Source of the DNA: Clostridium sp. AM49-4BH
GTDB lineage: Bacteria > Bacillota > Clostridia > Lachnospirales > Lachnospiraceae
Direction of reading: 5' to 3'
Length of the DNA stretch: 64,000 bases
NCBI RefSeq assembly: GCF_003478335.1
Contig: NZ_QUFB01000005.1
Span: 40,621 to 104,620 of the forward strand
The notes under the pieces are model-generated. The model searched no databases and was not told the DNA's origin. It saw only the letters and a list, made by a program, of their open reading frames with translations. Position numbers and translations under genes: made by a program. This document shows, in pieces, positions 1-64,000 of this stretch (within the stretch, counting starts at the first letter, position 1; each line of letters begins with the position of its first letter).

Positions 1-573
1 ACGGCTTGTGATGTTAAATGCTACTGCTGTCTCAGAGTTTAATCCAAGCTCTTTGTAGTTAGATACTTTTGCCTTAGAAGCGTTGTAAACAACGAAATCC
101 GGCTCGAAGTTCTCAAGCTCTTCTGCGGAAGGCTTAATGAACATGTTTGTTACGAAATGAGCCTGCCAAGCAACCTCAACGATGAAACGGATAGCCATGC
201 GAGTGTCTTTGTTAGCACCACAAAATGCATCTACTACATAAAGTTTCTTATTAGAAAGCTCTTTCTTAGCAAGATCTTTCAAAACTGCCCAATTCTCCTC
301 AGAAAGTGGATGATTGTCATTAGCATACTCATCAGAAGTCCACCATACAGTGTCTTTAGAGTTCTCATCCATAACGATGTACTTATCTTTAGGAGAACGA
401 CCTGTATATACACCTGTCTTTACGTTAACTGCACCAAGCTCGCTCTCCTGACCCTTCTCATAGCCTGTGAGATCTGCCTTAGTCTCCTCCTCGTATAACA
501 ACTCATAAGAAGGATTGTGCACAATTTCAGTTGTTCCAGTGATTCCATACTGTGTTAAATTAATTTCTGCCAT
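1..573 (-). CDS. pckA: Phosphoenolpyruvate carboxykinase (ATP), N-terminal part
   Basis: The frame is open from an ATG at 573 to the window edge (191 residues). The enzyme interconverts oxaloacetate + ATP and phosphoenolpyruvate + CO2 + ADP in the cytoplasm; in gut clostridia it often works in the carboxylating direction. Visible family segments are [11 protein letters not shown] (residues 57-67) and [17 protein letters not shown], typical of the substrate-binding N-terminal domain. An AAGGAG site lies 11 bases before the ATG. The P-loop and metal-binding C-terminal half lie beyond the left edge. Recognition is by sequence recall and is strong. Confidence 0.96.
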
Positions 574-597
574 CTTGAATCTAACTCCTTTTCTTAT

Positions 598-627
598 AAT
601 ATAGTGTGATAACATTGCGGCTGTCAT
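598..627 (-). promoter_or_regulatory. Likely pckA promoter
   Basis: On the minus strand ATGACA (622-627) and TATATT (598-603) are separated by 18 bases, about 25 bases before the pckA start. This fits a housekeeping promoter. It is a pattern match only. Confidence 0.45.
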
Positions 628-744
628 GCCTCTTTCCCGCATAGATCAAGCATTTGCACGCTGTCCCTGCAGTGGACCTTTTTCAGCCATCGCAACCATT
701 ATACATGATTTGTCAAGAAAAAGCACTAAAAAAATAAATTTTAT

Positions 745-795
745 CCAAAAAAAGGCAAATTGACGAGAAACTTTATCGACAATCTGCCTTTTTTA
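745..795. terminator. Bidirectional intrinsic terminator
   Basis: The stem GGCAAATTGACGA / TCGACAATCTGCC is flanked by an A-run on the left and a T-run on the right, so it can end transcription on both strands. It lies just after the stop codon of the L,D-transpeptidase gene, which is transcribed leftward. Confidence 0.7.
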
Positions 796-799
796 TGAA

Positions 800-1744
800 T
801 TATTTGGCAACGGTTCGATCTGTTGGATCGTAGTAGCCGCGCTTTGACTTCTTAATCTTCTTTGCCTTTGGTTTCTGAAATGGTCCTTTGGAAAATTTAT
901 CTCGAATCGTCGTTGTCGACTGAGGTGCATGATCGTAAATCCATTTGGCATCCTCCACCTGCAGACGAATACAACCATGCGATGCCGCCTTGCCAAGCTT
1001 GCGGTATTCTGCCGCTTGCAAAGAATAGTGATTGCCCAAACGATCATAGGTTACTGAATGGAACATGTAAGGGCCCGAATATCTGGTCGCATACTGGCCG
1101 TTCGAATTGTAACGCAGCACATGCCACCGTCCGGAACGACTCAAAGAATATGTCCCCTTACGCGTTGTGTGCCCGCTCATGCCCACCGAACAAACCATTG
1201 CTTTGACCGGAATGATGAACCCCTTTGCACCATCTTTTGCGTAGATCGTAACCATATTATCCCGCAGGCTGACTCTGATCTGATAACGTGCTTTACTGCC
1301 GAGCTTTTTGGTTGGATCAGACCGACGGCCTTTCTTATCAAAATACAACTTATATTTTTTGCCTTTGATACGCACATATTTCCAGCCATTACATACAGCA
1401 TAACCGCTCTTTTGGCTAAAGAAATAATAGTCTTTTTTGATCTTGCGGTAGCCCTTCAAACGATTTCCTGCACTGTTATTATAGTATTTATAAGTTTTGC
1501 TGCCTTGCGTCTCCGTATGCCAGCCCGGTGAATTATCAGATTCCTGTTCCTCCTCAAGAATATCAAAATCCTGCTCAGCTGCGGCCGCAAGGCGAGTTAA
1601 TGGATCGGCCTTCTGACTTTCTGCTGCCACACTGCCGGCACTATCGGAAATCATATAATGATTTGTTCCTATGCAGACACCTGCTGCCAGTAAAACGCTG
1701 CACAATCCCACTATAATTCGATTATTTTTAAATACTTTTTTCAA
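800..1744 (-). CDS. L,D-transpeptidase (YkuD family), membrane-anchored
   Basis: A 314-residue exported enzyme that makes 3-3 peptidoglycan cross-links or related cell-wall linkages. Residues 9-27 form an uncleaved signal anchor or signal peptide. A linker follows, then Tyr/Gly-rich wall-binding-like segments (about 75-150), then the YkuD domain from about residue 155. The catalytic signature SHGCIRL is at 255-261 with the nucleophile Cys258 and the upstream His in MFHSV. The tail is Lys-rich. The gene stands alone with a terminator directly downstream. Assignment to the family is firm; the precise cross-link made is not visible. Confidence 0.9.
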   Translation of the reverse strand: MKKVFKNNRIIVGLCSVLLAAGVCIGTNHYMISDSAGSVAAESQKADPLTRLAAAAEQDFDILEEEQESDNSPGWHTETQGSKTYKYYNNSAGNRLKGYRKIKKDYYFFSQKSGYAVCNGWKYVRIKGKKYKLYFDKKGRRSDPTKKLGSKARYQIRVSLRDNMVTIYAKDGAKGFIIPVKAMVCSVGMSGHTTRKGTYSLSRSGRWHVLRYNSNGQYATRYSGPYMFHSVTYDRLGNHYSLQAAEYRKLGKAASHGCIRLQVEDAKWIYDHAPQSTTTIRDKFSKGPFQKPKAKKIKKSKRGYYDPTDRTVAK

Positions 1745-1874
1745 ATCAGTTCTCCTTATACTTTTCTCTCATCATTGTATCAATAGTGTTTATATCATAT
1801 CATCTCTAATCTTTTCATACAACACAAATGTCATATAATTTCATCCGGTCAACCGCCAAACCTGTATTATATAT

Positions 1875-3725
1875 TTACGATGCAGCCAGACGATCTCTTG
1901 CCACCACAAAAGGCACCTCCCCCAACGATAGGAAAAATGTGTGAAATCTCTTGTCGCTGTATTGTTTGCCCCATTTCGCCTTCGCTTGTTTCTGCAAATC
2001 AATAATCTCCAAATATCCGAGCGTATACTGCATATATCCCGCCGGTTCGGCAACAACTGCATCAAATATCGTCCGACAGGCCGTCTTGTCATAGCCAAAA
2101 TCCGTCAGATAATCTCGCACTTCCGCCTCTGTCCAGCCATTATAATTAACCTCCAGATCAACCTTTGCATAAATCGCTAACGTAAGCAGCGTATTTGTTT
2201 TCAAAAAACTTGCCACATTTTTCGTCAAACCTGCCAGAGAATAACTGTACAATTCCGCATAAGTCCCCCATCCTTCTGTGTAACCGCCGATGTTCACGAC
2301 GCTCCGCACCGGCAAAGGATTCTGCGACTGGTAAAAACAATTTTGATATAAATGCCCCGGATAGCCTTCATGTGCAATCGTTGTAAACGCTTTCGTAAGG
2401 TCATACTTTGCATTCCCGTTCAAATAAATCACATTGTCCTGATATGCATCTAATGGTGTTGTCAAATAAAACGCCGGACTAATATGTTCTTCTAACGATT
2501 TGTCAACATACTTCATTTGACAAGACACTTCCGACGGCAGATCAGGAAATGATTTCTTGATCTGTTTCTTTAGATACTGCAATGTTTTGTCCGGCTCCTC
2601 TTCCGGGTATTTTACAGATAACGCTTTCTCATAAATAGAACCGTCCTTGACCAACAAATCGGACATTATATTTTTATTATCTTCAATCGTTTGATCCAAT
2701 AATTTTAAAATATTTTTCATACTTCGATCAGTTCCCACCATTGAACGAACCAGATGCTGATAATATGCTTTTCCCTTCGGCAAATTGCAAAGACCTTCCT
2801 GATTTTTGCCGGTATCTGCCAATTCTTCCAAAGCTTTGATCAGCTTTTGATAAGCAGGGATCACGTTCTGCAGCACCGCGGAACGATTGCGTTTTGCATA
2901 ATCTGCTTTCTGCTCCGCCGTAAGCGTCAGACCGCTTAGTCTCTCCGGAAAAGTCGTGATCATAAAATTCTTCTCCGGCAGTGCAACAAATTCCTTGCAC
3001 TGCGTTATAATATCTTGCGCCGTGCGCTTGCTCATAAATAAACCTTCTTTGGATCTTTGTTGCTCAAATGTAATAATTTCATCAAAATAATCCGGAATTT
3101 TCTGCAACAGCTGAAGATAAGTATCAACACTCTCTTTGTCCCAAAAGTGGTACTCTGTGAGTATGACCGGAAGCTGTGTCTGTGTCCCTGTTGTTGGACT
3201 CAACGGTTCCTGATATTCGTCTACATTATCCCCTGACAGATCTTGTTTCCACACCGTATGTAAAACGTCATACGCCAACTGCTGCTCTTCATTTAACTTG
3301 TCATAATCATAACGCTCTAAAACTGCCAGTTCGTTTTCTGTCAGCATCCGTGCATTTTGCATTGCCTCCTTCGTATAATGCCCTAACGTAGGTTTCACAT
3401 TTTTTATCCCATAATCCGTAGGATTTTTTAATGTATAATTTAATGTGATTCCATCACTGGTCACATTTTCCCGAAACACCTCTTGCAAAAACTGTTCAAA
3501 ATCTGCACGAACCTCCTTTTTGCTTCGCGAATCATGAACGCTCGGATGCGACAATACATTGTCATCCTCCATCGAATAAATCGATGTTTTCCATCCCTTT
3601 TGCTGCCTGCCATAACACAACAATGTGCCACATGCTACAATGACAAGAAAACAGCTTACCATAATCTTTGCCGCTGTTTTTTTTGCATAAAACCGCTGTT
3701 TGCTTCTTCCTACATATTTTGCCAT
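1875..3725 (-). CDS. DUF885 family putative metallopeptidase-like lipoprotein or membrane protein
   Basis: A 616-residue protein with an N-terminal membrane segment (residues about 21-38) that would place the rest outside the cell. The C-terminal half matches DUF885: HEGYPGH at 452-458 and EGWGTYAE at 484-491 give the HExxxH plus Glu arrangement of a zinc peptidase-like site. Members have been linked to peptide hydrolysis, but substrates are mostly unknown. It is a single gene, with no close partner on either side. The start ATG at 3725 is followed by a basic stretch, as expected for a signal anchor. Family call is confident, function is inferred. Confidence 0.85.
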   Translation of the reverse strand: MAKYVGRSKQRFYAKKTAAKIMVSCFLVIVACGTLLCYGRQQKGWKTSIYSMEDDNVLSHPSVHDSRSKKEVRADFEQFLQEVFRENVTSDGITLNYTLKNPTDYGIKNVKPTLGHYTKEAMQNARMLTENELAVLERYDYDKLNEEQQLAYDVLHTVWKQDLSGDNVDEYQEPLSPTTGTQTQLPVILTEYHFWDKESVDTYLQLLQKIPDYFDEIITFEQQRSKEGLFMSKRTAQDIITQCKEFVALPEKNFMITTFPERLSGLTLTAEQKADYAKRNRSAVLQNVIPAYQKLIKALEELADTGKNQEGLCNLPKGKAYYQHLVRSMVGTDRSMKNILKLLDQTIEDNKNIMSDLLVKDGSIYEKALSVKYPEEEPDKTLQYLKKQIKKSFPDLPSEVSCQMKYVDKSLEEHISPAFYLTTPLDAYQDNVIYLNGNAKYDLTKAFTTIAHEGYPGHLYQNCFYQSQNPLPVRSVVNIGGYTEGWGTYAELYSYSLAGLTKNVASFLKTNTLLTLAIYAKVDLEVNYNGWTEAEVRDYLTDFGYDKTACRTIFDAVVAEPAGYMQYTLGYLEIIDLQKQAKAKWGKQYSDKRFHTFFLSLGEVPFVVARDRLAAS

Positions 3726-3796
3726 CTACTGAATGCCCCCACATTTATATTGCTATTTATAAAATTCTGACACTTTCCATCTCAGGAATACTTTCA

Positions 3797-4266
3797 CAAC
3801 CACATATCCATTTTGCAGCCAACAAACTAAATTGTTCTGCCATCAGGGGACTAAGACAATTGCCGCAGAACGCAAAGTTTTTGTGTGATTTCTTATTTTG
3901 TTTAGTCTCTGATGAATACATGCCTGAAGGAATGTCTGAGATGTCCCGGTTTAGCAAGGTATCATCGATTTTTGGACGGGACGCTTTCGCTACGATGTGC
4001 TACGTCACGTTACTTAATGTCTCTGAAATACGAGACATAAGTAACGACGAGCGCAAAGTCCCTTTCAAAAATGATGATTACCTTGCTTCCGGGACTTCGA
4101 GTTTCCGAAGGGCATGTAAATCAATCATCAGAGACAACAAAATTTAGAAATCACCTAAAACGAAAATGCGGCAAGGCAATTGCTATAGTTCCCTGATGGC
4201 AGAATCCACTAGGTAGTAGCTGCAAAATGCGATATAGCTATCGACATAATAGGCAATATGTGGCCT
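3797..4266. repeat. Long-hairpin repeat element, copy A
   Basis: About 470 bp without a convincing gene. It is nearly identical to 21278-21836 over its core. Terminal arms TTCTGCCATCAGG (from 3835) and its inverse (ending 4204) pair. Successive inner segments also pair, down to a central hairpin CGTTACTTAATGTCTC / GAGACATAAGTAACG near 4008-4048. The whole unit therefore folds as one long imperfect stem. An outer arm CCACATAT...ATATGTGG extends the symmetry. A 159-codon reading frame across it is probably a by-product of the palindrome, since the stop-free frame is only partly kept in copy B. Confidence 0.8.
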
Positions 4267-4301
4267 GTTAGCGTCTATGGACGTGTGAAGTTCGAGTTAA
4301 A

Positions 4302-4394
4302 TACATGTATATGAATTAGCATTCAAATTATTCCGGGAATCACATTTCACCGCCACGTACATATATATGAATTAGCACGGAAATTATTCCGGCA
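4302..4394 (+). repeat. Two 37-bp direct repeats upstream of cotJA
   Basis: 4302-4338 and 4358-4394 share ATATGAATTAGCA and AAATTATTCCGG with few differences, at a 56-bp period. The second ends 29 bases before the cotJA start. They may be regulator sites or duplicated promoters for the coat operon. I could not place a convincing sigma-E consensus in either. Confidence 0.55.
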
Positions 4395-4422
4395 ATAAAT
4401 AAAGAAAGAAAGGATACTCGCA

Positions 4423-4668
4423 ATGAATAACAGAAGTGAGATGAATGTTTGCTGTAATTCCTGCTCCCGTCCTAGTACAGACTGTCCGAACACTGATCCC
4501 TTACGCGGCATGCCTCTAGGTATTGGCTATGTTCCTGTCCAAGAATGGGGACAGACGTATTGTCCTGATAAAGCATTACAACGCGGAACTATTTTTCCAC
4601 CACTGGATCTGCCGTTTTGCGGCTGCATCCCTAAAGGATTTCGCTGTCAAAAAGGAGGTCTCTCATGA
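4423..4668 (+). CDS. cotJA: Spore coat-associated protein CotJA
   Basis: An 81-residue Cys-rich protein. The family core GMPLGIGYVPVQEWGQTY followed by the GTIFPPLDLPF segment is recognisable at residues about 29-65, and CotJA is part of the inner coat CotJ complex in Bacillus and Clostridia. An AAAGGA site precedes the ATG. The gene overlaps cotJB by four bases (ATGA), which indicates one operon cotJA-cotJB-cotJC. CotJ proteins are made in the mother cell during sporulation, so this operon marks the organism as a spore former. Confidence 0.9.
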   Translation: MNNRSEMNVCCNSCSRPSTDCPNTDPLRGMPLGIGYVPVQEWGQTYCPDKALQRGTIFPPLDLPFCGCIPKGFRCQKGGLS

Positions 4669-5093
4669 ACGGAAATAAAATGAATCGACCGAACAATGGC
4701 TGTGGCAATCAAATGAATCGACCGAACAATGGCTGTGGCTGTGGCAATCAAATGAACCGACCGAACAATGGCTGTGGCTGTGGCAACCAAATGAACCGGC
4801 CGAACAATGGCTGTGGCTGTGAATCTGTGGATTTTTCACAAAATCTTATGAATTTATGTCGCGATGATCTTCTCAAAGTAATCAACGAAGTGAGCTTCGC
4901 TATGTATGACTGCTGCCTGTTCTTAGATACACACCCTATGGATTCTTGTGCATTGGATTATTTTCAAAAAATGAAGAAAAAAAGAAAAGCTGCCATGGAT
5001 ATTTATACTCGCAAGTTTGGTCCTCTTGTCCTTGACTGCGCCGGTGATGGCTGCACTTGGGACTGGGGACAGGAGCCTTTGCCTTGGGAATAA
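4665..5093 (+). CDS. cotJB: Spore coat protein CotJB with N-terminal tandem repeat
   Basis: A 142-residue protein. The C-terminal CotJB domain runs from about residue 57 (FSQNLMNLCRDDLLKVINEV, then FLDTHPMDSCALDYF, ending EPLPWE). The N-terminus is unusual: four near-identical 13-residue units built on NQMNRPNNGCGCG, encoded by a 39-bp tandem repeat at about 4680-4820, add Asn and Cys. Extra Cys may favour cross-linking in the coat, and the repeat could vary in copy number. Start ATG at 4665 follows AAAGGAGG and overlaps the cotJA stop. Confidence 0.9.
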   Translation: MNGNKMNRPNNGCGNQMNRPNNGCGCGNQMNRPNNGCGCGNQMNRPNNGCGCESVDFSQNLMNLCRDDLLKVINEVSFAMYDCCLFLDTHPMDSCALDYFQKMKKKRKAAMDIYTRKFGPLVLDCAGDGCTWDWGQEPLPWE

Positions 5094-5184
5094 TCGGGCA
5101 TTAAAGGGCAACACAAGTTTAAGAATATATGAGAACGTTTTTTGTTGCGTTTCTTAAATTATAACTTCGAAAGGAAACTAAATT

Positions 5185-5278
5185 ATGTGGAATTATGAAA
5201 AGAGACTGCAGTATCCTGTGAAAATCACACGCTGCGATCCAAAAGCTGCCATGATCATAGCAAGTCAATACGGTGGTC
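5185..5278 (+). CDS. cotJC: cotJC, 5' part (interrupted gene)
   Basis: ATG at 5185 after AAAGGA starts MWNYEKRLQYPVKITRC, the start of CotJC, a manganese-catalase-like coat protein. Identity to the family holds through residues 26-31 (SQYGG region), then the frame runs into prophage DNA antisense to an endolysin and loses all resemblance (open to 5748). The missing part begins at 13447 in the matching phase. Joining 5268 to 13447 gives a continuous 201-residue CotJC. It is therefore an interrupted gene rather than a random truncation. Confidence 0.9.
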
Positions 5279-5297
5279 TGTACTCGGACAGTAGCAA
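5272..5297. other. attL of the cotJC-intervening element
   Basis: The core ggtggtct (5272-5279) is followed by the element arm GTACTCGGACAGTAGCAA (5280-5297). This arm is the inverse, with one mismatch, of the arm at 13432-13449. Rejoining the two arms around ggtggtct gives a 44-bp palindromic attP, the form expected of a large serine recombinase. The left flank belongs to cotJC. Confidence 0.85.
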
Positions 5298-5318
5298 ATT
5301 GTTTTTAGGTAAATTAAA

Positions 5319-7055
5319 TTATACTAAATACTTTTTATTCATATATCCAATTTTACCATTTTTCTCCACTTTTGCATACCATTTAATCGATGACCGAAAT
5401 AACACTTTAACAGATGCATTGTTAGCCACACGGAAATACTGTTTTTTCTTTTTTATGTCCTGCCACAAAATCAACCCCACAGGACGCTTAACTTTAGCCT
5501 TCCATGTCTCCTTAAATATCATAGGCGTTCCGTATTTTCTCTTCAGTTTTGTCGTTGTGCTTCCCCATTTAGATATGTACAGATGTGGCGTATCTACAAG
5601 GCTCTTCCAATCACCACCCCACGCAAGACCTACTGCTTTGGATTTTGCAATTTTAGCCACCTTTCTCATTAAATTGGTATCATATAATTTCTTGGAATCG
5701 TTGATTGCAAAATCAACAGCAATCCCCCACATGTGTTGGCTGGAATAGTTGCTGCCTTTGGCATTAGTAACGATCTTCCCCGGTTTAGTCCGTCCCTTTG
5801 CATACAGGGCATCCTGCTGTTCCTTCGTCCGGAACCCTTCGGTAACGATCAGATAAATTCCTTTCTTTCCACATTCTCGCAATAAACAAGTTAATTTATA
5901 ATCCATCCATGGATGCAGTTTTGACCTGTCTATTCTTACATCATGCTCTTTTTTCATTTCGATTTCTCGCTTTCTGTAGATCATCATTTGTCTATTGGTG
6001 TTACTTGTGTCTTTTGCATATATCCCCCTATTATTTCCCAGATAAAGACTCCCTGAAAAATCCACGGTGCCACCAAACAATGCAGATGTACCTGTTATTT
6101 TTGTTTCAATTGTATTTGCCGAGTTTGTGAACGACAACATTGGATAGATGGAATTATAGCAGCCAAGGATAGCTTTATCACCTGCTGTGGCGGTGTTGGA
6201 AAAATCCAAATAATTACCTCGAATAGTACACGTATTGATACGCGAATTGGCACTGTTTTGTATAAACACTCCACCATTATCAATATTGTTGAGTCTAGCT
6301 TTAGACATTGACTTAATATTTTTTGCCATAGATCCTGTCACCTGTTCCAGCGATACATCCACCAAATTTTCCATGTATTTCAATTCTTGTAATGTATCCG
6401 TTGCTACTCCCGTTTGCGTGGCAAGTGTATTCATGTCGTCAGCATAAAGAGCAACATTTTTTGCCTTTTTCCCATACTGATCTAATGATTTCGCACATTT
6501 ATCAGTAGCGTTTTCTGCCTCATGCATGTATTTTTCATTCTGCTGCACTGCATGATTTGCTTTTAACACCTGTGTTTGCGCTCTATTTAACTGCGTTCTC
6601 CATAAATCAACCCTTCTGGAAGCTGTATCATAATTGCGTTCCCCTTTTTCTATAGCCTGTGCTAATTCTTTGACCCTTTTCTCTTGTTTTTCAAGCTCTT
6701 TATCTGTACCAGAAGAGGATGCCTTCATTTTATTCATGCCATCCTGTGCCAATTGATATTCTTGTTTTAGTTTTCTCAAACTTTCAGATACTTTCTGCTG
6801 TGTTTTTTCTGCATGCTCCAAGCCTACACGCACTGATTCTTGTTTGGATTTTTGCATGTTCAAAATATTTGTCAGCACCGTATTTTTTTCTTGCAAAGCA
6901 GTCAAACTATTGGCATTCTCTGCGTACCTTTCTTTAACGAGGCCCAATTCAGACCTCATCGTTGCCAGCTTTTTATTACAGGCCGTCACCGCACTTTTAA
7001 ACTCTTTTTCCCCATCTAATACTATCGATGCCCCAATCTTTGCCTTGTTTGCCAT
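5319..7055 (-). CDS. Fusion of phage tape-measure N-terminus, tail-protein fragment and M15 endolysin
   Basis: A 578-residue frame from ATG 7055 (GGAGG five bases upstream). Residues 1 to about 250 are a coiled-coil tape-measure protein start (MANKAKIGASIVLDGEKEFK). Around 6295 it switches to a Gly/Asn/Thr-rich tail or fibre fragment. From an internal ATG at 5957 it is a 212-residue L-Ala-D-Glu peptidase-like endolysin with SSQHMWGIAVDF and DTPHL zinc-ligand motifs and an SH3-like C-terminus. Tape-measure proteins are normally far longer, so a deletion joined unrelated genes while keeping the frame. The lysin part could still be translated from its own ATG. Confidence 0.85.
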   Translation of the reverse strand: MANKAKIGASIVLDGEKEFKSAVTACNKKLATMRSELGLVKERYAENANSLTALQEKNTVLTNILNMQKSKQESVRVGLEHAEKTQQKVSESLRKLKQEYQLAQDGMNKMKASSSGTDKELEKQEKRVKELAQAIEKGERNYDTASRRVDLWRTQLNRAQTQVLKANHAVQQNEKYMHEAENATDKCAKSLDQYGKKAKNVALYADDMNTLATQTGVATDTLQELKYMENLVDVSLEQVTGSMAKNIKSMSKARLNNIDNGGVFIQNSANSRINTCTIRGNYLDFSNTATAGDKAILGCYNSIYPMLSFTNSANTIETKITGTSALFGGTVDFSGSLYLGNNRGIYAKDTSNTNRQMMIYRKREIEMKKEHDVRIDRSKLHPWMDYKLTCLLRECGKKGIYLIVTEGFRTKEQQDALYAKGRTKPGKIVTNAKGSNYSSQHMWGIAVDFAINDSKKLYDTNLMRKVAKIAKSKAVGLAWGGDWKSLVDTPHLYISKWGSTTTKLKRKYGTPMIFKETWKAKVKRPVGLILWQDIKKKKQYFRVANNASVKVLFRSSIKWYAKVEKNGKIGYMNKKYLV

Positions 7056-7170
7056 AAATTCCTCCAATCAAAAAGGAGACCTTTTACAGTCTCCTAATCG
7101 CTTATATTCTTTTCCACAGTTATCTAACCTTTTCATATAGTCTGTTTAGCTATCATTTTTCTCCACTCTG

Positions 7171-7503
7171 CTAATTTACATGTTTTGACCAGTTTTCCAG
7201 TCTATTCATGTATTCTTTTTCTCTCCGGGTCTCTTCCATGCTATCTATAATGTTATTAACTTTTCCTGCCTGATCGTGGTCAAATTTGACCGTCAACCAT
7301 GCAACTATTTCCATTATTATTATAAATGCACCAATGCCAATAAGCGCCCACCCCAAAATAGGACCAACAAACTTCTTAACAATCATTCCATACACTATCA
7401 TGCACAATGCCCAAAACAAACCTCTAGTATATTCATTTTTCCTAAAAAACAAAACAATCAATAATATAAGCATTCCACTAATGGATATTGGCGAATAGTA
7501 CAT
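7171..7503 (-). CDS. Small membrane protein of the prophage remnant
   Basis: About 110 residues starting at ATG 7503, six bases after a GGGGGG ribosome site. Two or three hydrophobic segments (residues about 8-22, 29-45 and 50-70) precede a charged amphipathic tail ending in an Arg/Glu-rich helix. It lies between the tape-measure fusion and the tail chaperone, where this phage type does not normally carry a membrane gene. It could be a morphogenesis or superinfection-exclusion protein. I do not recognise a family. Confidence 0.6.
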   Translation of the reverse strand: MYYSPISISGMLILLIVLFFRKNEYTRGLFWALCMIVYGMIVKKFVGPILGWALIGIGAFIIIMEIVAWLTVKFDHDQAGKVNNIIDSMEETRREKEYMNRLENWSKHVN

Positions 7504-7602
7504 AATCATCCCCCCGTTTCTACAACAATCATTACAATATTTTGTACTAATATTATAATCCAAAACATCCTTATTTACAACAAAAAATCCCCTATTATAT
7601 CG

Positions 7603-7788
7603 CTAAAAATCAAAATCTATAGGCTTTTCTATCTCATTTTCTGCTTTTATCAAATGCTCATAGTTTTGCCCTGTTTTATGTAACATATTCTCAACATCAA
7701 ACAGCCTCATATATGCTTGATACAATTCTTGATACTCTCCAAACGAGAGCCACATTGTTTCCGTGTGACTAAAACCCAGTCTGGCCAC
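7603..7788 (-). CDS. Tail assembly chaperone, -1 frameshift extension (GT part)
   Basis: This frame lies directly behind the chaperone ORF ending at 7821, in the -1 phase, and stays open from the slippery site to the stop at 7603. No good ATG or ribosome site precedes it; the ORF only gains a GTG at 7788 in mid-domain. Its sequence (FGWLKYVSVARLGFSHTE, then WLSFGEYQELYQAY) resembles the second product of siphophage G/GT tail chaperone pairs. It is therefore best read as the extension made by programmed frameshifting. Confidence 0.72.
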   Translation of the reverse strand: MARLGFSHTETMWLSFGEYQELYQAYMRLFDVENMLHKTGQNYEHLIKAENEIEKPIDFDF

Positions 7789-7820
7789 ACTTACATATTT
7801 CAGCCAGCCGAAGTCAATAT

Positions 7821-8126
7821 TTACTCTGTCTCCGTCTGGCTCTCCTCGTTTTTTTCATCGACATTGGAAGCGATGCTCTTCGAGAATATCACATACAAAT
7901 TTGCTGCCAGGTCATATACACCGCCTGCATTGTCTATGATGCTCTCTATGGCCTTTTTCGTCAACTCTGATCCGGAGGCTTTCGCACCATCTTCCAGAAA
8001 CAGTCTCGCCGTGTTACGCACTGTCGCTATGTCAAGCGACACATTTTCCTTTGCATCACCAATTAGCTTTTTCTCAAACACATACAACGAGCATGAGTTC
8101 TGCATTCGTTTTCTGCAGCCACTCAT
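7821..8126 (-). CDS. Tail assembly chaperone C-terminal part, N-terminus replaced by deletion
   Basis: From about residue 15 (YVFEKKLIGDAKENVSLDI) to the stop it reads as a phage tail assembly chaperone. The helical segment ends in an acidic tail SNVDEKNEESQTETE. The first residues of the frame are an out-of-phase reading of the neighbouring parA, so the true N-terminus was lost when a deletion at about 8090 joined parA to this gene. Translation would need the parA frame or the doubtful ATG at 8126. In phage the protein coats the tape measure during tail assembly, a role it cannot have here. Confidence 0.65.
   Translation of the reverse strand: MSGCRKRMQNSCSLYVFEKKLIGDAKENVSLDIATVRNTARLFLEDGAKASGSELTKKAIESIIDNAGGVYDLAANLYVIFSKSIASNVDEKNEESQTETE
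7848..7854 (-). promoter_or_regulatory. Slippery heptamer A AAA AAC for -1 frameshifting
   Basis: On the minus strand the zero-frame codons GAA AAA AAC contain the heptamer A AAA AAC. A -1 slip continues without a stop into the 7603-7788 frame. This is the canonical signal in tail chaperone genes of many tailed phages. Confidence 0.75.
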
Positions 8127-8397
8127 TCGCCGGAAGCACTGTTAAACTGCCAGACTTTGGTGTTCTGCAGTAATCATCTACGGTAATATCATCAGATACA
8201 GATATGCCATTCTGCATCAGCTTTGCCATGCCGCCAAACGATGCAGAATACGCTCCAAACACTTTTGACGAATCGCCTTGACAATCGGCATCTGCAAATA
8301 ATACCCTGTTACTTTTGCTTAACAAATATGCTATATTGGTGGCGGTCGTTGTCTTACCTACGCCACCCTTTAATGCTGCAACACATATGGTGTACAT
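8074..8397 (-). pseudogene. parA: ParA-like ATPase, N-terminal fragment
   Basis: ATG at 8397 follows GAAGGAGG. The deviant Walker A KGGVGKTTTATNIAYLL (residues about 10-26) and the segment FADADCQGDSSKVFGA are those of ParA/Soj partition ATPases. About 100 residues are present against a usual 250 or so. After NAELML the protein ends in an unrelated short tail where the sequence changes into the tail chaperone gene, so a deletion removed its second half. ParA usually partitions plasmid-like prophages or acts in replication modules. Here it is a relic. Confidence 0.85.
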
Positions 8398-8399
8398 TA

Positions 8400-8570
8400 T
8401 TACCCTCCTTCTTTGACGATCGTGTGCTTCGGTGTCTCCGTATACACATTTTCGCTGTGACAAAAGCTACACACTGCATTGCTCCGTCTGGTACTCCAAT
8501 ACTTTTTTCCACAACTTTTACAATGCACGATAAAAAACGGATCACTGACCCGATATTCGTCTTTCCACAT
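8400..8570 (-). CDS. Small zinc-ribbon protein (56 aa)
   Basis: Starts at ATG 8570 behind AGGGGGA and ends three bases before parA, so the two are co-transcribed. CKSCGKKYW and CSFCHSENVY supply the four Cys of a zinc ribbon. Small proteins of this kind are common in phage replication and regulatory regions, and no specific role is visible. The upstream frame extension to 8756 crosses a palindrome and lacks a ribosome site, so I rejected it. Confidence 0.65.
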   Translation of the reverse strand: MWKDEYRVSDPFFIVHCKSCGKKYWSTRRSNAVCSFCHSENVYTETPKHTIVKEGG

Positions 8571-8686
8571 AAATCCCCCTAACAAAATATCCGTCAGTGG
8601 ATTTATTGACGGATGAACCATATGTTTGTTACAATAGATTTGTACGGTGTAACTTGTATGGTTCATCATAGGGGCAGTAGATTCGT

Positions 8687-8845
8687 CTACTGCTCTTTTT
8701 TTACTTTTGGCTGATACACCTGACTGATCGTATAGATAAATCCGCCACACGGACAAAACTTTTTGTCATGCCGCAGTGAATAGATCTTGCCGCACAATCT
8801 GCATTCTTTATGGCTGCCTAACGTAGTCGCCCTCTGTACTGTCAT
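8687..8845 (-). CDS. Small zinc-binding protein (52 aa)
   Basis: ATG at 8845 follows GAGAA/AAGGAG-type purines (AGAAAGGAGAACCTT). The 52 residues contain CRLCGK and CPCGG, a compact metal-binding pair, and end in a Lys-rich tail. The stop codon lies inside an inverted repeat (GCAGTAGATTCGTCTACTGC) at 8674-8693. It belongs to the leftward prophage gene set. I do not recognise a family. Confidence 0.6.
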   Translation of the reverse strand: MTVQRATTLGSHKECRLCGKIYSLRHDKKFCPCGGFIYTISQVYQPKVKKEQ

Positions 8846-8871
8846 AAGGTTCTCCTTTCTTGTTCTCTAAT

Positions 8872-8899
8872 CCCCCCGGCAGGCTAAACGCCGGGGGGA
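8872..8899. other. GC-rich hairpin in prophage remnant
   Basis: CCCCCCGGC and GCCGGGGGG pair around a ten-base loop, between two leftward small genes. It lacks a T-run, so it may be an RNA processing or attenuation structure rather than a classical terminator. Confidence 0.45.
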
Positions 8900-8950
8900 T
8901 CAAAATAGGGTGGGAGTTTGCCCGTCATGCCGGTAGCTCAGCAATTTGTA

Positions 8951-9121
8951 TTATCCCGCTTTCTCTTTTCGCTGCTTCGCAACTCTCTTGTATCCAAGCT
9001 GAAGCATGAGCGTATCTGCTAACTTACCAGTCACATTACAACGCACTGTATCTTTTTCCTCTGATGTTAATGTTTCAAAATCGACAAATTTGCCGGCTTT
9101 TTTAATTAATATTCTACACAT
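8951..9121 (-). CDS. Small basic phage protein (56 aa)
   Basis: ATG at 9121 sits six bases after GGAGG. The product begins MCRILIKKAGKFVDFETL and ends with a basic segment RVAKQRKEKAG. No domain is recognised. The clear ribosome site and position in the leftward operon support it as a real gene. Similar short basic proteins occur in the early regions of clostridial prophages. Confidence 0.55.
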   Translation of the reverse strand: MCRILIKKAGKFVDFETLTSEEKDTVRCNVTGKLADTLMLQLGYKRVAKQRKEKAG

Positions 9122-9172
9122 AGAATCACCTCCAAAATTGTGACAATATATGAAGTGATCTGGTTGTCTTAT

Positions 9173-9197
9173 GCTTGCTTAGGGCGTGTTTGTATCA
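9173..9197. repeat. 25-bp inverted repeat, left copy
   Basis: 9173-9197 is a perfect inverse copy of 11779-11803, 2.6 kb away. The pair encloses the repressor, toxin and ImmA-like genes. It begins GCTTGCTTAGGGCGTG. A perfect 25-bp match in this interval is not expected by chance. Confidence 0.9.
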
Positions 9198-9347
9198 TCA
9201 AAACTGTATTGTGTCGTTATGGCACATCGTCTGCACGCTTTTCCACAATATGCTTAATACATATCCATTGAATGTCATCCCTTACTTCTTTGCATTCCTT
9301 TTTAACTTGCTATGTAATTCTTCCGGCAATCTTATTGTTGTTACCAT
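9198..9347 (-). pseudogene. Ribbon-helix-helix (Arc-like) regulator with an in-frame stop
   Basis: ATG at 9347 follows AAAGGA. Residues 1-21 (MVTTIRLPEELHSKLKRNAK) are a typical ribbon-helix-helix strand and first helix. A TAA at 9282-9284 then interrupts, but the same frame continues GMTFNGYVLSILW, which is the expected second helix, to a TGA at 9198-9200. One substitution would restore a 49-residue Arc-type DNA-binding protein. It is either a recent pseudogene or a sequencing error. Confidence 0.65.
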
Positions 9348-9392
9348 ACAATTTCTTTCCTTTCGTTTTGATGGCAATATCATACAAAAAAT

Positions 9393-9409
9393 ACCGAGGT
9401 TATCTCGGT
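9393..9409. promoter_or_regulatory. Palindromic operator-like site ACCGAG-N5-CTCGGT
   Basis: A perfect 17-bp palindrome, with a further half-site CACCGAGG at about 9417. It lies between the leftward XRE gene and the Arc-like pseudogene. Its size suits a dimeric HTH or RHH regulator. Confidence 0.45.
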
Positions 9410-9432
9410 ACGTTAGCACCGAGGTTTGTCAA

Positions 9433-9660
9433 TCAGCGCCAGCTCTCGCTTTCAGCGAGATTTTTTTCAAAAAAAATATAGTCTAATGGTATATTATATA
9501 TAGCCGATAATTTTTTCGATTCATCATATCCAGGAATTTTATCTCCCTTTTCCCATCTTCTAACAGTAGATCTATCGACTTGCATTTTTTCTGCCACTTG
9601 TTCCTGTGTCATTTCTGCATTAACCCTTGCCGCCGCCAAACTAATTTGTAACACTTCCAT
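9433..9660 (-). CDS. XRE-family helix-turn-helix regulator (75 aa)
   Basis: ATG at 9660 follows GGAAAG. The HTH occupies residues about 6-60: EMTQEQVAEKMQVDRSTVRRWEKGDKIP is the helix-turn-helix, in a Cro/C1-type fold. The short length suggests a Cro-like protein facing the larger repressor at 10191, which is transcribed the other way. The palindrome CTCGCTTTCAGCGAG lies inside its last codons, identical in its half-sites to the operator at 10086. Confidence 0.8.
   Translation of the reverse strand: MEVLQISLAAARVNAEMTQEQVAEKMQVDRSTVRRWEKGDKIPGYDESKKLSAIYNIPLDYIFFEKNLAESESWR
9445..9459. promoter_or_regulatory. Repressor operator candidate inside the XRE gene
   Basis: CTCGCTTTCAGCGAG is a perfect palindrome with five-base spacing, sharing both half-sites with 10086-10100. 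It is near the 3' end of the leftward XRE gene, so binding there could block elongation. Confidence 0.5.
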
Positions 9661-9702
9661 CTTTCCTTTCTCCCCGTGTAGCCGATAGGTCAGCCTTCTT
9701 AC

Positions 9703-9867
9703 CTAATCTCTACTCATTAGCTTATACAGAATCATCACCAGTAACACTACTGCTAAAAATCCCATACATATCTTTACCGGAATAGGCATCCCCATTTTAA
9801 CACCTACAATAGTTGCTAAACAGAGAATTACAGTCAATGTGTGTCTAATCTTATCACTGCTTTTCAT
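9703..9867 (-). CDS. Possible small membrane protein (54 aa)
   Basis: An open frame from ATG 9867 encodes two hydrophobic segments (residues about 10-27 and 31-50) with basic ends, like a short holin or membrane peptide. There is no clear ribosome site before the ATG, and a rightward promoter for a possible antisense RNA overlaps it. It may be a relic. Confidence 0.35.
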   Translation of the reverse strand: MKSSDKIRHTLTVILCLATIVGVKMGMPIPVKICMGFLAVVLLVMILYKLMSRD

Positions 9868-10030
9868 TGTATTATTATATACGATGTGCTATACTTCAAG
9901 TGGTTGGGGCTTTCGCCCCTCCCACCCTAGCTATCAACTCAGTCTTTTAATAAAGCAATGAGCGTTGCGAGTACTCCGACCGCTTCTATTATAAGACTTA
10001 ATATCTCATAAGTTGATAGCTTTTTTCTTT
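9866..10030 (+). ncRNA. Possible antisense RNA to the 10056 toxin-like gene
   Basis: TTGTAT (9866-9871) and TATACT (9889-9894) are spaced 17 bases apart on the plus strand. Downstream come a hairpin GGGGCTTTCGCCCC and a long-range stem AGCTATCAACT / AGTTGATAGCT followed by T6. That would give an RNA of about 120 nt opposite the 3' half of the leftward toxin-like gene, as in TxpA/RatA-type loci. Confidence 0.4.
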
Positions 10031-10056
10031 TTGTCTTTCTTCTTTTTATTAGCCAT
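9939..10056 (-). pseudogene. Holin-like type I toxin, possibly frameshifted in a poly-A run
   Basis: ATG at 10056 has an excellent AAAGGAGG site and starts a poly-Lys leader that stops after 16 codons at 10006. The frame shifted by one base within the AAAAAA run reads LSTYEILSLIIEAVGVLATL then IALLKD, a single hydrophobic helix with a short charged tail, typical of small holin-like toxins (TxpA/Fst-like). Removing one A gives a continuous peptide of about 38 residues. Either the run is miscounted or the gene is dead. Confidence 0.45.
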
Positions 10057-10085
10057 CGTTTTCCTCCTTTCCAAACACATTGCAC

Positions 10086-10152
10086 CTCGCTAATAGCGAG
10101 ATGTCAACCCTTTTTGCGAGATTTTTTTTACTTTTTGTTGTATTTTTCTCGC
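10086..10152. promoter_or_regulatory. Operator region of the prophage repressor
   Basis: A palindrome CTCGCTAATAGCGAG (10086-10100) is followed by half-sites GCGAG (10116-10120) and CTCGC (10148-10152). The last half-site falls between TTGTAT and a TATTAG-like -10, just before the gene at 10191. This arrangement suggests repressor binding and autoregulation. Confidence 0.6.
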
Positions 10153-10190
10153 TTTTATGATATTAGTATCTTATAAGGAGGTTGTATCAT

Positions 10191-10589
10191 ATGGCAGAAA
10201 ACGAATATAAAAAAATTTTTGCAAAAAACCTTAAACACTATATGACATCGCAAGGCAAAAACCAAATGGATCTTATGCACGATTTAGGATTGAGTTCTTC
10301 AACCGTATCAAATTGGTGTACAGGTGCAAAACTTCCACGTATGGATAAGATACAATTGCTTGCAGATTATTTTCATATTATGAAATCCGACTTGCTAGAA
10401 GAAAAATCTGCCAGTAATACAGATGATTACTATCTCAATCCAGAAACAAGCAAAATAGCACAAGAGATTTATGACAACAAAGAACTATCCTTACTCTTTG
10501 ACGCAGCCAGAGACGCAGATCCCGAAGATCTGCAAACTGTGCATAGCATGTTAATGGCATTAAAACGTAAAGAGCAGGGTAATTCATAA
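10191..10589 (+). CDS. Phage CI-like repressor (XRE HTH)
   Basis: ATG at 10191, seven bases after AAGGAGG. The 132-residue protein has an N-terminal HTH (GKNQMDLMHDLGLSSSTVSN, residues about 22-60) and a C-terminal helical part without the Ser/Lys autoprotease residues of LexA-type repressors. Next downstream is an ImmA-like gene, and such pairs relieve repression by proteolysis or antirepression in ICEBs1-type elements. It probably binds the CTCGC/GCGAG operators upstream and keeps the element quiet in vegetative cells. The last point is inference. Confidence 0.82.
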   Translation: MAENEYKKIFAKNLKHYMTSQGKNQMDLMHDLGLSSSTVSNWCTGAKLPRMDKIQLLADYFHIMKSDLLEEKSASNTDDYYLNPETSKIAQEIYDNKELSLLFDAARDADPEDLQTVHSMLMALKRKEQGNS

Positions 10590-10604
10590 TTATAGACTAA
10601 GGGG

Positions 10605-10844
10605 GTGACGCAAATATACGATGATATTAATAGTTTTCTAATCGACTTTGGAAATTCTGTACCTGCATCAGTAACGGTCAATGAAGATGGCAGTTATAGC
10701 ATTTTTCTCAATGCAAGAATTTCCCACGAAAAACGGCTACAGGCCTATCAACACGAATTAAGACACATACTTAATCACGACTTCGAAACTGCAAACATTA
10801 ACGTCAACGACATCGAATTGACAGCACATCACAACAAATTATGA
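10605..10844 (+). CDS. ImmA/IrrE-type metallopeptidase, short form
   Basis: GTG at 10605 following AAGGGGG. The 79 residues contain HELRHILNHDF (about 48-58), the HExxH zinc motif plus a third ligand region of ImmA/IrrE (DUF955) peptidases. ImmA cleaves a cognate CI-like repressor in ICEBs1. The gene follows the repressor by 15 bases, which fits that role. At 79 residues it is shorter than most members (120-150), but the motif core is complete. Confidence 0.72.
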   Translation: MTQIYDDINSFLIDFGNSVPASVTVNEDGSYSIFLNARISHEKRLQAYQHELRHILNHDFETANINVNDIELTAHHNKL

Positions 10845-10862
10845 AAATCTAGGAGGTACAAA

Positions 10863-11381
10863 ATGATCTATCTAATTATATGGGCGGTTCAAGGCGCCAT
10901 TTGGGGATTTGCAACAAACAAAATCGTTGAAAATAAAGGATATGATGAAAATTGGTTCTGGTGGGGATTCTTTTTCGGGCTCATCGCTCTTCTTGTTGCT
11001 TTATCCAAACCAACAGTATACCATCATTCCGAATACGAATCATCAGAGTATTTACCGCTCTCTAGCGCAGCTAATTCTTTCGTTGCAGAGCATCGCAAAA
11101 ACAGCATGAATGATGGCGATTGGGAATGCTATTTTTGCCACAGAATAAACGCCGACTATGTTACCAATTGCGGTTGCGGCAAAAGCAAGGAAGAAAGCGA
11201 ACAGCAAAAAGCAATAAATGCAAAAGCACAAAGGGAATTGCGCGAACGACAGAAAAAGCAACAAGATTCTATATCCGATAATGCTAATACCATTGAACTT
11301 ATTAAAGAGTATAAGGAATTATTAGATTCTGGAGCAATCACGCAAGAAGAATTTGACAAAAAGAAAAGCGAGTTACTTTAA
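10863..11381 (+). CDS. Membrane protein with zinc ribbon and SHOCT domain
   Basis: A 172-residue protein with AGGAGG seven bases before its ATG. Two hydrophobic segments occupy residues 1-20 and 33-48. A zinc-ribbon-like CYFCHRINADYVTNCGCGK is at about 82-100, followed by a charged coiled region. The C-terminus IELIKEYKELLDSGAITQEE then FDKKKSELL is a SHOCT motif, often found on oligomerising or membrane-remodelling proteins. It is third in the repressor operon and is followed by a terminator. Function in the prophage is unknown. Confidence 0.7.
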   Translation: MIYLIIWAVQGAIWGFATNKIVENKGYDENWFWWGFFFGLIALLVALSKPTVYHHSEYESSEYLPLSSAANSFVAEHRKNSMNDGDWECYFCHRINADYVTNCGCGKSKEESEQQKAINAKAQRELRERQKKQQDSISDNANTIELIKEYKELLDSGAITQEEFDKKKSELL

Positions 11382-11410
11382 TTGTGATATTCCGGAGTGA
11401 TTTGGAACGT

Positions 11411-11441
11411 ACTCCGGCGTCCTTCGGACCCGGAGTTTTTT
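11411..11441 (+). terminator. Intrinsic terminator of the repressor operon
   Basis: ACTCCGGCGTCC / GGACCCGGAGT with a TTCG loop and T6, 30 bases after the SHOCT gene stop. Confidence 0.8.
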
Positions 11442-11527
11442 ATTGATTAACATAATAATGTACATTTAACTGGGGAGCCAAAGGGTGCTACGACAGCCAC
11501 CGGACTTTACGAAAGGGGCTGATGCCA

Positions 11528-11614
11528 ATGGTTACATACAGTGATTTATTTACTTTTGTGATTATGCTTTGCGCAGTGATTACTCTTGTTATATCGCTTA
11601 TACGCAAAAAGTAA
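11528..11614 (+). CDS. Putative holin-like type I toxin (28 aa)
   Basis: A 28-residue peptide MVTYSDLFTFVIMLCAVITL ending ISLIRKK: one hydrophobic helix with a basic tail, the pattern of the holin-like toxin family (TxpA, BsrG, Fst relatives). A GAAAGGGG site precedes the ATG. A convergent RNA starts from a near-consensus promoter on the other strand and overlaps its 3' end and terminator, as in txpA/ratA of the B. subtilis skin element. Overproduction of such peptides damages the membrane. They stabilise the element in the chromosome. Confidence 0.72.
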   Translation: MVTYSDLFTFVIMLCAVITLVISLIRKK

Positions 11615-11650
11615 CGCCCCAGCTTCGACAAAGTAAGGCGTTACTTTTTT
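11606..11650. terminator. Shared bidirectional terminator of toxin and antitoxin RNA
   Basis: AAAAAGTAACGCC / GGCGTTACTTTTTT forms a strong stem flanked by A- and T-runs, so transcripts from both sides end here and their 3' ends are complementary. Confidence 0.75.
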
Positions 11651-11702
11651 CTTCTTATTTATGCCGGCGGCTAGTCTGCACCTAGCGTTTGGCTCTCTTG
11701 TT
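11606..11702 (-). ncRNA. Antisense antitoxin RNA (RatA-like arrangement)
   Basis: The minus-strand promoter TTGACT (11731-11736) - 16 bp - TATAAT (11709-11714) would start an RNA near 11702 running leftward into the toxin 3' end and stopping at the shared terminator, about 95 nt. Its internal segment GCGGCTAGTCTGCACCTAGCG can fold. No coding potential is seen. Confidence 0.68.
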
Positions 11703-11708
11703 AAGTGT

Positions 11709-11736
11709 ATTATAGCAAATCTGCTGTAAAAGTCAA
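11709..11736 (-). promoter_or_regulatory. Near-consensus promoter of the antitoxin RNA
   Basis: TTGACT and TATAAT with 16-base spacing on the minus strand, the best housekeeping promoter in the element. A strong constitutive antisense promoter is typical for type I toxin control. Confidence 0.75.
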
Positions 11737-11778
11737 CTGCCCCCGGTCAACGACCAGAGGCAGTCAACACGTGTCTGG

Positions 11779-11803
11779 TGATACAAACACGCCCTAAGCA
11801 AGC
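11779..11803. repeat. 25-bp inverted repeat, right copy
   Basis: Perfect inverse copy of 9173-9197. It lies just upstream of the recombinase gene and just beyond the antitoxin promoter. Confidence 0.9.
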
Positions 11804-11889
11804 TTATTATATCACACACAGGCACATTTTGCAAAGATGTGTTATTTTTATACACATTTTTATAAATTATACCAAAGGAGTGTGTGAAT

Positions 11890-13364
11890 ATGATAAAAAC
11901 AGCCTGCGCCTATGTGCGTGTATCCACTGACAAACAAGAAGAACTGTCCCCGGATAGTCAGATCCGTGAAATCAAAGAATATGCAGCTAGAAACAATATG
12001 CTTATCTCCAAAATATACGTAGAAGAGCATGGCATTTCCGGCAAAAATGCCAGTAAACGCCCGGCATTTCAGGAAATGATCGCCACCTGCAAGGAGAAAT
12101 CACATCCATATGATGTTGTGCTGGTATGGAAATTCTCACGATTCGCCCGCAACATTGACGAATCGACCTATTACAAATCAATCTTGCGCAAGAAATGCAA
12201 TGTAGATGTCCAGAGTGTATCAGAGCCAATTATCGAGGTATGTATGGACGTTTGATCGAGATGGTGATCGAATGGTCGGACGAATTTTATTTATATAACC
12301 TTTCCGGCGAAGTTCATCGTGGAATGACGGAAAATGCTCTGCGAGGCGGTTACAACAGCAATGCGCCACTAGGTTACATCAAAAAGAAAGGCTGCATACC
12401 CGAAATAGACCCACCTAAAGCAGACATCGTTAAGTACATATATGATATGTACACGAAAGATGATATGGCAATGGCTGACATCGCTGCCAAGCTCAATGCT
12501 CTCGGTTATCGTAGCAACAGGGGTAGCAAATTTGAGTTAAAAACAGTCGCATACATCTTGGATAACCCCTTTTATATCGGGAAGATCCGTTGGAACTATT
12601 ACGACAGAAACAATCACCAGCGTAAAAATGAGGATGAAATTATCATAGTTGACGGAAAGCATGAGCCGATCATTACAGATGAGCAATGGGGATTGGCACA
12701 AGCCAAGCGCTGCAAGGCAAGAAAACATGGTGGATTTGGCCGCAAACGAACTTCCGTTACTGCCGGGCATTGGCTGTCAGGCATGATAGCCTGTTCCGAA
12801 TGCGGATCCAATTTAGGCTATCACCGTGATGTGCATTTTTTTAATTGCTGGAAGCATGCTAAAGGAGTGTGTCGTTCCACCAGCAGTATCACAGAAGCCA
12901 AAGCGATCCAAGAAGTTTTATCTGCACTACAGTCCCTTGCCGCCTCCGATTTTTACTATATATACAGCGAGCAAGCCGGAGCGGAAACGGATGACCTTGA
13001 GGTGAAACGTACTCAATCCGAACTTGACAGCTTGAGCGTAAAACTCAAGCGCGTAAAAGAAGCATACCGAAACGGAGTAGACACACTCGATGAATACCGA
13101 GAAAATAAGCAATTGATCATGGCACGACAGAACGAACTGGAAGCCAAGCTAGCTACCTTAGAAACACCTATCGCTCCAAAACAAAATCGCAAGAAAGTTG
13201 ATTTTGGGGAAATAATCCGATTGATTCAAGATGAATCTGTTACCACAGAGCAAAAAGCCACCGCTATACGAAAAATATTTGATCATTTTGAATGGAATCG
13301 TGAGAAACAACAGTTTTCTGCATTTCTGTCTGATGATATAATGAGCACACAGTGCTCATCTTAG
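11890..13364 (+). CDS. Large serine recombinase (SpoIVCA-like), one-base frameshift
   Basis: ATG 11890 is nine bases from AAAGGAG. The resolvase domain has AYVRVSTDKQ with the catalytic Ser and the loop GISGKNASKRPAF. The frame breaks at about 12238: adding one G after GAGG joins SEPIIE to GMYGRLIEMVIEWSDEF. The recombinase domain with RGMTENALRGGYNSNAPLGY, a zinc ribbon CSECGSNLGYH...CWKHAKGVC and a coiled coil follow. Corrected length is about 491 residues, the size of skin and Tn4451-type recombinases. It lies next to attR and should integrate and excise the element across ggtggtc. Sequencing error or inactivation both fit the frameshift. Confidence 0.88.
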
Positions 13365-13431
13365 GAGTTTCTCCGAAACTCCATTATGATATCTATATAA
13401 CAAATGCCGCATTTTAGACATTTTGGGGCAA

Positions 13432-13457
13432 TTGCTACTATCCGAGTACGGTGGTCC
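13432..13457. other. attR of the cotJC-intervening element
   Basis: Element arm TTGCTACTATCCGAGTAC (13432-13449) followed by ggtggtcc, where cotJC resumes. The arm is the inverse of 5280-5297 with a single mismatch. The common bases at the two junctions are tacggtggtc. Confidence 0.85.
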
Positions 13458-13968
13458 TGACGGCGAAATTGGTGCTTCCATGCGATATCTGTCACAGCGT
13501 TATTCCATGGAAAACCGCATTGCGGCCGGAACGTTGACTGACATCGGCACCGAGGAATTGGCCCACTTAGAGATGGTTGCAACCATCATCTGCCAATTAA
13601 CCAGGAATCTTACCCCGGAAGAAATCAAGGCTTCTGGATTTGACAAATATTATATCGATCACACCTTAGCCATTTGGCCACAGGCCGCAAGCGGCGAGCC
13701 TTTCAGTGCCAGCCAGTTCCAGAGCACCGGCGATACGATCACAGATCTTTACGAAGATATGGCGGCTGAACAAAAAGCACGCTTAACTTACGACAATATT
13801 CTCCGTCTTGTGAAGGACCCAGAGATTGCAGATCCGATTCGCTTTTTAAGAGAACGTGAAATTGTTCATTTTCAGCGCTTTGGTGAAGCGCTCCGCAAAG
13901 TACAGGATGAACGAGACTCACGCAACTTCTATGCCTTCAACCCACAGATCGATAAAAAATCATGCTAA
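13447..13968 (+). CDS. cotJC: cotJC, 3' part (manganese catalase-like coat protein)
   Basis: The frame from TAC 13447 continues exactly where the 5' part stops: YGG + PDGEIGASMRYLSQRY, then DIGTEELAHLEMVATIICQL and FLREREIVHFQRFGEALRKV. Glu and His residues in EELAHLE and REREIVHFQRF are the dimanganese ligands of Mn-catalase-like CotJC. The C-terminus has an extra tail NPQIDKKSC that runs into a 60-bp tandem repeat. Without excision this part lacks a start and ribosome site of its own; the TTG at 13423 is inside the prophage arm. CotJC therefore needs precise recombination in the mother cell. Confidence 0.9.
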   Translation, partial: YGGPDGEIGASMRYLSQRYSMENRIAAGTLTDIGTEELAHLEMVATIICQLTRNLTPEEIKASGFDKYYIDHTLAIWPQAASGEPFSASQFQSTGDTITDLYEDMAAEQKARLTYDNILRLVKDPEIADPIRFLREREIVHFQRFGEALRKVQDERDSRNFYAFNPQIDKKSC

Positions 13969-14095
13969 AATTACATTGGGTTGAAGGCATTGCATTCCAA
14001 CCCACAGATTGATAAAAAATCATGCTAAAATTACATTGGGTTGAAGGCATTGCATTCCAACCCACAAATTGATAAAATATTATGTTATAATTACT
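13931..14095 (+). repeat. 60-bp tandem repeat at the cotJC 3' end
   Basis: Two and a half units with exact 60-base period (13938, 13998, 14058). The first unit codes the last residues and stop of cotJC. Each unit has the inverted pair ATGCCTTCAACCCA / TGGGTTGAAGGCAT, so the transcript can form strong stems after the coding region. It may act as a terminator or mRNA-stability element. Confidence 0.8.
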
Positions 14096-14099
14096 AACT

Positions 14100-14190
14100 A
14101 CTTCCCATATCGGAGGTTACTGACCGATCCACATATTGTTATTATTTTATTGGCAAAATAGCAATATGTGGTCAGGCAGTAAATTGGGAT
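14100..14190. repeat. Small member of the CCACATATTG hairpin family
   Basis: ACTTCCCATAT...CCACATATTG and CAATATGTGG...TGGGAT pair around a short loop. These are the outer arms of the long-hairpin elements at 3797 and 21278, without their core. Confidence 0.6.
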
Positions 14191-14228
14191 ACGCGATAGT
14201 TGTATGATGCTTATAAGGAGATTGTAAA

Positions 14229-14453
14229 ATGACAATATTGAACATGATAGCTGCAGATGAAGAGATATCACAATTAAATAAAGAGTTAAAGGAAAAGACC
14301 GGACAGAGTCTGGGGTTTAATTATGATTGTTATACGGGAATAGAAGACTACAAAGAACATCTTCGAGAGTGTGCTAAAGATGGAAAAATAATAATACGCC
14401 CACAAGATGAGGCCGCGAGAAATAGATTTGCTACTGTGATAAGTAGACAATAA
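14229..14453 (+). CDS. Hypothetical protein (74 aa)
   Basis: ATG 14229 follows AAGGAG. An acidic-basic helical protein (MTILNMIAADEEISQLNKEL at the start), with no recognised domain, signal or membrane segment. It is followed by a second small gene 44 bases later with its own ribosome site, and both end before a strong terminator, so they probably form a two-gene unit. Unknown function. Confidence 0.6.
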   Translation: MTILNMIAADEEISQLNKELKEKTGQSLGFNYDCYTGIEDYKEHLRECAKDGKIIIRPQDEAARNRFATVISRQ

Positions 14454-14497
14454 ATTAGAAGGCGACAACGCTACCCAAAAGTTAAAGGAGGGATAAA

Positions 14498-14704
14498 ATG
14501 ACTCAAAAACATAAGGAAGCCAGTATGAAATTTATCGAGCATTTTGGATATTACCCAAATCATCCAAATGATATAGATTTTGATCAGGATGCCTATGCAG
14601 AGGAACTGTTAAAATGTGTCGAAGATAACTTTGATTATACAATAAAGAAGTATGGAACGGTGCCAAAAACAGAACAGCCTAAACCTGAAATAATTTGGGA
14701 TTAA
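14498..14704 (+). CDS. Hypothetical protein (68 aa)
   Basis: ATG 14498 follows AAAGGAGG. An acidic 68-residue protein with EHFGYYPNHPNDIDFDQDAY in the middle and a Pro-rich end (EQPKPEIIWD). No membrane segment or known motif. Its clear ribosome site and terminator support expression. It lies directly downstream of 14229-14453 on the same strand. Confidence 0.6.
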   Translation: MTQKHKEASMKFIEHFGYYPNHPNDIDFDQDAYAEELLKCVEDNFDYTIKKYGTVPKTEQPKPEIIWD

Positions 14705-14741
14705 ATACCACCAGTCGGAGATGACATGGTGGTATTTTTTG
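14705..14741. terminator. Intrinsic terminator
   Basis: TACCACCA / TGGTGGTA stem followed by T6 on the plus strand. It also overlaps the end of the convergent hydrolase gene. Confidence 0.8.
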
Positions 14742-14743
14742 TA

Positions 14744-15265
14744 TTACCGCACTTCGATCTGGCACATCTTCATTGCTTCTAAAGCATTCTTATGGCTTTC
14801 AGGCGTGACACCGGCGCAGCAATCCTGCAATACAGCAACCGGTACTTCCGGTAAATACGCTTTAACGAGCAATGCATTGGAAATAACACAAATATCCGTA
14901 CACAGCCCCACCAACGTAATTTCTTCAATGTCTTCCTCAATAGCCAGTCTCTGTAAATAGTCTCCCAACTCTTTGGAGCCGAAGGTCATCTTCTCGAACA
15001 CTTTGTCCTGTGGGCATTTCACCGTCTCTATATCCTCTGCCAGATTCCAACCGTCGGTTCCTTTGATGCAATGTGGCACCGGCAGATTTTTTCCTTCCTG
15101 CGTATCCATGTAATCATCAAAATGTGTGTCTTTCGTGTATAAAATCGTTCCTTCAAAGCCCTTAATTGTCTCAATAACGTTAGGTACAATAGCAACCGCT
15201 TCTTTCGTGCCAAGTGCACCGTCAATAAAATCATTTTGCATATCTACAACAATTAATACTTTCAT
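14744..15265 (-). CDS. Cysteine hydrolase, nicotinamidase/isochorismatase-like
   Basis: ATG 15265 is preceded by AAAGGAAAAG; an upstream frame extension lacks a site. The 173-residue protein starts MKVLIVVDMQNDFIDGALGT, where Asp10 is the catalytic acid, and has the nucleophile Cys in VGLCTDICVISNALLVKAYL. A Lys between them completes the triad of the family. DTHFDDYMDTQEGKNLPVPH matches the metal/substrate loop of nicotinamidases (PncA), so conversion of nicotinamide to nicotinate in NAD salvage is likely. Related amidases cannot be excluded. Confidence 0.82.
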   Translation of the reverse strand: MKVLIVVDMQNDFIDGALGTKEAVAIVPNVIETIKGFEGTILYTKDTHFDDYMDTQEGKNLPVPHCIKGTDGWNLAEDIETVKCPQDKVFEKMTFGSKELGDYLQRLAIEEDIEEITLVGLCTDICVISNALLVKAYLPEVPVAVLQDCCAGVTPESHKNALEAMKMCQIEVR

Positions 15266-15324
15266 AAATTCACTTTTCCTTTCCAACTATATCAAGCTTA
15301 AAAAGCTTCTAACGTTCTGTTTAT

Positions 15325-15425
15325 TAACAACTCCAACTTCCCATACCTCAAGTCCTCCACAACCACATATTGCTTATTATGTCAATAACTCAAACTTCCC
15401 ACACCCGAATGTACGCCAAAGTCCC
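15325..15425. repeat. Solo arm of the long-hairpin repeat family
   Basis: ACTTCCCATACCTCAA then CCACATATTGCTTATTATGT match the left end of the 21278 element base for base, but no core or inverse arm follows. A partial second ACTTCCCACACC is 40 bases on. Probably a deletion remnant. Confidence 0.6.
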
Positions 15426-15473
15426 ATAATACTTATTACGGGGTACGTTTACTAACATTTTGTAAGGACAAAA

Positions 15474-15851
15474 TCACTGCAAATATTTTGCCTCCATTCT
15501 CGACAAAACGCTCTTCTCTTGACACTCCTCGTCTTGCCGCAGCAATGCTTCCATCGATTTACGCTGTTCTACAGTAAGTGCATTTGAGAGATTTGCCACA
15601 ATGAAATCCTTTTGTTCTGCCGTCAATAGCATCATTCTGCTTTTCGCACCAAATCCTATGCAAAAACGATGTTGCACGCTATTCGCATAATAAACAACAT
15701 AGCCTTGTTCCATTAAAAAGTTCTCAGCTCTGATACCTGTCAAATATTCGCCATAGGTCTCCTGTACCAATTTTTGGGCAGATGCCACATGCTGCCAACA
15801 TTCACAAAATGTAAAAGTTCCATCCCCTGCTAAAAATCCGCATAATTCCAT
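15474..15851 (-). CDS. Hypothetical protein (125 aa)
   Basis: Start chosen at ATG 15851, eight bases after GGGAGGAG. A GTG at 15899 would overlap the reductase stop but lacks a site. The protein starts MELCGFLAGDGTFTFCECWQ and has several Cys and a helical C-terminal half. No family recognised. It follows the aldo/keto reductase in the same direction by 45 bases and is likely co-transcribed. Confidence 0.65.
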   Translation of the reverse strand: MELCGFLAGDGTFTFCECWQHVASAQKLVQETYGEYLTGIRAENFLMEQGYVVYYANSVQHRFCIGFGAKSRMMLLTAEQKDFIVANLSNALTVEQRKSMEALLRQDEECQEKSVLSRMEAKYLQ

Positions 15852-15895
15852 AACATTTCTCCTCCCTGGCAAATCCAGCATCCCCATCTCATTTA

Positions 15896-16885
15896 TCACT
15901 TAAGAATTTGTTCTATCTCCTGCAATTCTTCCTCACTAAACTCTAAATGTTCTATACAAGCCGCATTATCAATGATCTGCTGCTTTCTGCTTGCGCCGGC
16001 AAGTACTGTGACAACCGCCGGATTATGCAGGCACCAAGACAATGCCATCTGAGAAAGCGTCTGTCCCCGTCGCTCGGCGAGGGTATTTAACTGTTGCAAT
16101 TTGCTGACCAATTCTTTATTCAATTGTTCTCCAAGCCATGTATTTCCTCTTCCCACGCGCGAATCTGTTGGAATCCCATTTAAATATCGGTCTGTTAAAA
16201 ATCCCTGTGATAATGGAGAAAAGACAGCAAGTCCAATCCCATGCGCCAACGCGTATTGATCCAGACCATCCTTTTCCACTTGACGGTTAAGCATCGAATA
16301 TGACGGCTGATTTGCAATAAACGGCGTCCCCAAGTCCGTAAGCAGTTGCTGCATTCTCTCGGTCTGCTCTGCATTATAATTCGAGATTCCCACATACAAT
16401 GCTTTGCCCTGACGAACAATCTGATCCAACGCATGTGCCGTCTCCTCAAGCGGAGTATCCGGGTCAAAAACATGATGATAAAAAATGTCGACGTAATCCA
16501 ATTTCATCCGTCGTAAACTTTGATCCAAGGAAGCGATCAAGTATTTGCGAGAACCATTTCGATCACCATATGGTCCGTCCCACATCTCATAACCCGCCTT
16601 CGTTGAAATGCAAAGTTCATCACGAAATTCACGCATTCCCCGGTCTAATATCCGCCCAAAATTTTCCTCTGCACTTCCATTATAAGGATTCCCATAATTA
16701 TTCGCCAGATCGAAGTGTGTAATCCCCAGATCAAACGCTGTATGTACCATTTCTTCCATATCGCTGAAACGACCCTGATGCCCAAAATTCTGCCATAATC
16801 CCATAGACACTTTAGGCAGTTTTAACCCGCTGCGGCCACAACGCGAATAGATCATTTTGTCATATCTCTTATCACTCGGCAAATA
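15896..16885 (-). CDS. Aldo/keto reductase, YghZ-like
   Basis: ATG 16885 follows GGAGGAAACAG. The 329-residue (beta/alpha)8 NADPH-dependent reductase has the catalytic Asp-Tyr pair in FDLANNYGNPYNGSAEENFG, Lys in ISTKAGYEMWDGPYGDRNGS and His in DIFYHHVFDPDTPLEE. The GPYGDRNGSRKYL segment is characteristic of YghZ-type L-glyceraldehyde-3-phosphate / methylglyoxal reductases, which detoxify short aldehydes. Complete, with a normal C-terminal cofactor segment (LAGASRKQQIIDN). Confidence 0.88.
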   Translation of the reverse strand, partial: YLPSDKRYDKMIYSRCGRSGLKLPKVSMGLWQNFGHQGRFSDMEEMVHTAFDLGITHFDLANNYGNPYNGSAEENFGRILDRGMREFRDELCISTKAGYEMWDGPYGDRNGSRKYLIASLDQSLRRMKLDYVDIFYHHVFDPDTPLEETAHALDQIVRQGKALYVGISNYNAEQTERMQQLLTDLGTPFIANQPSYSMLNRQVEKDGLDQYALAHGIGLAVFSPLSQGFLTDRYLNGIPTDSRVGRGNTWLGEQLNKELVSKLQQLNTLAERRGQTLSQMALSWCLHNPAVVTVLAGASRKQQIIDNAACIEHLEFSEEELQEIEQILK

Positions 16886-17056
16886 CATTTTCTGTTTCCT
16901 CCTGTTCCAAAAATAACAACATAACGTCACAATTCTCTTTCAGTGTATCATATATTTTACATAGAATCTATCCCAATCATTTTTTCCATAACAAACACGA
17001 CGTACTCATCTCAGGAGTTCCCCGGAAATTCCATTAGGCATAGAAATCCTGTGCCG

Positions 17057-17962
17057 TTATTTATGACCGTATACATACAAACTGCAAGCAAATAGAAAAT
17101 ATATTTCCTGCAGATCTGCTGTGATCTGTCCATTCATCTGTTCTACAAGCTGACGTGCAATTGCCATTCCAAGTCCGCTCGACGTGGTACTCCTCGCCAG
17201 ATCTGCCTTATAAAACCGTTCAAATATCCGCTCCACATCAATATATTCCGGGTGCATCACTTCATTTTGTACAAGCAGGCATGCCTCTCCCTCCTGCTCT
17301 GACAAAACGATCTTTACATGTCTGCCACCATGTTCCCATACATTTTTAATCACATTTTGCAGCACTCTGCGCATTGCCTGATCATTGCCAAGCACCCATA
17401 ATGCGCCCTCCTCAAGCTGTAATTGCGGTTCCATCTGTTGTTTTTGCCACTCATTATAATACGAAAACAAGGCTTCTTTGACCAATGCTCCAAAATCGCA
17501 TTTTGTCAAAGGAACCTCATAACTTCTGCTTTCCAATTTTGTGTAAGTAAACAACTCTTCTAACATATCCCGCAACGCATGAATGCGTTCTTGAATAATT
17601 TGCAAATAACGTGTTCGCTCCTTTGCATCCTCTGTATCCTCCAACAACTGAAAATACCCATCCAAGGAGGTTAACGGTGTGCGAATGTCATGTGACAGAT
17701 TGGTATACGTCTGCACAAGTCTTTTCTCCTTTTGCACCCACTCCTGCCTGTTGCTGCGCTGCTTTTGCAAGATCTCATTCAATGAATCCGTTAATTTGCC
17801 AATCCCCAATATACGAATATCACTGACCAATATCCCATCACTTTGCTTGTCCTGCACAAACCGGAGTTGTTCCTCCAGCTTGCGCATCTGCCACCGCACC
17901 TTGACCAACAAATAGGACATTACCACCAACGCGGACAACGATACTGCCACATACCACGTCAT
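17057..17962 (-). CDS. Sensor histidine kinase of a bacitracin-type system
   Basis: ATG 17962 overlaps the permease stop by four bases (ATGA) after GAGGG. The 301 residues have one membrane helix (about 3-20), a HAMP-less linker and a HisKA box NLSHDIRTPLTSLDGYF with the phospho-acceptor His. The ATPase has N-box QNVIKNVWEHG and G-box SSGLGMAIARQL. The G-region has one fewer Gly-rich box than usual and the C-terminus is short. With only a single helix and no sensory domain, it probably reads the state of the adjacent ABC transporter. Confidence 0.88.
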   Translation of the reverse strand: MTWYVAVSLSALVVMSYLLVKVRWQMRKLEEQLRFVQDKQSDGILVSDIRILGIGKLTDSLNEILQKQRSNRQEWVQKEKRLVQTYTNLSHDIRTPLTSLDGYFQLLEDTEDAKERTRYLQIIQERIHALRDMLEELFTYTKLESRSYEVPLTKCDFGALVKEALFSYYNEWQKQQMEPQLQLEEGALWVLGNDQAMRRVLQNVIKNVWEHGGRHVKIVLSEQEGEACLLVQNEVMHPEYIDVERIFERFYKADLARSTTSSGLGMAIARQLVEQMNGQITADLQEIYFLFACSLYVYGHK

Positions 17963-18921
17963 ACCAAATCCCTCTTTTCTATCTGTATTATATTTATCAA
18001 AGACATCACTATGAAATAGCCGACCACTAACAAGCACACATTGCGAATTTCTGTTGCAGTCATGTCAATCTGCAATGTTTTCATTTTGGTCGTCAGCAAA
18101 TACGGCTGCAAGTCTACACTTCTGTCAAACAATTTCTTTATCACCGCAGAAATCCCCATGCAGGCAACCGGTGCCGCCCCCATGATCAAACACATTCCCA
18201 ATGTCATGCTAAATGCCATACTTCGAATAAGCATTGCGATCGTCATACAAAGGATCAAAAACACATACTGCAATGCCATTCCCAGTAAAATCTCCGGCAA
18301 ATATTTTGTCACATCACCCCATTTTATATAATGAAATGTTTTGTATACCGCAATGCTCTGCACAGCCAAGCTGATCAGATCAAATACGACTGTATATATC
18401 GCCATGGCGATCCACTTTGCATACACAAGGTGACGCCTATGTTCCATCTGCCCGCCAATATTTTTGATATATCCATTTTTGATATCTAACATCACAAACA
18501 TTATCGCAAAAATAAGCGCCATCATTGTCAAAATACCCGATTTCAAATGCAATAAAAACATATCTAAGACTTCTACTGACTCTGCATCCATCTCGCTGGT
18601 GTCCTCGGAAACACCAAAAAATATTGTAGCGTTATTATCGTTCGCTGACTCTATTTCCAGATTTGCCTGGTCCTTTTTCTTCGATTCACTTGTCTGCAGA
18701 CCATCTTTGTTCTGCTGTCCCGAAACATTCCCCTCTGATGTACTTTGTTCCTGTCCCGAAATATTCCCCTCTGATGCACTTTGTTCCTGTCTCGCAGCCT
18801 TCATATCATCACAGTTAAACTCTGTTGTCATAAAAACCAAGCCGATCATAATAATACTGATCACCCAAAAAGATCTCATCCGAAATATTTTATATAATTC
18901 CATGCGAATACTATTCCACAT
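17959..18921 (-). CDS. ABC-2 type transporter permease
   Basis: A 320-residue membrane protein. The first helix (about 17-33) is followed by a hydrophilic extracellular loop containing a 12-residue duplication (QEQSASEGNISG, QEQSTSEGNVSG), then five helices from about residue 131. The topology matches BcrB/LanE-like permeases of antimicrobial peptide exporters. It lies between the ATPase and kinase genes and overlaps the latter by four bases. The duplicated Ser/Gly-rich loop is likely a recent in-frame duplication (about 18720-18785). Confidence 0.85.
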   Translation of the reverse strand: MWNSIRMELYKIFRMRSFWVISIIMIGLVFMTTEFNCDDMKAARQEQSASEGNISGQEQSTSEGNVSGQQNKDGLQTSESKKKDQANLEIESANDNNATIFFGVSEDTSEMDAESVEVLDMFLLHLKSGILTMMALIFAIMFVMLDIKNGYIKNIGGQMEHRRHLVYAKWIAMAIYTVVFDLISLAVQSIAVYKTFHYIKWGDVTKYLPEILLGMALQYVFLILCMTIAMLIRSMAFSMTLGMCLIMGAAPVACMGISAVIKKLFDRSVDLQPYLLTTKMKTLQIDMTATEIRNVCLLVVGYFIVMSLINIIQIEKRDLV

Positions 18922-18945
18922 ATTATTGCTCCTTTCACCGACAAC

Positions 18946-19866
18946 CTATTTTTCTGCTGTCATATTCAAAAAATAACGTTCCAATTCTTCCTGGTAAATC
19001 CGTAATTCCCTCGGAAACACCCCCGCTTCAACCAACTGTGCATTGATCTGCGCGCTATCCTCCAGCCGTTCATACAAATACAAATGGTTGACATCGATCA
19101 TCTCATAACGAGTTATTCCCAGTCGATCCAAAATCGGCATCGCCTGCTCCGGCTGATCTAATGTAAGTTCCAATCGTTTGCTGCATTGCTGTATCAACTG
19201 TTCCTGCGAAATCTCCTGTAGTAACACACCATTGTGAATAATCCCAAAATCCGTACACAGCTTTGATAATTCTTCCAAGATATGGCTGGAAATCAATATT
19301 GTAATATTTCGTTCCTCAGACAAACACTGCAACATATCACGGATCTCCACAATGCCTTGCGGATCCAACCCATTGATCGGCTCATCTAACACCAAAAAAT
19401 CCGGGTTGCCTACCAAAGCCAAAGCAATACCAAGCCGCTGTTTCATACCAAGCGAAAAATGCTTTGTCTTTTTGCGCCCGGCATGTACCAGACCGACTAA
19501 TTCCAACAATTCTTCTGCATATTTTTTATCACGGATTCCAAACAACTCTGCCTTAATCATAAGATTGTCCTGCGCTGACATATTCGGATACAATCCCGGC
19601 TGCTCAATAAGGCATCCCACTCTCGACCGTACTTTCGCTAATGATTTTCCGGAACAGCCAAATATCTCATACTCGCCAGCAGTTGGGTCCGCTAATCCCG
19701 CGATCATCTTTAAAACCGTCGTTTTGCCTGCACCATTCCTGCCGATAAATCCATATATCGCACCCCGCCGTATGTGCATATCCACGTGGTCAACTGCAAC
19801 ATGTTTGCCAAACTGCTTCGTCAAACCTCTCGTTTTCAATAACATTTCTCTATTGCCTTCGCTCAT
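18946..19866 (-). CDS. ABC transporter ATP-binding protein (BcrA-like)
   Basis: A 306-residue cytoplasmic ATPase. Walker A GRNGAGKTT, Q-loop LIEQPGLYPNM, signature FSLGMKQRLGIA and Walker B FLVLDEP with the switch His (ISSHILEEL) are all intact. The C-terminal extension of about 80 residues is typical of BcrA/LanF immunity transporters. Start taken at ATG 19866, because the ATG at 19872 touches the AAAGG site. Works with the permease 24 bases downstream, probably exporting a membrane-active peptide or antibiotic. Substrate is inferred. Confidence 0.9.
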   Translation of the reverse strand: MSEGNREMLLKTRGLTKQFGKHVAVDHVDMHIRRGAIYGFIGRNGAGKTTVLKMIAGLADPTAGEYEIFGCSGKSLAKVRSRVGCLIEQPGLYPNMSAQDNLMIKAELFGIRDKKYAEELLELVGLVHAGRKKTKHFSLGMKQRLGIALALVGNPDFLVLDEPINGLDPQGIVEIRDMLQCLSEERNITILISSHILEELSKLCTDFGIIHNGVLLQEISQEQLIQQCSKRLELTLDQPEQAMPILDRLGITRYEMIDVNHLYLYERLEDSAQINAQLVEAGVFPRELRIYQEELERYFLNMTAEK

Positions 19867-19962
19867 ATTCATCCTTTCTGTGCTCTCTCTTGTTTTACAT
19901 AGACTATCATAACTGCCATTTCCGAATATATCGCTAAGAAATAGTAAAGAAATAGTAAAGAT

Positions 19963-20649
19963 TTATAAATGCGCGACCATACAATAACCGATTCCCCATA
20001 CCGTTTGTATATATTCCTGCTCTGTAATTTTCTTAATCTTTTTGCGAATATTGCTGATATGAACATCCAATGTTTTGGTTTCCCCCATATACTCCTCCTG
20101 CCAAGCATAAGTAAACACTGCCTCTTTACTAAATACCTGCCCCGGATGTTCCAATAACAATTCCAAAATTGCAAATTCCTGTCGCGTCAAGTGTCCCAAT
20201 TCTTGACCATCAATCATCACTCGATGCGTTTCCTTATCCAAATCCATCCCTCGACATTTTAAATGTGTGGACTCTTCACCTGCGCCATGCTGCAAATGTC
20301 TCAATTGAATCTGCACTCTGGCAATGACTTCCTTCACGTCAAAAGGCTTTGTCATATAATCATCTGCACCACTTGTCAACAGATCCAATTTTTCTTCCAT
20401 CTCACCCTTTGCCGTCAACACAATGACCGGCACATTACTTGTTTGCCGGATCTGCTGCAGCACTTCTTCGCCGGATAATCCCGGCAACATAAGATCCAGC
20501 AAGATCAACTGACATTCATTGTGTTCTAACCACAACAAAGCCTCTGTCCCAGAAAACGCCTGACTACAGGCATACCCCGCCTTGCCAAGCGCTTCCTTCA
20601 ATAAATTATTAATATGTAAATCGTCTTCCACGGTCAAAATAGTATACAT
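19963..20649 (-). CDS. OmpR-family response regulator
   Basis: ATG 20649 starts MYTILTVEDDLHINNLL, the receiver domain; an upstream extension to 20709 overlaps the preceding gene and lacks a site. Acidic pair EDD, phospho-acceptor Asp in LILLDLMLPGLSGEE and Lys in MTKPFD are present. A winged-helix DNA-binding domain (about 130-225) ends VWGIGYCMV. It precedes the transporter genes by about 100 bases and the kinase lies after them, so it likely activates them in response to the exported peptide. Confidence 0.9.
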   Translation of the reverse strand: MYTILTVEDDLHINNLLKEALGKAGYACSQAFSGTEALLWLEHNECQLILLDLMLPGLSGEEVLQQIRQTSNVPVIVLTAKGEMEEKLDLLTSGADDYMTKPFDVKEVIARVQIQLRHLQHGAGEESTHLKCRGMDLDKETHRVMIDGQELGHLTRQEFAILELLLEHPGQVFSKEAVFTYAWQEEYMGETKTLDVHISNIRKKIKKITEQEYIQTVWGIGYCMVAHL

Positions 20650-20663
20650 TTTTCTCTCCAATA

Positions 20664-21236
20664 TTACCCAATCAGCAAGCTGCCTTCCTCTTTTAACCAG
20701 CGCTCGCATTTTTTATAATCCGGCATCACCTTTGCCACTTCTGCCCAAAACTGCTTCGAATGATTCATGTATTTGCGGTGACATAATTCATGCACCACAA
20801 CATAATCCAGCACTTCCGGCGGTGCTAACATCAACAAACAATTAAAGTTCAAATTGCCATTGCTGCTGCAACTTCCCCAACGGGTTCTCTGATGACGGAT
20901 CGTAATGCGTCCATAAGTCACACCCATCCGGGCCGCATAATGCGCCACGCGCTTTGGCACCACCTCAACCGCCTGCTCTGCAAGCTCATGAATTTTACTG
21001 TCCGATAAATGGTACTTTGCCTTAGCCGCCATTCGCACTTTATTTCGCTGCACCATCTTTGCATAATTTTCTTCCAGCCAGCTTTGTTTCTCGTTCAAAA
21101 ATCGAACAATGTCCCGCTTCGGCATCCGATTTGGCACACGTAACACCACCCGGCAGTCTTTTTTGATCTCCAATGAAATCGTTTTACGCCGGGAGCGGAC
21201 AATTTGCACCGGAATATTTCCTATTTGATACATCAT
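20664..21236 (-). CDS. YgjP-like M48 family metallopeptidase
   Basis: 190 residues. The DUF45/YgjP core has RRKTISLEIKKDCRVVLRVP at the N-terminus, TRWGSCSSNGNLNFN in the middle and the zinc motif HELCHRKYMNHSKQFW near residue 149. These are small cytosolic SprT-like zinc proteins. The stop is 15 bases from the response regulator start, so the genes may be co-transcribed. The start MMYQIGNIP at 21236 is the family's normal N-terminus. Confidence 0.87.
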   Translation of the reverse strand: MMYQIGNIPVQIVRSRRKTISLEIKKDCRVVLRVPNRMPKRDIVRFLNEKQSWLEENYAKMVQRNKVRMAAKAKYHLSDSKIHELAEQAVEVVPKRVAHYAARMGVTYGRITIRHQRTRWGSCSSNGNLNFNCLLMLAPPEVLDYVVVHELCHRKYMNHSKQFWAEVAKVMPDYKKCERWLKEEGSLLIG

Positions 21237-21277
21237 AAGCCGATATTCCTTTCTTCCTTTAACCTCTCATTTCGCCT

Positions 21278-21836
21278 ACTCAAACTTCCCATACCTCAAA
21301 TCCGCCGCGACCACATATTGCTTATTATGTCAGCATTAAAAAACTATTTTGCAGCCAATATATTAAATTGTTCTGTCATCAGAGAACTAAGATAATTGCC
21401 AAAGAACGCAGAGTTTTTATGTGATTTCTTATTTTGTTATGTCTCTGATAAATACATGCCTGAAGGAATGTCTGAGATGTCCCGGTTTAGCAAGGTATCA
21501 TCCATTTTTGGACGGGACGCTTTCGCTACGATGCGCTACGTTACGTTACTTAATGTCTCTGAAATACGAGACATAAGTAACGACGAGCGCAAAGTCCCTT
21601 TCAAAAATGATGATTACCTTGCTTCCGGGACTTCAAGTTTCCGAAAGGCATGTAAATCAATCATCAGAGACAACAAAATCTAGAAATCACTAAAAACGAA
21701 AATGCGGCAAGGCAATTACTATAGCTCTCTGATGGCAGAAATCGCTCCTTGGTGGCTGCAAAATGCTATATAGTCATTGACATAATAAGCAATATGTGGT
21801 TGTGCAATAACTTCCGGTATGGGAAGTTTGAGGCAC
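21278..21836. repeat. Long-hairpin repeat element, copy B (complete)
   Basis: About 560 bp between two genes. The outer arms AAACTTCCCATACC...CCACATATTGCTTATTATGT and their inverse at 21775-21836 pair, then the core arms shared with 3797-4266. The central hairpin AATGTCTCTGAAATACGAGA is at about 21552-21580. No transposase frame fits. A 95-codon frame inside matches the one in copy A only because the DNA is the same. The structure suits a non-autonomous mobile element (MITE-like) or a structured RNA. Confidence 0.8.
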
Positions 21837-22466
21837 TTAAGTGTTGTCTCTGATCACGTGCACATATTCAATATGCGGTTGAATCTGGCGAAGCGCTTTA
21901 TATTGTGGAGCCTCTTCTTGCTGCAATGCATCCAGGGCAAGTTGATACACTCGATGTTCATTCGCCCACCACACTATATATTCCAGTAATTGGTAAGATT
22001 CCTGTTCGGAAATGTTGTTACGGATTCCTTGCAAAACCCGGATTCCCACGCTGTCTCCTTGGGGAAACAGACAGTCCAATAACCGTTCCAGGTTAAATCC
22101 ACTCACATCTGCCTGCAAATCCATCTTCTCACCGTGCAATTGACAGGAAAATCTGTCGATCGTCAAAACGCTCTCGTCTTCTTTCCCATCTGTACCTGCA
22201 ACACCTGCCAGCCAATGATTGACCGCCTCCGTCGCTTCACGAGATAAATTACGATTGACCGCCGGGACACTAAGCACATTCAATGCAAGCTGCAATTCTG
22301 CCTGGCATGGTATTCTCTTAACCAAAGAGCCCGCAACCTTTTTGAACATTTTCTTAGGACCGGATTCCTCCGGCCGATACTTCTGTATCTGCTCTGCAAC
22401 AAAACATTGCAGCCCTTTTGCATCATACGAGGAAATCTGCACCTCAACCTTCAATCGCTCTTCCAT
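21837..22466 (-). CDS. Hypothetical protein (209 aa)
   Basis: Start ATG 22466 after GGAGGC, overlapping the oxidoreductase stop by a few bases, so the two form an operon. It starts MEERLKVEVQISSYDAKGLQ. A central segment has alternating hydrophobic pattern (TIDRFSCQLHGEKMDLQADV). No signal peptide, membrane helix or family recognised. The hairpin element starts immediately after its stop codon and could end its transcript. Confidence 0.7.
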   Translation of the reverse strand: MEERLKVEVQISSYDAKGLQCFVAEQIQKYRPEESGPKKMFKKVAGSLVKRIPCQAELQLALNVLSVPAVNRNLSREATEAVNHWLAGVAGTDGKEDESVLTIDRFSCQLHGEKMDLQADVSGFNLERLLDCLFPQGDSVGIRVLQGIRNNISEQESYQLLEYIVWWANEHRVYQLALDALQQEEAPQYKALRQIQPHIEYVHVIRDNT

Positions 22467-22470
22467 GAAA

Positions 22471-23445
22471 TCATGCCTCCTCTTCCGGATAAACAATTCC
22501 CCACTCGCGGCGCAAACTTGTCATGATCTCCATGACCTCTTCCGTATACTCTGCATATATGTGCGATGTATCTCCTTGGATCGCCATTTCCATATCCTGC
22601 AATTCATACATAAGTGCATCCTCATGCGCACCGGCACGCACTGTCTCCTTCGTTCCGTCAACATAAGTGATCACCGCTTCCTCTGCGCGCGGATACTCCA
22701 TGATCTCAATATAACCTTTTTCGCAGGAAATCATTCCCCTTTTGGGCTGCTTCGAATGCAAACTCAATGCCACTGTTGCCATTTGCGCTTCTGCATTTTT
22801 GAGTACGAAAACCGATGACTCGTCCACTCCGGTCGGTGCCGGATTATACTGCGAAAGCACGACGTCCGGTTTAGACTCCATAAACCACCGCACAAACGAC
22901 AAAGCATATACACCGATATCAAGCATCGCACCGCCAGCAAGATTACGATTGAAAAATCGATTTTGCATATCGTATTCCTTAAAACTGCCAAAGTTCATCG
23001 TTATAAGATTCACCTTGCCAAGACGTCCGGAAGCCAAAATCTCACGTAATTTACGATACAGCGGCATATGATAGATCGTCATTGCCTCCGCCAAGATCAG
23101 CTTCTTTTCCTTTGCTAACGCACGTACTCGTTCCAGCTCTGCGCTATTTAATGTGATCGATTTCTCCGCCAAAACATGCTTGCCGCCACGTAAGGCTTTC
23201 TCCATAAACGGCAAATGCGTATTGTGGGGCGTTGTAATGTATATCACGTCCACATCCGGATCGGTAAACATTTCCTCAAAATCATCATACACTTTCTCGA
23301 TCCCATACTTCTCAGCAAACGCAACAGCTTTCGAGTGCGTGCGGTTGCCCACCGCATAAATGTTGCGTCCACCCTTTGCCAACGCAGCCGCCATCTCATT
23401 TGCAATCACACCTGTCCCAAGAACCGCCCACTTAATCTCTGCCAT
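22471..23445 (-). CDS. Gfo/Idh/MocA family NAD(P)-dependent oxidoreductase
   Basis: 324 residues. The N-terminal Rossmann fold starts KWAVLGTGVIANEMAAALAK with the GxGxxA-type loop. The EKSITLN segment carries the conserved Lys. The C-terminal alpha/beta domain has GGAMLDIGVYALSF with the catalytic-region Asp. Members act on sugars, inositols or dihydrodiols, and this subgroup is usually annotated trans-1,2-dihydrobenzene-1,2-diol dehydrogenase-like. AAAGGAAAGAG precedes the ATG. Substrate cannot be read from sequence. Confidence 0.9.
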   Translation of the reverse strand: MAEIKWAVLGTGVIANEMAAALAKGGRNIYAVGNRTHSKAVAFAEKYGIEKVYDDFEEMFTDPDVDVIYITTPHNTHLPFMEKALRGGKHVLAEKSITLNSAELERVRALAKEKKLILAEAMTIYHMPLYRKLREILASGRLGKVNLITMNFGSFKEYDMQNRFFNRNLAGGAMLDIGVYALSFVRWFMESKPDVVLSQYNPAPTGVDESSVFVLKNAEAQMATVALSLHSKQPKRGMISCEKGYIEIMEYPRAEEAVITYVDGTKETVRAGAHEDALMYELQDMEMAIQGDTSHIYAEYTEEVMEIMTSLRREWGIVYPEEEA

Positions 23446-23487
23446 AAGTTCTCTCTTTCCTTTGAATCCTCAATGTATGTTGTGGCA

Positions 23488-23600
23488 CCAGTCACCACAG
23501 ACACTGCAGCATCAGCCACCACACGTCGCAGCACCAGTTACCACAGACACCACAGCGTCAGTCACCACAGACACTGCAACATCAGTCACCGCCGTTACTG
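23488..23600. repeat. Degenerate ~24-bp tandem repeat
   Basis: About four and a half units based on TCACCACAGACACTGCAACA. They fill the gap between the oxidoreductase and the secreted protein gene and overlap the last codons of the latter. Read on the plus strand they give Thr-rich frames, but without ribosome sites. Likely replication-slippage DNA. Confidence 0.65.
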
Positions 23601-24118
23601 AGTACAGCCACCACTTTCCCATTCTTCATATAAATTTCACCGGCATATCCACCATTGTAATACTTGCCGACATTCTCTATCTGTGAATAGTAAATCTTTA
23701 ACTCCTTCATGTACTTCTTGACCGATTTCTTGGACACACGACGATATTTTCGTTTCTCCCCATCTAACGGAAACAATACATCTGTGTAATAAAATCGGCA
23801 TTTTTTCGATAACTTCAACGTAATCTTTTTCTTCAAAAAATAAGGATCGGCACTGTCGAAATATCCTTTTTGCGGACGAACCACAATGCGCTCACCCGTC
23901 ATCTTCACAATTTGATATTGCGTAGCTTCATCCTTGCGATTGGTTCCTTTCGTATAATGCTTCTTTCCCTTCGTAAGCGATGCCTCCCGATACACTTTCA
24001 CACCCTTCTTGTACATAAACATCTTGTACGCAGATGCAGAAGCTTCCGCTCCAACTGTTGTCACGCAAATACATACGATCACCAGCATTGTCAAAATCTT
24101 AGAAATTTGTTTGTTCAT
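23582..24118 (-). CDS. Secreted protein of unknown function (178 aa)
   Basis: The signal peptide MNKQISKILTMLVIVCICVT continues to a probable cleavage after the Ala-rich SASA at about 30. The mature part is basic, rich in Lys and Tyr, and ends GKVVAVLSNGGD. No known domain. AGGTTCACC-type purines precede the ATG. The extreme 3' end lies in the tandem repeat, so the C-terminus may vary between strains. Confidence 0.65.
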   Translation of the reverse strand: MNKQISKILTMLVIVCICVTTVGAEASASAYKMFMYKKGVKVYREASLTKGKKHYTKGTNRKDEATQYQIVKMTGERIVVRPQKGYFDSADPYFLKKKITLKLSKKCRFYYTDVLFPLDGEKRKYRRVSKKSVKKYMKELKIYYSQIENVGKYYNGGYAGEIYMKNGKVVAVLSNGGD

Positions 24119-24318
24119 GGTGAACCTCCATTCTCCCAGATCCGCTTAGAGCGAATCCCAGGGCATACTGTTTGCTTTGTTGCTTGCTCTATTATTGTGT
24201 GGATCGTACGAAAATCCATACACAGTAATTATAGTTATATATTAACAGGCAGGCGGAGGATTAGCAAATGAAAATCTAGTGGCACTACCATTGCGCATCC
24301 AAAAAACAGACTATCCGA

Positions 24319-24347
24319 TTGTCATTGTTCTAATTATAGAATATAAT
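24319..24347 (+). promoter_or_regulatory. Promoter of the methyltransferase-helicase pair
   Basis: TTGTCA (24319-24324), 17 bases, TATAAT (24342-24347), in an AT-rich tract 65 bases before the methyltransferase start. Confidence 0.7.
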
Positions 24348-24411
24348 ATTTTTATTATATCAACTTCCATTATGGTACATGATACAAGCTATAGAAAGTA
24401 TGGTGGAATCA

Positions 24412-25014
24412 ATGAAAAACAATTATTATGATTCAACAATTTTATACTATAATCGCAATGCCGCTGAGTTTTGCGACAACACAGTCAACGCAAATATAAC
24501 TCAAATTCAGGATTTGTTTCTTTCCAAACTCGAAAAGAATTCTTACATTCTGGATTTTGGTTGTGGATCAGGTCGAGACACGAAATACTTCCTCGAACTC
24601 GGTTTTCATGTAGATGCCGTTGATGGTTCTGAAGAACTCTGCCGGCTGGCAGAAAAATATACGGGAATCGAAGTGAAACAAATGTATTTTCAAGAACTAT
24701 CCGAAATCGATAAATACGATGGCATTTGGGCGTGTTCATCAATTTTACATTTGCCGCACAATGAACTGACTGACGTGCTGAAGAAAATGACCAAAGCCCT
24801 AAAACAAGGAGGGGTTATATACACATCATTTAAGTATGGCACTTTCGAAGGAGTAAAAGATGGAAGATATTTTACATATATGACAAAAAAATCCTTTGAT
24901 ATTTTTATTCAAGAATTTAAAGAATTAACGATAGAAGAAGAATGGATTACTGCTGATGCCAGACCAGGAAGAGGTGATGAAAAATGGCTCAATTTAATTT
25001 TACGAAAAAGCTAG
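24412..25014 (+). CDS. Class I SAM-dependent methyltransferase
   Basis: About 200 residues. Start chosen at ATG 24412 (MKNNYYDSTILYYNRNA), behind GGTGG. Motif I ILDFGCGSGRDTKYFLELG, acidic VDAVDGSEE and the post-I region DGIWACSSILHLPHNELTDV are clear. It overlaps the helicase gene downstream by 31 bases, so expression is coupled. The pairing with a PLD/DEAH helicase suggests nucleic-acid modification or defence, but the family also includes small-molecule methyltransferases. Confidence 0.85.
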   Translation: MKNNYYDSTILYYNRNAAEFCDNTVNANITQIQDLFLSKLEKNSYILDFGCGSGRDTKYFLELGFHVDAVDGSEELCRLAEKYTGIEVKQMYFQELSEIDKYDGIWACSSILHLPHNELTDVLKKMTKALKQGGVIYTSFKYGTFEGVKDGRYFTYMTKKSFDIFIQEFKELTIEEEWITADARPGRGDEKWLNLILRKS

Positions 25015-25993
25015 ACATTGACGAAACGCAAATAGAACAGACCGACGTCATGACCGGTGACAATAATAGAAACCGCTATTTATATTACCAGTTAAAATTA
25101 AGTATGTTACATGCTAAGAAAATTGATATTATCGTTTCCTTTCTCATGGAGTCCGGAGTCAGGCTCATTTTAAATGACCTAAAAACAGCTCTTGACAGGG
25201 GTGTGCAGATCCGGATCTTAACCGGAAATTATCTCGGAATTACGCAACCCTCAGCCTTATATCTATTAAAAAACGAACTTGGAAATCGCGTAGACATGAG
25301 ATTCTATAACGACAAACATCGTTCATTCCATCCGAAAGCATACATTTTTCATTACGAAAATTACGAAGACATATATATTGGTTCTTCCAACATATCACGC
25401 AGTGCCCTCACTTCCGGAATTGAATGGAATTATCGTCTTAACAGCCAGGACAACCATAAAGATTTTGTGTTATTCTATGACACATTTCAGGATTTGTTTG
25501 AAAATCACTCTATCATAATTGATGATAATGAATTGAAACGATATTCAAAAAATTGGCATAAGCGGCTGTATCCAAAGATTTAGCAAGATATGATGCTGTT
25601 GAGGATAATTCCGATACGCCGGTAAGAAAACTATTCCAGCCAAGGGGTCCACAGATCGAAGCCTTGTACGCCTTAGCAGATAGCAGGTCAGAAGGCGCCA
25701 CAAAGGGGTTAGTCCATGCCGCTACGGGCATTGGAAAAACGTATTTGGCAGCATTTGATTCTGCTAAATACCAGAAAGTCTTATTTGTTGCACACCGAGA
25801 AGAAATATTAAAGCAAGCTGCCATATCATTTAGAAATGTCAGACAATCAAACGACTACGGATTCTTTTATGGTAAGCAGAAAGATAAAGATAAGTCTGTA
25901 ATATTTGCATCTGTTGCCACGCTTGGCAGGAGTGAATATCTGACGGAGAATTATTTTGCCCCGGATTATTTTGATTACCTGATTATTGATGAT
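24984..25993 (+). pseudogene. PLD-domain DEAH helicase, frameshifted and cut by the ICE
   Basis: Residues 1-190 form a phospholipase D-like nuclease domain (HPKAYIFHYENYEDIYIGSSNIS, the HxK plus GSSN pattern). A one-base loss near 25562 (AAGCGG, probably AAAGCGG) breaks the frame. Then come RKLFQPRGPQIEALYALADS, Walker A ATGIGKTYLAAFDSAKYQ and ASVATLGRSEYL. The protein stops inside motif II (YLIIDD, normally IDEFHHA), where the ICE begins. The helicase C-terminal half (DUF3427-type) is absent from the window. Confidence 0.85.
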
Positions 25994-26059
25994 GAGCGCG
26001 TTATAATAAGGACAAAGTTAGAGAAACCCAGTAAAATCAAGGGGTTAGCACTAATTTAG

Positions 26060-26271
26060 TCCTTATTTTTATACCATTTTAGCGGTAAAGATAGGGCAGC
26101 GCTGCAATATTAAACCGAAAATTCAAGTCAGCATCACAGATGTCCACAATCAGTCTGAGAGTGAATCTGTGCGCTTAGATTAGGTACAATTTTATATCAA
26201 AAACATTTAGTGAGGACTAAATTAGCACTTGAGATGGAATATTCCATCAGCTGATTTGGTCCTCTTTTTAT
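26060..26271 (+). promoter_or_regulatory. ICE left-end non-coding region with attenuator-like hairpin
   Basis: No gene fits in 26060-26288. GAGGACTAAATTAGCA (from 26212) pairs with TGATTTGGTCCTC and is followed by TTTTT, ending at about 26271, just before the first ICE gene. The inverse of its left arm, CTAATTTAGTCC, recurs at 26051. It may be an attenuator or a terminator that shields the element from outside transcription. Confidence 0.55.
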
Positions 26272-26288
26272 TTGAGAGGAGTGGTCGA

Positions 26289-26468
26289 ATGGGCAAGGTG
26301 TTAATTTGGTTCGTAATCATTATTAGTACAGTGGTTCTCTACTGTCTTATGAAAGTTAAGGCAGAGAGTGATGAACTGTATGAGAAATTAGTGAGAAAGC
26401 ATTTTTATGGCAGGTCTGATGATATTCCTGCATCTGACAAAACTGAGCACTTGAAAGGGTGTGGGTAA
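26289..26468 (+). CDS. Small single-pass membrane protein (59 aa)
   Basis: ATG 26289 follows GAGAGGAG. Residues 4-21 form one hydrophobic helix (VLIWFVIIISTVVLYCLM), then a charged cytoplasmic tail. It is the first gene of the element and precedes the ParM-like gene by about 60 bases. Not recognised. The longer frame from 26229 crosses the attenuator hairpin and was rejected. Confidence 0.6.
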   Translation: MGKVLIWFVIIISTVVLYCLMKVKAESDELYEKLVRKHFYGRSDDIPASDKTEHLKGCG

Positions 26469-26526
26469 TTATATGAAATTTTGCAAAACAATAATGCAGA
26501 CAATACAGAAAAGGAGTGAAAGGAAC

Positions 26527-27447
26527 ATGAATAACAAGTTAGAAGTAATCGGCATTGATCATGGCTGGTCAATGATGAAAACAATCTCTCAGGTATTTGT
26601 CACAGGTGTTAAGGAGATTACAACAACTCCGGCACTTTTCGGCGATGTACTTGAGTATGAAGGAAAGTTCTATAAGGTTGGAACTGTGAGGCAGGAAGTA
26701 AAGGATACCAAGGTTGAAGATGACAGCTTTTATCTTCTCACTCTTGCAACAGTTGCTAAGGAACTTAAAAGAAGAGGTCTTGAAGAGGCAAAAGTATTCC
26801 TTGCTGTAGGACTTCCACTTACAAGATTTGGAGCTGAGAAGAATGATTTTATCAAGTACCTGACAAAGAATAAGCGTGTAAGCTTCAAATATGAGAATGA
26901 GCCGTATCATATTGAAATTGATGATGTGGCAGTATTTCCTCAGTGCTATGCAGCAGTAGTGGACAAGATTCCTACAATGGCAAAGAAAACGCTGATAGTA
27001 GATATCGGTAGCTGGACAATCGACATTATGCCGGTAATCAACAAGTCACCGGATGAATCAAAGTGTGTGACGATTCCAAAAGGTCTTATTACCTGTATGC
27101 GTTCTATCAATGAGCAGTGTGTAAGACAGCTTAACGGAGAGGTAGACGAGTCAGAGATACAGAATATCATGCGATATGGCAGGTCAGATATTGATGATGA
27201 ATACTTTGCCATTATCAAGGCAGAGATAGAGGATTTTGTCGATAAGGTATATAACTCAATCCGTGAGTTTGGGTATAACTTAAAAACTACACCGATTGTA
27301 TTTGTCGGAGGCGGGGCAGTTGTGATGAAGAATTTTGGTAGTCATGATGCTAAGAACATTTCCTATAACCTTGATGTAAAGGCAAATGCAAGAGGATATG
27401 AGCAGCTTGCCACAATGGGACTTAAAAGCACTAAGCGATTATCATAA
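26527..27447 (+). CDS. parM: ParM/StbA-like actin-family segregation protein
   Basis: ATG 26527 (AAGGAGTGAAAGGAAC upstream). 306 residues with actin-fold signatures: phosphate loop 1 IGIDHGWSMMKT, VFLAVGLPL, phosphate loop 2 LIVDIGSWTIDIMPV, and adenosine motif PIVFVGGGAVVM. Plasmid ParM forms filaments that push DNA copies apart. On ICEs it may stabilise the excised circle. The next gene is a plausible ParR partner, 11 bases downstream, in the same order as plasmid parMR. Confidence 0.87.
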   Translation: MNNKLEVIGIDHGWSMMKTISQVFVTGVKEITTTPALFGDVLEYEGKFYKVGTVRQEVKDTKVEDDSFYLLTLATVAKELKRRGLEEAKVFLAVGLPLTRFGAEKNDFIKYLTKNKRVSFKYENEPYHIEIDDVAVFPQCYAAVVDKIPTMAKKTLIVDIGSWTIDIMPVINKSPDESKCVTIPKGLITCMRSINEQCVRQLNGEVDESEIQNIMRYGRSDIDDEYFAIIKAEIEDFVDKVYNSIREFGYNLKTTPIVFVGGGAVVMKNFGSHDAKNISYNLDVKANARGYEQLATMGLKSTKRLS

Positions 27448-27458
27448 GGAGGCAGATG

Positions 27459-27905
27459 ATGGGAAGAAGACTTGAATATGAAGTAAAAACTTCTGTCCGC
27501 CTCAACATGAGCAATCCTCAGCATGTGAAAATCAATGATGTGATTCAGAACCTTGATCCGAAGATTTTCAAATCTAAGAACCAGTTCATCATAGATGCGA
27601 TTCAGTTCTATATTGATAATTATGGAAAAGAAACCTTTGTTATCAAGAAGAAGGAAAAAGAGAGGGCTGAATATATCCGGTCAGAAGATATTGAGGATAT
27701 TAAGGAAGAAGTCATTGAAGTAGCAACCAATGAGGCTAGGAAAGAGGTCATAAGGCTGTTAGGCGGAGTGATATCCGGGATGAATGTTGGTCAGCCGGTA
27801 ATAATGCAGGCAGCCAATAGTGAAGCACAAGAACCTACAGAAGATGTTATGGACGATGCAGATGTTGCAGGACTTGCAATGGGATGGATGTCGAAAGGAG
27901 ACTGA
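27459..27905 (+). CDS. ParR-like DNA-binding partner of ParM
   Basis: About 148 residues. The N-terminal half (YEVKTSVRLNMSNPQHVKIN, then FKSKNQFIIDAIQFYIDNYG) has the ribbon-helix-helix pattern of ParR adaptors. The C-terminal half is acidic and could contact the filament. Position directly after parM supports the role. Two ATGs are possible; 27459 has the better distance to AAGGAGG. Overlap with the next small gene's ribosome site indicates one transcript. Confidence 0.7.
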   Translation: MGRRLEYEVKTSVRLNMSNPQHVKINDVIQNLDPKIFKSKNQFIIDAIQFYIDNYGKETFVIKKKEKERAEYIRSEDIEDIKEEVIEVATNEARKEVIRLLGGVISGMNVGQPVIMQAANSEAQEPTEDVMDDADVAGLAMGWMSKGD

Positions 27906-27910
27906 TTATT

Positions 27911-28084
27911 ATGAGAAGAGTTATGGGAGCCGTAGGAACAGTAATTTTAGAGATACTCAAGTGGATATTAAGGATAATTCTTGGAGCGTTGAAGCTGGTC
28001 TTAGGACTTGCCAGAATAATTCTTCTTCTATTCGCTATGGTGGCAAGGATATTTCTTTCATTCGTAAGAATGGGCACATTCTGA
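27911..28084 (+). CDS. Hydrophobic small protein (57 aa)
   Basis: ATG 27911, ten bases after GAAAGGAG. Almost wholly amphipathic or hydrophobic with regularly spaced Arg/Lys (ILKWILRIILGALKLVLGLA, then IILLLFAMVARIFLSFV), like a membrane-lying helix or pore peptide. Conserved-looking small genes occur at this place in related ICEs, but I know no function. Confidence 0.6.
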   Translation: MRRVMGAVGTVILEILKWILRIILGALKLVLGLARIILLLFAMVARIFLSFVRMGTF

Positions 28085-28098
28085 GAGGAGGTGAGCGT

Positions 28099-28182
28099 AT
28101 GCAGGTAAAGGGTTTATTCTTAAATTATAAGAAAAACAGAAGACTTATGCAGTATTTCTTTAAAATAAGAGAGCTGGTATAA
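28099..28182 (+). CDS. Possible very small protein (27 aa)
   Basis: ATG 28099 has GAGGAGGTGAG just before it. The peptide MQVKGLFLNYKKNRRLMQYF then FKIRELV is basic. The ribosome site is good, but 27 codons is near the limit of what can be supported. It may be a leader or the start of a deleted gene. Confidence 0.4.
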   Translation: MQVKGLFLNYKKNRRLMQYFFKIRELV

Positions 28183-28245
28183 TGAAAGGAGTTTAAGATG
28201 CACAGAATACGGGACAGTCCTATGTGTCCCGTGCATTACAGATAA

Positions 28246-28473
28246 ATAGTTCACTGCAAGGGTGGATGGCACGATGTAACACTTCGATATGATGATAATG
28301 CACCGGATGTTGTTGTAGCAACTCTTAAGCTTGTCAATGTACCGACAGAGCCTAAGCTTCCACAGACAGGAGACAATGCAAATCCGCTTCTTTATCTTGG
28401 AATTGGTGCACTTGCACTTATTACAGGTGTTGGAGTCGGACTTCGTGGAAGAAAGAAAAAGAATAAACAGTAA
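28246..28473 (+). pseudogene. LPXTG surface protein, C-terminal remnant
   Basis: The frame after a stop at 28243 reads KGGWHDVTLRYDDNAPDVVV, then EPKLPQTGDNANPLLYLGIG and an Arg/Lys tail GRKKKNKQ: sorting signal LPQTG, hydrophobic helix and positive tail of a sortase substrate. No start or upstream domains remain. Adhesin genes of several kb sit at this place in related ICEs, so most of the gene was deleted. A hairpin CGGGACAGTCCTATGTGTCCCG lies just upstream (28210-28231). Confidence 0.85.
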
Positions 28474-28546
28474 CAATTAACCTTGCGGGGAATGTAAGCC
28501 AGTGACTTATGTTCCCTGCTTTTTTAGATTAAGGAGGAACCGTAAT

Positions 28547-29542
28547 ATGATGAATTATGAGATTTTTAAGGAAGTAGTAAAAGAAAAGTTTATGGATTAT
28601 ATGCCTGAGAAGTTCAAAGGAGTGGAACTTGTGGCAGAGCCAGTGGAAAAGGTGAATGTGACTCTTGATGGCATCATCTTAAGAGAAGAAGGCAGGAACA
28701 TTTCGCCTACGATTTATATCAATGACATGTATAAGAAGTATCAGGACTGTGGTGATCTTGAGGAAACACTTATGGCTGCATGTGACTTCATGGAAAGGGC
28801 ATATGAGCAGGCTCCGGATGTTGATGTGGACAGCATTATGAGGGATGCTAACGAGAAGATTGTATTCCAGCTCATCAATACAGAGCAGAATAAGACATTT
28901 TTGGAGCAGGTGCCGCACAGAGAGTTCCAGGATCTTTCTATTGTGTATAAGGTAATAATCAGTGCAGATAAGGATGCGGTGCAGAGTTCAAAAATTACAA
29001 ATGAATTTGCAAAAAGACTTGGAATGAGTGAGGAACAGCTCTTTAAGTGTGCAGCGGAAAACACAAGAAGACTCTTCCCACCTGTAGTACGAAGCATGAA
29101 TGACATTATGAGAGAAATGTTCGCAAGGGATGGGATGCCACAGGAGATTGCAGATATGATGATAGCCGAGATTCCACCGGAGCAGACGATGTGGGTGATT
29201 TCCAATGAAAAGGGTATCAATGGTGCAGCATCCATGCTTTATGAGAATGAGCTTCATGAGCTGGCAGAGAGTTTAGAGAGTGACCTTTATATTCTCCCTT
29301 CGAGTGTGCATGAGGTTATTGCAGTATTTTCAGATATGGGAAGCCCTGAGATGCTTGCACAGATGGTAGTCGAGGTAAACATGCAGGAGGTGTCTTTGGA
29401 CGAGAGACTTTCCAATCAGGTATATCACTATGATAAGGATTTAAGAAAACTCACCCTTGCAACTGATACACCAAACAAGAGACTTGATGGTATCGTTGCA
29501 GAACCTCCCCTTGTATATGACGCGAAGGAAAAGTCCAGATAG
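28547..29542 (+). CDS. DUF5688 family protein
   Basis: 331 residues from ATG 28547 after AAGGAGG. Recognised as the ICE-borne DUF5688 family from its start MMNYEIFKEVVKEKFMDYMP and the C-terminal SLDERLSNQVYHYDKDLRKL. It is soluble, acidic and all-alpha/beta with no membrane segment. Function unknown. Members are almost always in ICEs between segregation and mobilisation genes, as here. Confidence 0.75.
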   Translation: MMNYEIFKEVVKEKFMDYMPEKFKGVELVAEPVEKVNVTLDGIILREEGRNISPTIYINDMYKKYQDCGDLEETLMAACDFMERAYEQAPDVDVDSIMRDANEKIVFQLINTEQNKTFLEQVPHREFQDLSIVYKVIISADKDAVQSSKITNEFAKRLGMSEEQLFKCAAENTRRLFPPVVRSMNDIMREMFARDGMPQEIADMMIAEIPPEQTMWVISNEKGINGAASMLYENELHELAESLESDLYILPSSVHEVIAVFSDMGSPEMLAQMVVEVNMQEVSLDERLSNQVYHYDKDLRKLTLATDTPNKRLDGIVAEPPLVYDAKEKSR

Positions 29543-29551
29543 GAGGCAGCT

Positions 29552-29668
29552 ATGGAGCAGGAACTTACAATGGAAGAACTCATTGCTCTCATAAATAGCC
29601 AGAAAGGTGACTTTGTTATCCGTGTCGAGTTTGGAGAGGAGGCGGTGTCTGATGCCAAAGAAGAATGA
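29552..29668 (+). CDS. Small acidic protein (38 aa)
   Basis: ATG 29552 follows AGGAGGCAGCT. The peptide MEQELTMEELIALINSQKGD ends EEAVSDAKEE and overlaps the RadC-like start by 17 bases. The good ribosome site, tight coupling and composition support a real gene. Short proteins of this kind lie before radC-like genes in many related ICEs. Role unknown. Confidence 0.55.
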   Translation: MEQELTMEELIALINSQKGDFVIRVEFGEEAVSDAKEE

Positions 29669-30191
29669 CTTCAAGCTTGATGTGGTTTCGGTAAGACTTG
29701 TAAAGGATGCTCCGATTTATTCGGAGCACACCTTTAACAATCCGGCGGATATAGCTGCTGTCATGGGAGACTGTATGTGCCAGTTTGACAGGGAAGTAGT
29801 GTGTGTGGTCAATCTAAGGTCAGATTTAAAACCTATCAATGTGCATTTTGCAAGTGTGGGTTCTTTAAATGAGGCAATGGCACATCCGAGAGAGCTGTTT
29901 AAATCAAGTATCCTAAGCAATGCGGCAAGCATGATGTTAATCCATTGTCATCCATCCGGGAATGTATTCCCAAGCAAGGCAGACACGATGATGACAGACC
30001 GCATGAACAAGCTGTGTGAACTGATGGGAATACCGCTCATTGACCATATCATAGTCGGTGGAGACAATCGTGAATTTTTCAGTTTCAGGGAAAAAGGCAT
30101 GATTGATAATCCTAAGATTACACTAAGCACAGATTACCGGACACTTGATATCAAGTCACCGCTTGTAGCAGAGCAGGGAAAGGCAAGGTGA
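29652..30191 (+). CDS. RadC-like JAB domain protein
   Basis: ATG 29652 after GAGGAGGCGG. 179 residues. The JAMM metal motif appears as MMLIHCHPSGNVFPSKADTM (HxH...D), with the upstream Glu region FASVGSLNEAM. RadC-type JAB proteins are common in mobile elements and are metal-dependent hydrolases of unknown target, no longer linked to recombination repair. The family core is complete. It ends four bases before the Toprim gene. Confidence 0.85.
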   Translation: MPKKNDFKLDVVSVRLVKDAPIYSEHTFNNPADIAAVMGDCMCQFDREVVCVVNLRSDLKPINVHFASVGSLNEAMAHPRELFKSSILSNAASMMLIHCHPSGNVFPSKADTMMTDRMNKLCELMGIPLIDHIIVGGDNREFFSFREKGMIDNPKITLSTDYRTLDIKSPLVAEQGKAR

Positions 30192-30195
30192 AAGC

Positions 30196-31173
30196 ATGGA
30201 TGGAAGATTTACGGATGAAGAGCTTGCCATAGCAAAGAGTGTTGACCTGTGTGCAGTAGCAGAAAGCCTTGGGTATACAGTAAAGAGGATTGGCAAATAC
30301 CACACTTTAAAGGAGATGGATTCCATCCGTATCTATAACAGAAGCCATTGGTACAGATGGTCAAGGCAGTTTGACAAAGGCAACAATGGCGGCTCACAGA
30401 TAGATTTCTTACGGGTATTTTGTGGAATGAGTGTAAAAGAGGCTGTGTTCTGGCTTTTAGATTTCGCAGGATACAGAAGAATTGAGAAGCCTGTAAAGCA
30501 GCCTCTTGTTCATCAGGTATCGCAGAAGCAGGCAGAGGAGAGAAAGCCATTTGTCCTACCGGAACTGGCAGGAGATAATTCCTATCTTATTTCATATCTG
30601 AATCAGGAGAGAGGAATCAGCAGGACTGTCATAGATCTGTTTTTAAAAGATGGACTGATTTATGAGAGCAGGCATTACCACAATGTTGTTTTCAAAGGAA
30701 ATGATAAAAATGGAGTGACAAGATTTGCAAGTATGCGGGGAGTGTTTGATAAGCAGGGCAAGCCATTCAAGTGTGATGTCACAGGAAATGATAAAAACTA
30801 TGGATTTAATGTGGTAAATGTTAACAGTACAGAGCTTGTAGTATTTGAGGCTGCAATCGACCTTATGAGTTATGTCGATATCTTCGCAGATTATGAATCG
30901 AATAAGCTGGCACTTGGGATGCTTGCAGATGCACCACTTGAGACTTTTCTTCGGGAACATCCGCAGATTACTTCCATCCGGTTCTGCCTTGATGGAGATG
31001 AGCCGGGGAGAAAAGCAGCAGCTGAACTTATGAGAAAATATTATGAGCTTGGATATGAGGTAGAAGACTGCCCGCCTCCAGCCGGATATAAGGATTACAA
31101 CGAGTGGCTTGTAGCGGCAAAGCTTAATCTGAACAGGATGAATAAGCGAGCAGATGAACCAGTCAGGGCATGA
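30196..31173 (+). CDS. Toprim/DUF3991 primase-like protein
   Basis: 325 residues. The N-terminal DUF3991 part has SRQFDKGNNGGSQIDFLRVF (primase-like zinc-site region without the Cys set). The C-terminal Toprim fold has Glu in LVVFEAAIDLMSYVDI and the DxD-type motif RFCLDGDEPGRKAAAELM. It probably primes the complementary strand of transferred DNA. It directly precedes the hairpin array and oriT candidate, consistent with a role in replication at the origin of transfer. Confidence 0.82.
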   Translation: MDGRFTDEELAIAKSVDLCAVAESLGYTVKRIGKYHTLKEMDSIRIYNRSHWYRWSRQFDKGNNGGSQIDFLRVFCGMSVKEAVFWLLDFAGYRRIEKPVKQPLVHQVSQKQAEERKPFVLPELAGDNSYLISYLNQERGISRTVIDLFLKDGLIYESRHYHNVVFKGNDKNGVTRFASMRGVFDKQGKPFKCDVTGNDKNYGFNVVNVNSTELVVFEAAIDLMSYVDIFADYESNKLALGMLADAPLETFLREHPQITSIRFCLDGDEPGRKAAAELMRKYYELGYEVEDCPPPAGYKDYNEWLVAAKLNLNRMNKRADEPVRA

Positions 31174-31191
31174 GAAACCGGATTTTGATGT

Positions 31192-31406
31192 GTGGGGGCA
31201 GAAAGTGCCCCCAAAACAGCAAAGTGGGGGCAGAAAGCGCCCCCAAAATGTCAAAGTGGGGGCAAAAAGTGCCCCCACAATTTGGACACGACAAAATCCG
31301 GACTGAAGTAAAAATAAAAGTGGGGGCAGAAAGCGCCCCCAAAATAACAAAATGGGGGCAGAAAGCGCCCCCAAAGTAGCAAAGTGGGGGCAAAAAGCGC
31401 CCCCAC
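31192..31406. repeat. Array of six GC-rich hairpins phased at 32 bp
   Basis: Hairpins of the form GTGGGGGCA-RAAAG-YGCCCCCA start at 31192, 31224, 31256, 31320, 31352 and 31384. Steps are 32, 32, 64, 32 and 32, so one unit is missing or degenerate at 31288. Spacers are A-rich, about ten bases. The period is not a multiple of three, so the frames read through it are incidental. It is non-coding DNA between the primase-like and mobilisation genes, likely iterons, an oriT-associated array or a strong transcription block. Confidence 0.88.
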
Positions 31407-31445
31407 TTTCATAAACAGAGGGTTTTAGGGAGATTTTCTCCCTAA

Positions 31446-31487
31446 CTAGATGGCATTAGGACAGAGATGTCTCTAATGCGTATCTAG
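31446..31487. other. oriT candidate (nested inverted repeat)
   Basis: CTAGAT-GCATTAGGACA-GAGA-TGTCTCTAATGC-ATCTAG forms an almost perfect cruciform, followed by CCGTAAACC. It lies in non-coding DNA upstream of the mobC-relaxase operon, the usual place of oriT in MOBP elements. The nick site is not identified. Confidence 0.5.
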
Positions 31488-31566
31488 CCGTAAACCTAAG
31501 AGATTCAGACAGGCGTGTGGGTGGAAGAGATATACAAAACACGGATAAGGGAGGTGCAGGAAAGCA

Positions 31567-32088
31567 ATGGATAAAGAACTTACAATAATCGCAGAACCAG
31601 AGGAACTTATTGCCTGGGCAGACACATTTGATATCTTACTAAACCCTTCGATAGAAGATGCTGCAATTCTGCTTAACTATATGGAAGGACATGATTATGC
31701 CATTGGCATAGATTCAGATGGGAAGATGTACAGGCAGGATGTAGCTGAGGAGAATGGTGAAATTGAACCATACCCGATAGATGATGTTATAGATATTGTC
31801 TGTGAATGGAACTATGAACTGATACTTGATGCGGAAGCACACAGGAGTGATCCAAAGGATTTTAACGACTATAACGAGTATCAGAGCAAGTATGAAAGTC
31901 TGAAAGCAGATGAAAAGAGACTGGACAGATTGTTTGATAAAACCTGTTATGGTAAGGAACTTATAGAAGTTGCCACAGAGCTTGCAGACAGGGTTATTGC
32001 CCAGCTGGGTAATAAAGAACTGGAAAAAGTTGCTGTAACAGTAGCAGAAGGAGTAAGAGAATACAGTACGGGTAAGAGAGGAAGGTGA
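31567..32088 (+). CDS. Hypothetical ICE protein (173 aa)
   Basis: AGGGAGGTGCAGG precedes the ATG. An acidic soluble protein (MDKELTIIAEPEELIAWADT) with a helical C-terminal half. It starts the operon with mobC and the relaxase: mobC follows four bases after its stop. No motif recognised. It may be an anti-restriction or regulatory accessory, by position only. Confidence 0.65.
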   Translation: MDKELTIIAEPEELIAWADTFDILLNPSIEDAAILLNYMEGHDYAIGIDSDGKMYRQDVAEENGEIEPYPIDDVIDIVCEWNYELILDAEAHRSDPKDFNDYNEYQSKYESLKADEKRLDRLFDKTCYGKELIEVATELADRVIAQLGNKELEKVAVTVAEGVREYSTGKRGR

Positions 32089-32092
32089 TTCT

Positions 32093-32425
32093 ATGGCGGA
32101 TAAAGTTCATTGTATAAGGAAAACACTAAGACTTATGCCACAGGAAGCGAAGGTACTTTCTGATAAGGCAAAGGCAAATGGAATGAATGAAGCCGAATAT
32201 ATCAGGCTTCTAATCAGTCAGAAACCAAATGATTATCCGGAAGTAAGGAAACTTTTTAAAGAGCTTATCAATGAGATAAACCGAATCGGCATTAACATCA
32301 ATCAGATTGTATTTAACAGCAATGCACAGCTGTATTCCAAGAAAGATAAGGAACAGCTTGTGGCATATATGAAAAAGCTGAATCAGTCTGTCAGCGAGGC
32401 GGTGGTAAAGATTGGCAATCAGTAA
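32093..32425 (+). CDS. mobC: MobC-like relaxosome accessory protein
   Basis: 110 residues. An N-terminal ribbon-helix-helix (IRKTLRLMPQEAKVLSDKAK, then MNEAEYIRLLISQKP) and the helical NEINRIGININQIVFN motif are typical of MobC/RHH auxiliary proteins, which bind oriT and help open the nick region. It overlaps the relaxase start by 14 bases. Family assignment is strong. Confidence 0.85.
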   Translation: MADKVHCIRKTLRLMPQEAKVLSDKAKANGMNEAEYIRLLISQKPNDYPEVRKLFKELINEINRIGININQIVFNSNAQLYSKKDKEQLVAYMKKLNQSVSEAVVKIGNQ

Positions 32426-33854
32426 GATACTTCACATGAAGGACAGCGGGAATTCTTTTCATGCAAGGCATTTGAAACGGGCACTGGATTATGTGATGAA
32501 TCCTGAGAAAACGCAGAGAGGAAGACTTGTGGGAGCTGTTAACTGTCAGGCAGATATGGCTTTTGAACAGATGATGGATACAAAGAAGCAGTTTGGAAAA
32601 ACAGACAAGCGACAGGGGTATCACATCATTCTTTCCTTCAAAGAGGATGAGGTGGAACCGGACAGGGCTTTTGAGATAACACAGAAGTTTGTAGCAGAAT
32701 ATCTTGGCGATGCCTATGAAGCGGTATTTGTGGTTCATGATAATACAGACCATGTTCATTCACACATTGTATTTAACAGTGTAAGCTTTGTGGATGGGAA
32801 AAAGTATCGCTACGAGAAAGGTGACTGGGCAAAGTATATCCAGCCGATTACCAATAAGCTGTGTCAGGAGTATGGTCTTTCCATTATAGATGTGGAGGAT
32901 GGCAGCAAAGAGAAACAGCACGAGAATTATAAGGATTGGAGCGAATATCGTGAAGGCAGCTTTGTGTGGGCAGATATGATAAAAAGAGATTTGGATGCCT
33001 GCATTTTACAGGCAAATGATTTCAGAGGATTTCTGGAACTGCTGTCGGAAAAAGGATATGAGGTCAAGCAGGGAAAGTATCTGGCAGTCAGACCACAGGG
33101 GATGACAAGATTCAGAAGATGTAAGACTCTTGGCGAGAATTATTCACAGGAAGCTATTGTGGAGCGTATTGCTAAGGAAGATTTATCTTTTTACCAGTCA
33201 CAGAATGAGGAAAAACAGGCAGCGATAGTAAAGTGCTATGTCAAAAGATACCGCAGGGCGAAGATGTCAGGCTTGCAGAAAAGATATTATGCAAAGCTTT
33301 ATCGGATTGGAAAGCTGAAAAAGAAGCCATACAGTCAGGTATGGAAGTATAGGGATGATATCCGAAAGATGCATAAGCTGCAGGAGCAGTATCTATTTTT
33401 GGTAAGGCATAAGATTGAGAGTGCGGAAGAACTTGTTTCGGTACTTGATAATCTGACGGATAAGAAGAAAGAAGCATCAAAGGAAAAGAGTAAGACCTAT
33501 AAGGCTAAGGAAAGATTCAAAGATATTTTTGACAAGGCTGAACAGATCCGGGAGCTTGATGATGCGGAATCGTGTTATCAGAGTGGGGATACCTTCTTTG
33601 AAGATGAGCACAATGCATGGGAAAGGCTTAACACTGAACTTTTAGCACAGGGATACAGTGTGGAAGAGGTCGAGAGTCTTAGAAAGAAATATGAGAGCAA
33701 GTATGCACAGGACTGTAAGGCAGAACGGGCGGTATCAAAGGAACTTAGCCTTGGAAAATCAATATGGAAGGAACTTACTGTATCAGCTTCGGCAGAAGAG
33801 AAGCAGTATGACAAAGAAACAATAAGAGACAGAAAAGAACAGCCGATACGTTAG
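32412..33854 (+). CDS. Relaxase, MOBP/VirD2-like
   Basis: 480 residues from a TTG at 32412, translationally coupled to mobC. The nuclease domain has MAISKILHMKDSGNSFHARH, motif QGYHIILSF and the His triad HDNTDHVHSHIVFNSVSF (HxDxxxxHxH). The likely nicking residue is a Tyr in the first 100 residues (YVMNPEKTQ). The C-terminal 200 residues are Lys-rich helices. It nicks oriT and pilots the strand through the channel. A terminator overlaps its stop. Confidence 0.9.
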   Translation: MAISKILHMKDSGNSFHARHLKRALDYVMNPEKTQRGRLVGAVNCQADMAFEQMMDTKKQFGKTDKRQGYHIILSFKEDEVEPDRAFEITQKFVAEYLGDAYEAVFVVHDNTDHVHSHIVFNSVSFVDGKKYRYEKGDWAKYIQPITNKLCQEYGLSIIDVEDGSKEKQHENYKDWSEYREGSFVWADMIKRDLDACILQANDFRGFLELLSEKGYEVKQGKYLAVRPQGMTRFRRCKTLGENYSQEAIVERIAKEDLSFYQSQNEEKQAAIVKCYVKRYRRAKMSGLQKRYYAKLYRIGKLKKKPYSQVWKYRDDIRKMHKLQEQYLFLVRHKIESAEELVSVLDNLTDKKKEASKEKSKTYKAKERFKDIFDKAEQIRELDDAESCYQSGDTFFEDEHNAWERLNTELLAQGYSVEEVESLRKKYESKYAQDCKAERAVSKELSLGKSIWKELTVSASAEEKQYDKETIRDRKEQPIR

Positions 33855-33865
33855 GCTGTTTTTTT
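33838..33865 (+). terminator. Terminator at the end of the relaxase gene
   Basis: AACAGCC / GGCTGTT stem with loop GATACGTTA and T7, covering the relaxase stop codon. Confidence 0.78.
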
Positions 33866-33883
33866 AGTGGTTAGGAGGCATAT

Positions 33884-35068
33884 ATGGAAGAAAAAAGAGA
33901 GCCATTAAGTGAAATGGCGATTGAGAGAAAGATACAGATTCTTCGTAATAAGCATATGGACAGTGAGGTCATTGCTCTTGTCAAAAGCGATTATGAATAT
34001 GGACTGACTGATGATGAAATCGGTCTGTATCTTAACAAAAGTTATGACATTGAACAGATGAAGGTGTTATCAAAATGCCTGCATAAGGGTGTATCAGAAG
34101 AGTTGTTAACGCTGCTGAAAGATAGCAGGATGGCAGCACCTAAGATGCAGACAGCATTGGATTACTATGAAAAAGGTGTGCCGATTGATGCAATCAGAGA
34201 GGTAGTCCAAAAAGATGATACAGCAGTAAATATGCGCAGGATGTTTGATGTGGTATTAGAAAAGCTTAATAAAGCCAAAGAGCAGATGCCACAGGATTTA
34301 GAGTATGTGAAAAGTCTTGTAGCTCAGATGGATGAAGTGGTTGAAAAGATCAATCACCAGAATGAAAGGTATGATGCCTTGAATAAGAAGCTTTCTGAAA
34401 TAGAAACTTCCAAAGATGATGAGGAAGTCAGGGAGCGTCTGGTCAAGGAGAACCAGGATAAGGATGCTCTTATCAACAGTCAGCAGAATGAACTGAATAA
34501 GGCAAGCAGTACGATTGCAAGACTCAGGGATGATATTGAGAAAAAGGATAAGGAGATGAAGCGTATGGGAGACAGAATAGAGTCATTGGAAGATAAGATC
34601 ATAAGTGTTGCCACAGAGAATAAAAAAGAAGCAGAAAGTAAGGCAGAGCCGCAGGAAAGCCAGTCCGTATCACAGGCAGATAAAAAGATGGTTGATACAG
34701 TTGCAGTTCCTCAGAATATGCAGGCTGTGGCAAACGGGATTCCGGTCTATTATCAGATTCCGGTAGTTGATGGTACTGGAAATGTGGTGCAGAGACTTCC
34801 GATTGAGAGAAGTGTGAGAAAGAGCAGCAACAGCGGAGTGGTGAGCCTTTTTGCAAGACTGTCATTTAAGAAAAAGTCAAGGGCAGACATTGTAAAGCTG
34901 GTTGCATCGGGAGACCTTGTTCCGGCGCAGCTTGTGCAGATTAAGAGTGCAATAGAAAAGGGACTTACTGAGTCACAGCTTGTAGAGCTTATAAACAACA
35001 ACATTTCAGCGGAAAAGATGAAGGAGATCATTGAGATTGCTGTGCTTGAAAACAGCATGGCAGATTAG
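33884..35068 (+). CDS. Coiled-coil ICE protein of unknown function (394 aa)
   Basis: Starts after TTAGGAGG. The N-terminal 150 residues are helical repeats, the middle (about 150-245) is a long coiled coil with alternating Lys/Glu, then a Gln/Ser-rich linker. The C-terminal helical domain contains KKKSRADIVKLVASGDLVPA. It resembles helical proteins found between relaxase and coupling protein genes in related ICEs. It might tether the relaxosome. That role is inference from position. Confidence 0.7.
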   Translation: MEEKREPLSEMAIERKIQILRNKHMDSEVIALVKSDYEYGLTDDEIGLYLNKSYDIEQMKVLSKCLHKGVSEELLTLLKDSRMAAPKMQTALDYYEKGVPIDAIREVVQKDDTAVNMRRMFDVVLEKLNKAKEQMPQDLEYVKSLVAQMDEVVEKINHQNERYDALNKKLSEIETSKDDEEVRERLVKENQDKDALINSQQNELNKASSTIARLRDDIEKKDKEMKRMGDRIESLEDKIISVATENKKEAESKAEPQESQSVSQADKKMVDTVAVPQNMQAVANGIPVYYQIPVVDGTGNVVQRLPIERSVRKSSNSGVVSLFARLSFKKKSRADIVKLVASGDLVPAQLVQIKSAIEKGLTESQLVELINNNISAEKMKEIIEIAVLENSMAD

Positions 35069-35077
35069 GAGGAACTT

Positions 35078-35482
35078 ATGAATTTAGCAGTAGTAAATGA
35101 AGCAGTAACAGAGATGAATGGTGTGGAGCATCAATTTACAGAGGAAGAGAAAAACTTTGTTGTCCAGTTCGCATTCAGAAGCGGCAGCAAGGAAGACACG
35201 ATTTCTCTTATTGAAGCTTTGGCACATTCAGCGGATAAGGCTGAGTCGGACGAGATTATGGTCACATACAGGTCTAAATATGATATGAAGCCTGCATGGG
35301 TGGAACAGGTGGAAAACCTGCTTGTGGCACTTGAAATGTATCGTATCGAGGAGGAGAAAGCAATCAATCATCTGGCAGATATTTTGACTGCTTATGGTAT
35401 TGATGTATCAGCCGAGGAAATCCGTACTACAGAGACAGAAACACTTAAAACAACAGTCAGAGAGAAAGTGGAGGTGCGATAA
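35078..35482 (+). CDS. Hypothetical ICE protein (134 aa)
   Basis: ATG 35078 follows TTAGGAGG. A soluble acidic helical protein that overlaps the next gene's start by one base (TAATGG), so it is co-expressed with pcfB. No recognised motif, signal or membrane segment. Similar genes precede pcfB/pcfC in Lachnospiraceae ICEs. Confidence 0.65.
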   Translation: MNLAVVNEAVTEMNGVEHQFTEEEKNFVVQFAFRSGSKEDTISLIEALAHSADKAESDEIMVTYRSKYDMKPAWVEQVENLLVALEMYRIEEEKAINHLADILTAYGIDVSAEEIRTTETETLKTTVREKVEVR

Positions 35483-36600
35483 TGGCAGAAGAGATTCAGG
35501 AAGCGGTGCAGATCATCCGTGTAGCTTATGATGGCATTGAGATTGCCATGAAGGTAGGAAGCGGCGGCATTGCTGCCATGCAGAAGGCAATAGATTTCTT
35601 AAAAGGGATGCTTGATTATGAAAAGTCACTTGGCAAGACATCCATGAGAAAGCTGATCTTAAAAGGTGGCGATTTACAGGTGTTGCAGTTTAATACCGAA
35701 GATATGAAAAAGGTTGAAAAGATGGCAAAGAAGTATGGAATCCTGTATTCGGTACTTCCAGACTGTAACAGGAAAGATGGACTGAGTGAGGTTATCTTCC
35801 ATACTGAGGCAGTTCCCCGTGTGAATATGATGATACAGAAGCTCAAGTTTGGTAAGATTGCCACATTTGACGATTATCTGAAGAATGGAGATGAAAAATC
35901 CCTTGGCAAGCTGATGGATTTTTTGAAGAAACAGCAGGGAAACGAGAAAAGCCACACGATAGAAGGGGATAGGGTTAATACCGCTATTGACGGACTGATC
36001 GAAAAGGTCGGAATGTTTGCAATGGAAAAGAAAGCTATCAGTGTGGATCAGGTCAAGGAGAATTTCAGTATCAATGGTGAGCAGGCTGAAAGTGTTATCA
36101 AACAGCTTGAGACAATCGGTGTGCTTGGCAGCAAGAATGAGGATGGCACCCATACAGTCATGATGGACAAGGATGCATTTATCAACCGTGTCAGAGGCTA
36201 TCAGGACCTTGCTGAGAGAATGAGGGCAGTTGCAGCATCAAAAAATGCGAACCTGTCAGATGTGACAATCAGCAAGAAGCTGATTATCGAAGAAAATGAC
36301 CATGCTGTTAAGACCAGAGTTCCCGGCACATGGGGAGAAGAGGCAAGATATGTATGGCTCCGTAAGGAAAACATCATGGAGATTCATGGTGGAAAGACAA
36401 TGCTTACCTTCCTTGATTCAACCAAGGATTATAAGCTCTACGATGAGCAGAATCGTGTGGTGACAACCCAGAAAGGAACCGAGCTTTATACTCACTACGA
36501 CAAGGTGGAGTCATCTGTCAGGGAGCGTTACGAGAAAGTGCAGAAGCAGCAGAAAAAGACCACACAGAAGAAAACTGTTACCACAAAGAAAGCGAGGTAG
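35482..36600 (+). CDS. PcfB/DUF3801 conjugation protein
   Basis: 372 residues. The N-terminal DUF3801/PcfB domain (about 15-135: GSGGIAAMQKAIDFLKGMLD, then VLPDCNRKDGLSEVIFHTEA) is followed by a winged-helix-like region and a Lys/Thr/Gln-rich tail. PcfB works with coupling protein PcfC in pCF10-type conjugation, helping to recruit the relaxosome. Its gene is seven bases before pcfC/virD4, as in that system. Confidence 0.82.
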   Translation: MAEEIQEAVQIIRVAYDGIEIAMKVGSGGIAAMQKAIDFLKGMLDYEKSLGKTSMRKLILKGGDLQVLQFNTEDMKKVEKMAKKYGILYSVLPDCNRKDGLSEVIFHTEAVPRVNMMIQKLKFGKIATFDDYLKNGDEKSLGKLMDFLKKQQGNEKSHTIEGDRVNTAIDGLIEKVGMFAMEKKAISVDQVKENFSINGEQAESVIKQLETIGVLGSKNEDGTHTVMMDKDAFINRVRGYQDLAERMRAVAASKNANLSDVTISKKLIIEENDHAVKTRVPGTWGEEARYVWLRKENIMEIHGGKTMLTFLDSTKDYKLYDEQNRVVTTQKGTELYTHYDKVESSVRERYEKVQKQQKKTTQKKTVTTKKAR

Positions 36601-36606
36601 CAGCCT

Positions 36607-38802
36607 ATGCAGACAACAAAGAAAATGCCGTCACTGATATTCATCCTTGTGGGTGCAGTGTTAGCAGGGTATCTTGGTTATCTGATAAATGGTGCGTGGA
36701 CGGAAGGGATTGCCTTTAATGAATTTATGGACAGATTCAATGAGGTATGTGCTGTTCCTTTTGCCAATTATTACAATTCCAATACAGTAAAAGCAGTAGC
36801 CATTGCATTAGGTATCTATGCGATGGCTATTGTCATGTATTACACCAGTCAGAGAAACTATATGCCTGGCAAAGAATTTGGTACGGCAAGATTTGAAAAT
36901 CCGAAGCAGGTCAACAAGATACTTGCAGATAAGGATGAAAATTTCAACCGGATACTCAGCCAGAATGTGAAGATGTCGCTGGATTTCAGGAGACTCAAGC
37001 TCAATGGAAATATCCTTATCTGTGGTGGTTCCGGAGCAGGAAAAACATTTTATGAAGTAAAGCCGAATCTGATGCAGATGCCGCATAACTGTTCCTTTAT
37101 CTGTACCGATCCAAAGGGAGAAATCCTTAGAAGCTGCGGGCAGATGTTAAAAAATAACGGATATAACCTGAAAGTCATTAATCTGTTAGAGATGGATAAA
37201 TCAGACTGTTACAATCCATTTTCCTATATCAGAGAGGAAACAGATGTGGTCAAGCTGATTACAAACCTTATCAGCAATACGACACCAAAGGGAGCGACAC
37301 CAAGTGATCCGTTCTGGGAAAAAGCGGAAGGATTGTTCTTACAGGCTATCTTTTATTATGTGTGGCTGGAGGTACAGCCGGCAAAGAGAAACTTTGAGAC
37401 AGTACTTAAACTTCTTGGAGAGGCAGAGGTTACAGAGCAGGGGAAGGCATCAAAGCTGGATGTGCGTATGAAGTTTTTAGAGGAAAGTTCCCCACTCGGA
37501 GCCAATCATCCGGCAGTCAAGCAGTACAACAAATGTATGAGAGGTGCAGGAGATACCGTCCGTTCCATTATCATCAGTGCCAACTCAAGACTTGCATTTC
37601 TTGAAAATAAGCAGGTTTTACGATTACTCTCCAAAGATGAGCTTAATCTGTCCGATATCGGTATTGGTGTAAACGGAGATGGGGAGACAAAGACAGCACT
37701 CTTTTGTGTAATCCCGGATAGTGACAAATCCTATAACTTTATTATCGGTATGTTATACACGCAGATATTTCAGGAATTGTACTATCAGGCAGACTTTAAT
37801 TGTGGTGGAAGGCTGCCAATCCATGTGACATTTATGTTAGATGAATTTGCGAATGTCGCATTGCCAGATGACTTCTGTTCACTGTTATCGACAATGCGAA
37901 GCCGTGAGATTTCAAGTATTATCATTATTCAGAACTTTGCCCAGTTAAAAGCACTTTTTAAAGATACCTGGGAGACAATTCCCGGCAACTGCGATACGTT
38001 CATCTATCTCGGTGGAAACGAGCAGAGTACGCATAAGTATGTGTCAGAGCTGCTTGGAAAAGGTACGATTGATAAGAAGTCAAGTGGAGAAACAAAGGGC
38101 AGACAGGGAAGCTCTTCAAGAAACTATGATGTATTAGGCAGAGAATTGTTTACACCCGATGAAGTCAGAAAGCTGGATAATAAGAAATGTATTATCTTTA
38201 TCCGTGGTTTTGATCCTATCATGGACAATAAGTTCATACCGTTCAATCATTCGATGTTTAACCAGACAGCAGATGGCAAGGGAGAGCCTTATGTTCATCA
38301 GATAAGAGGAGCAGATAATCTTATCGGTCCGCCATTTGAGATTCTTTCAGACAAGGCAGTTAAGTATTATGAAAAGCTGAGGGATAAGGGCGAGAATGTG
38401 TATATAGATTCTCTTACCTATGAGCAGTTTATGATGCTTGGTGATGCGGAGTTAAGCAGAAGATTCTCCATGCAGGATGAGGCAGAGCAGAAAGCAAAGA
38501 TTGACAGGGAGCAGGCAAATGAGCTTGAGTATGTCGATGAGTCACAGAAGTCTGATACTACAGAATGTGCTAACTCTTCTAATGGAAGTGCTGGTACTAA
38601 GCCTGTAAGGAATCCTGAGAGGGAAAAGCCTAAGTGGGAGGATACAATCACAAACCGAATGCTGCACTGGTCATATACACCGGAGCAGAAAGAGGAAGTG
38701 AAGAAGGCACTTGCGGCAGGAGTTCCGAAGGCAACGATTCTTACTTACTTTTATCCGGAGGTTACTGTGGAGAAGATGAGTTCATATCGAAAGAAGCAGT
38801 AA
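36607..38802 (+). CDS. VirD4/TraG/PcfC type IV coupling protein
   Basis: 731 residues. Two N-terminal membrane helices (about 8-27 and 60-80) precede the AAA+ domain: Walker A CGGSGAGKTFYEVK (about 138-151), Walker B FMLDEFANVALPDD, and VirD4 signature DPKGEI. The C-terminal part is acidic, then basic. The ATPase brings the relaxase-DNA to the secretion channel. The gene is intact, unlike virB4 downstream. Confidence 0.93.
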   Translation: MQTTKKMPSLIFILVGAVLAGYLGYLINGAWTEGIAFNEFMDRFNEVCAVPFANYYNSNTVKAVAIALGIYAMAIVMYYTSQRNYMPGKEFGTARFENPKQVNKILADKDENFNRILSQNVKMSLDFRRLKLNGNILICGGSGAGKTFYEVKPNLMQMPHNCSFICTDPKGEILRSCGQMLKNNGYNLKVINLLEMDKSDCYNPFSYIREETDVVKLITNLISNTTPKGATPSDPFWEKAEGLFLQAIFYYVWLEVQPAKRNFETVLKLLGEAEVTEQGKASKLDVRMKFLEESSPLGANHPAVKQYNKCMRGAGDTVRSIIISANSRLAFLENKQVLRLLSKDELNLSDIGIGVNGDGETKTALFCVIPDSDKSYNFIIGMLYTQIFQELYYQADFNCGGRLPIHVTFMLDEFANVALPDDFCSLLSTMRSREISSIIIIQNFAQLKALFKDTWETIPGNCDTFIYLGGNEQSTHKYVSELLGKGTIDKKSSGETKGRQGSSSRNYDVLGRELFTPDEVRKLDNKKCIIFIRGFDPIMDNKFIPFNHSMFNQTADGKGEPYVHQIRGADNLIGPPFEILSDKAVKYYEKLRDKGENVYIDSLTYEQFMMLGDAELSRRFSMQDEAEQKAKIDREQANELEYVDESQKSDTTECANSSNGSAGTKPVRNPEREKPKWEDTITNRMLHWSYTPEQKEEVKKALAAGVPKATILTYFYPEVTVEKMSSYRKKQ

Positions 38803-38837
38803 TGTTTTTAGATATATTACAGAGTATATGATATAAT

Positions 38838-38925
38838 TTGCTCACATGGTATGCTTCAGCTTATTGGACTACTAACATGTGAGCAGTTACAAAAGACAGA
38901 AATTATTTTATATTGGAGGTACAGG
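38838..38925 (+). promoter_or_regulatory. XRE gene control region with inverted repeat
   Basis: TATAAT at about 38832 is followed by TGCTCACATG ... CATGTGAGCA, a 10-bp perfect inverted pair separated by 27 bases, just upstream of the XRE gene. This suits an autoregulatory operator. Confidence 0.45.
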
Positions 38926-39465
38926 ATGAATACGGAAAAGACTTTTGCAGATAGATTAAAAGAGTTGCGTAATATACGAAACTATACACAGGAAGAGCTG
39001 GGTAAGATAACAAATATATCTGTTCAGAGTATACGACGTTATGAACAAGGTAGACTCAATGAAGAGCCAAGTGCGTATAATCTTTTACAACTAGCAAAGG
39101 CACTAGATGTAACACCTGAATACTTATTGATAGGAGATAATAATATGACAAGTTACACGGAGGCAATTAAGAGAGAATTGAAGCAACTTAATGACTATGG
39201 ACAAATATCTGAAATTAAAGAAACCGAGTTGAATTCCACGATTTTATCACATCTTGAGATGAGTAATGATTTAGTAGATGCTGTAAAGACGGATTGGAAT
39301 GAAAAAGGCATATTTAAGAGGATAGAGAAAGAGGAAGATAAACAGATTGTGGTAGACAGTTATTGTACAAGACCTTATGTACAGGATGTCATATTACGAT
39401 ATTGCCAGAATAGATCTATATTTAAGACAAAGTTTGCAATAATTGATGGAATGCTTTTAGAATAA
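38926..39465 (+). CDS. XRE-family transcriptional regulator
   Basis: Start ATG 38926 after GGAGGTACAGG. 179 residues. N-terminal HTH (TQEELGKITNISVQSIRRYE, residues about 19-60) ends in the LLIGDNNMTSYTEAI linker common to clostridial SinR-like regulators. The C-terminal part is a helical sensing or oligomerisation domain. It sits between the coupling protein and channel genes with its own promoter and terminator, so it may control transfer genes. Confidence 0.8.
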   Translation: MNTEKTFADRLKELRNIRNYTQEELGKITNISVQSIRRYEQGRLNEEPSAYNLLQLAKALDVTPEYLLIGDNNMTSYTEAIKRELKQLNDYGQISEIKETELNSTILSHLEMSNDLVDAVKTDWNEKGIFKRIEKEEDKQIVVDSYCTRPYVQDVILRYCQNRSIFKTKFAIIDGMLLE

Positions 39466-39485
39466 AGCAAATTTGAGAGTAAATT

Positions 39486-39519
39486 AGCACTTTAGCCATA
39501 TGGTTAAGGTGCTTTTTTT
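39486..39519 (+). terminator. Terminator of the XRE gene
   Basis: AGCACTTTAGCC / GGTTAAGGTGCT with loop ATAT followed by T7. Confidence 0.85.
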
Positions 39520-39623
39520 CATACCTTGAAAGGAGATGGTCACAGCAAAAACGCATCGGGGAAAGCCCGATTAACCAGTACAACAGGCATTGCCTGATTA
39601 TCATAGAGTAACTATCAACAGGA

Positions 39624-39696
39624 CAGAAAGGAATGCATATATTCCGTTCGGAAAGCTAGCCGGATTGGAATATGTGTATTCCTTTCTGGCTTTTTC
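39624..39696 (+). promoter_or_regulatory. Stem-loop leader upstream of the pilin-like gene
   Basis: CAGAAAGGAATGCATATATTCC pairs with GGAATATGTGTATTCC-TTTCTG and is followed by GGCTTTTTCC. About 90 bases before the pilin start. It could be an attenuator or mRNA stabiliser for the channel operon. Confidence 0.6.
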
Positions 39697-39788
39697 CGCT
39701 TCTGTCACTTCAAAAAAGGAGATTAAACAACATGAGAAAAGAACAGGTTATTTCAACAACAAACAACAATCAGATGGAGGAGAAAGGC

Positions 39789-40112
39789 ATGAAGAGTAGA
39801 TTCATTCACTTAAAAAAGAGATTCGTTCCGGCAGTATCCGGAGCACTTATGGGAGTAATGCTTATGAGCACTACTTGTTTTGCAGCAGGTACAGGTACTT
39901 CCGCAGTAACACAGCCACTTGAGAACTTAAAGACACTTATTATTGCAGTCATTGGTGCTGTTGGTGTCATTATTCTTGCAAAGAATGTCATGGAGTTCGC
40001 ACAAGCATATCAGCAGCAGGATTCATCTACCATGAACTCCGCTCTGAAAGGGATTGTGGCAGGTGTCATGATGGCTGGTATTTCAACAGTTCTGACATTC
40101 TTAGGCTTCTAA
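39789..40112 (+). CDS. Maff2-like membrane protein, VirB2 pilin analogue
   Basis: ATG 39789 after GGAGG. 107 residues: signal-like start MKSRFIHLKKRFVPAVSGAL with a probable cleavage after CFAAG, then two helices (LKTLIIAVIGAVGVIILAKN and the GIVAGVMMAGISTVLTFLGF end). This small two-helix protein before VirB6 is the Maff2 family of ICEs and matches VirB2/TrbC pilins in size and topology. Confidence 0.8.
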   Translation: MKSRFIHLKKRFVPAVSGALMGVMLMSTTCFAAGTGTSAVTQPLENLKTLIIAVIGAVGVIILAKNVMEFAQAYQQQDSSTMNSALKGIVAGVMMAGISTVLTFLGF

Positions 40113-40166
40113 GATTGGGGAAATGTATTTCCCCTTTTAGTAAAAGGAAAGAGGTGAATAACAAGT

Positions 40167-41009
40167 ATGGATATTTTTAAGCTTGGAGACAAGATCCTTG
40201 CACTTCTTGAGGCGGTGTTTGGGTTTTGGAACAATCAGATATCCCTGGTCTTTGCAATGCTTGGACAGTCACCGGTCAGTTTCAAGGGCGGAGGTCCCTG
40301 GGCAGTCATTGAGGGTATTGAGCCGGTCTTTGTAGCGGTCGGCTCTTCCCTTGTTGTGCTGTTCTTTGTTATCGGTTTCTGCTCGGAAAGCATAGACGTA
40401 AAAGATGAGATGAGGTTTGAATCAATCCTGCGTATGCTTATCCGACTGGGACTTGCAGAATGGTTTGTTGCAAATAATGTCACGATTATGAAAGCATTTT
40501 TTACTTCCATAGGAAATCTGGTGGGACTTATATCTGCCGGGACAACGATGCAGCTTGCCATTGACAGTACACAGGCAGACATCATTAAGGGACTCGGATT
40601 TGGTGAAAGTCTGGTAATGCTGATACTTACAGCTTTGCTTGCAATCATCATTATTATCTGTGGATTTTTTATCATCTACACAGTGTATTTCAGGTTCTTA
40701 AAGATTCTGATTATTGTGCCGCTTGGTGCGATTGCCTGCTCCACGATGGCAGGAAACAGAATGGTCAGTCATACAATGGCTACCTACTGTAAATATTTCT
40801 TGTCATGTGTGTTTGAGGCAGTAACGATGGCACTTGCGATTGTGGTATGTAATGCATTTATCAATGCAGGACTTCCGGCATTTACAGGAAGTTATGCTGA
40901 CTGGGCACAGACACTTATATATCTGTGTGAAATGACATTTACGATAGCAATGACTGTTGGAAGCGTGAAGGGTGCACAGACACTTACAAGCAAGGCATTT
41001 GGATTATAG
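40167..41009 (+). CDS. VirB6/TrbL-like conjugal channel membrane protein
   Basis: 280 residues with six or so hydrophobic helices (about 56-75, 97-120, 137-155, 157-180, 210-230, 248-270) and the GGGPWAVIEGIEPVFVAVGS start of CagC/VirB6-type ICE proteins. It forms the inner-membrane core of the mating channel with VirB3/PrgI and VirB4, whose genes follow. Intact. Confidence 0.85.
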   Translation: MDIFKLGDKILALLEAVFGFWNNQISLVFAMLGQSPVSFKGGGPWAVIEGIEPVFVAVGSSLVVLFFVIGFCSESIDVKDEMRFESILRMLIRLGLAEWFVANNVTIMKAFFTSIGNLVGLISAGTTMQLAIDSTQADIIKGLGFGESLVMLILTALLAIIIIICGFFIIYTVYFRFLKILIIVPLGAIACSTMAGNRMVSHTMATYCKYFLSCVFEAVTMALAIVVCNAFINAGLPAFTGSYADWAQTLIYLCEMTFTIAMTVGSVKGAQTLTSKAFGL

Positions 41010-41021
41010 AAGGAGGTAGAA

Positions 41022-41432
41022 ATGGATAATGAAAAGAAACAGGTTACTTATAATTCAAGTATAACCGGAGAAACGCAGGTGACATTTGATATCCAGCAGT
41101 ATATGAATAACAGGGCAATGTTTATCGGTCTTATGTGTAATGAAGATGGATATGAGGAGCCTTTTGGGGATGTGACTGTGAATTTGTCGGTTGCAGCACC
41201 AAATTACTGCGGATATCTGAATGTGAATGACATGCCGGATATTGAAAAGTTTATTACAGATAACGACCTTGGAGAGTTTACTGGATTCACGCAAAGGAGC
41301 GGGTTCTGTGAATATCCTCTTTATCTGTTCAATGTAGACAAGCTTAGGGAACTGTGTCCGGATGGAATGGATAAGTATGAGGCGAATATTGGAATGACAA
41401 GAAAGCCGGAGAAAAAGGATTTATCAAGATAG
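41022..41432 (+). CDS. DUF4313 family ICE protein
   Basis: 136 residues after AAGGAGGTAG. Recognised by EEPFGDVTVNLSVAAPNYCG and FTQRSGFCEYPLYLFN of DUF4313, a small soluble alpha/beta family found within conjugation operons. No catalytic motif known. It is inserted between virB6 and prgI genes with 12-base gaps. Confidence 0.75.
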   Translation: MDNEKKQVTYNSSITGETQVTFDIQQYMNNRAMFIGLMCNEDGYEEPFGDVTVNLSVAAPNYCGYLNVNDMPDIEKFITDNDLGEFTGFTQRSGFCEYPLYLFNVDKLRELCPDGMDKYEANIGMTRKPEKKDLSR

Positions 41433-41444
41433 GAGGAAGCGACA

Positions 41445-41957
41445 ATGGTAATCGAAGTAAACAAGGATATTGACCGCTATCAGGAATCGGTTGCGATGGG
41501 ACTTACTGCAAGGCAGCTTATATTTTCCATTGCAAGTGTAGTGGTTGGTGGCGGTATTGTCCTTCTTCTTTACAAATATATCGGTCTTACTGGTTCTGCT
41601 TATGTGGCAATTCCATGTGTGGCACCGATTGCTCTTGGCGGATTCTATTCCTTTAACGGGATGAATTTCTACGAGTATATGGGAAAGAAACTGCATTTTA
41701 TGTTTGGTAACAGGGCACTTACCTATGTATCAACAGAGGGAGAGCCTGCAATAAAGCAGTTAGAAGCAGAACAGAATGAACAGGTAAAGAAGAAAGGCAG
41801 AAAGGCTGAACCGGAGACTGTAACAGCTGATTCGGCTGTAAAGAAGCAGGAGGAGTTTGAAGCAATGAAGAAAAAGACGAGAAACATGCTGTTTGGACTT
41901 GTCGCAGTCATCGTGGCGGCAGTAGCAGGCATTGCAGTATATAAGGCAATGCATTAG
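41445..41957 (+). CDS. PrgI/VirB3-like channel protein
   Basis: 170 residues. EVNKDIDRYQESVAMGLTAR is the PrgI-family start, followed by two close helices (about 24-42, 49-66). The Lys/Glu-rich middle (EPAIKQLEAEQNEQVKKKGR) leads to a third, C-terminal helix (about 148-168), an extra membrane segment compared with shorter PrgI proteins. It acts with VirB4. Confidence 0.87.
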   Translation: MVIEVNKDIDRYQESVAMGLTARQLIFSIASVVVGGGIVLLLYKYIGLTGSAYVAIPCVAPIALGGFYSFNGMNFYEYMGKKLHFMFGNRALTYVSTEGEPAIKQLEAEQNEQVKKKGRKAEPETVTADSAVKKQEEFEAMKKKTRNMLFGLVAVIVAAVAGIAVYKAMH

Positions 41958-41993
41958 AAACGAATAGTATCTGACCGAAAGGTCGGGAACACA

Positions 41994-42026
41994 GCCCGCA
42001 GGGTGAAGTTCCCGGCGGGCTTTCAT
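41994..42026 (+). terminator. Attenuator-like hairpin between prgI and virB4
   Basis: GCCCGC / GCGGGC stem with an inner hairpin, followed by TTTCATT. The weak T-run suggests partial termination or mRNA processing within the operon. Confidence 0.5.
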
Positions 42027-42049
42027 TATAAGAAAGCGAGGTTAGAGAC

Positions 42050-44129
42050 ATGGGTTTATTTACAGACGGATTTAAGTTATTAAAGAAGGCGAGTGAGCCT
42101 TTGTATAAGACACCTAAATCCATTCAGGAAACCATAGAGATTATGGCGGTGGCTGAAAACGGTATTTTTGAAGTAAGCAGGAATAAGTATTCCAAGTGTT
42201 ACCGCTTTCAGGACATCAATTACACAACGGCAACGGAGGATGAGCAGATCGGCATTTTTGAAAGATACTGCAAATTCTTAAATTCGCTGGACTGTAATTA
42301 TAAGATTACGATTAACAATAAGAACAAAAATATGGAGGACCTCGTGATAAGGTTCTTATTACAGAGAAAAACGATGGCTTCAATAATTACCGAAGAATCT
42401 ACAATGACATTATTGAGGAGAAGATTATTGAGGGCAGACAGGGGATTGAACAGGAAAGATACCTGACGATCACGATTGAGAGAAAGAACTTTGAGGAGGC
42501 AAAGGCACAGTTTGCCACACTTGAGGCAACAATACACAAGGCTTTCATTGAACTGGGGGCGGAGATTGTGCCGCTTAACGGCAATGAAAGGCTGAAAGTG
42601 CTCTATGACTATTACCATCTTGGCGATGAGGGCAGTTTTGATTTTGATATCAAAAGGCAAAGAAGGTCGGAGCAGATTTTAAGAATGATTTATGTAATGG
42701 TATGGTGAAATATTTCCCAGACCATTTTGAGGACGAGAGTAAATACTGCAAGGCACTTTTCATTAAGAAGTATCCCAGCAGTTTATCTGACAGATTTATC
42801 AATGAGATTACTTCCCTTCCTGTCCACTCCATTACCAGTATTGATGTAGTGCCTGTGCCAAAGGATTTGACCACAAAGGTGCTTCAGAAGAAATACCTTG
42901 GTATTGAGTCGGATATTATCAAGCAGCAGAGAGTCCGTAATAAGAACAATGACTTCTCCACAGAAATCTCTTATGCAAAGAGAACGGAGAAAAAAGAGAT
43001 TGAGGCAATTATGGATGATGTCCGTGAGAATGACCAGTGCCTTTTCTTCGTGGGAGTTACTATTATTCTTATGGCAGAGAGCAAAAAAGAGCTTGATAGC
43101 GTCTGTGAGACAGTGGAGACTATCGGAAAGCGTAACAGTTGTACGATTGATACACACTACTTAAAGCAGAGGGAAGCACTCAACACGGCACTTCCGATTG
43201 GTGTAAGACAGGTGGAAACAATGCGTACCCTTCTTACCCAGTCGCTTGCGGTGCTTATGCCGTTTAATGTGCAGGAACTGAATGACAGCACAGGTAATTA
43301 TTACGGTATCAACCAGATCAGTAAGAATGTAAATATCGGTAACAGAAAGAAGCTGATAAACGGAAATGGCTTTGTATTCGGAGTGCCGGGTTCCGGCAAA
43401 TCATTCTTCTGTAAGATGGAAATGGGCAGCGTATTCTTGTCGGGAGATGATGAGATTATCGTCATTGATCCGATGAACGAATATTTTGATATTGCACAGA
43501 CTTATGGTGGAACCGTGGTAAATATGTCCACATACACGGACAATTATGTAAATCCGCTTGAGATGGATGTGTGGAGTCTTGATCCGAATGATTCAAAGGG
43601 AATGATAAGGGAAAAAGGGGAATTTATGCTTGGTCTTTGTGAGCAGTGTATCGGGGACAGCTTAAATTCCAGACAGAAATCAATCATTGACCGCTGCGTG
43701 AGAAAGATGTATATCGACATTGCAAGGGGCAGGGAAAAGTATATTCCGGTAATGAGTGACTTCTACGATATCCTTATGGAACAGCCGGAGGACGAAGCAA
43801 AGGATATCGCATTGTCTTTGGAACTTTTTGTAAATGGTTCCCTTAATATCTTTAACCACCAGACAAATGTTGATGTAGATAACCGATTCACGGTATATGG
43901 TATCAGGGACTTAGGCACGGAGCTTAGTCCTATCACAATGCTTGTTATGATGGAGTCTATTCAAAACAGAATTGTAGAAAACGGGCAGAAGGGCAAGGCA
44001 ACCTGGCTCTATATTGATGAGTTCCATGTCCTGCTTAATTCGGAGTATTCTGCAAAATATTTACAGCAGCTCTGGAAGAAGGTGAGGAAACAAGGTGGAC
44101 TGTGCACGGGTATCACCCAGAACGTCGTG
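42050..44129 (+). CDS. virB4: VirB4 conjugal ATPase, 5' exon (two one-base frameshifts)
   Basis: Starts MGLFTDGFKLLKKASEPLYK after AAGCGAGG. The frame breaks near 42341 (EDL then RDKVLITEKNDGFNNYRRIY in the next phase) and near 42654 (FDFDIK then KAKKVGADFKNDLCNGMVKY), each repaired by adding one base in a short run. From 42702 it is intact: Walker A VFGVPGSGKSFFCKMEMG, Walker B WLYIDEFHVLL and ITQNVV. There the group II intron begins. With corrections and splicing the protein is about 790 residues, a complete VirB4. As written it is not translatable. Confidence 0.9.
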
Positions 44130-46570
44130 GTGCGCCCAGATAGGGCATTGTGTAAAGTAGCGTAGGTGCTACCGCTTATGATAGTGAGCGAATCAACTCA
44201 CCTTACCGACTTGGTGGAAACACCATACGGGAACATCGCATGGTGAGAAAGGGGTTAGTCACCAAAAGGCTTTAGGTGCGACTGTACTCCAATGATAAGA
44301 AGATATGAGGATTAGATTGTATTTATCGAATGTGAGGTTCGAGTTTCTGTTTTTTGCAGATATGGGAATAAGCCTTGAAACCCATGCCATAACACTGTTT
44401 TATCATCGACTACGATAAAGCAACTATCATTATGTTATGGGACAGGCGTGAGAACACGTCATAAAGAACTGGAAGCAGGTCCGACAATCTTCGTAAACCT
44501 ATACACAGTGTTAACTGGGGATTGCCTAAGTCAGGCTCATTTGTCTGATATGGTAACGGAAGCTCCGTAGTAGTCCGAGGGCGTTAATAGCGTCTACATG
44601 GCGAAGGGAGCTAGTTAGTAACATCTAAAATTGTAAGAATGAAAGGGAGGAGAAACCTCAATGAAACCAACATCAGAGATTTTAGAGCGTATCGCAAAAA
44701 GTTCTAAAGAACACAAAGACGGTGTATTCACAAGGCTGTACAGATATTTGCTACGTGAAGATATTTATTATGCCGCCTATCAAAAACTCTATGCAAACAG
44801 AGGTGCAACAACAAAAGGTATTGATGATGATACCGCAGACGGATTCAGCGAATTATATATTAAGGAACTAATCCAGGATTTACAGAATGGAACTTACAGG
44901 GCAAATCCCGTAAGGCGTGAATATATCCCGAAGAAAAATGGGAAAAAGCGTCCGTTGGGAATACCGTCCTTTAGGGACAAGCTATTGCAAGAAGCTGTCA
45001 GAATGATACTGGAAGCAATCTATGAGCCAGTCTTTCACGACCACTCCCATGGTTTCAGACCAAACAGGAGTTGTCATACAGCATTACGTCAGATTTCCTC
45101 TGACTTCACAGGCGTTGTATGGTTTATAGAGGGCGATATAACAGGTTGTTTTGATAATATCGACCACGAAATATTGATTGATATTCTTGCAAGAAAAATC
45201 AAAGACAGTAAGTTTCTGAACATTATTCGCCAGTTTCTAAAAGCGGGATATGTGGAGAATTGGAAATATAATAAAACGTACAGCGGTACTCCACAAGGCG
45301 GTATTTGTTCTCCGATACTTGCAAATATCTATCTGAATGAATTAGACCAAAAGTTTGAGGAAATCAAGAAAAGATTTGATAAGCCAAGAAAAGCGGAAGA
45401 ACGAAAAACACCCGAATACAGAGAAATGGATAATGAGATGAAGAAAATATCTTATTGGATTGACCACACAGATGATGTCAATGAAAGGCAAAAATTAATT
45501 GACCGATATAAACATCTGAAAAAGGAAATTCATAAGATACCATGCCACCCACAGACAAACAAGAAATTTACGTTTGTGCGTTATGCCGACGATTGGTTGG
45601 TAGGAGTGTGCGGAACAAAGGAAGAGTGCATTGCACTCAAAGCGGAAATAGCGGAATTTCTGAATAATGAACTGAAATTGACACTTAGTGAAGAAAAAAC
45701 GCTGATAACACATAGCTCTGAAAAGGTACGCTTCTTAGGATATGATATTTGTGTCCGAAGAAGTCAGGAAATAAAGGGCTATAAGATGAAAAACGGAAAG
45801 TGGCGTAAGTCACGTTCCTTACACCTCAAAGTTGCTCTTACAATTCCTCATACGGAAAAGATAGAGAAATTTATGTTTGCAAAGAAAGCCATTATTCAGA
45901 CAGAAGATGGCAAATTTAAGCCAGTCCACAGAACAGCACTTTTAAATCAGTCCGACAGTGAGATAGTGGAACAGTACAATGCAGAAATGAGAGGATTGTT
46001 GAATTATTATAATTTAGCGGTTGATTACCATACCCTTGATTATTTCTGTTATTTAATGGAATATAGCTGTTTGAAAACGATAGCCAATAAGCATAAATCT
46101 ACAATTCACAAAATTATCAGACAGTACAAGGACGGAAAAACATGGTCTGTTCCCTATGAAACCAAAGAGGGAACAAAGAGAGTGCGACCTGTAAAAATCG
46201 CTGATTGCAAAAGAGGCGAGGCTAGTGACATCGTGTTCCAAAGAACAAAATTCAATTGGAAATCCACAATCAGACAAAGGTTAAATGCTGGCGTTTGTGA
46301 ACTATGTGGGAAAAAGCATGCAGATTTATATGAGGTGCATGTAGTAAGAAACTTAAACGAATTGGGTAATTCTGATTGGGAATTGACTATGAAAGCTAAG
46401 CGCAGAAAAACGTTAGTGGTTTGTAGTGATTGTCATAGAAGAATCCATAAATAAGCGATATGTAAATTACTAATGGGGAGCCGGATACATGGAGACATGT
46501 AAGTCCGGTTCCGAGGGAGGGTGTAGGAAACCTGTTGTTTATGCAATAAGGCGCCTTTGCCCTACCCTAC
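44130..46570 (+). mobile_element. Group II intron inside virB4
   Basis: Begins GTGCGCCCAGATAGGG, the consensus 5' end, and ends CCTACCCTAC. Domain V (46478-46511) has GAGCCGG...CCGGTTC around the GAGA loop. Removal joins ITQNVV to DLLQNYTATTMLAN without loss of phase, restoring the VirB4 motif. It carries the maturase-reverse transcriptase at 44661. Same strand as virB4, as needed for splicing. 2,441 bp in all. Confidence 0.93.
44661..46454 (+). CDS. ltrA: Group II intron-encoded reverse transcriptase/maturase (LtrA-like)
   Basis: 597 residues after GGGAGGAG. RT motifs: DHSHGFRPNRSCHTAL, EGDITGCFDNIDH, SGTPQGGICSPILANIYLNE and catalytic FVRYADDWLVG at about residue 305. Domain X/maturase follows (KVRFLGYDICVRR). 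The C-terminal HNH-type endonuclease has CELCGKKHADLYEVHVV and VVCSDCHRRIHK. The second EVHH position is EVHV, so one His of the usual EVHHI is replaced. The protein splices the intron and mobilises it by retrohoming. Intact. Confidence 0.93.
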   Translation: MKPTSEILERIAKSSKEHKDGVFTRLYRYLLREDIYYAAYQKLYANRGATTKGIDDDTADGFSELYIKELIQDLQNGTYRANPVRREYIPKKNGKKRPLGIPSFRDKLLQEAVRMILEAIYEPVFHDHSHGFRPNRSCHTALRQISSDFTGVVWFIEGDITGCFDNIDHEILIDILARKIKDSKFLNIIRQFLKAGYVENWKYNKTYSGTPQGGICSPILANIYLNELDQKFEEIKKRFDKPRKAEERKTPEYREMDNEMKKISYWIDHTDDVNERQKLIDRYKHLKKEIHKIPCHPQTNKKFTFVRYADDWLVGVCGTKEECIALKAEIAEFLNNELKLTLSEEKTLITHSSEKVRFLGYDICVRRSQEIKGYKMKNGKWRKSRSLHLKVALTIPHTEKIEKFMFAKKAIIQTEDGKFKPVHRTALLNQSDSEIVEQYNAEMRGLLNYYNLAVDYHTLDYFCYLMEYSCLKTIANKHKSTIHKIIRQYKDGKTWSVPYETKEGTKRVRPVKIADCKRGEASDIVFQRTKFNWKSTIRQRLNAGVCELCGKKHADLYEVHVVRNLNELGNSDWELTMKAKRRKTLVVCSDCHRRIHK

Positions 46571-46867
46571 GACCTTTTACAGAACTACACCGCCACTACA
46601 ATGCTTGCAAACTCTGAGTTTGTTGCACTCTTAAAGCAGGCGAATACAGACAGTTCCAAGATGGCAGAGGTTATCGGTGTATCAGAGGCACAGCTTCGTT
46701 TCGTAACCAATACTGCATCGGGAATGGGACTTATCAAGTGTGGTTCCGTGGTAATTCCGTTTGATAACCAGATCAGCAAGGACACTGACCTTTACAGACT
46801 GTATAACACCAATATCCACGAAAAGATTGCGGAGCAGAAGAAAAGGGAGGCAAAATTTGCTGATTAG
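46571..46867 (+). CDS. virB4: VirB4 conjugal ATPase, 3' exon
   Basis: Continues in phase from GTG 44129: DLLQNYTATTMLANSEFVAL, then SASGMGLIKC-like C-terminal strands and a Lys-rich tail ending AKFAD. These 98 residues hold the arginine-finger region and the end of the ATPase domain. Without splicing it has no start signal. Confidence 0.9.
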   Translation, partial: DLLQNYTATTMLANSEFVALLKQANTDSSKMAEVIGVSEAQLRFVTNTASGMGLIKCGSVVIPFDNQISKDTDLYRLYNTNIHEKIAEQKKREAKFAD

Positions 46868-46952
46868 AATTGCAATGTATCAGCCATTTGGACTAAGTTC
46901 CGGATGGCTACTTTTTTACCTTTTTTAAGGATACAGAAAGAAGGTGGGAACA

Positions 46953-48889
46953 TTGAAGATAAAAAAAGTGGATGACAAGCCTATGGTCATTCACACTAAG
47001 AAAAAAGCTAAGATTCATATGCATGAACCGAAGAAGGCTAAAATTAAGGGCAGTAACATTTACACCGTACAGCGTGGTCCGAAAATTGCCAGTGCAAAGA
47101 TAAATGATACAGGTAAAAAGAAGTCTTATCGTAAGAGTACCATTCATCAGGCAGAGAAGAAAGAAAAGGAACCTTCAAAATTTAAGAGAAATATACGGGA
47201 GTCCAATACTTCTATCAAGACGAAGAATACCAATCTTCATATAGCAGGAAGAACGGGAGCACTTGCGGCTGGAGCAGTTACAGAGCAGGTGGAAGGCGGG
47301 CAGGAAGTGTCACAGGCAGCTTATCTTGCATATGAAGTAAGCCGTCCGGTTACGGGAACTGCTTCAAGGGGAGCGTCACTTTTCAGAAAGAAAGCGGCAG
47401 CCGAAGCAAAGAGGCGTATCAAGAAGGTAGAAACAGGAAAGAAACTGGCAAAAAAGATGGGAAAGAAAGCTGCCAGTGATACGGCAAAAAAGGTTGCCGG
47501 TGACACGACAAAGACAGCAGCGAAAGAAACTGCTAAGAACACTGCAAAAGAAACTGCCAAAACTACGGCAAAAGCGGCAACCACAGCGCAGGTACAGCGG
47601 TTGCACCGGGAGCAGGTACAGCAGTCGGCATGGCGGCAGGCTATGCCACAGGTGTATCTATCGAGGCGAAGGATGTGAAAGCAGCGAACCGTAGCAGAAA
47701 GATTAAATTTTTTCTGGATAAGATGAAAGAACAGGAAAATCAGACGGACAGTGTTGTAAAACTGGTAAAAGATCTGATTGTAAAAAAGGCAGTTCTTTGG
47801 ATAAAGGCGGCAGCTCCGATTATCGGACTTGTACTTTTGCTGTTGGTTCTTTTAGTGGTAATCGTTGCAGTTCCGGTTATTGCTGTGATAGCGATTCTTT
47901 ATAATTCACCATTTGCCTTATTTTTACCGCCGCTGGAGTCAGGAGATACAGTGCAGACAGTTACAAGTGCTTATGTGTCTGAATTTAACCGTGATGTGAA
48001 TACCAAAGTGAATGAACATACCGGATATGACTTTGGCGAACTGGTGTATGTAGATTATGAGGGAATGGATGAAAATCCAAGTAACTACTACGACATTATG
48101 GCGGTCTACATGGTTAAGTATGGTGTAGGCGATACTGCAACAATTATGAATGATATATCAAAGGGGTGGTTGCAGACTGTAGTAAATGATATGTGTTCTT
48201 ATACTACAAGTAGTGGAACAAAAGATGTGGAGGAAACAGACGCAGATGGCAATGTAACAACTGTTACGAAGTCGGTACTGTATGTAAATGTTACGCTCAA
48301 ATCATACAGAGATATGATTTCCGTTTATGGATTTAATTCTGATCAGGTAGAAATGCTTGAGCAGATCATGAGTCCTGAGTTTATGGGACAGCTTGGATAT
48401 GCTGGAAGTGGAAGCGGTGGAGGCGGTGGAAGCCCCGGAGTAAGTTCCATGACAGAGGATGAAATAAATGCAATCCTCAGTGGTATTACAGATAGCAGGC
48501 AGAAAGCAGTCTGCTCTTATGCCCTTCACAGAGTGGGTTATCCTTACAGTCAGGAACTAAGAGATAGTGGCAATTATTATGATTGCAGTTCACTTGCGTA
48601 TTATTCATGGAAGGATGCAGGTGTGAATATCAGTTATGGAGGAGCAACTACAGCAGCGGCAGAAGCACAGGGACTTGATGAAGCAGGAAAGACCGTATCT
48701 TATGATGAAATGCAGCCTGGTGATCTTATCTTTTACAGTTTCACAAACAACGGAAGATATAAGAATATCAGCCATGTGGCAGTATATGTCGGCAATGGCA
48801 AGGTGGTAGAAGCCCTGAATGAAAGAGTTGGCGTAGTTTACCGTGATGTGGCAAGTGTCGGAAAGATTGTAGTAATTGGCAGACCATAG
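46953..48889 (+). CDS. NlpC/P60 cell-wall hydrolase of the conjugation channel (one-base frameshift)
   Basis: Starts TTG 46953 or GTG 46944. A basic Lys/Ala-rich N-terminal 200 residues (repeats of AKETAKNTAKETAKTTAK), then a break at about 47590 where one G is missing: TTA continues AGTAVAPGAGTAVGMAAGYA in the next phase. A membrane helix (PIIGLVLLLLVLLVVIVAVP) and an extracellular region follow. The C-terminal NlpC/P60 domain has catalytic Cys in YYDCSSLAYY and His in NISHVAVYVG. It opens peptidoglycan for the channel, like VirB1/TcpG-type hydrolases. About 640 residues if corrected. Confidence 0.87.
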
Positions 48890-48936
48890 AAAATTGGCAG
48901 AGAGGGCGAAAGTCCTCTCTGGGACAGGAGGTAAGA

Positions 48937-49827
48937 ATGGATTTAAAGGATATGATTCTTGTAATGGAGAATTATAAGGGAACAGAAAGAAATATGCTTA
49001 TGACTTTGGAAGATTATAAGAAGTTCGTTGCCATTGATGATATGTCAGAGCTTGCAGATCAGATGCTGCTTCTTGGAAGAACGCTTGCGGAAGGTTTTAC
49101 AGAGTATTACAGGGCAGCAAATGTTACAGTTTTTGCAAAATTCTGTAGAGATGATGTGGAACTGGGACGCTTTTTGCAAGGATATTATAATGATTCAAAG
49201 AAATTTTACTTTGATAAGGCAACAAGTTCCCCAGAGTGTATTACAAAGATGGATGAGATTGGAATGACGGATAGAGGCTGGATAGATGACTTTATCCTGC
49301 ATTATGAAAAATGCGACAGGACATTTGAAAGGGGGCAGACATTTCATAATTTTAATGACCACGATTATATGGTACTTGAAGCATTATCTCCACGCAATCT
49401 TGTGGTAATGGATATGAAAAGCGGCTCTCTCACGATTGCTCTTGGAGCAACAGAGTATAAGCGATATCCGAAAGACGAGGAGCCAACTAAGGATAACACA
49501 ACGATTGGGGTATCGTGGGAGCACGGGATTTATCTTGGTTCCACACTTTCGCAGACCAACTTTAAGGCATATAAAAGAGAATACGGGACACCTGAAAAGA
49601 TAAAAGATGTTTATGATTACAGGGCGAAACTCAAGCAGAAGTTTTATTTTTATCAGGATTTGTCAAAGGATGATGATATTCCAAAAAATATGCAGAATGA
49701 TTTCCTGCACCAGATGTATAAGGAATTTGGAACGATAGAGGAGGAATATTTTTATGACAGGCTTGAAGATGGAAAGTATGATGAAGGTTTTAAGGAAAGA
49801 CAGGTAAAAGAAAAAAAGAGCCGATGA
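48937..49827 (+). CDS. Hypothetical ICE protein (296 aa)
   Basis: ATG 48937 after CAGGAGG. A soluble protein with MDLKDMILVMENYKGTERNM at the start, a Tyr/Asp-rich middle and a Lys-rich end. No motif recognised, no signal peptide or helix. It begins the accessory run between the channel genes and the methylase-helicase. A hairpin GAGAGGGCGAAAGTCCTCTC lies in the leader just upstream (48901-48921). Confidence 0.65.
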   Translation: MDLKDMILVMENYKGTERNMLMTLEDYKKFVAIDDMSELADQMLLLGRTLAEGFTEYYRAANVTVFAKFCRDDVELGRFLQGYYNDSKKFYFDKATSSPECITKMDEIGMTDRGWIDDFILHYEKCDRTFERGQTFHNFNDHDYMVLEALSPRNLVVMDMKSGSLTIALGATEYKRYPKDEEPTKDNTTIGVSWEHGIYLGSTLSQTNFKAYKREYGTPEKIKDVYDYRAKLKQKFYFYQDLSKDDDIPKNMQNDFLHQMYKEFGTIEEEYFYDRLEDGKYDEGFKERQVKEKKSR

Positions 49828-49856
49828 GGAAAAATGGAATTGGAGGCTGATATCGA

Positions 49857-50075
49857 ATGGAAAAAGAATTTGATATTGAGATAAAAGAAGTTCTCTCAAG
49901 GGTAGAGACAGTAAAGGCAGAGTCACTTGACGATGCCATAAACAAGGCAATGGATATGTATTATTCAGAACAGATAGTCCTTGATGCGGAGGATATGAAG
50001 GGAGTTGATTTTTCGCCATACAGCGAAGAACAGCTCCCTTCTTCATTAAAGGAAAATGGAGGAAAGACACGATGA
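49857..50075 (+). CDS. DpnD/PcfM-like protein (72 aa)
   Basis: 72 residues; EFDIEIKEVLSRVETVKAES then LDDAINKAMDMYYSEQIVLD match the DpnD/PcfM small-protein family found in conjugative elements. A GGAGGCTG site precedes it. It overlaps the next gene by four bases (ATGA). Function unknown. Confidence 0.75.
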   Translation: MEKEFDIEIKEVLSRVETVKAESLDDAINKAMDMYYSEQIVLDAEDMKGVDFSPYSEEQLPSSLKENGGKTR

Positions 50076-50440
50076 AAAATGAGCAGACAGCAGTTATTAA
50101 GGATATGGAATTTTTATTAAACGAACTTCATAAGGAATGGGAAAGACCGGGAGAGGTAAAATCGTCTGTCAGTATTCCATATGAGAAAGTTGAGGAAATC
50201 AGCAGAAAGCTGAATGTGATTGTCTATGAGACACAGCAGTCGGCTGACAGCGACGGACTTGCCTTTAAGCAGAGCATAGCCAAGTCAAAGCAGTGTTATG
50301 TGCTTCTCAGGATTATGCGAAAGATTGTAAAAGGAAAGGGCAAATGTGATGGACAGGCGGTTGATGCAGAATTTGTGATTGAGCTTGACGGGGAGGAGTC
50401 AAAGCTCTTTAAGGAAATGTTTGCAGAATTACTGAAGTAA
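50072..50440 (+). CDS. Hypothetical ICE protein (122 aa)
   Basis: Starts in an ATGA overlap with the DpnD/PcfM-like gene and ends 14 bases before the methylase-helicase. A soluble helical protein with no recognised motif. Conserved placement suggests an accessory of the large protein that follows. Confidence 0.6.
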   Translation: MKNEQTAVIKDMEFLLNELHKEWERPGEVKSSVSIPYEKVEEISRKLNVIVYETQQSADSDGLAFKQSIAKSKQCYVLLRIMRKIVKGKGKCDGQAVDAEFVIELDGEESKLFKEMFAELLK

Positions 50441-50454
50441 AAGGAGGGTGACAC

Positions 50455-53400
50455 ATGAGTGTTGATATGAAGGTCAAAGCGATATATGATTCAGAAATCA
50501 GCAACATCACCCGTTCTGAAAAGAACTGGAAAGATGTATTAAAAGTTGCTGGTCAGTTATATCGCTATGAATTTGATAATATCGTTATGGTAACAGCTCA
50601 GAGATCACCGGAGAAAAGTACCCTTATGGCAGATTATGACACTTGGAAGAAAGTGGGAAGATATGTAAAGCGTGGAGCAAAGGGCTGTGCTATCTTCCCC
50701 TCAAGGGCACTTAATCCCCGTATGAGATATATTTTCGATATCAGTGATACAGGCGGAAAGAATGTGAAGCTGACTTGGGATCTGGAGGGGGAAAACCTGA
50801 AAAGTTATGCAGACTTTCTGGTATCGGAAGGACAGATGGAGCGGTATAAAAGCGATGACAGAGAATCACTAAAAAATACGTTAAAACAGTTTACAGGAAC
50901 AAATGTTTGGAATATAATAAAAGAGGAGTTCGGGGATAGAATGTCCGAACTAATGCAGCTATCAGGTAGTGTGATAAAGGAATTCAACGAAAAACGCAAG
51001 GGCTTACAGCAGGATAGCGATATGGAGCAGTTAGTATATTCCAGTGTTATGTATGCTGTAGGGACGAGATGTGGATTTGACTTATCTGTGCAAGAACAGG
51101 ATTTCAGTCAGATTGTAAATATCAAAGATGAGGAGATAGTTTACCGTCTTGGTTCCCTTGTATGCGATGTCTCCTGTAGTGTTCTTAGAGAATTTAGTAG
51201 GAATTTACAAACGATTGAGAGCGAAAGGAGAATATCATATGTTAGAAGCAATGACTTACAAGGAAGTGGACGGACTGCTGTATCCGGAGCTGACAATGCC
51301 GGACGAGACAGAGGATTTAACGAAGCTGGGCAGATACGGGAGAATGGCAATGAAGTATCTTCTGGAGAACGAACCGGCAAGGTACAAGACACTGATGAGA
51401 TTCGGGAAGATGTACGAGAAGATGTCGGCAGTAGAGGAGGAAGCAAACCAGCTTTACGATCAGTTGGAGGAACAGTATCTAATGAAGCACAAGCCACAGA
51501 ATCCGTCATCGACAATGGAGATGTGGAAGATAAGAGAGCAGGCGAAGATGCAGGCAGAGGAAGTAGTGCTCCACCAGATCGTGATGAAGTTTCATTAGAA
51601 ACACAGGAAGAATTAAATAGAGAGCTTGATGAGATTAACTCATTGGGTGTCAGTAAGGAAGCCGAATATACACAGGCTTCCTTTTTTTTCGACCAAAACG
51701 GGCAGGCAAGTTTTGGTGTGAAGCAGCCGGAGGAAACCAGACACAATGAATTTATGCGTCAGTTCGAGGAGGATAAAAAGGCTGCCCTTGCCAGAAAATA
51801 TAATTACCTTAATCCAAAGAAAGCAGAGAGTGTACCAAGTGAGTATGTAAAAGAGATACTTATGAAAGGAACTGGCTTTGTCGGTGGAAAAGGCAGGGTG
51901 TGTGAAATCTATCAGACAGAGATAGACGCAGGAACCAGAGCAAAGCGTATCAAGGCAGAATATGGTCAGGGGGGTGCAAGCTGGCCGCTTGACGGTCTGG
52001 GCTTGCACGGGTATGACACATTTCACGGTTCGGGACTTCGTATCCAATGGAAAGATGAAGATGGAGAAGTAGAAGGATACGTTTCGTGGAAGAATGTCGA
52101 AAAGGAAATCGGTGTACTTATCTTACCGGAGAATACCAGTCGGAGACACCTCGTATTGATGAGCTTGCAATGGACGGACTTCGTGAAGATGATGAAGTCA
52201 TTGACGCAGAGTACCGTGAAGTTGATACGCAGGAGGAGAAATCAGAAATTGATGATTATGCTATTCCTGATGAGCCTGACAGTTATGCTGTAAACAGAAA
52301 GGCGGCTGAGTTACGGTATATCAAGCCGATTGATTATGCTGACCGTGTAGCTGCAATGGATAAAGATTTAAGAGATGCCATTGAGATACTTGTGTCAGAA
52401 TGTAGCTGTTACACACCATTCCGTGCTTTCCTTATGGATGTGGTGCAGTCGGATTTTGCATTTATGCCGAATAAGCTGGAACTGATCTGTGAGATAGCGA
52501 TGGGAAATGTTCAGGGTGAGAGAAAGGCATATTGCAATAATCAGTATGGACTCACAGAATACACTTTAAGCAGTGCAGATGTGAAAGTAAGCTACAAAAA
52601 CAGAAATGGAGAGAGGGCAGGGGATACCGTATCATGGCGTGAGGTATATGAAATCTTATCCTATATGGTAAAACAGCCATTTTACTGTGGAGAGGACCAG
52701 AAGGCAATCTATCAGACCATAAAAAATAAGATTGACAGGGAAAAGATGAATCCTGTTTACCGCAAGTTCTTTGATATTGAGGACAGTGTGAGAGAAAGCC
52801 GTCTTAAAACCAGAGAACGGGCGATTGCATATGGCTTGAATACCAAGATTGACACGGATGGTCGTATAATTTCTGATGAGGATAAGAATGTATCGGCAGA
52901 TATTCCACAGAAGGATACCGAACCACAGGAGGCTGCCCCTGAAACACCTGCACAGGAAGTATTACCGCCAGTGGAAGGTCTGCGTGGAAAAGAAAAAACA
53001 CAAGACCAGACAAAACTCAATTTCCATTATAACCTGTGGGAAACAGAAAAGGGTGGTGCAAAGACCAGATACCAGTGGAACATTGATGCAATCTGTACAC
53101 TAAAGCAGATTGAAGCAGAAAACAGACTTGCAACACAGGAGGAGCAGACTGTTTTATCAAAGTTTGTCGGCTGGGGAGGCTTGTCACAGGCATTTGATGA
53201 GAATAATGCTGCGTGGAGCAAAGAGTATGCAGAACTGAAAGAGCTTCTTTCCGATGAGGAATACAGTGCGGCAAGAGCAACTGTAAATAATGCCTTTTAC
53301 ACTTCGCCGGAGATTGCAACGTGTATCAATTCAGCCCTTGTGCAGTTTGGGTTTAAAGGCGGAAATGTCTTGGAGCCGTCTATGGGTATCGGTAATTTCT

Positions 53401-56400
53401 TCGGAAGTATGCCAGCACCAATGCAGCAAAGCAGGCTGTACGGAGTGGAGCTGGACAGCATATCGGGAAGAATAGCAAAACAGCTTTACCAGAATGCCAA
53501 TATCAGTATTACAGGATTTGAAAACACCACATATCCGGATAACTTCTTTGATGTTGTTATGGGAAATGTGCCATTTGGAGATTATAAGATATTCGATCCA
53601 AAGTACAACAAGTATAACTTCCGTATTCACGATTATTTTCTGGCAAAAGCACTCGATCAGGCAAGACCGGGAGGTATGGTTGCAGTGATTACCACAAAGG
53701 GAACACTGGATAAGAGCAATCCGACTATACGAAAGTATCTGGCTGAGAGGGCAGAACTTGTGGGAGCAATCCGACTTCCGAATACTGCATTTAAGGATAA
53801 TGCAGGAACTGAGGTGACTGCGGACATTCTTTTTTTACAGAAAAGAGAGCGAAAAATTGATATAGAGCCTGACTGGGTACATCTTGGTGTCACAGGTGAT
53901 GGCATAGCAGTCAATTCCTATTTTGCAGAGCACCCGGAGATGATGCTTGGTACAATGCAGTATGATACAAGGATGTTCGGACAGGACAGCAAATATACCG
54001 TCTGTGTGAATAATGATGAGAACTTCAATCTGTATGAAGCACTCAATAAGGCAATCAGTAACATCAAAGCACAGATGACAGATTTTGAGAGACTGGCAGA
54101 TAATGAGGAACAGACAGAGGAAGTCATTCCCGCTGATCCGGATGTCAGAAATTATACTTACACATTCTTTGAAGGAAAACTTTACTACAGGGAAAATTCA
54201 GAGATGGTAAGGCAGAAAGTATCACCGACAGCGGAGGGGCGTATTAAGAGCCTTGATGAAATCAGACAGATAACAAGAGAGCTGATTGATATCCAGATGG
54301 AGGGCTGTAGTGATGAGGAGCTTGCAGACAAACAGCAGCTTTTGAATGTAAAATATGATAAATTCGTTGGAAAGTATGGAGCAATCACTTCCAAAGCAAA
54401 CCGTACAGCGTTCAGGGATGACAGCGATTATCCGCTTCTTTGCAGTCTGGAAGAAGTAAATGAGGACGGGGAGGTGAAGAAGGCTGATATGTTTTATAAG
54501 CAGACGATTAAAGCAAAGTCCGTGGTGGACAGGGTAGAAACTGCAGTTGAGGCTCTTAATGTATCGGTCAATGAGTTTGGATATGTAAATATTCCTTATA
54601 TGCTCTCCATTTATGAAACAGACAGGGATACTCTCATAAAGGAACTCGATGGAATTATTTTTCTTAATCCTGACCGTTACAATGAAAATAACCCGGACGC
54701 AGGCTGGGAGACAGCAGATGAATATCTGTCAGGCAATGTAAGGGATAAGCTGCGTGTTGCAAAGGCAATGGCGGCTGATACCGACGATCCACAGGCAGAA
54801 AGATTTGCCGCCAATGCCGCAGCCTTAGAGAAAGTTCAGCCGGAATGGATTGAAGCCTCGGATATAGATGTAAAGATTGGTACAACTTGGATTGAACCGC
54901 TTGATTATGAACAGTTTATCTATGAGCTGCTTAATACACCAAAAAGGGCAAGGGCAATCAGAACGGAGTATTATAATTCCGGTATTCAGGTACACTTGAA
55001 TAAAATGAGTATGGAATGGTTCATTGAGAACAAAAGTATGGATAAACATTCCGTGGCGGCAACGAAAACCTATGGTACAAGCCGGATGGATGCTTATTCT
55101 ATTTTTGAGGATACCCTGAACTTAAAAACGGTCACTGTCAGGGACAGGATTGATGATGGTGAGGGCAAGTACCATTATGAAGTCAACAAAAATGAGACAA
55201 TGCTTGCAAGGGAAAAGCAAAATATGATCAAGGAGAAGTTCAAGGAATGGTTATTTGCAGAACCGGAACGCCGACAGAAGTATGTGGAATATTATAATGA
55301 AACCTTCAATAATATCCGCCTGCGTGAGTATGACGGAAGCCATTTGCAATTTCCGGGAATGAACCCTGAGATTGAATTAAAGCCGCACCAGAAAAATGCG
55401 GTGGCACGAATCCTTATGGGAGGAAATACCCTGCTTGCCCACTGTGTCGGTGCCGGAAAGTCCTTTGAAATGATGGCTGCGTGTATGGAGCAGAAAAGGC
55501 TCGGACTTGCCAATAAGACAATTATGGTAGTGCCAAAGCCGCTTATCGGGCAGACAGCAAGTGAATTTTTAAGGCTTTACCCGTCAGCAAACATCTTGGT
55601 TGCAACGGAGCGTGATTTTGAAAAGAGCCGAAGAAAGCAGTTTGTATCAAGGATTGCGACAGGCGATTATGACTGCATCATTATGTCGCACTCGCAATTT
55701 GAGAAAATTCCAATTTCGGCAGAGAGAAAGGAGCGAATGCTTAATGAACAGATAAATGAGATCACCTATGCGATTGATGATATGAAGGAGCGGAACGGGG
55801 AACGCTGGACCGTAAAGCAGATGGAAAGCCAGAAGAAAAAGCTGGAGGAACAGCTTAAATCCCTGACCGATGAGAGCAGGAAAGATGACCTCATTACCTT
55901 TGAGGAGCTGGGTGTTGACTCTATTATGGTAGACGAAGCACACAATTTTAAGAACCTTGCCACATTTTCAAAGATGAATAATGTGGCGGGAATCAGCAGT
56001 AGTGGGGCTAAAAAGTCAACGGATATGCAGCTTAAATGCCAGTATTTATCAGAGATAAATGATGGCAGGGGAATTGTATTTGCAACAGGTACACCGATAA
56101 GCAACACAATGTGTGAGATGTATGTTATGCAGCTTTATTTGCAGAAATCGGCACTTGAGGAGATGGGAATTCATCATTTCGACTCGTGGGCGGCTAACTT
56201 CGGAGAAGTAACAACGGCACTGGAGCTTACGGTTGAGGGCAGTGGTTTCCGTTTCAAGAGCAGGTTCAATAAGTTTACCAATCTGCCGGAACTTATGAAC
56301 ATCTTCCGTGAGGTTGCTGATGTGCAGACAGCGGATATGCTTGACCTTGATGTGCCTGCACTCCGTGGCGGCAAGCCTATTATCGTGGAGTCGGAGCCGG

Positions 56401-57899
56401 ACTGGTATGTGAAGCAGGTAATGGAAGAATTTGTTGTAAGGGCAGAAAGGATAAGGGGCGGGGGTGTTGATCCAAGTGTTGACAACTTCTTAAAGATTAC
56501 GCACGAAGCAAGACTTCTTGGAACAGACGCAAGACTGATTGATAAGGACGCACCGAACAACCCGGACGGAAAGCTCAATAAGGTAGCGGAAAATGTCTGG
56601 AAAGAATATGTAAAAGGAAATGCTGATGGTCATATAGGCTGTCAGCTTATTTTTTCGGATATTGGAACACCGGGACCGGACAAGGACTTTACGATTTATG
56701 ATTATCTGAAGGAGTCACTTATCAAGTATGGTATCCCTGCGGAGGAGATAGCATTTATTCACGATGCAAAAACAGACGCACAGAGGGATGCACTCTTTAA
56801 GGAAATGAGGACAGGTAAGAAAAAAGTCCTTATCGGTTCGACAGATAAGTGCGGAACCGGAGTTAATGTACAGACACACCTTGTTGCAATGCACCATGTC
56901 GATTGCCCGTGGAAGCCTTCTTCCATTGAACAGAGGGAAGGCAGAGGTATCCGACAGGGAAATAAAAACGATGAGGTGGCAATCTACCGATATGTTACAA
57001 AACAAACCTTTGATGCATACAACTGGTCACTTGTGGAAAACAAGCAGCGTTTCATCAGTCAGGTTATGACAAGCAAGGCAGTGAGCCGAAGCTGTGAGGA
57101 CATTGATGAGGCAACACTTTCTTATGCGGAGATTAAGGCGGTTGCTACAGGCAACCCTTTAATCAGGGAAAAGATGGAGGTTGACAATGATGTCCAGAGA
57201 TTAAAGCTCTTAAAGGCGTCTTATGATAATCAGAGATACGGATTGCAGGATAATTTTATGATCAAGTATCCAAAACTCATCAAAACTGCGACAGAGAAAC
57301 TTGCCAATGTCAGGGAGGATATAAAGGCAAGGGATAAGGAATTGATTGATAACCCGGATTTTGCCATTACCATAGGCAATGCAACTTATACAGAGCGAGT
57401 GGATGGTGGAACCGTAATGCTTGAAGCAATCAGCAAATGTAAGACAGGCGAAACCACTCCAGTCGGTAAGTTCCACGGCTTTGAGCTTCTGGTGGAAAAG
57501 AATTTCCTCAGTATCAACTATATGGTGCTTCGTGGAAAGACGGAATACAAGGCAGAACTTTCCACAAGTCCGGTGGGAAGTATGGTAAAGCTGGAGAACC
57601 TGTTCAACGGACTTCACGAAAATGTTGATTTTCTGGAAAAGAAGGTTGAACAGTACCAGAATGATCTTGAGGCTTCAAAGGCGGAGTATGACAAGCCGTT
57701 TGCATATAGTGCAGAACTGGAAGAAAAACTTGCAAGGCAGTATGAATTAAATGCCCAGCTTGACCTTGAGAATGCAAAAGCTATGGACGCAGATCTTGGG
57801 GGACCGGACGAAGAAAAGTCTGAGGACAGAATAGAAAATGCGGGCATTGTTGCAGAGGATAAGGGAATCTATATGCCAGACAGAAACAGGAAAAGATAG
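50455..57899 (+). CDS. ICE methylase-helicase megaprotein (ArdC-like N-terminus, N6-methylase, SNF2 helicase), one-base frameshift
   Basis: About 2,480 residues if corrected. Residues 1-110 resemble ArdC-type single-strand-binding domains. A low-complexity linker (about 265-380) overlaps the embedded TnpV-like gene. The frame breaks near 52118: GVLIL then [20 protein letters not shown] in the next phase, so one base is missing. Next come the methylase core [16 protein letters not shown] with [12 protein letters not shown], and the SNF2 helicase: [38 protein letters not shown]. Such proteins are ICE hallmarks, thought to protect or process transferred DNA. ATG 50455 follows AAGGAGG. Confidence 0.88.
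51239..51598 (+). CDS. TnpV-like protein embedded out of frame in the methylase-helicase gene
   Basis: ATG 51239 has a perfect GAAAGGAG eight bases upstream. The +1 frame codes 119 residues: [57 protein letters not shown]. This matches TnpV, a small transposon-associated protein (GLLYP, GKYG, EEIV features). The host frame over the same bases is a disordered Gly/Asp/Arg linker, so the TnpV frame seems to be the constrained one. It ends TAG 51598. Function of TnpV is unknown. Confidence 0.78.
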   Translation: MLEAMTYKEVDGLLYPELTMPDETEDLTKLGRYGRMAMKYLLENEPARYKTLMRFGKMYEKMSAVEEEANQLYDQLEEQYLMKHKPQNPSSTMEMWKIREQAKMQAEEVVLHQIVMKFH

Positions 57900-57911
57900 G
57901 AGTGAAACTCT

Positions 57912-58253
57912 ATGAGCATAAGGAAAGTGGTCACAGGACTACTGATTACAGCAGGGATTGCCATTATGGCAGTCCCTTTTTTCTGGGGTACAACCGGAGA
58001 GAGAAACACGAACCAGCTCATAAATGAATTTGAGCAGACATTGGAGGAGAAGCAAGATGAAAGGTCAGAGGTTGAGAAAGAGCAAACCACCGTTAGTAAA
58101 GAGGAGGAAGCCATTCTTAAAGAAGGCAGTGTCATCGGCATTATTGAGATACCGGGCATAGATATCAGATACCCGGTAATGGAAGAAACCGGAAGTGAAA
58201 TGCTGAATGCCGGGACAGGGAACAATGCGTTTTGTTGTCAGGTGCAGATATAA
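57912..58253 (+). pseudogene. Sortase, N-terminal fragment
   Basis: 113 residues. A membrane anchor (about 5-24), an acidic coiled linker, then the start of a class D/B-like sortase barrel: VIGIIEIPGIDIRYPVMEET then GSEMLN. The sequence then becomes NAGTGNNAFCCQVQI and stops. Catalytic His, Cys and Arg segments (GHNG..., TC..., R) are absent. It pairs with the LPXTG stub at 28246: enzyme and substrate are both deleted, so the ICE's surface-display module is gone. Confidence 0.85.
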
Positions 58254-58264
58254 GGAGGCGGCAG

Positions 58265-58654
58265 ATGAATAAGAGATACCGACTGGGGGAGATAGAAGAA
58301 GCAGTATCGGAAATGGAGGAGCTGATCGACACTCAGGACGATATTGCAGAGATTGATGATGACTTTCAGATTGTCGTAAGCGGCTGGTCTGTGTATGTCG
58401 AAAGCCTGAATCTGACACTCAGACAGGGAGTTGCCTGTATCTGGGATACGGAGGCAGGATTATTTATGCCTGATTTTGATGTGACTATCGTGTATGAGGG
58501 AAACATCGAAACACAGGAATGGCTCTACTATGAGCAGGACGGAATGGTTGTTACACTTGGCAACTGGTTAAATGGCAGATTGTCTTGTGAACAGATAGAA
58601 CAGCTTTGGTGTGAGCTTATCATACCAGAAAACAATGATAATTCAGAAGTATAA
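58265..58654 (+). CDS. Hypothetical ICE protein (129 aa)
   Basis: ATG 58265 after AAGGAGGCGG. An acidic soluble protein with alternating beta-like segments (DDDFQIVVSGWSVYVESLNL, LRQGVACIWDTEAG). No family recognised. It starts 12 bases after the sortase fragment, so the deletion boundary is immediately upstream and this gene is intact. SpoVG follows in the same direction. Confidence 0.6.
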   Translation: MNKRYRLGEIEEAVSEMEELIDTQDDIAEIDDDFQIVVSGWSVYVESLNLTLRQGVACIWDTEAGLFMPDFDVTIVYEGNIETQEWLYYEQDGMVVTLGNWLNGRLSCEQIEQLWCELIIPENNDNSEV

Positions 58655-58672
58655 GAAAGAGAGGAACAGCGT

Positions 58673-59356
58673 ATGAAGTATTCAATTAAGGTAAACGAGG
58701 TAAGAGCAAAAGATGGCAGCAATATCAAGGGTTTTGCGACCGTGGTATTTGGTGATTCATTCAAGATTACCAATATCGCAATCCTTGAAAATAAGGAAAA
58801 GGGAGAGCTTTTTGTATCAATGCCAAGATACCGTTCCAATGAGCGTGATGAGAAAAACAGCGTGATTTATAAGGATGTATGCAATCCTATCACGGCAGAG
58901 TTTCGTGAGGAACTCTATACTAATATCCTTGAGGCTTATGTAAAAATCAGGGAGCCGGAGAAAGCAGAAACACAGACACAGGGAAAAACTCAGGAAATGC
59001 CGGAGTTTTCTGTGACGGTAACACCTTATGAAAGGGAAGGCAGTAATATCAAGGGACTTGCCCGTATTTACTTTGAAAACAGCTTCATTGTAAATAATGT
59101 AAACATCCTTCAGGGCAAAGAGAAAATCTTTGTATCAATGCCTTCTTATAAAACAAAGCAGGTGGACGAGCACGGCAAACCGATTTATCAGGATGTCTGC
59201 TATCCGGTCACAAAGGATTTCAGGGAGAAGCTCTATAATGAGATTATTGCAGAATATGAGAAAGCAAAGGATAAGAGCAACGAAAAAGCAAGGGAGAATG
59301 CCGGACAGAACCACGGAAATCCCGACAGGGATAAAAAGGATACACCTTTTCGATAA
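58673..59356 (+). CDS. Tandem SpoVG-domain protein
   Basis: 227 residues. Two SpoVG domains: VNEVRAKDGSNIKGFATVVF...FVSMPRYR at about 1-90 and VTPYEREGSNIKGLARIYFE...FVSMPSYK at about 110-200, with a charged tail. SpoVG is a site-specific DNA/RNA-binding regulator; ICE versions are common and may act in single-strand DNA or transcription control. Both copies have full strands, so neither is degenerate. Confidence 0.85.
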   Translation: MKYSIKVNEVRAKDGSNIKGFATVVFGDSFKITNIAILENKEKGELFVSMPRYRSNERDEKNSVIYKDVCNPITAEFREELYTNILEAYVKIREPEKAETQTQGKTQEMPEFSVTVTPYEREGSNIKGLARIYFENSFIVNNVNILQGKEKIFVSMPSYKTKQVDEHGKPIYQDVCYPVTKDFREKLYNEIIAEYEKAKDKSNEKARENAGQNHGNPDRDKKDTPFR

Positions 59357-59407
59357 TTAAGGCTAAGGGGCGGCATATGCTGCCCCGTTTATAAGGAGGA
59401 AAAGCAG

Positions 59408-60304
59408 ATGGAAGCAGAAAAGACACTTACTAATGAGGAGATCATAAGAGAACTTCTCGATTTATTAAAAAAGAATACTATGAAAGAACAGGCAAATGAT
59501 GTATTTGAGATATGCACCTATGTGGATGGTCTGGAAAAAAAGATTGTGTCTATGACAGAAGAACTTACCAGTATGCAGGACCAGATCAAGAAAATGCAGG
59601 AAGATACCCTTATCAATAATGCAAAAAAAGCATTAACAGAAGCACAGGAGCGACTCAATGCCAGATGTGAGCAGATAAAGTCACAGGTATCTGAGATAAA
59701 GGTACAGGTAAAATCTACTGCCAAGAATATTGTTGATGAAACAAAGGCAAAGGGCAGGGCGGCACTTTACAGGGTGACAGAATTTGTAGGAATTAAGAAA
59801 AGACTTCTCAATGTCAGAACAGTGGTAAAAGATACGATTGTATCTACAGACAGGGATATTGCAAGGACAGCACTTCTTGCAAAGGGACTCCGAAAAGCCG
59901 GGCAGACCGTAAACAATGCGTTCCGTACCTTTGCAGATAAGCCGGAGGTGGATTATTCACAGAAAGAACAGAAACACCATCTCACAAAGGCTGTACTTGC
60001 CCCTATGAAAGCAGTGAGAAAACTGCTTGTATCAATGGAGATGCATCTGGACGCCTCGATTGATAAGCTGGATAATCTGGATATGACTGTGCAGTTTGAT
60101 AAGGAAAAGCGTATGGAGCACACAAAGGATAAGGAACAGAAAGCACCGGATACAGAAAGAGAGGTCATCTACTCACCGATGGTAGCTGAACCACAGGAGT
60201 ACAAGTATAATGCAGATGCTTTTGAGGCAAGAAAGACATCGGAAGCAAAGCAGGAAACGGTGGGGAAGGAGCTGCCAAAAGTCAGGGAAGATAAAGCCAG
60301 ATAA
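59408..60304 (+). CDS. DUF6674 family ICE protein
   Basis: 298 residues after AAGGAGG. Helical/coiled-coil N-terminal half (residues about 40-120), a central segment KGRAALYRVTEFVGIKKRLL and a charged tail. Recognised as DUF6674, usually the last gene of this ICE operon. No signal or membrane helix. Its stop is followed by a weak hairpin and an AT-rich control region, so the conjugation operon ends here. Confidence 0.7.
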   Translation: MEAEKTLTNEEIIRELLDLLKKNTMKEQANDVFEICTYVDGLEKKIVSMTEELTSMQDQIKKMQEDTLINNAKKALTEAQERLNARCEQIKSQVSEIKVQVKSTAKNIVDETKAKGRAALYRVTEFVGIKKRLLNVRTVVKDTIVSTDRDIARTALLAKGLRKAGQTVNNAFRTFADKPEVDYSQKEQKHHLTKAVLAPMKAVRKLLVSMEMHLDASIDKLDNLDMTVQFDKEKRMEHTKDKEQKAPDTEREVIYSPMVAEPQEYKYNADAFEARKTSEAKQETVGKELPKVREDKAR

Positions 60305-60491
60305 GTTTAGGGGCGTGGGAGTAAAATCCTGCGTCCTTTTTATTTGTCTGAAACAGTTTATGATCTGGAGGATGTTTCAAGAAATAACCAGAATGGACTA
60401 AAAACAATAGATTTATTTGCTTTGTAAAAAATACCTTGATTGAACTTTAGGGTTGATTTATGGGTGATTCAAGGGGATTTTTTATTTGGAT
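60305..60491 (+). other. Non-coding AT-rich stretch between conjugation operon and peptide locus
   Basis: No gene fits. It contains a weak hairpin (about 60309-60340) ending in CCTTTTTATTTG, and a possible second terminator TTCAAGGGGATTTTTTATTT at about 60466. The rest is featureless. Confidence 0.5.
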
Positions 60492-60560
60492 GGTCATTTT
60501 CTGCAAAGACAGGTCATTTTCGCAAGGTACATTGTAAATACGATTTGAATTTGCTATTGT
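60492..60560 (+). promoter_or_regulatory. Promoter with paired direct repeats (LytTR-type), copy 1
   Basis: Repeats GGTCATTTTCTGCAA (60492-60506) and GGTCATTTTCGCAA (60512-60525) start 20 bases apart. Six bases after the second comes TTGTAA (60532-60537), then 17 bases and TATTGT (60555-60560). The layout matches sites for LytTR response regulators of peptide quorum systems and is repeated at 62909. Confidence 0.75.
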
Positions 60561-60615
60561 AAAATTGAAATTTTAATTACTTTATCAATAATTTAGTGGA
60601 AAGGTGGGAAACAAA

Positions 60616-62115
60616 ATGGTAAAAAGAAAACTTTTAGCAATGTTAATGGCAGCAGCGGTTTTTTTTACAGTAGGTATTAGTAGCAGTATGAATGTTCAAG
60701 CAACAGAAAATGATGAAAGTGTAGCTCCTGTAACTACATTTGAGAATTTTGAAAAAGAAGAAATCGAGATACCGACAGTTGAAGTGCCGGAAATTACTTA
60801 TAATGCTGAAGGAAATAAAAAATGTGAACAGACCTTTTTCTTTGAAGGGATTCAGACATTGGATACGAATGATGAGGAGGACAATACTGATCCGAATAAT
60901 GCGGTAGAGATACTGAATGGTGAAAAGAAAACAAATTCGTTAATAACAGACGAGTTTCGTTGGTATCATTTTACCATACAACAATTAAGCAAATTAACGA
61001 TATATTTAGAAATGGACGATACAATTGATGCAGATTTATATTTGCTTAGTTTAAATGCTGATAGTGGAGAATTGTCGATCATAGGAAACAGTTTGAACGA
61101 AGGAACTGGAGTTGATGAGGCAATCGCTGGAAAGATTGAAGCAGGAACTTATTTTATTGCGGTAAGAGGGTATGAAGGCAGCGGCAATTTTTCATTAGGT
61201 CTTTATACCAGTACAAGAGATGTGGACTATGAGTTTAATGATTCTCCTTCAACTGCAACGGAAGTTTCAGGTGTGTTTGATTTAAATGGAACATGCGGTG
61301 TTATTGACAGTCCATATGATGTTGATTTTTATAAGATTACTCTTTCAGAGGCTAGTGCTGTAAGGTTCGAATTAAAATATACTTCAGATAAGTATGCGGT
61401 CTATTATTATTCTGGCGATGCACTGTATGCAGTCAAGGATAATCTATACGCATTAGATGAAGGAACTCATTATTTTGTTGTTTTAAGTACGGATGGCAGT
61501 TATTCGGCAACAAGAGGTTATACCTTATATATACATAATATTGCGCCAATATCAACAGATACAACTGCAAAATTCTACGCCGTTTGTGATAGGGCAAATA
61601 TAGTTTTTCAATTTAATGCCGCCAGAACAAATTTTTATGTAAATGGAAATGAGATAGATTTCTCATATTCTTACAAGAGAAGTTCAAGCTCGGTAAATTA
61701 TGATATTTCTTTGAGAAGAACATCAAATTTTAATGTTTGTCTTTTACAAACAGAAGGAACATCACTGCCATTAGAATATCAGCAGGTAATTCCTGATGCG
61801 GTATATGTTTTAAACTCATCATTTTCAGGAATAAAAGATAAGTATGTTTTAACATTATCGGTATTTGACTGGAGTACGCCTTGTTATTGGATTCATGTTA
61901 GAGGGACAGGAAGTTCCAGTGACATGACATGCTGGAAAGATTTGAACATGGCAAATTTATATATTGATCCGGATACAGGTAAAGTGATAGATATTGAATG
62001 GTACAATTATTTTTATGAGAACTTAAATTATAGACTTTCCTTTACCAGACCTTATACCATGAAATATTATTATCCTTATTGGAATGGAAAAGAACCAAAT
62101 GGAGGAGATGATTGA
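60616..62115 (+). CDS. Secreted protein with pre-peptidase (PPC)-like repeats
   Basis: ATG 60616, after GGAAAGGTGGG; signal peptide MVKRKLLAMLMAAAVFFTVG to a cleavage near QATEN. The mature 470 residues contain two PPC-like beta-sandwich units (EFRWYHFTIQQLSKLTIYLE; SPYDVDFYKITLSEASAVRF), each with a GTYFI/GTHYFV strand, then a Tyr/Ser-rich C-terminal part. No sorting signal or protease domain is seen. Driven by the first LytTR-type promoter, it may act outside the cell with the peptide product. Function is unknown. Confidence 0.75.
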   Translation: MVKRKLLAMLMAAAVFFTVGISSSMNVQATENDESVAPVTTFENFEKEEIEIPTVEVPEITYNAEGNKKCEQTFFFEGIQTLDTNDEEDNTDPNNAVEILNGEKKTNSLITDEFRWYHFTIQQLSKLTIYLEMDDTIDADLYLLSLNADSGELSIIGNSLNEGTGVDEAIAGKIEAGTYFIAVRGYEGSGNFSLGLYTSTRDVDYEFNDSPSTATEVSGVFDLNGTCGVIDSPYDVDFYKITLSEASAVRFELKYTSDKYAVYYYSGDALYAVKDNLYALDEGTHYFVVLSTDGSYSATRGYTLYIHNIAPISTDTTAKFYAVCDRANIVFQFNAARTNFYVNGNEIDFSYSYKRSSSSVNYDISLRRTSNFNVCLLQTEGTSLPLEYQQVIPDAVYVLNSSFSGIKDKYVLTLSVFDWSTPCYWIHVRGTGSSSDMTCWKDLNMANLYIDPDTGKVIDIEWYNYFYENLNYRLSFTRPYTMKYYYPYWNGKEPNGGDD

Positions 62116-62849
62116 TGATAAGGGTAGGAGAACGTGTTGCAGATATCCATATGGGTAGTGAGCTGAAACAGCGGAAGATAGGACATTCAGATGAAGTAGA
62201 TGGGGGAAATCAGGAAAACACATATATACATAATAGTTTTGCCTTAGACGCTGGTTATGCAAATTATATCAGAGAAACGGTGCCTAAAACTGTTTGGTCA
62301 AATGATTATCTTCGAGAATTATGGGATGAAAATGCTAAATATTTAAAGAGTATCCGTGAAAGTAAAAATGGGTATGGTTTCGATGATATTGGAATGGGAG
62401 CTGCATATGCCTATTCTACTATGTATCAAAAAATTGTAGAAGGATACAGTAATGGAACAAGAGAAGTGTATGTATGCGATGATTCAGAGAGTGGAAAAAG
62501 ACGTTTGCTGTCAATGGATGAAGAATTGGAAAAGCTAAATAAAGGTTTTGAGGAATTGATAAAATGGGATAAAATGGTTGCCAAAAGTCAAAAGCAAAAT
62601 GCAGAAAATAAGCAGAAATTTCAGAATATAAAATTGAATGAATCGTTTGATACTTTTGATATAAATCAGGCATGTGACTATATTCAAGATTCTTATTTAG
62701 AGTTCCGTTCACTTTATCTGGAGCAATATGAAAAAACGGAAGGAAATATAGATATAAAGTCTTTGTTTTCTTCTGTTTTAAGAAGCGGAAATCAGGATAT
62801 GCATAAATATTGTGAATTTCTGTTTGAAAAAATTGGGTTTATTGTTTAA
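62115..62849 (+). CDS. Hypothetical protein of the peptide locus (244 aa)
   Basis: ATG 62115 overlaps the previous stop (TGATG) after GGAGGAGATG. A soluble charged protein (MIRVGERVADIHMGSELKQR), rich in Lys/Glu/Asn with Tyr-rich SMYQKIVEGYSNGTREVYVC in the middle. No signal peptide, membrane helix or known domain. Co-transcribed with the secreted protein. Its end is 60 bases before the second LytTR-type promoter. Confidence 0.65.
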   Translation: MIRVGERVADIHMGSELKQRKIGHSDEVDGGNQENTYIHNSFALDAGYANYIRETVPKTVWSNDYLRELWDENAKYLKSIRESKNGYGFDDIGMGAAYAYSTMYQKIVEGYSNGTREVYVCDDSESGKRRLLSMDEELEKLNKGFEELIKWDKMVAKSQKQNAENKQKFQNIKLNESFDTFDINQACDYIQDSYLEFRSLYLEQYEKTEGNIDIKSLFSSVLRSGNQDMHKYCEFLFEKIGFIV

Positions 62850-62908
62850 TGCGGGCATTAAAATGTTTGAGAAATATTGAAATAATAAGGAGGTATTTTC
62901 CTTTATTT

Positions 62909-62977
62909 GGACGTTTTCTGCAAAAATAGGTCACTTTCTGCAATGCTGATTGAAAAGTATAGATTTCATGTTATATT
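62909..62977 (+). promoter_or_regulatory. Promoter with paired direct repeats (LytTR-type), copy 2
   Basis: GGACGTTTTCTGCAA (62909-62923) and GGTCACTTTCTGCAA (62929-62943) start 20 bases apart; six bases on is TTGAAA (62950-62955), then 16 bases and TATATT (62972-62977). Same geometry as 60492-60560, so one regulator likely controls both. Confidence 0.78.
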
Positions 62978-63051
62978 AAAACGGTAGACGCTAAAATGTT
63001 CCTGATGTGCTATGGAAAGGTTTTAATAACTAAGAAAAGGAGGGATAGAAT

Positions 63052-63528
63052 ATGTCAGTGGCGATAAATTCAAATTATTATGCAGGATACGCTATGAATT
63101 CAGCCAATAAGTTTAAAAATGTATCAGACTATTCAAAGTATTTGACTAACAAGTATAAATGTTTGACTCCATGCAAAAATGCTTCTGTATTGATTGACGG
63201 AAGTGTAATGCGAAAGGCATGTGGAGATGAAAAAACTGCGAAATGGCTTGAGGAAAATTTAGCAATTATGCCAGATGTTATACGAAATGCACAGAAGGCG
63301 GCAATAAGTCATGGTAGTAAACTGATATCAGTGGAGTTTAAGTTTACGAATAATGGAACCGAAATGACAACCTGTGGCATTTTTGGAGAGACTGGTACGG
63401 ATTCAGAAATTGACAAATGGCTGGAGAAAATGAAAGAGGATAAAGAAAAAGAAGATAAAAAAACAGAAAATATGATTGCTGTAGAAGCGACAACTAAAAA
63501 TAAGGTAGGTTTTGATACATATGCATAG
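63052..63528 (+). CDS. Hypothetical protein preceding the RiPP precursor (158 aa)
   Basis: ATG 63052 follows AAAGGAGGG. 158 residues starting MSVAINSNYYAGYAMNSANK, with a CLTPCKNASVLIDG segment and a Lys/Glu-rich tail DKEKEDKKTENM. No signal peptide. Related small proteins of Lachnospiraceae are uncharacterised. It is the first gene after the second LytTR-type promoter and lies 39 bases before the precursor gene, so it is probably part of the same transcript. Confidence 0.65.
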   Translation: MSVAINSNYYAGYAMNSANKFKNVSDYSKYLTNKYKCLTPCKNASVLIDGSVMRKACGDEKTAKWLEENLAIMPDVIRNAQKAAISHGSKLISVEFKFTNNGTEMTTCGIFGETGTDSEIDKWLEKMKEDKEKEDKKTENMIAVEATTKNKVGFDTYA

Positions 63529-63567
63529 TATCAATTTCTATAATTTTGAAGAAAGGAGGAGTTCCAT

Positions 63568-63768
63568 ATGAAATTAGGGAAGAAAACAAAGACTGAAAAA
63601 GGAACATTTATGGCATATGCTTCTTGTTCATGTACTTGCTTCTGCGTATGTAAGTGCCAGAACTGTCATTCTATCGGGGAAGCGAACGGCACACAGATCG
63701 CTAATGACGCTCAGTATAATACAACTGGCGTGACCAACAGGGGACCTATTTTATTATTGAATAACTGA
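63568..63768 (+). CDS. Cys-rich RiPP precursor, CLI_3235-like
   Basis: 66 residues after GAAAGGAGG. The leader MKLGKKTKTEKGTFMAYA has the KLGKK...T..AY pattern of CLI_3235-class precursors. The core then packs seven Cys into ASCSCTCFCVCKCQNC, spaced mainly C-X-C, followed by a Gly/Asn/Thr-rich tail ending LLLNN. Such peptides are substrates of radical-SAM enzymes that install thioether links at Cys. The maturase begins 79 bases downstream. The long 30-residue tail after the Cys block is unusual. Confidence 0.82.
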   Translation: MKLGKKTKTEKGTFMAYASCSCTCFCVCKCQNCHSIGEANGTQIANDAQYNTTGVTNRGPILLLNN

Positions 63769-63783
63769 TGCCAAGTATACAGC

Positions 63784-63829
63784 GGGAAAGCCTTGTCGAA
63801 TTTAATTTTTCGTACAAGGCTTTCTTGTC
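63784..63829 (+). terminator. Hairpin between precursor and maturase genes
   Basis: GAAAGCCTTGTCG / CG(T)ACAAGGCTTTC with a loop AATTTAATTTTT and a weak T-tract. Likely a partial terminator, keeping precursor mRNA more abundant than maturase mRNA. Confidence 0.65.
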
Positions 63830-63847
63830 GAGGAGAGGAATGTAATA

Positions 63848-64000
63848 ATGAAGATTAAAAAACCTAACATACATATTTTTGTTGAACATAAAAAATATTA
63901 CTTATATGATGTGAATATAAATGCAGTTGTTACTATTCCATATGAATTGTATGAATTTTTTTCATTATGGGGAAAAGAAGATGAAAAAGAAATTACAGCA
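63848..64000 (+). CDS. Radical-SAM peptide maturase, N-terminal fragment (edge)
   Basis: ATG 63848 after GAGGAGAGG. 51 residues (MKIKKPNIHIFVEHKKYYLY, then VTIPYELYEFFSLWGKEDEK) run to the window edge. The start looks like the N-terminal region before the radical-SAM barrel in Cys-rich-peptide maturases (CcpM type), with KYYLYDVNINAVV as the first strand. The CxxxCxxC motif is beyond the window, so the call rests on position behind a CLI_3235-like precursor. Confidence 0.6.
   Translation, partial: MKIKKPNIHIFVEHKKYYLYDVNINAVVTIPYELYEFFSLWGKEDEKEITA

Follow-up and report, generated by a model that had tools for sequence, protein, structure and literature searches.

A decayed, recombinase-bearing prophage within the spore-coat gene cotJC of a gut clostridium, at a gene that is a repeated landing site for mobile elements in related genomes

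Programmed excision during sporulation has so far been known from a handful of genes. Among the closest described systems is skin, which interrupts sigK in Bacillus subtilis and Clostridioides difficile and resembles the cotJC case described below in being a prophage-like element that lies in a mother-cell gene, carries a large serine recombinase (LSR) and restores its target by excision, an event known there and proposed here. According to PMC5025042, the LSR of the C. difficile skin is constitutive, while the timing is set by a recombination directionality factor (RDF) under the control of sigma-E and SpoIIID; this factor has a length of 53 aa (PMC10747680). SPbeta of Bacillus likewise encodes an LSR and a small RDF, the gene of which has a putative mother-cell promoter (PMC4191935). 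Intervening elements in mother-cell genes, to which cotJC would belong as well, also include yin in yabG (Clostridium botulinum), gin in gerE (Bacillus cereus), vfbin in spoVFB and vrin in spoVR. A literature search found no intervening element in cotJC, and a term search of PMC10747680, PMC5595907 and PMC4191935 found no mention of cotJ, whose control by sigma-E is named in the title of a paper cited in PMC5025042.

The window, that is, the whole stretch of 64,000 nucleotides of Clostridium sp. AM49-4BH analysed here, contains the cotJ operon on the plus strand in the order cotJA-cotJB-cotJC, as judged by Pfam. The first gene, cotJA (4423..4668; CotJA PF11007, E 4.9e-17), and cotJB (4665..5093; CotJB PF12652, E 8.8e-27) are followed by a cotJC that is interrupted after codon 31. 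Both cotJC pieces match Mn_catalase PF05067: the 5′ piece (5185..5278, plus strand, codons 1-31) is further delimited by tblastn and by the junction join, and the 3′ piece (13447..13968, plus strand, codons 29-201 including the core; E 3.5e-40) has no internal stop. The intervening element, a decayed prophage of 8,178 bp at cotJC site A, extends over 5269..13446 and has no strand assigned. As the earlier note had claimed, the core TACGGTGGTC is present at both junctions (5269-5278 and 13447-13456), and joining the flanks at this core yields an open CotJC of 201 aa with the motif SQYGGPDGE. On the plus strand, attL (5269..5297) consists of the core and a left inverted arm (5280-5297), and attR (13432..13456) of a right inverted arm (13432-13449) and the core; the arms lie inside the element, are inverted repeats at 17 of 18 bases by reading, and resemble the two halves of an LSR attP. 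Since the in-phase repeat measures 10 bp, none of the 12 other offsets tested gives more than 3 bp, and many relatives are interrupted at the same cotJC codon, the junction match is beyond chance. The window thus possesses a feature of skin-like elements, a direct-repeat core with inverted arms whose exact excision restores the frame, and the proposal of an LSR-bearing, skin-like decayed prophage that lies in a sporulation gene whose frame can be restored is supported. We put at about 75% the probability that, for the lineage, the cotJC pieces represent a target of skin-like intervening elements that is restored by excision in the mother cell.

According to Pfam and PHROGs, the phage genes of the element have been fused and shortened. 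The minus strand carries a fused remnant with a tape-measure-like N-terminus and an endolysin-like (VanY/Peptidase_M15_4) C-terminus (5319..7067; Pfam, PHROGs), a short ParA-like ATPase matching only part of the profile (8074..8463; AAA_31, phrog_164), an open 56-aa ORF found by a family HMM match and regarded as a candidate RDF (8951..9121), and an HTH_3 repressor-like gene (9433..9660; Pfam, PHROGs). On the plus strand are a cI-like regulator (10182..10589; HTH_26, phrog_2967), a small protein of unknown function with a HELRH motif (10605..10844; phrog_20886), which we take to be ImmA-like, and the LSR (11884..13364; Resolvase, Recombinase, Zn_ribbon_recom; phrog_95 integrase). By eye, the cI-like regulator resembles the gene preceding the LSR of viral contig L190, and the HELRH protein resembles another gene of this contig.

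The element's own serine recombinase, as described in the earlier note, is recognisable by its domains but is not intact. The N-terminal Resolvase, Recombinase and zinc-ribbon domains are all present, spread over two ORFs (11884-12255 and 12195-13364) that are separated by a frame shift near 12,237, so that the window LSR needs two frames against the single one of an intact D16-36 homologue; an intact homologue exists (L074). A gap of 67 bp separates the end of the gene from the right inverted arm, and a site-specific recombinase inside the element and adjoining a junction is therefore present, though with a broken frame. A programmed frameshift was considered and rejected, no slippery heptamer being found by eye. 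Because the frame is broken, this copy could be active at present only if the shift is a sequencing error or if another source supplies the recombinase. The window copy may thus be dead, an old insertion with a lost LSR frame and a cotJC that has become a pseudogene in this strain even if relatives excise. We would sooner bet against this than for it: in its favour are the broken frame and the fused, shortened phage genes, whereas the 3′ piece has no stop and shows no acceleration (mean distance 0.258, against 0.240 with sd 0.026 for 72 intact genes; dS for the window itself is saturated), the att arms as well as the 56-aa candidate factor and its promoter boxes are intact, and a single frameshift could be of recent origin or an error of sequencing, few of the flanking genes having homologues for comparison. 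This explanation concerns the window copy alone and is compatible with excision at the level of the lineage.

The rearrangement had been called rare in the earlier note and treated as a single event; this proved wrong, as cotJC splits are common in the order and the window element is one among several LSR groups at four sites. In an order-wide sample tallied by hand, cotJC was split or partial in 36 of 91 cotJC-bearing genomes, with splits across many families. The split points are fixed at A (~30), B (~59-69), C (~136) and D (~174), and some relatives have the gene in three or four pieces. Of the 32 junction pairs given, 31 were evaluable, and in 27 of these an in-phase core and a rejoined CotJC were obtained; in five of the 27 clean junctions, some other offset gave an equal or longer run. 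For G112, no 5′ piece was seen within its stretch of 15 kb. In a tree of 46 LSRs lying beside cotJC, those of sites A (18), C (10) and D (5) form one clade each, and those of site B (13) form two groups. In these clostridia, mobile elements that carry an LSR have landed in cotJC repeatedly, and the cutting of the same points by different elements in many relatives suggests that the gene is repaired by DNA cutting during spore formation. The check named beforehand, a search for an uninterrupted cotJC in relatives, found one at 72 of the 80 named loci, and the objection that no relative has a continuous gene therefore fails.

The same recurrence could be explained by plain lysogeny, in which conserved active-site codons of cotJC serve as a good attB, a dispensable coat gene is broken, and excision is ordinary induction unlinked to sporulation. 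In agreement with this, the sites fall on the conserved CotJC motifs YGGPDGE, EELAH, AAEQKAR and HFQRFGEA. Some insertions are also recent, perhaps no more than new lysogens: the site-C LSR is identical in two species (G001 and G028) while their cotJC is saturated, and the site-B element of G001 is Roseburia phage Jekyll (LR596902.1), whose integrase matches the LSR of that element at 100% identity over 517 aa and whose record starts and ends at the GAATT core of G001 site B in cotJC. The location of a known gut phage, reportedly active in mice, is thereby revealed.

Against lysogeny stands the purifying selection on split cotJC, a feature that is present in relatives, with the window 3′ piece unaccelerated. 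Among 44 downstream cotJC pieces (5,357 codons, with one alignment covering each), one stop was found in total, and the examined pieces of three- and four-piece genes stay open. In two related species (G107 and G105; L170/L171) with site-A elements of 4.4-4.8 kb, dS amounts to 1.51 for the LSR, 1.24 for an isochorismatase-like cargo gene, 1.10 for a flanking gene, 1.48 for cotJB and 0.94 for the 3′ part of cotJC, and omega to 0.108 for the LSR and 0.032 for cotJC. By these codon comparisons, the elements have co-diverged with their hosts, with LSR and cotJC kept under purifying selection; from the similar dS and the shared cargo they are judged to be one old insertion, not two. No phage structural genes were found among the scanned ORFs of such small co-diverged site-A elements, the LSR of which is conserved along with the open cotJC pieces.

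Another argument against lysogeny is a small conserved gene of many site-A elements, that of the window included, which often lies behind a CATA-type, mother-cell-like promoter. The 56-aa ORF of the window was matched by the family HMM among 18,359 small ORFs scanned, and its homologues P0005-P0009 are 80-96% identical. In family f17, with groups tallied by hand here and in the genus, the gene was hit in 11 of the 16 genomes with a site-A split and in 1 of the 41 others; omitting the members from which the alignment was built changes these figures to 6 of 11 against 1 of 41 (p 1.4e-4). The corresponding figures for the genus are 5/8 against 2/54 and, with those members omitted, 1/4 against 2/54, which is not significant (p 0.20). 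In the window, a putative mother-cell promoter of this ORF (9145..9171, minus strand) comprises CATATATT as the -10 (9152-9145) and a SpoIIID-like TAAGACAACC (9171-9162), boxes that we assign as sigma-E-like and SpoIIID-like by their resemblance to the consensus sequences. The motif CATANNNT, picked after the sequences had been viewed and counted with family start residues set by hand, stands at the -10 of the small gene in 11 of the 13 members of the set in which it was first noticed, in 4 of 10 held-out cases and in 3.4% of 2,443 controls; three of the ten held-out genes have not even CATA at the set place, and earlier hold-out runs with wrongly assigned starts (an HMM with over-long N-termini) gave 0/7 and 3/10. 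From its size, place and promoter only, the small site-A protein is a candidate excision factor or RDF, the promoter of which would be read by sigma-E or sigma-K.

The LSR promoters themselves show no clear sigma-E signature, as lysogeny would have it: a scan upstream of 42 LSR starts gave no enrichment (1/17, 1/12, 2/8 and 0/5 at p<0.05), in a test that is weak because the cotJA control reached only 11/60, and a plain count found CATANNNT at 6 of the 42 starts against 3.1% of controls. With the patterns tried, no excised circle or attP was detected in IMG/VR or in 62 genomes of the genus. Taken as a whole, the comparative evidence (selection on the gene halves and on the LSR of relatives, together with a small gene whose promoter looks mother-cell-like) favours functional excision, and plain lysogeny is considered unlikely.

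It is very improbable that the pieces are produced separately and assemble into a split protein, or that the joining takes place in the RNA or the protein with no excision of DNA, as the open downstream piece of the window, with a possible TTG start at 13423, might indicate, for the cuts lie within conserved motifs, the pieces can be separated by as much as 53 kb of a single chromosome (G145), no intein family appears among the Pfam matches of ten window ORFs, and the sites have LSR att anatomy instead; an RNA intron was rejected, no Rfam family reaching threshold in 4000-15000. An assembly or binning artefact, conceivable in that many relatives are drafts of many contigs and some pieces break off where a contig stops (G067, G026), has next to no credibility and is already refuted for single-contig cases by ordered same-strand pieces on one contig in genomes of one or few contigs (G001, G064, G107, G145, G242) and by the Jekyll record ending at the same core.

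Under the excision reading, an LSR put a siphophage into codons 29-32 of cotJC, where it decayed to 8.2 kb. In the lineage of such elements, the LSR would be switched to excision by a small factor that is encoded by the element and produced in the mother cell, in which we infer excision to occur; the element would be removed during sporulation and cotJC restored, while the forespore would retain the element, which would therefore not be lost to descendants. We also lean, with fair but lesser confidence, towards a wider view in which cotJC is intron-like at the DNA level across an order, invaded at fixed codons by up to three independently acquired LSR elements, divided into up to four pieces, and kept so for long because each element (phage, perhaps ICE-like, or minimal and non-phage) would be excised in the mother cell through its own LSR, aided at site A, if not elsewhere too, by a small directionality factor timed by sigma-E and SpoIIID, the window being one such allele. 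If true, this way of organising a gene would be common among gut bacteria (by the hand tally, about two fifths of the genomes with cotJC that were sampled in the order), the composition of the spore coat would hinge on the cutting of DNA, and many natural combinations of an LSR with its candidate directionality factor would become available for study.

Compared with skin, the target of which is a sigma factor, cotJC is a catalase-like coat gene with four sites and several LSR groups. SPbeta in spsM and the SPbeta-like remnants of Bacillus present the same association of active phage and decayed remnants at one sporulation-gene site, yet they involve one site and one phage group, whereas several groups occur in cotJC; yin was described as unique to one strain, whereas cotJC splits span many families. 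Jekyll is a full phage, and the window element belongs to a different group and occupies a different site. From the heterocyst field, genes that contain several elements are familiar. The heterocyst elements of cyanobacteria are likewise excised in a terminal cell line (PMC5025042), although in another phylum and in other genes.

The elements that split cotJC are most likely intervening elements of the skin kind. In the window, the gene follows cotJA (4423-4668) and cotJB (4665-5093), both assigned by Pfam family matches; it starts at 5185, runs into foreign DNA past codon 31 and is resumed at 13447. Each piece has a Pfam match to Mn_catalase (PF05067), TACGGTGGTC is present at both junctions, and joining the pieces at TACGGTGGTC gives a stop-free product of 201 amino acids. 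Immediately within the element lie inverted copies (5280-5297 and 13432-13449, identical at 17 of 18 bases), which we take to be the typical appearance of the attP site of a large serine recombinase (LSR) split in two. Two repeats were also observed nearby: the N-terminal extension of CotJB (4665-4839) is rich in Cys and Asn and contains repeats of MNRPNNGCGCGNQ-like units, and a 60-bp unit, comprising the end of cotJC and what comes after it, is found as tandem near-copies 3' of the gene (13935-14080).

The window element codes for a tape-measure/endolysin fusion, a short ParA, HTH regulators, small proteins and an LSR. A cI-like gene, a small HELRH-like protein and an LSR were seen by eye in the same order in the 38-kb viral contig L190, whose LSR shows 64% identity to that of Bacterium D16-36 and does not adjoin cotJC. 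Judging by this gene content and likeness, a worn prophage occupies the cotJC of the window, most likely that of a siphophage. The frame of its LSR shifts near 12,237; the intact relative in D16-36 (locus L074) shares 80% identity over the first part and 49% over the second. Recent loss, a sequence error and help in trans are the three readings left for the broken frame.

When the joined CotJC was used as a query and the classes were tallied by hand, 50 of 62 nearest-genus genomes had a match, 21 with contiguous and 29 with split or partial genes, some of the partial copies being contig ends (e.g. G067, G026). Sixteen of these 29 showed two or more pieces, which in 15 of the 16 meet at a common point. 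In family f17, 53 of 58 genomes matched, many of them split at the same points as in the nearest genus, and some (G100, G115) carry cotJC in four pieces. Sampled evenly, the order (157 genomes requested, 90% completeness) gave at least 92 matching genomes; by hand tally, 55 of the matches listed were contiguous, 36 split or partial (29 of them with two or more pieces) and one a distant paralogue only, with the second piece of G124 taken from the f17 search and G201, which has a 62% copy plus a site-A split, counted as contiguous. A search biased towards intact genes supplied 80 named loci: cotJC is contiguous in 72, and the other eight lack the part before site A; an LSR is nearby in six of the eight and none is near L078 or L110. 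Additional copies were noticed in two genomes. In G197 (L193 2149-19998, L194 17356-17472) the split cotJC is followed by three more copies of residues 99-187, all inside 20 kb, each 3' of a similar short stretch and one decayed, perhaps as spare 3' ends or as insertions of a repeat. In G235 the downstream piece occurs twice (L191 3667-4086 and 7207-7626; 462 of 465 bases alike), the second time at a contig end, perhaps as an assembly effect.

The gene is cut at four points, A (around codon 30), B (59-69), C (around 136) and D (around 174), the last found in the nearest genus and D16-36. These points coincide with conserved motifs; residues 35, 65, 68, 136 and 169 are conserved in 85, 86, 86, 86 and 86 of 86 genes, respectively, and look like metal ligands of Mn-catalase. 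CotJC is homologous to 1jku. Of 32 junction pairs entered, 31 were evaluable, and 27 of them showed an in-phase core and a rejoined CotJC; in the remaining four, alignment ends overran the junction. Since a run at another offset was equal or longer at five of the 27 clean junctions, short cores alone are little proof, and more weight for att junctions comes from the inverted arms, seen by eye, and the LSR positions: of 57 LSR ORFs (four loci repeating others included), 40 have a cotJC junction no more than 90 bp away and 11 have one at up to 1.2 kb, and six are farther away or without a piece nearby. In the IMG/VR contig L189 (1317-2968), filed as viral, a middle piece of cotJC (residues 28-64) stands between a site-A LSR and an apparent site-B junction.

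In a tree of 46 LSRs, which includes the 3' LSR piece of the window among the site-A rows and drew a long-branch warning from the program, sites A (18), C (10) and D (5) form one clade each and site B (13) two groups, a sorting never equalled with shuffled labels. The scanned genes of G064 (site A) and G001 (site B) are siphophage-like, with a tail tape measure in both and also a terminase and portal in the latter, whose site-B LSR and the integrase of Roseburia phage Jekyll are identical; both ends of the Jekyll record (LR596902.1) are a GAATT core within cotJC. The site-C element, possibly ICE-like, encodes an FtsK-like protein. The site-C LSR is identical in G001 and G028, whereas cotJC of the pair is saturated, the mark of a recent transfer. 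The site-C recombinases of L184 (G087, family f17) and L147 (G007, family f1) are almost identical, having been transferred recently between these families. Smaller elements comprise that of L169 (2.2 kb; an aminotransferase and a 288-aa LSR) and those of L170 and L171 (4.4-4.8 kb; an isochorismatase-like gene, small ORFs and an LSR). The L169 site-B recombinase (2961-3827) has Resolvase and Recombinase domains only, short for its class, and a homologue is found in L183 (2643-3530). The 5-kb site-C element of G098 (L172 3985-6878) carries an amino-acid-kinase (aspartokinase-like) gene, an ORF judged AraC-like by eye and another with weak likeness to HipA; the mother cell would lose these ordinary cell genes together with the element.

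Excision by phage LSRs requires a recombination directionality factor (RDF). An iterated HMM search of 18,359 small ORFs of the studied loci (E<0.01; some N-termini over-long in the HMM) gave 11 matches, ten in site-A elements, including a candidate RDF ORF at 8951-9121 of the window, and the eleventh in L190, a related phage. Whole-genome searches (trimmed alignment, E<1e-5; site groups assigned by hand, G095 and G142 being doubtful splits) found the small gene in 11 of 16 site-A-split genomes of f17 versus 1 of 41 others, and in 5 of 8 of the genus versus 2 of 54, several of these members having built the alignment; without the builders, the counts are 6/11 versus 1/41 (p 1.4e-4) and 1/4 versus 2/54 (p 0.20). 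In the discovery set, 11 of 13 members have the motif CATANNNT, which we take to be the -10 common to sigma-E and sigma-K promoters, beginning 37-23 bases 5' of the start codon; it is in the same place in 4 of 10 new members, versus 3.4% of 2,443 starts used as controls. CATA alone precedes 7 of the 10 new members (control 8.0%). A box presumed to be SpoIIID-like (WWRRACARNY) precedes 4 of 10 new and 5 of 13 first-set members (control 1.7%). Both boxes, with CATA, occur before 9 of 23 members, that of the window included, versus 16 of 2,443 controls. Because the members are related and the motif was picked after inspection, the p-values come out too low. In two earlier hold-out runs, whose starts were badly set, the counts were 0/7 and 3/10. 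The LSR promoters showed no clear sigma-E type.

A single alignment covers each of 44 downstream cotJC pieces (5,357 codons; short site-D tails left out), which indicates no frameshift; six alignments contain small gaps and one piece (L132) a stop, in a set found by protein homology, where badly decayed pieces would go unseen. For the related species G107 and G105, with small site-A elements (L170 and L171 among the loci), dS was 1.51 for the LSR, 1.24 for cargo, 1.10 for a flanking gene, 1.48 for cotJB and 0.94 for cotJC 3', and omega 0.108, 0.103, 0.031, 0.061 and 0.032, respectively, values of dS near or above 1 being rough and that of the window versus L074 saturated. The pairs G118/G119 and G113/G115 are alike (cotJC omega 0.09 and 0.03; LSR omega 0.22 and 0.13). 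As the divergence of the G107/G105 element is about that of the host and omega is low, elements of this type have probably resided in cotJC since the species' ancestor, with both cotJC and the LSR remaining useful.

In the mother cell, production of the small factor would switch the LSR to excision and make cotJC whole, and the spore would retain the element; no excised forms were found with the patterns tried. Titles and abstracts of the literature searched, a coverage outside which lie preprints and most subscription journals, mentioned no interrupted cotJC. Intervening elements are named for sigK, spsM, spoVFB, spoVR, gerE and yabG (PMC10747680, PMC5595907, PMC4191935, PMC5025042). The phi027 prophage of C. 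difficile is adjoined by a CotJC-like gene, which is described as bacterial and downstream of attR, not as split (PMC11222575). The C. difficile skin combines a constitutive LSR with a small RDF of 53 aa (PMC10747680) timed by sigma-E and SpoIIID (PMC5025042, PMC10747680).
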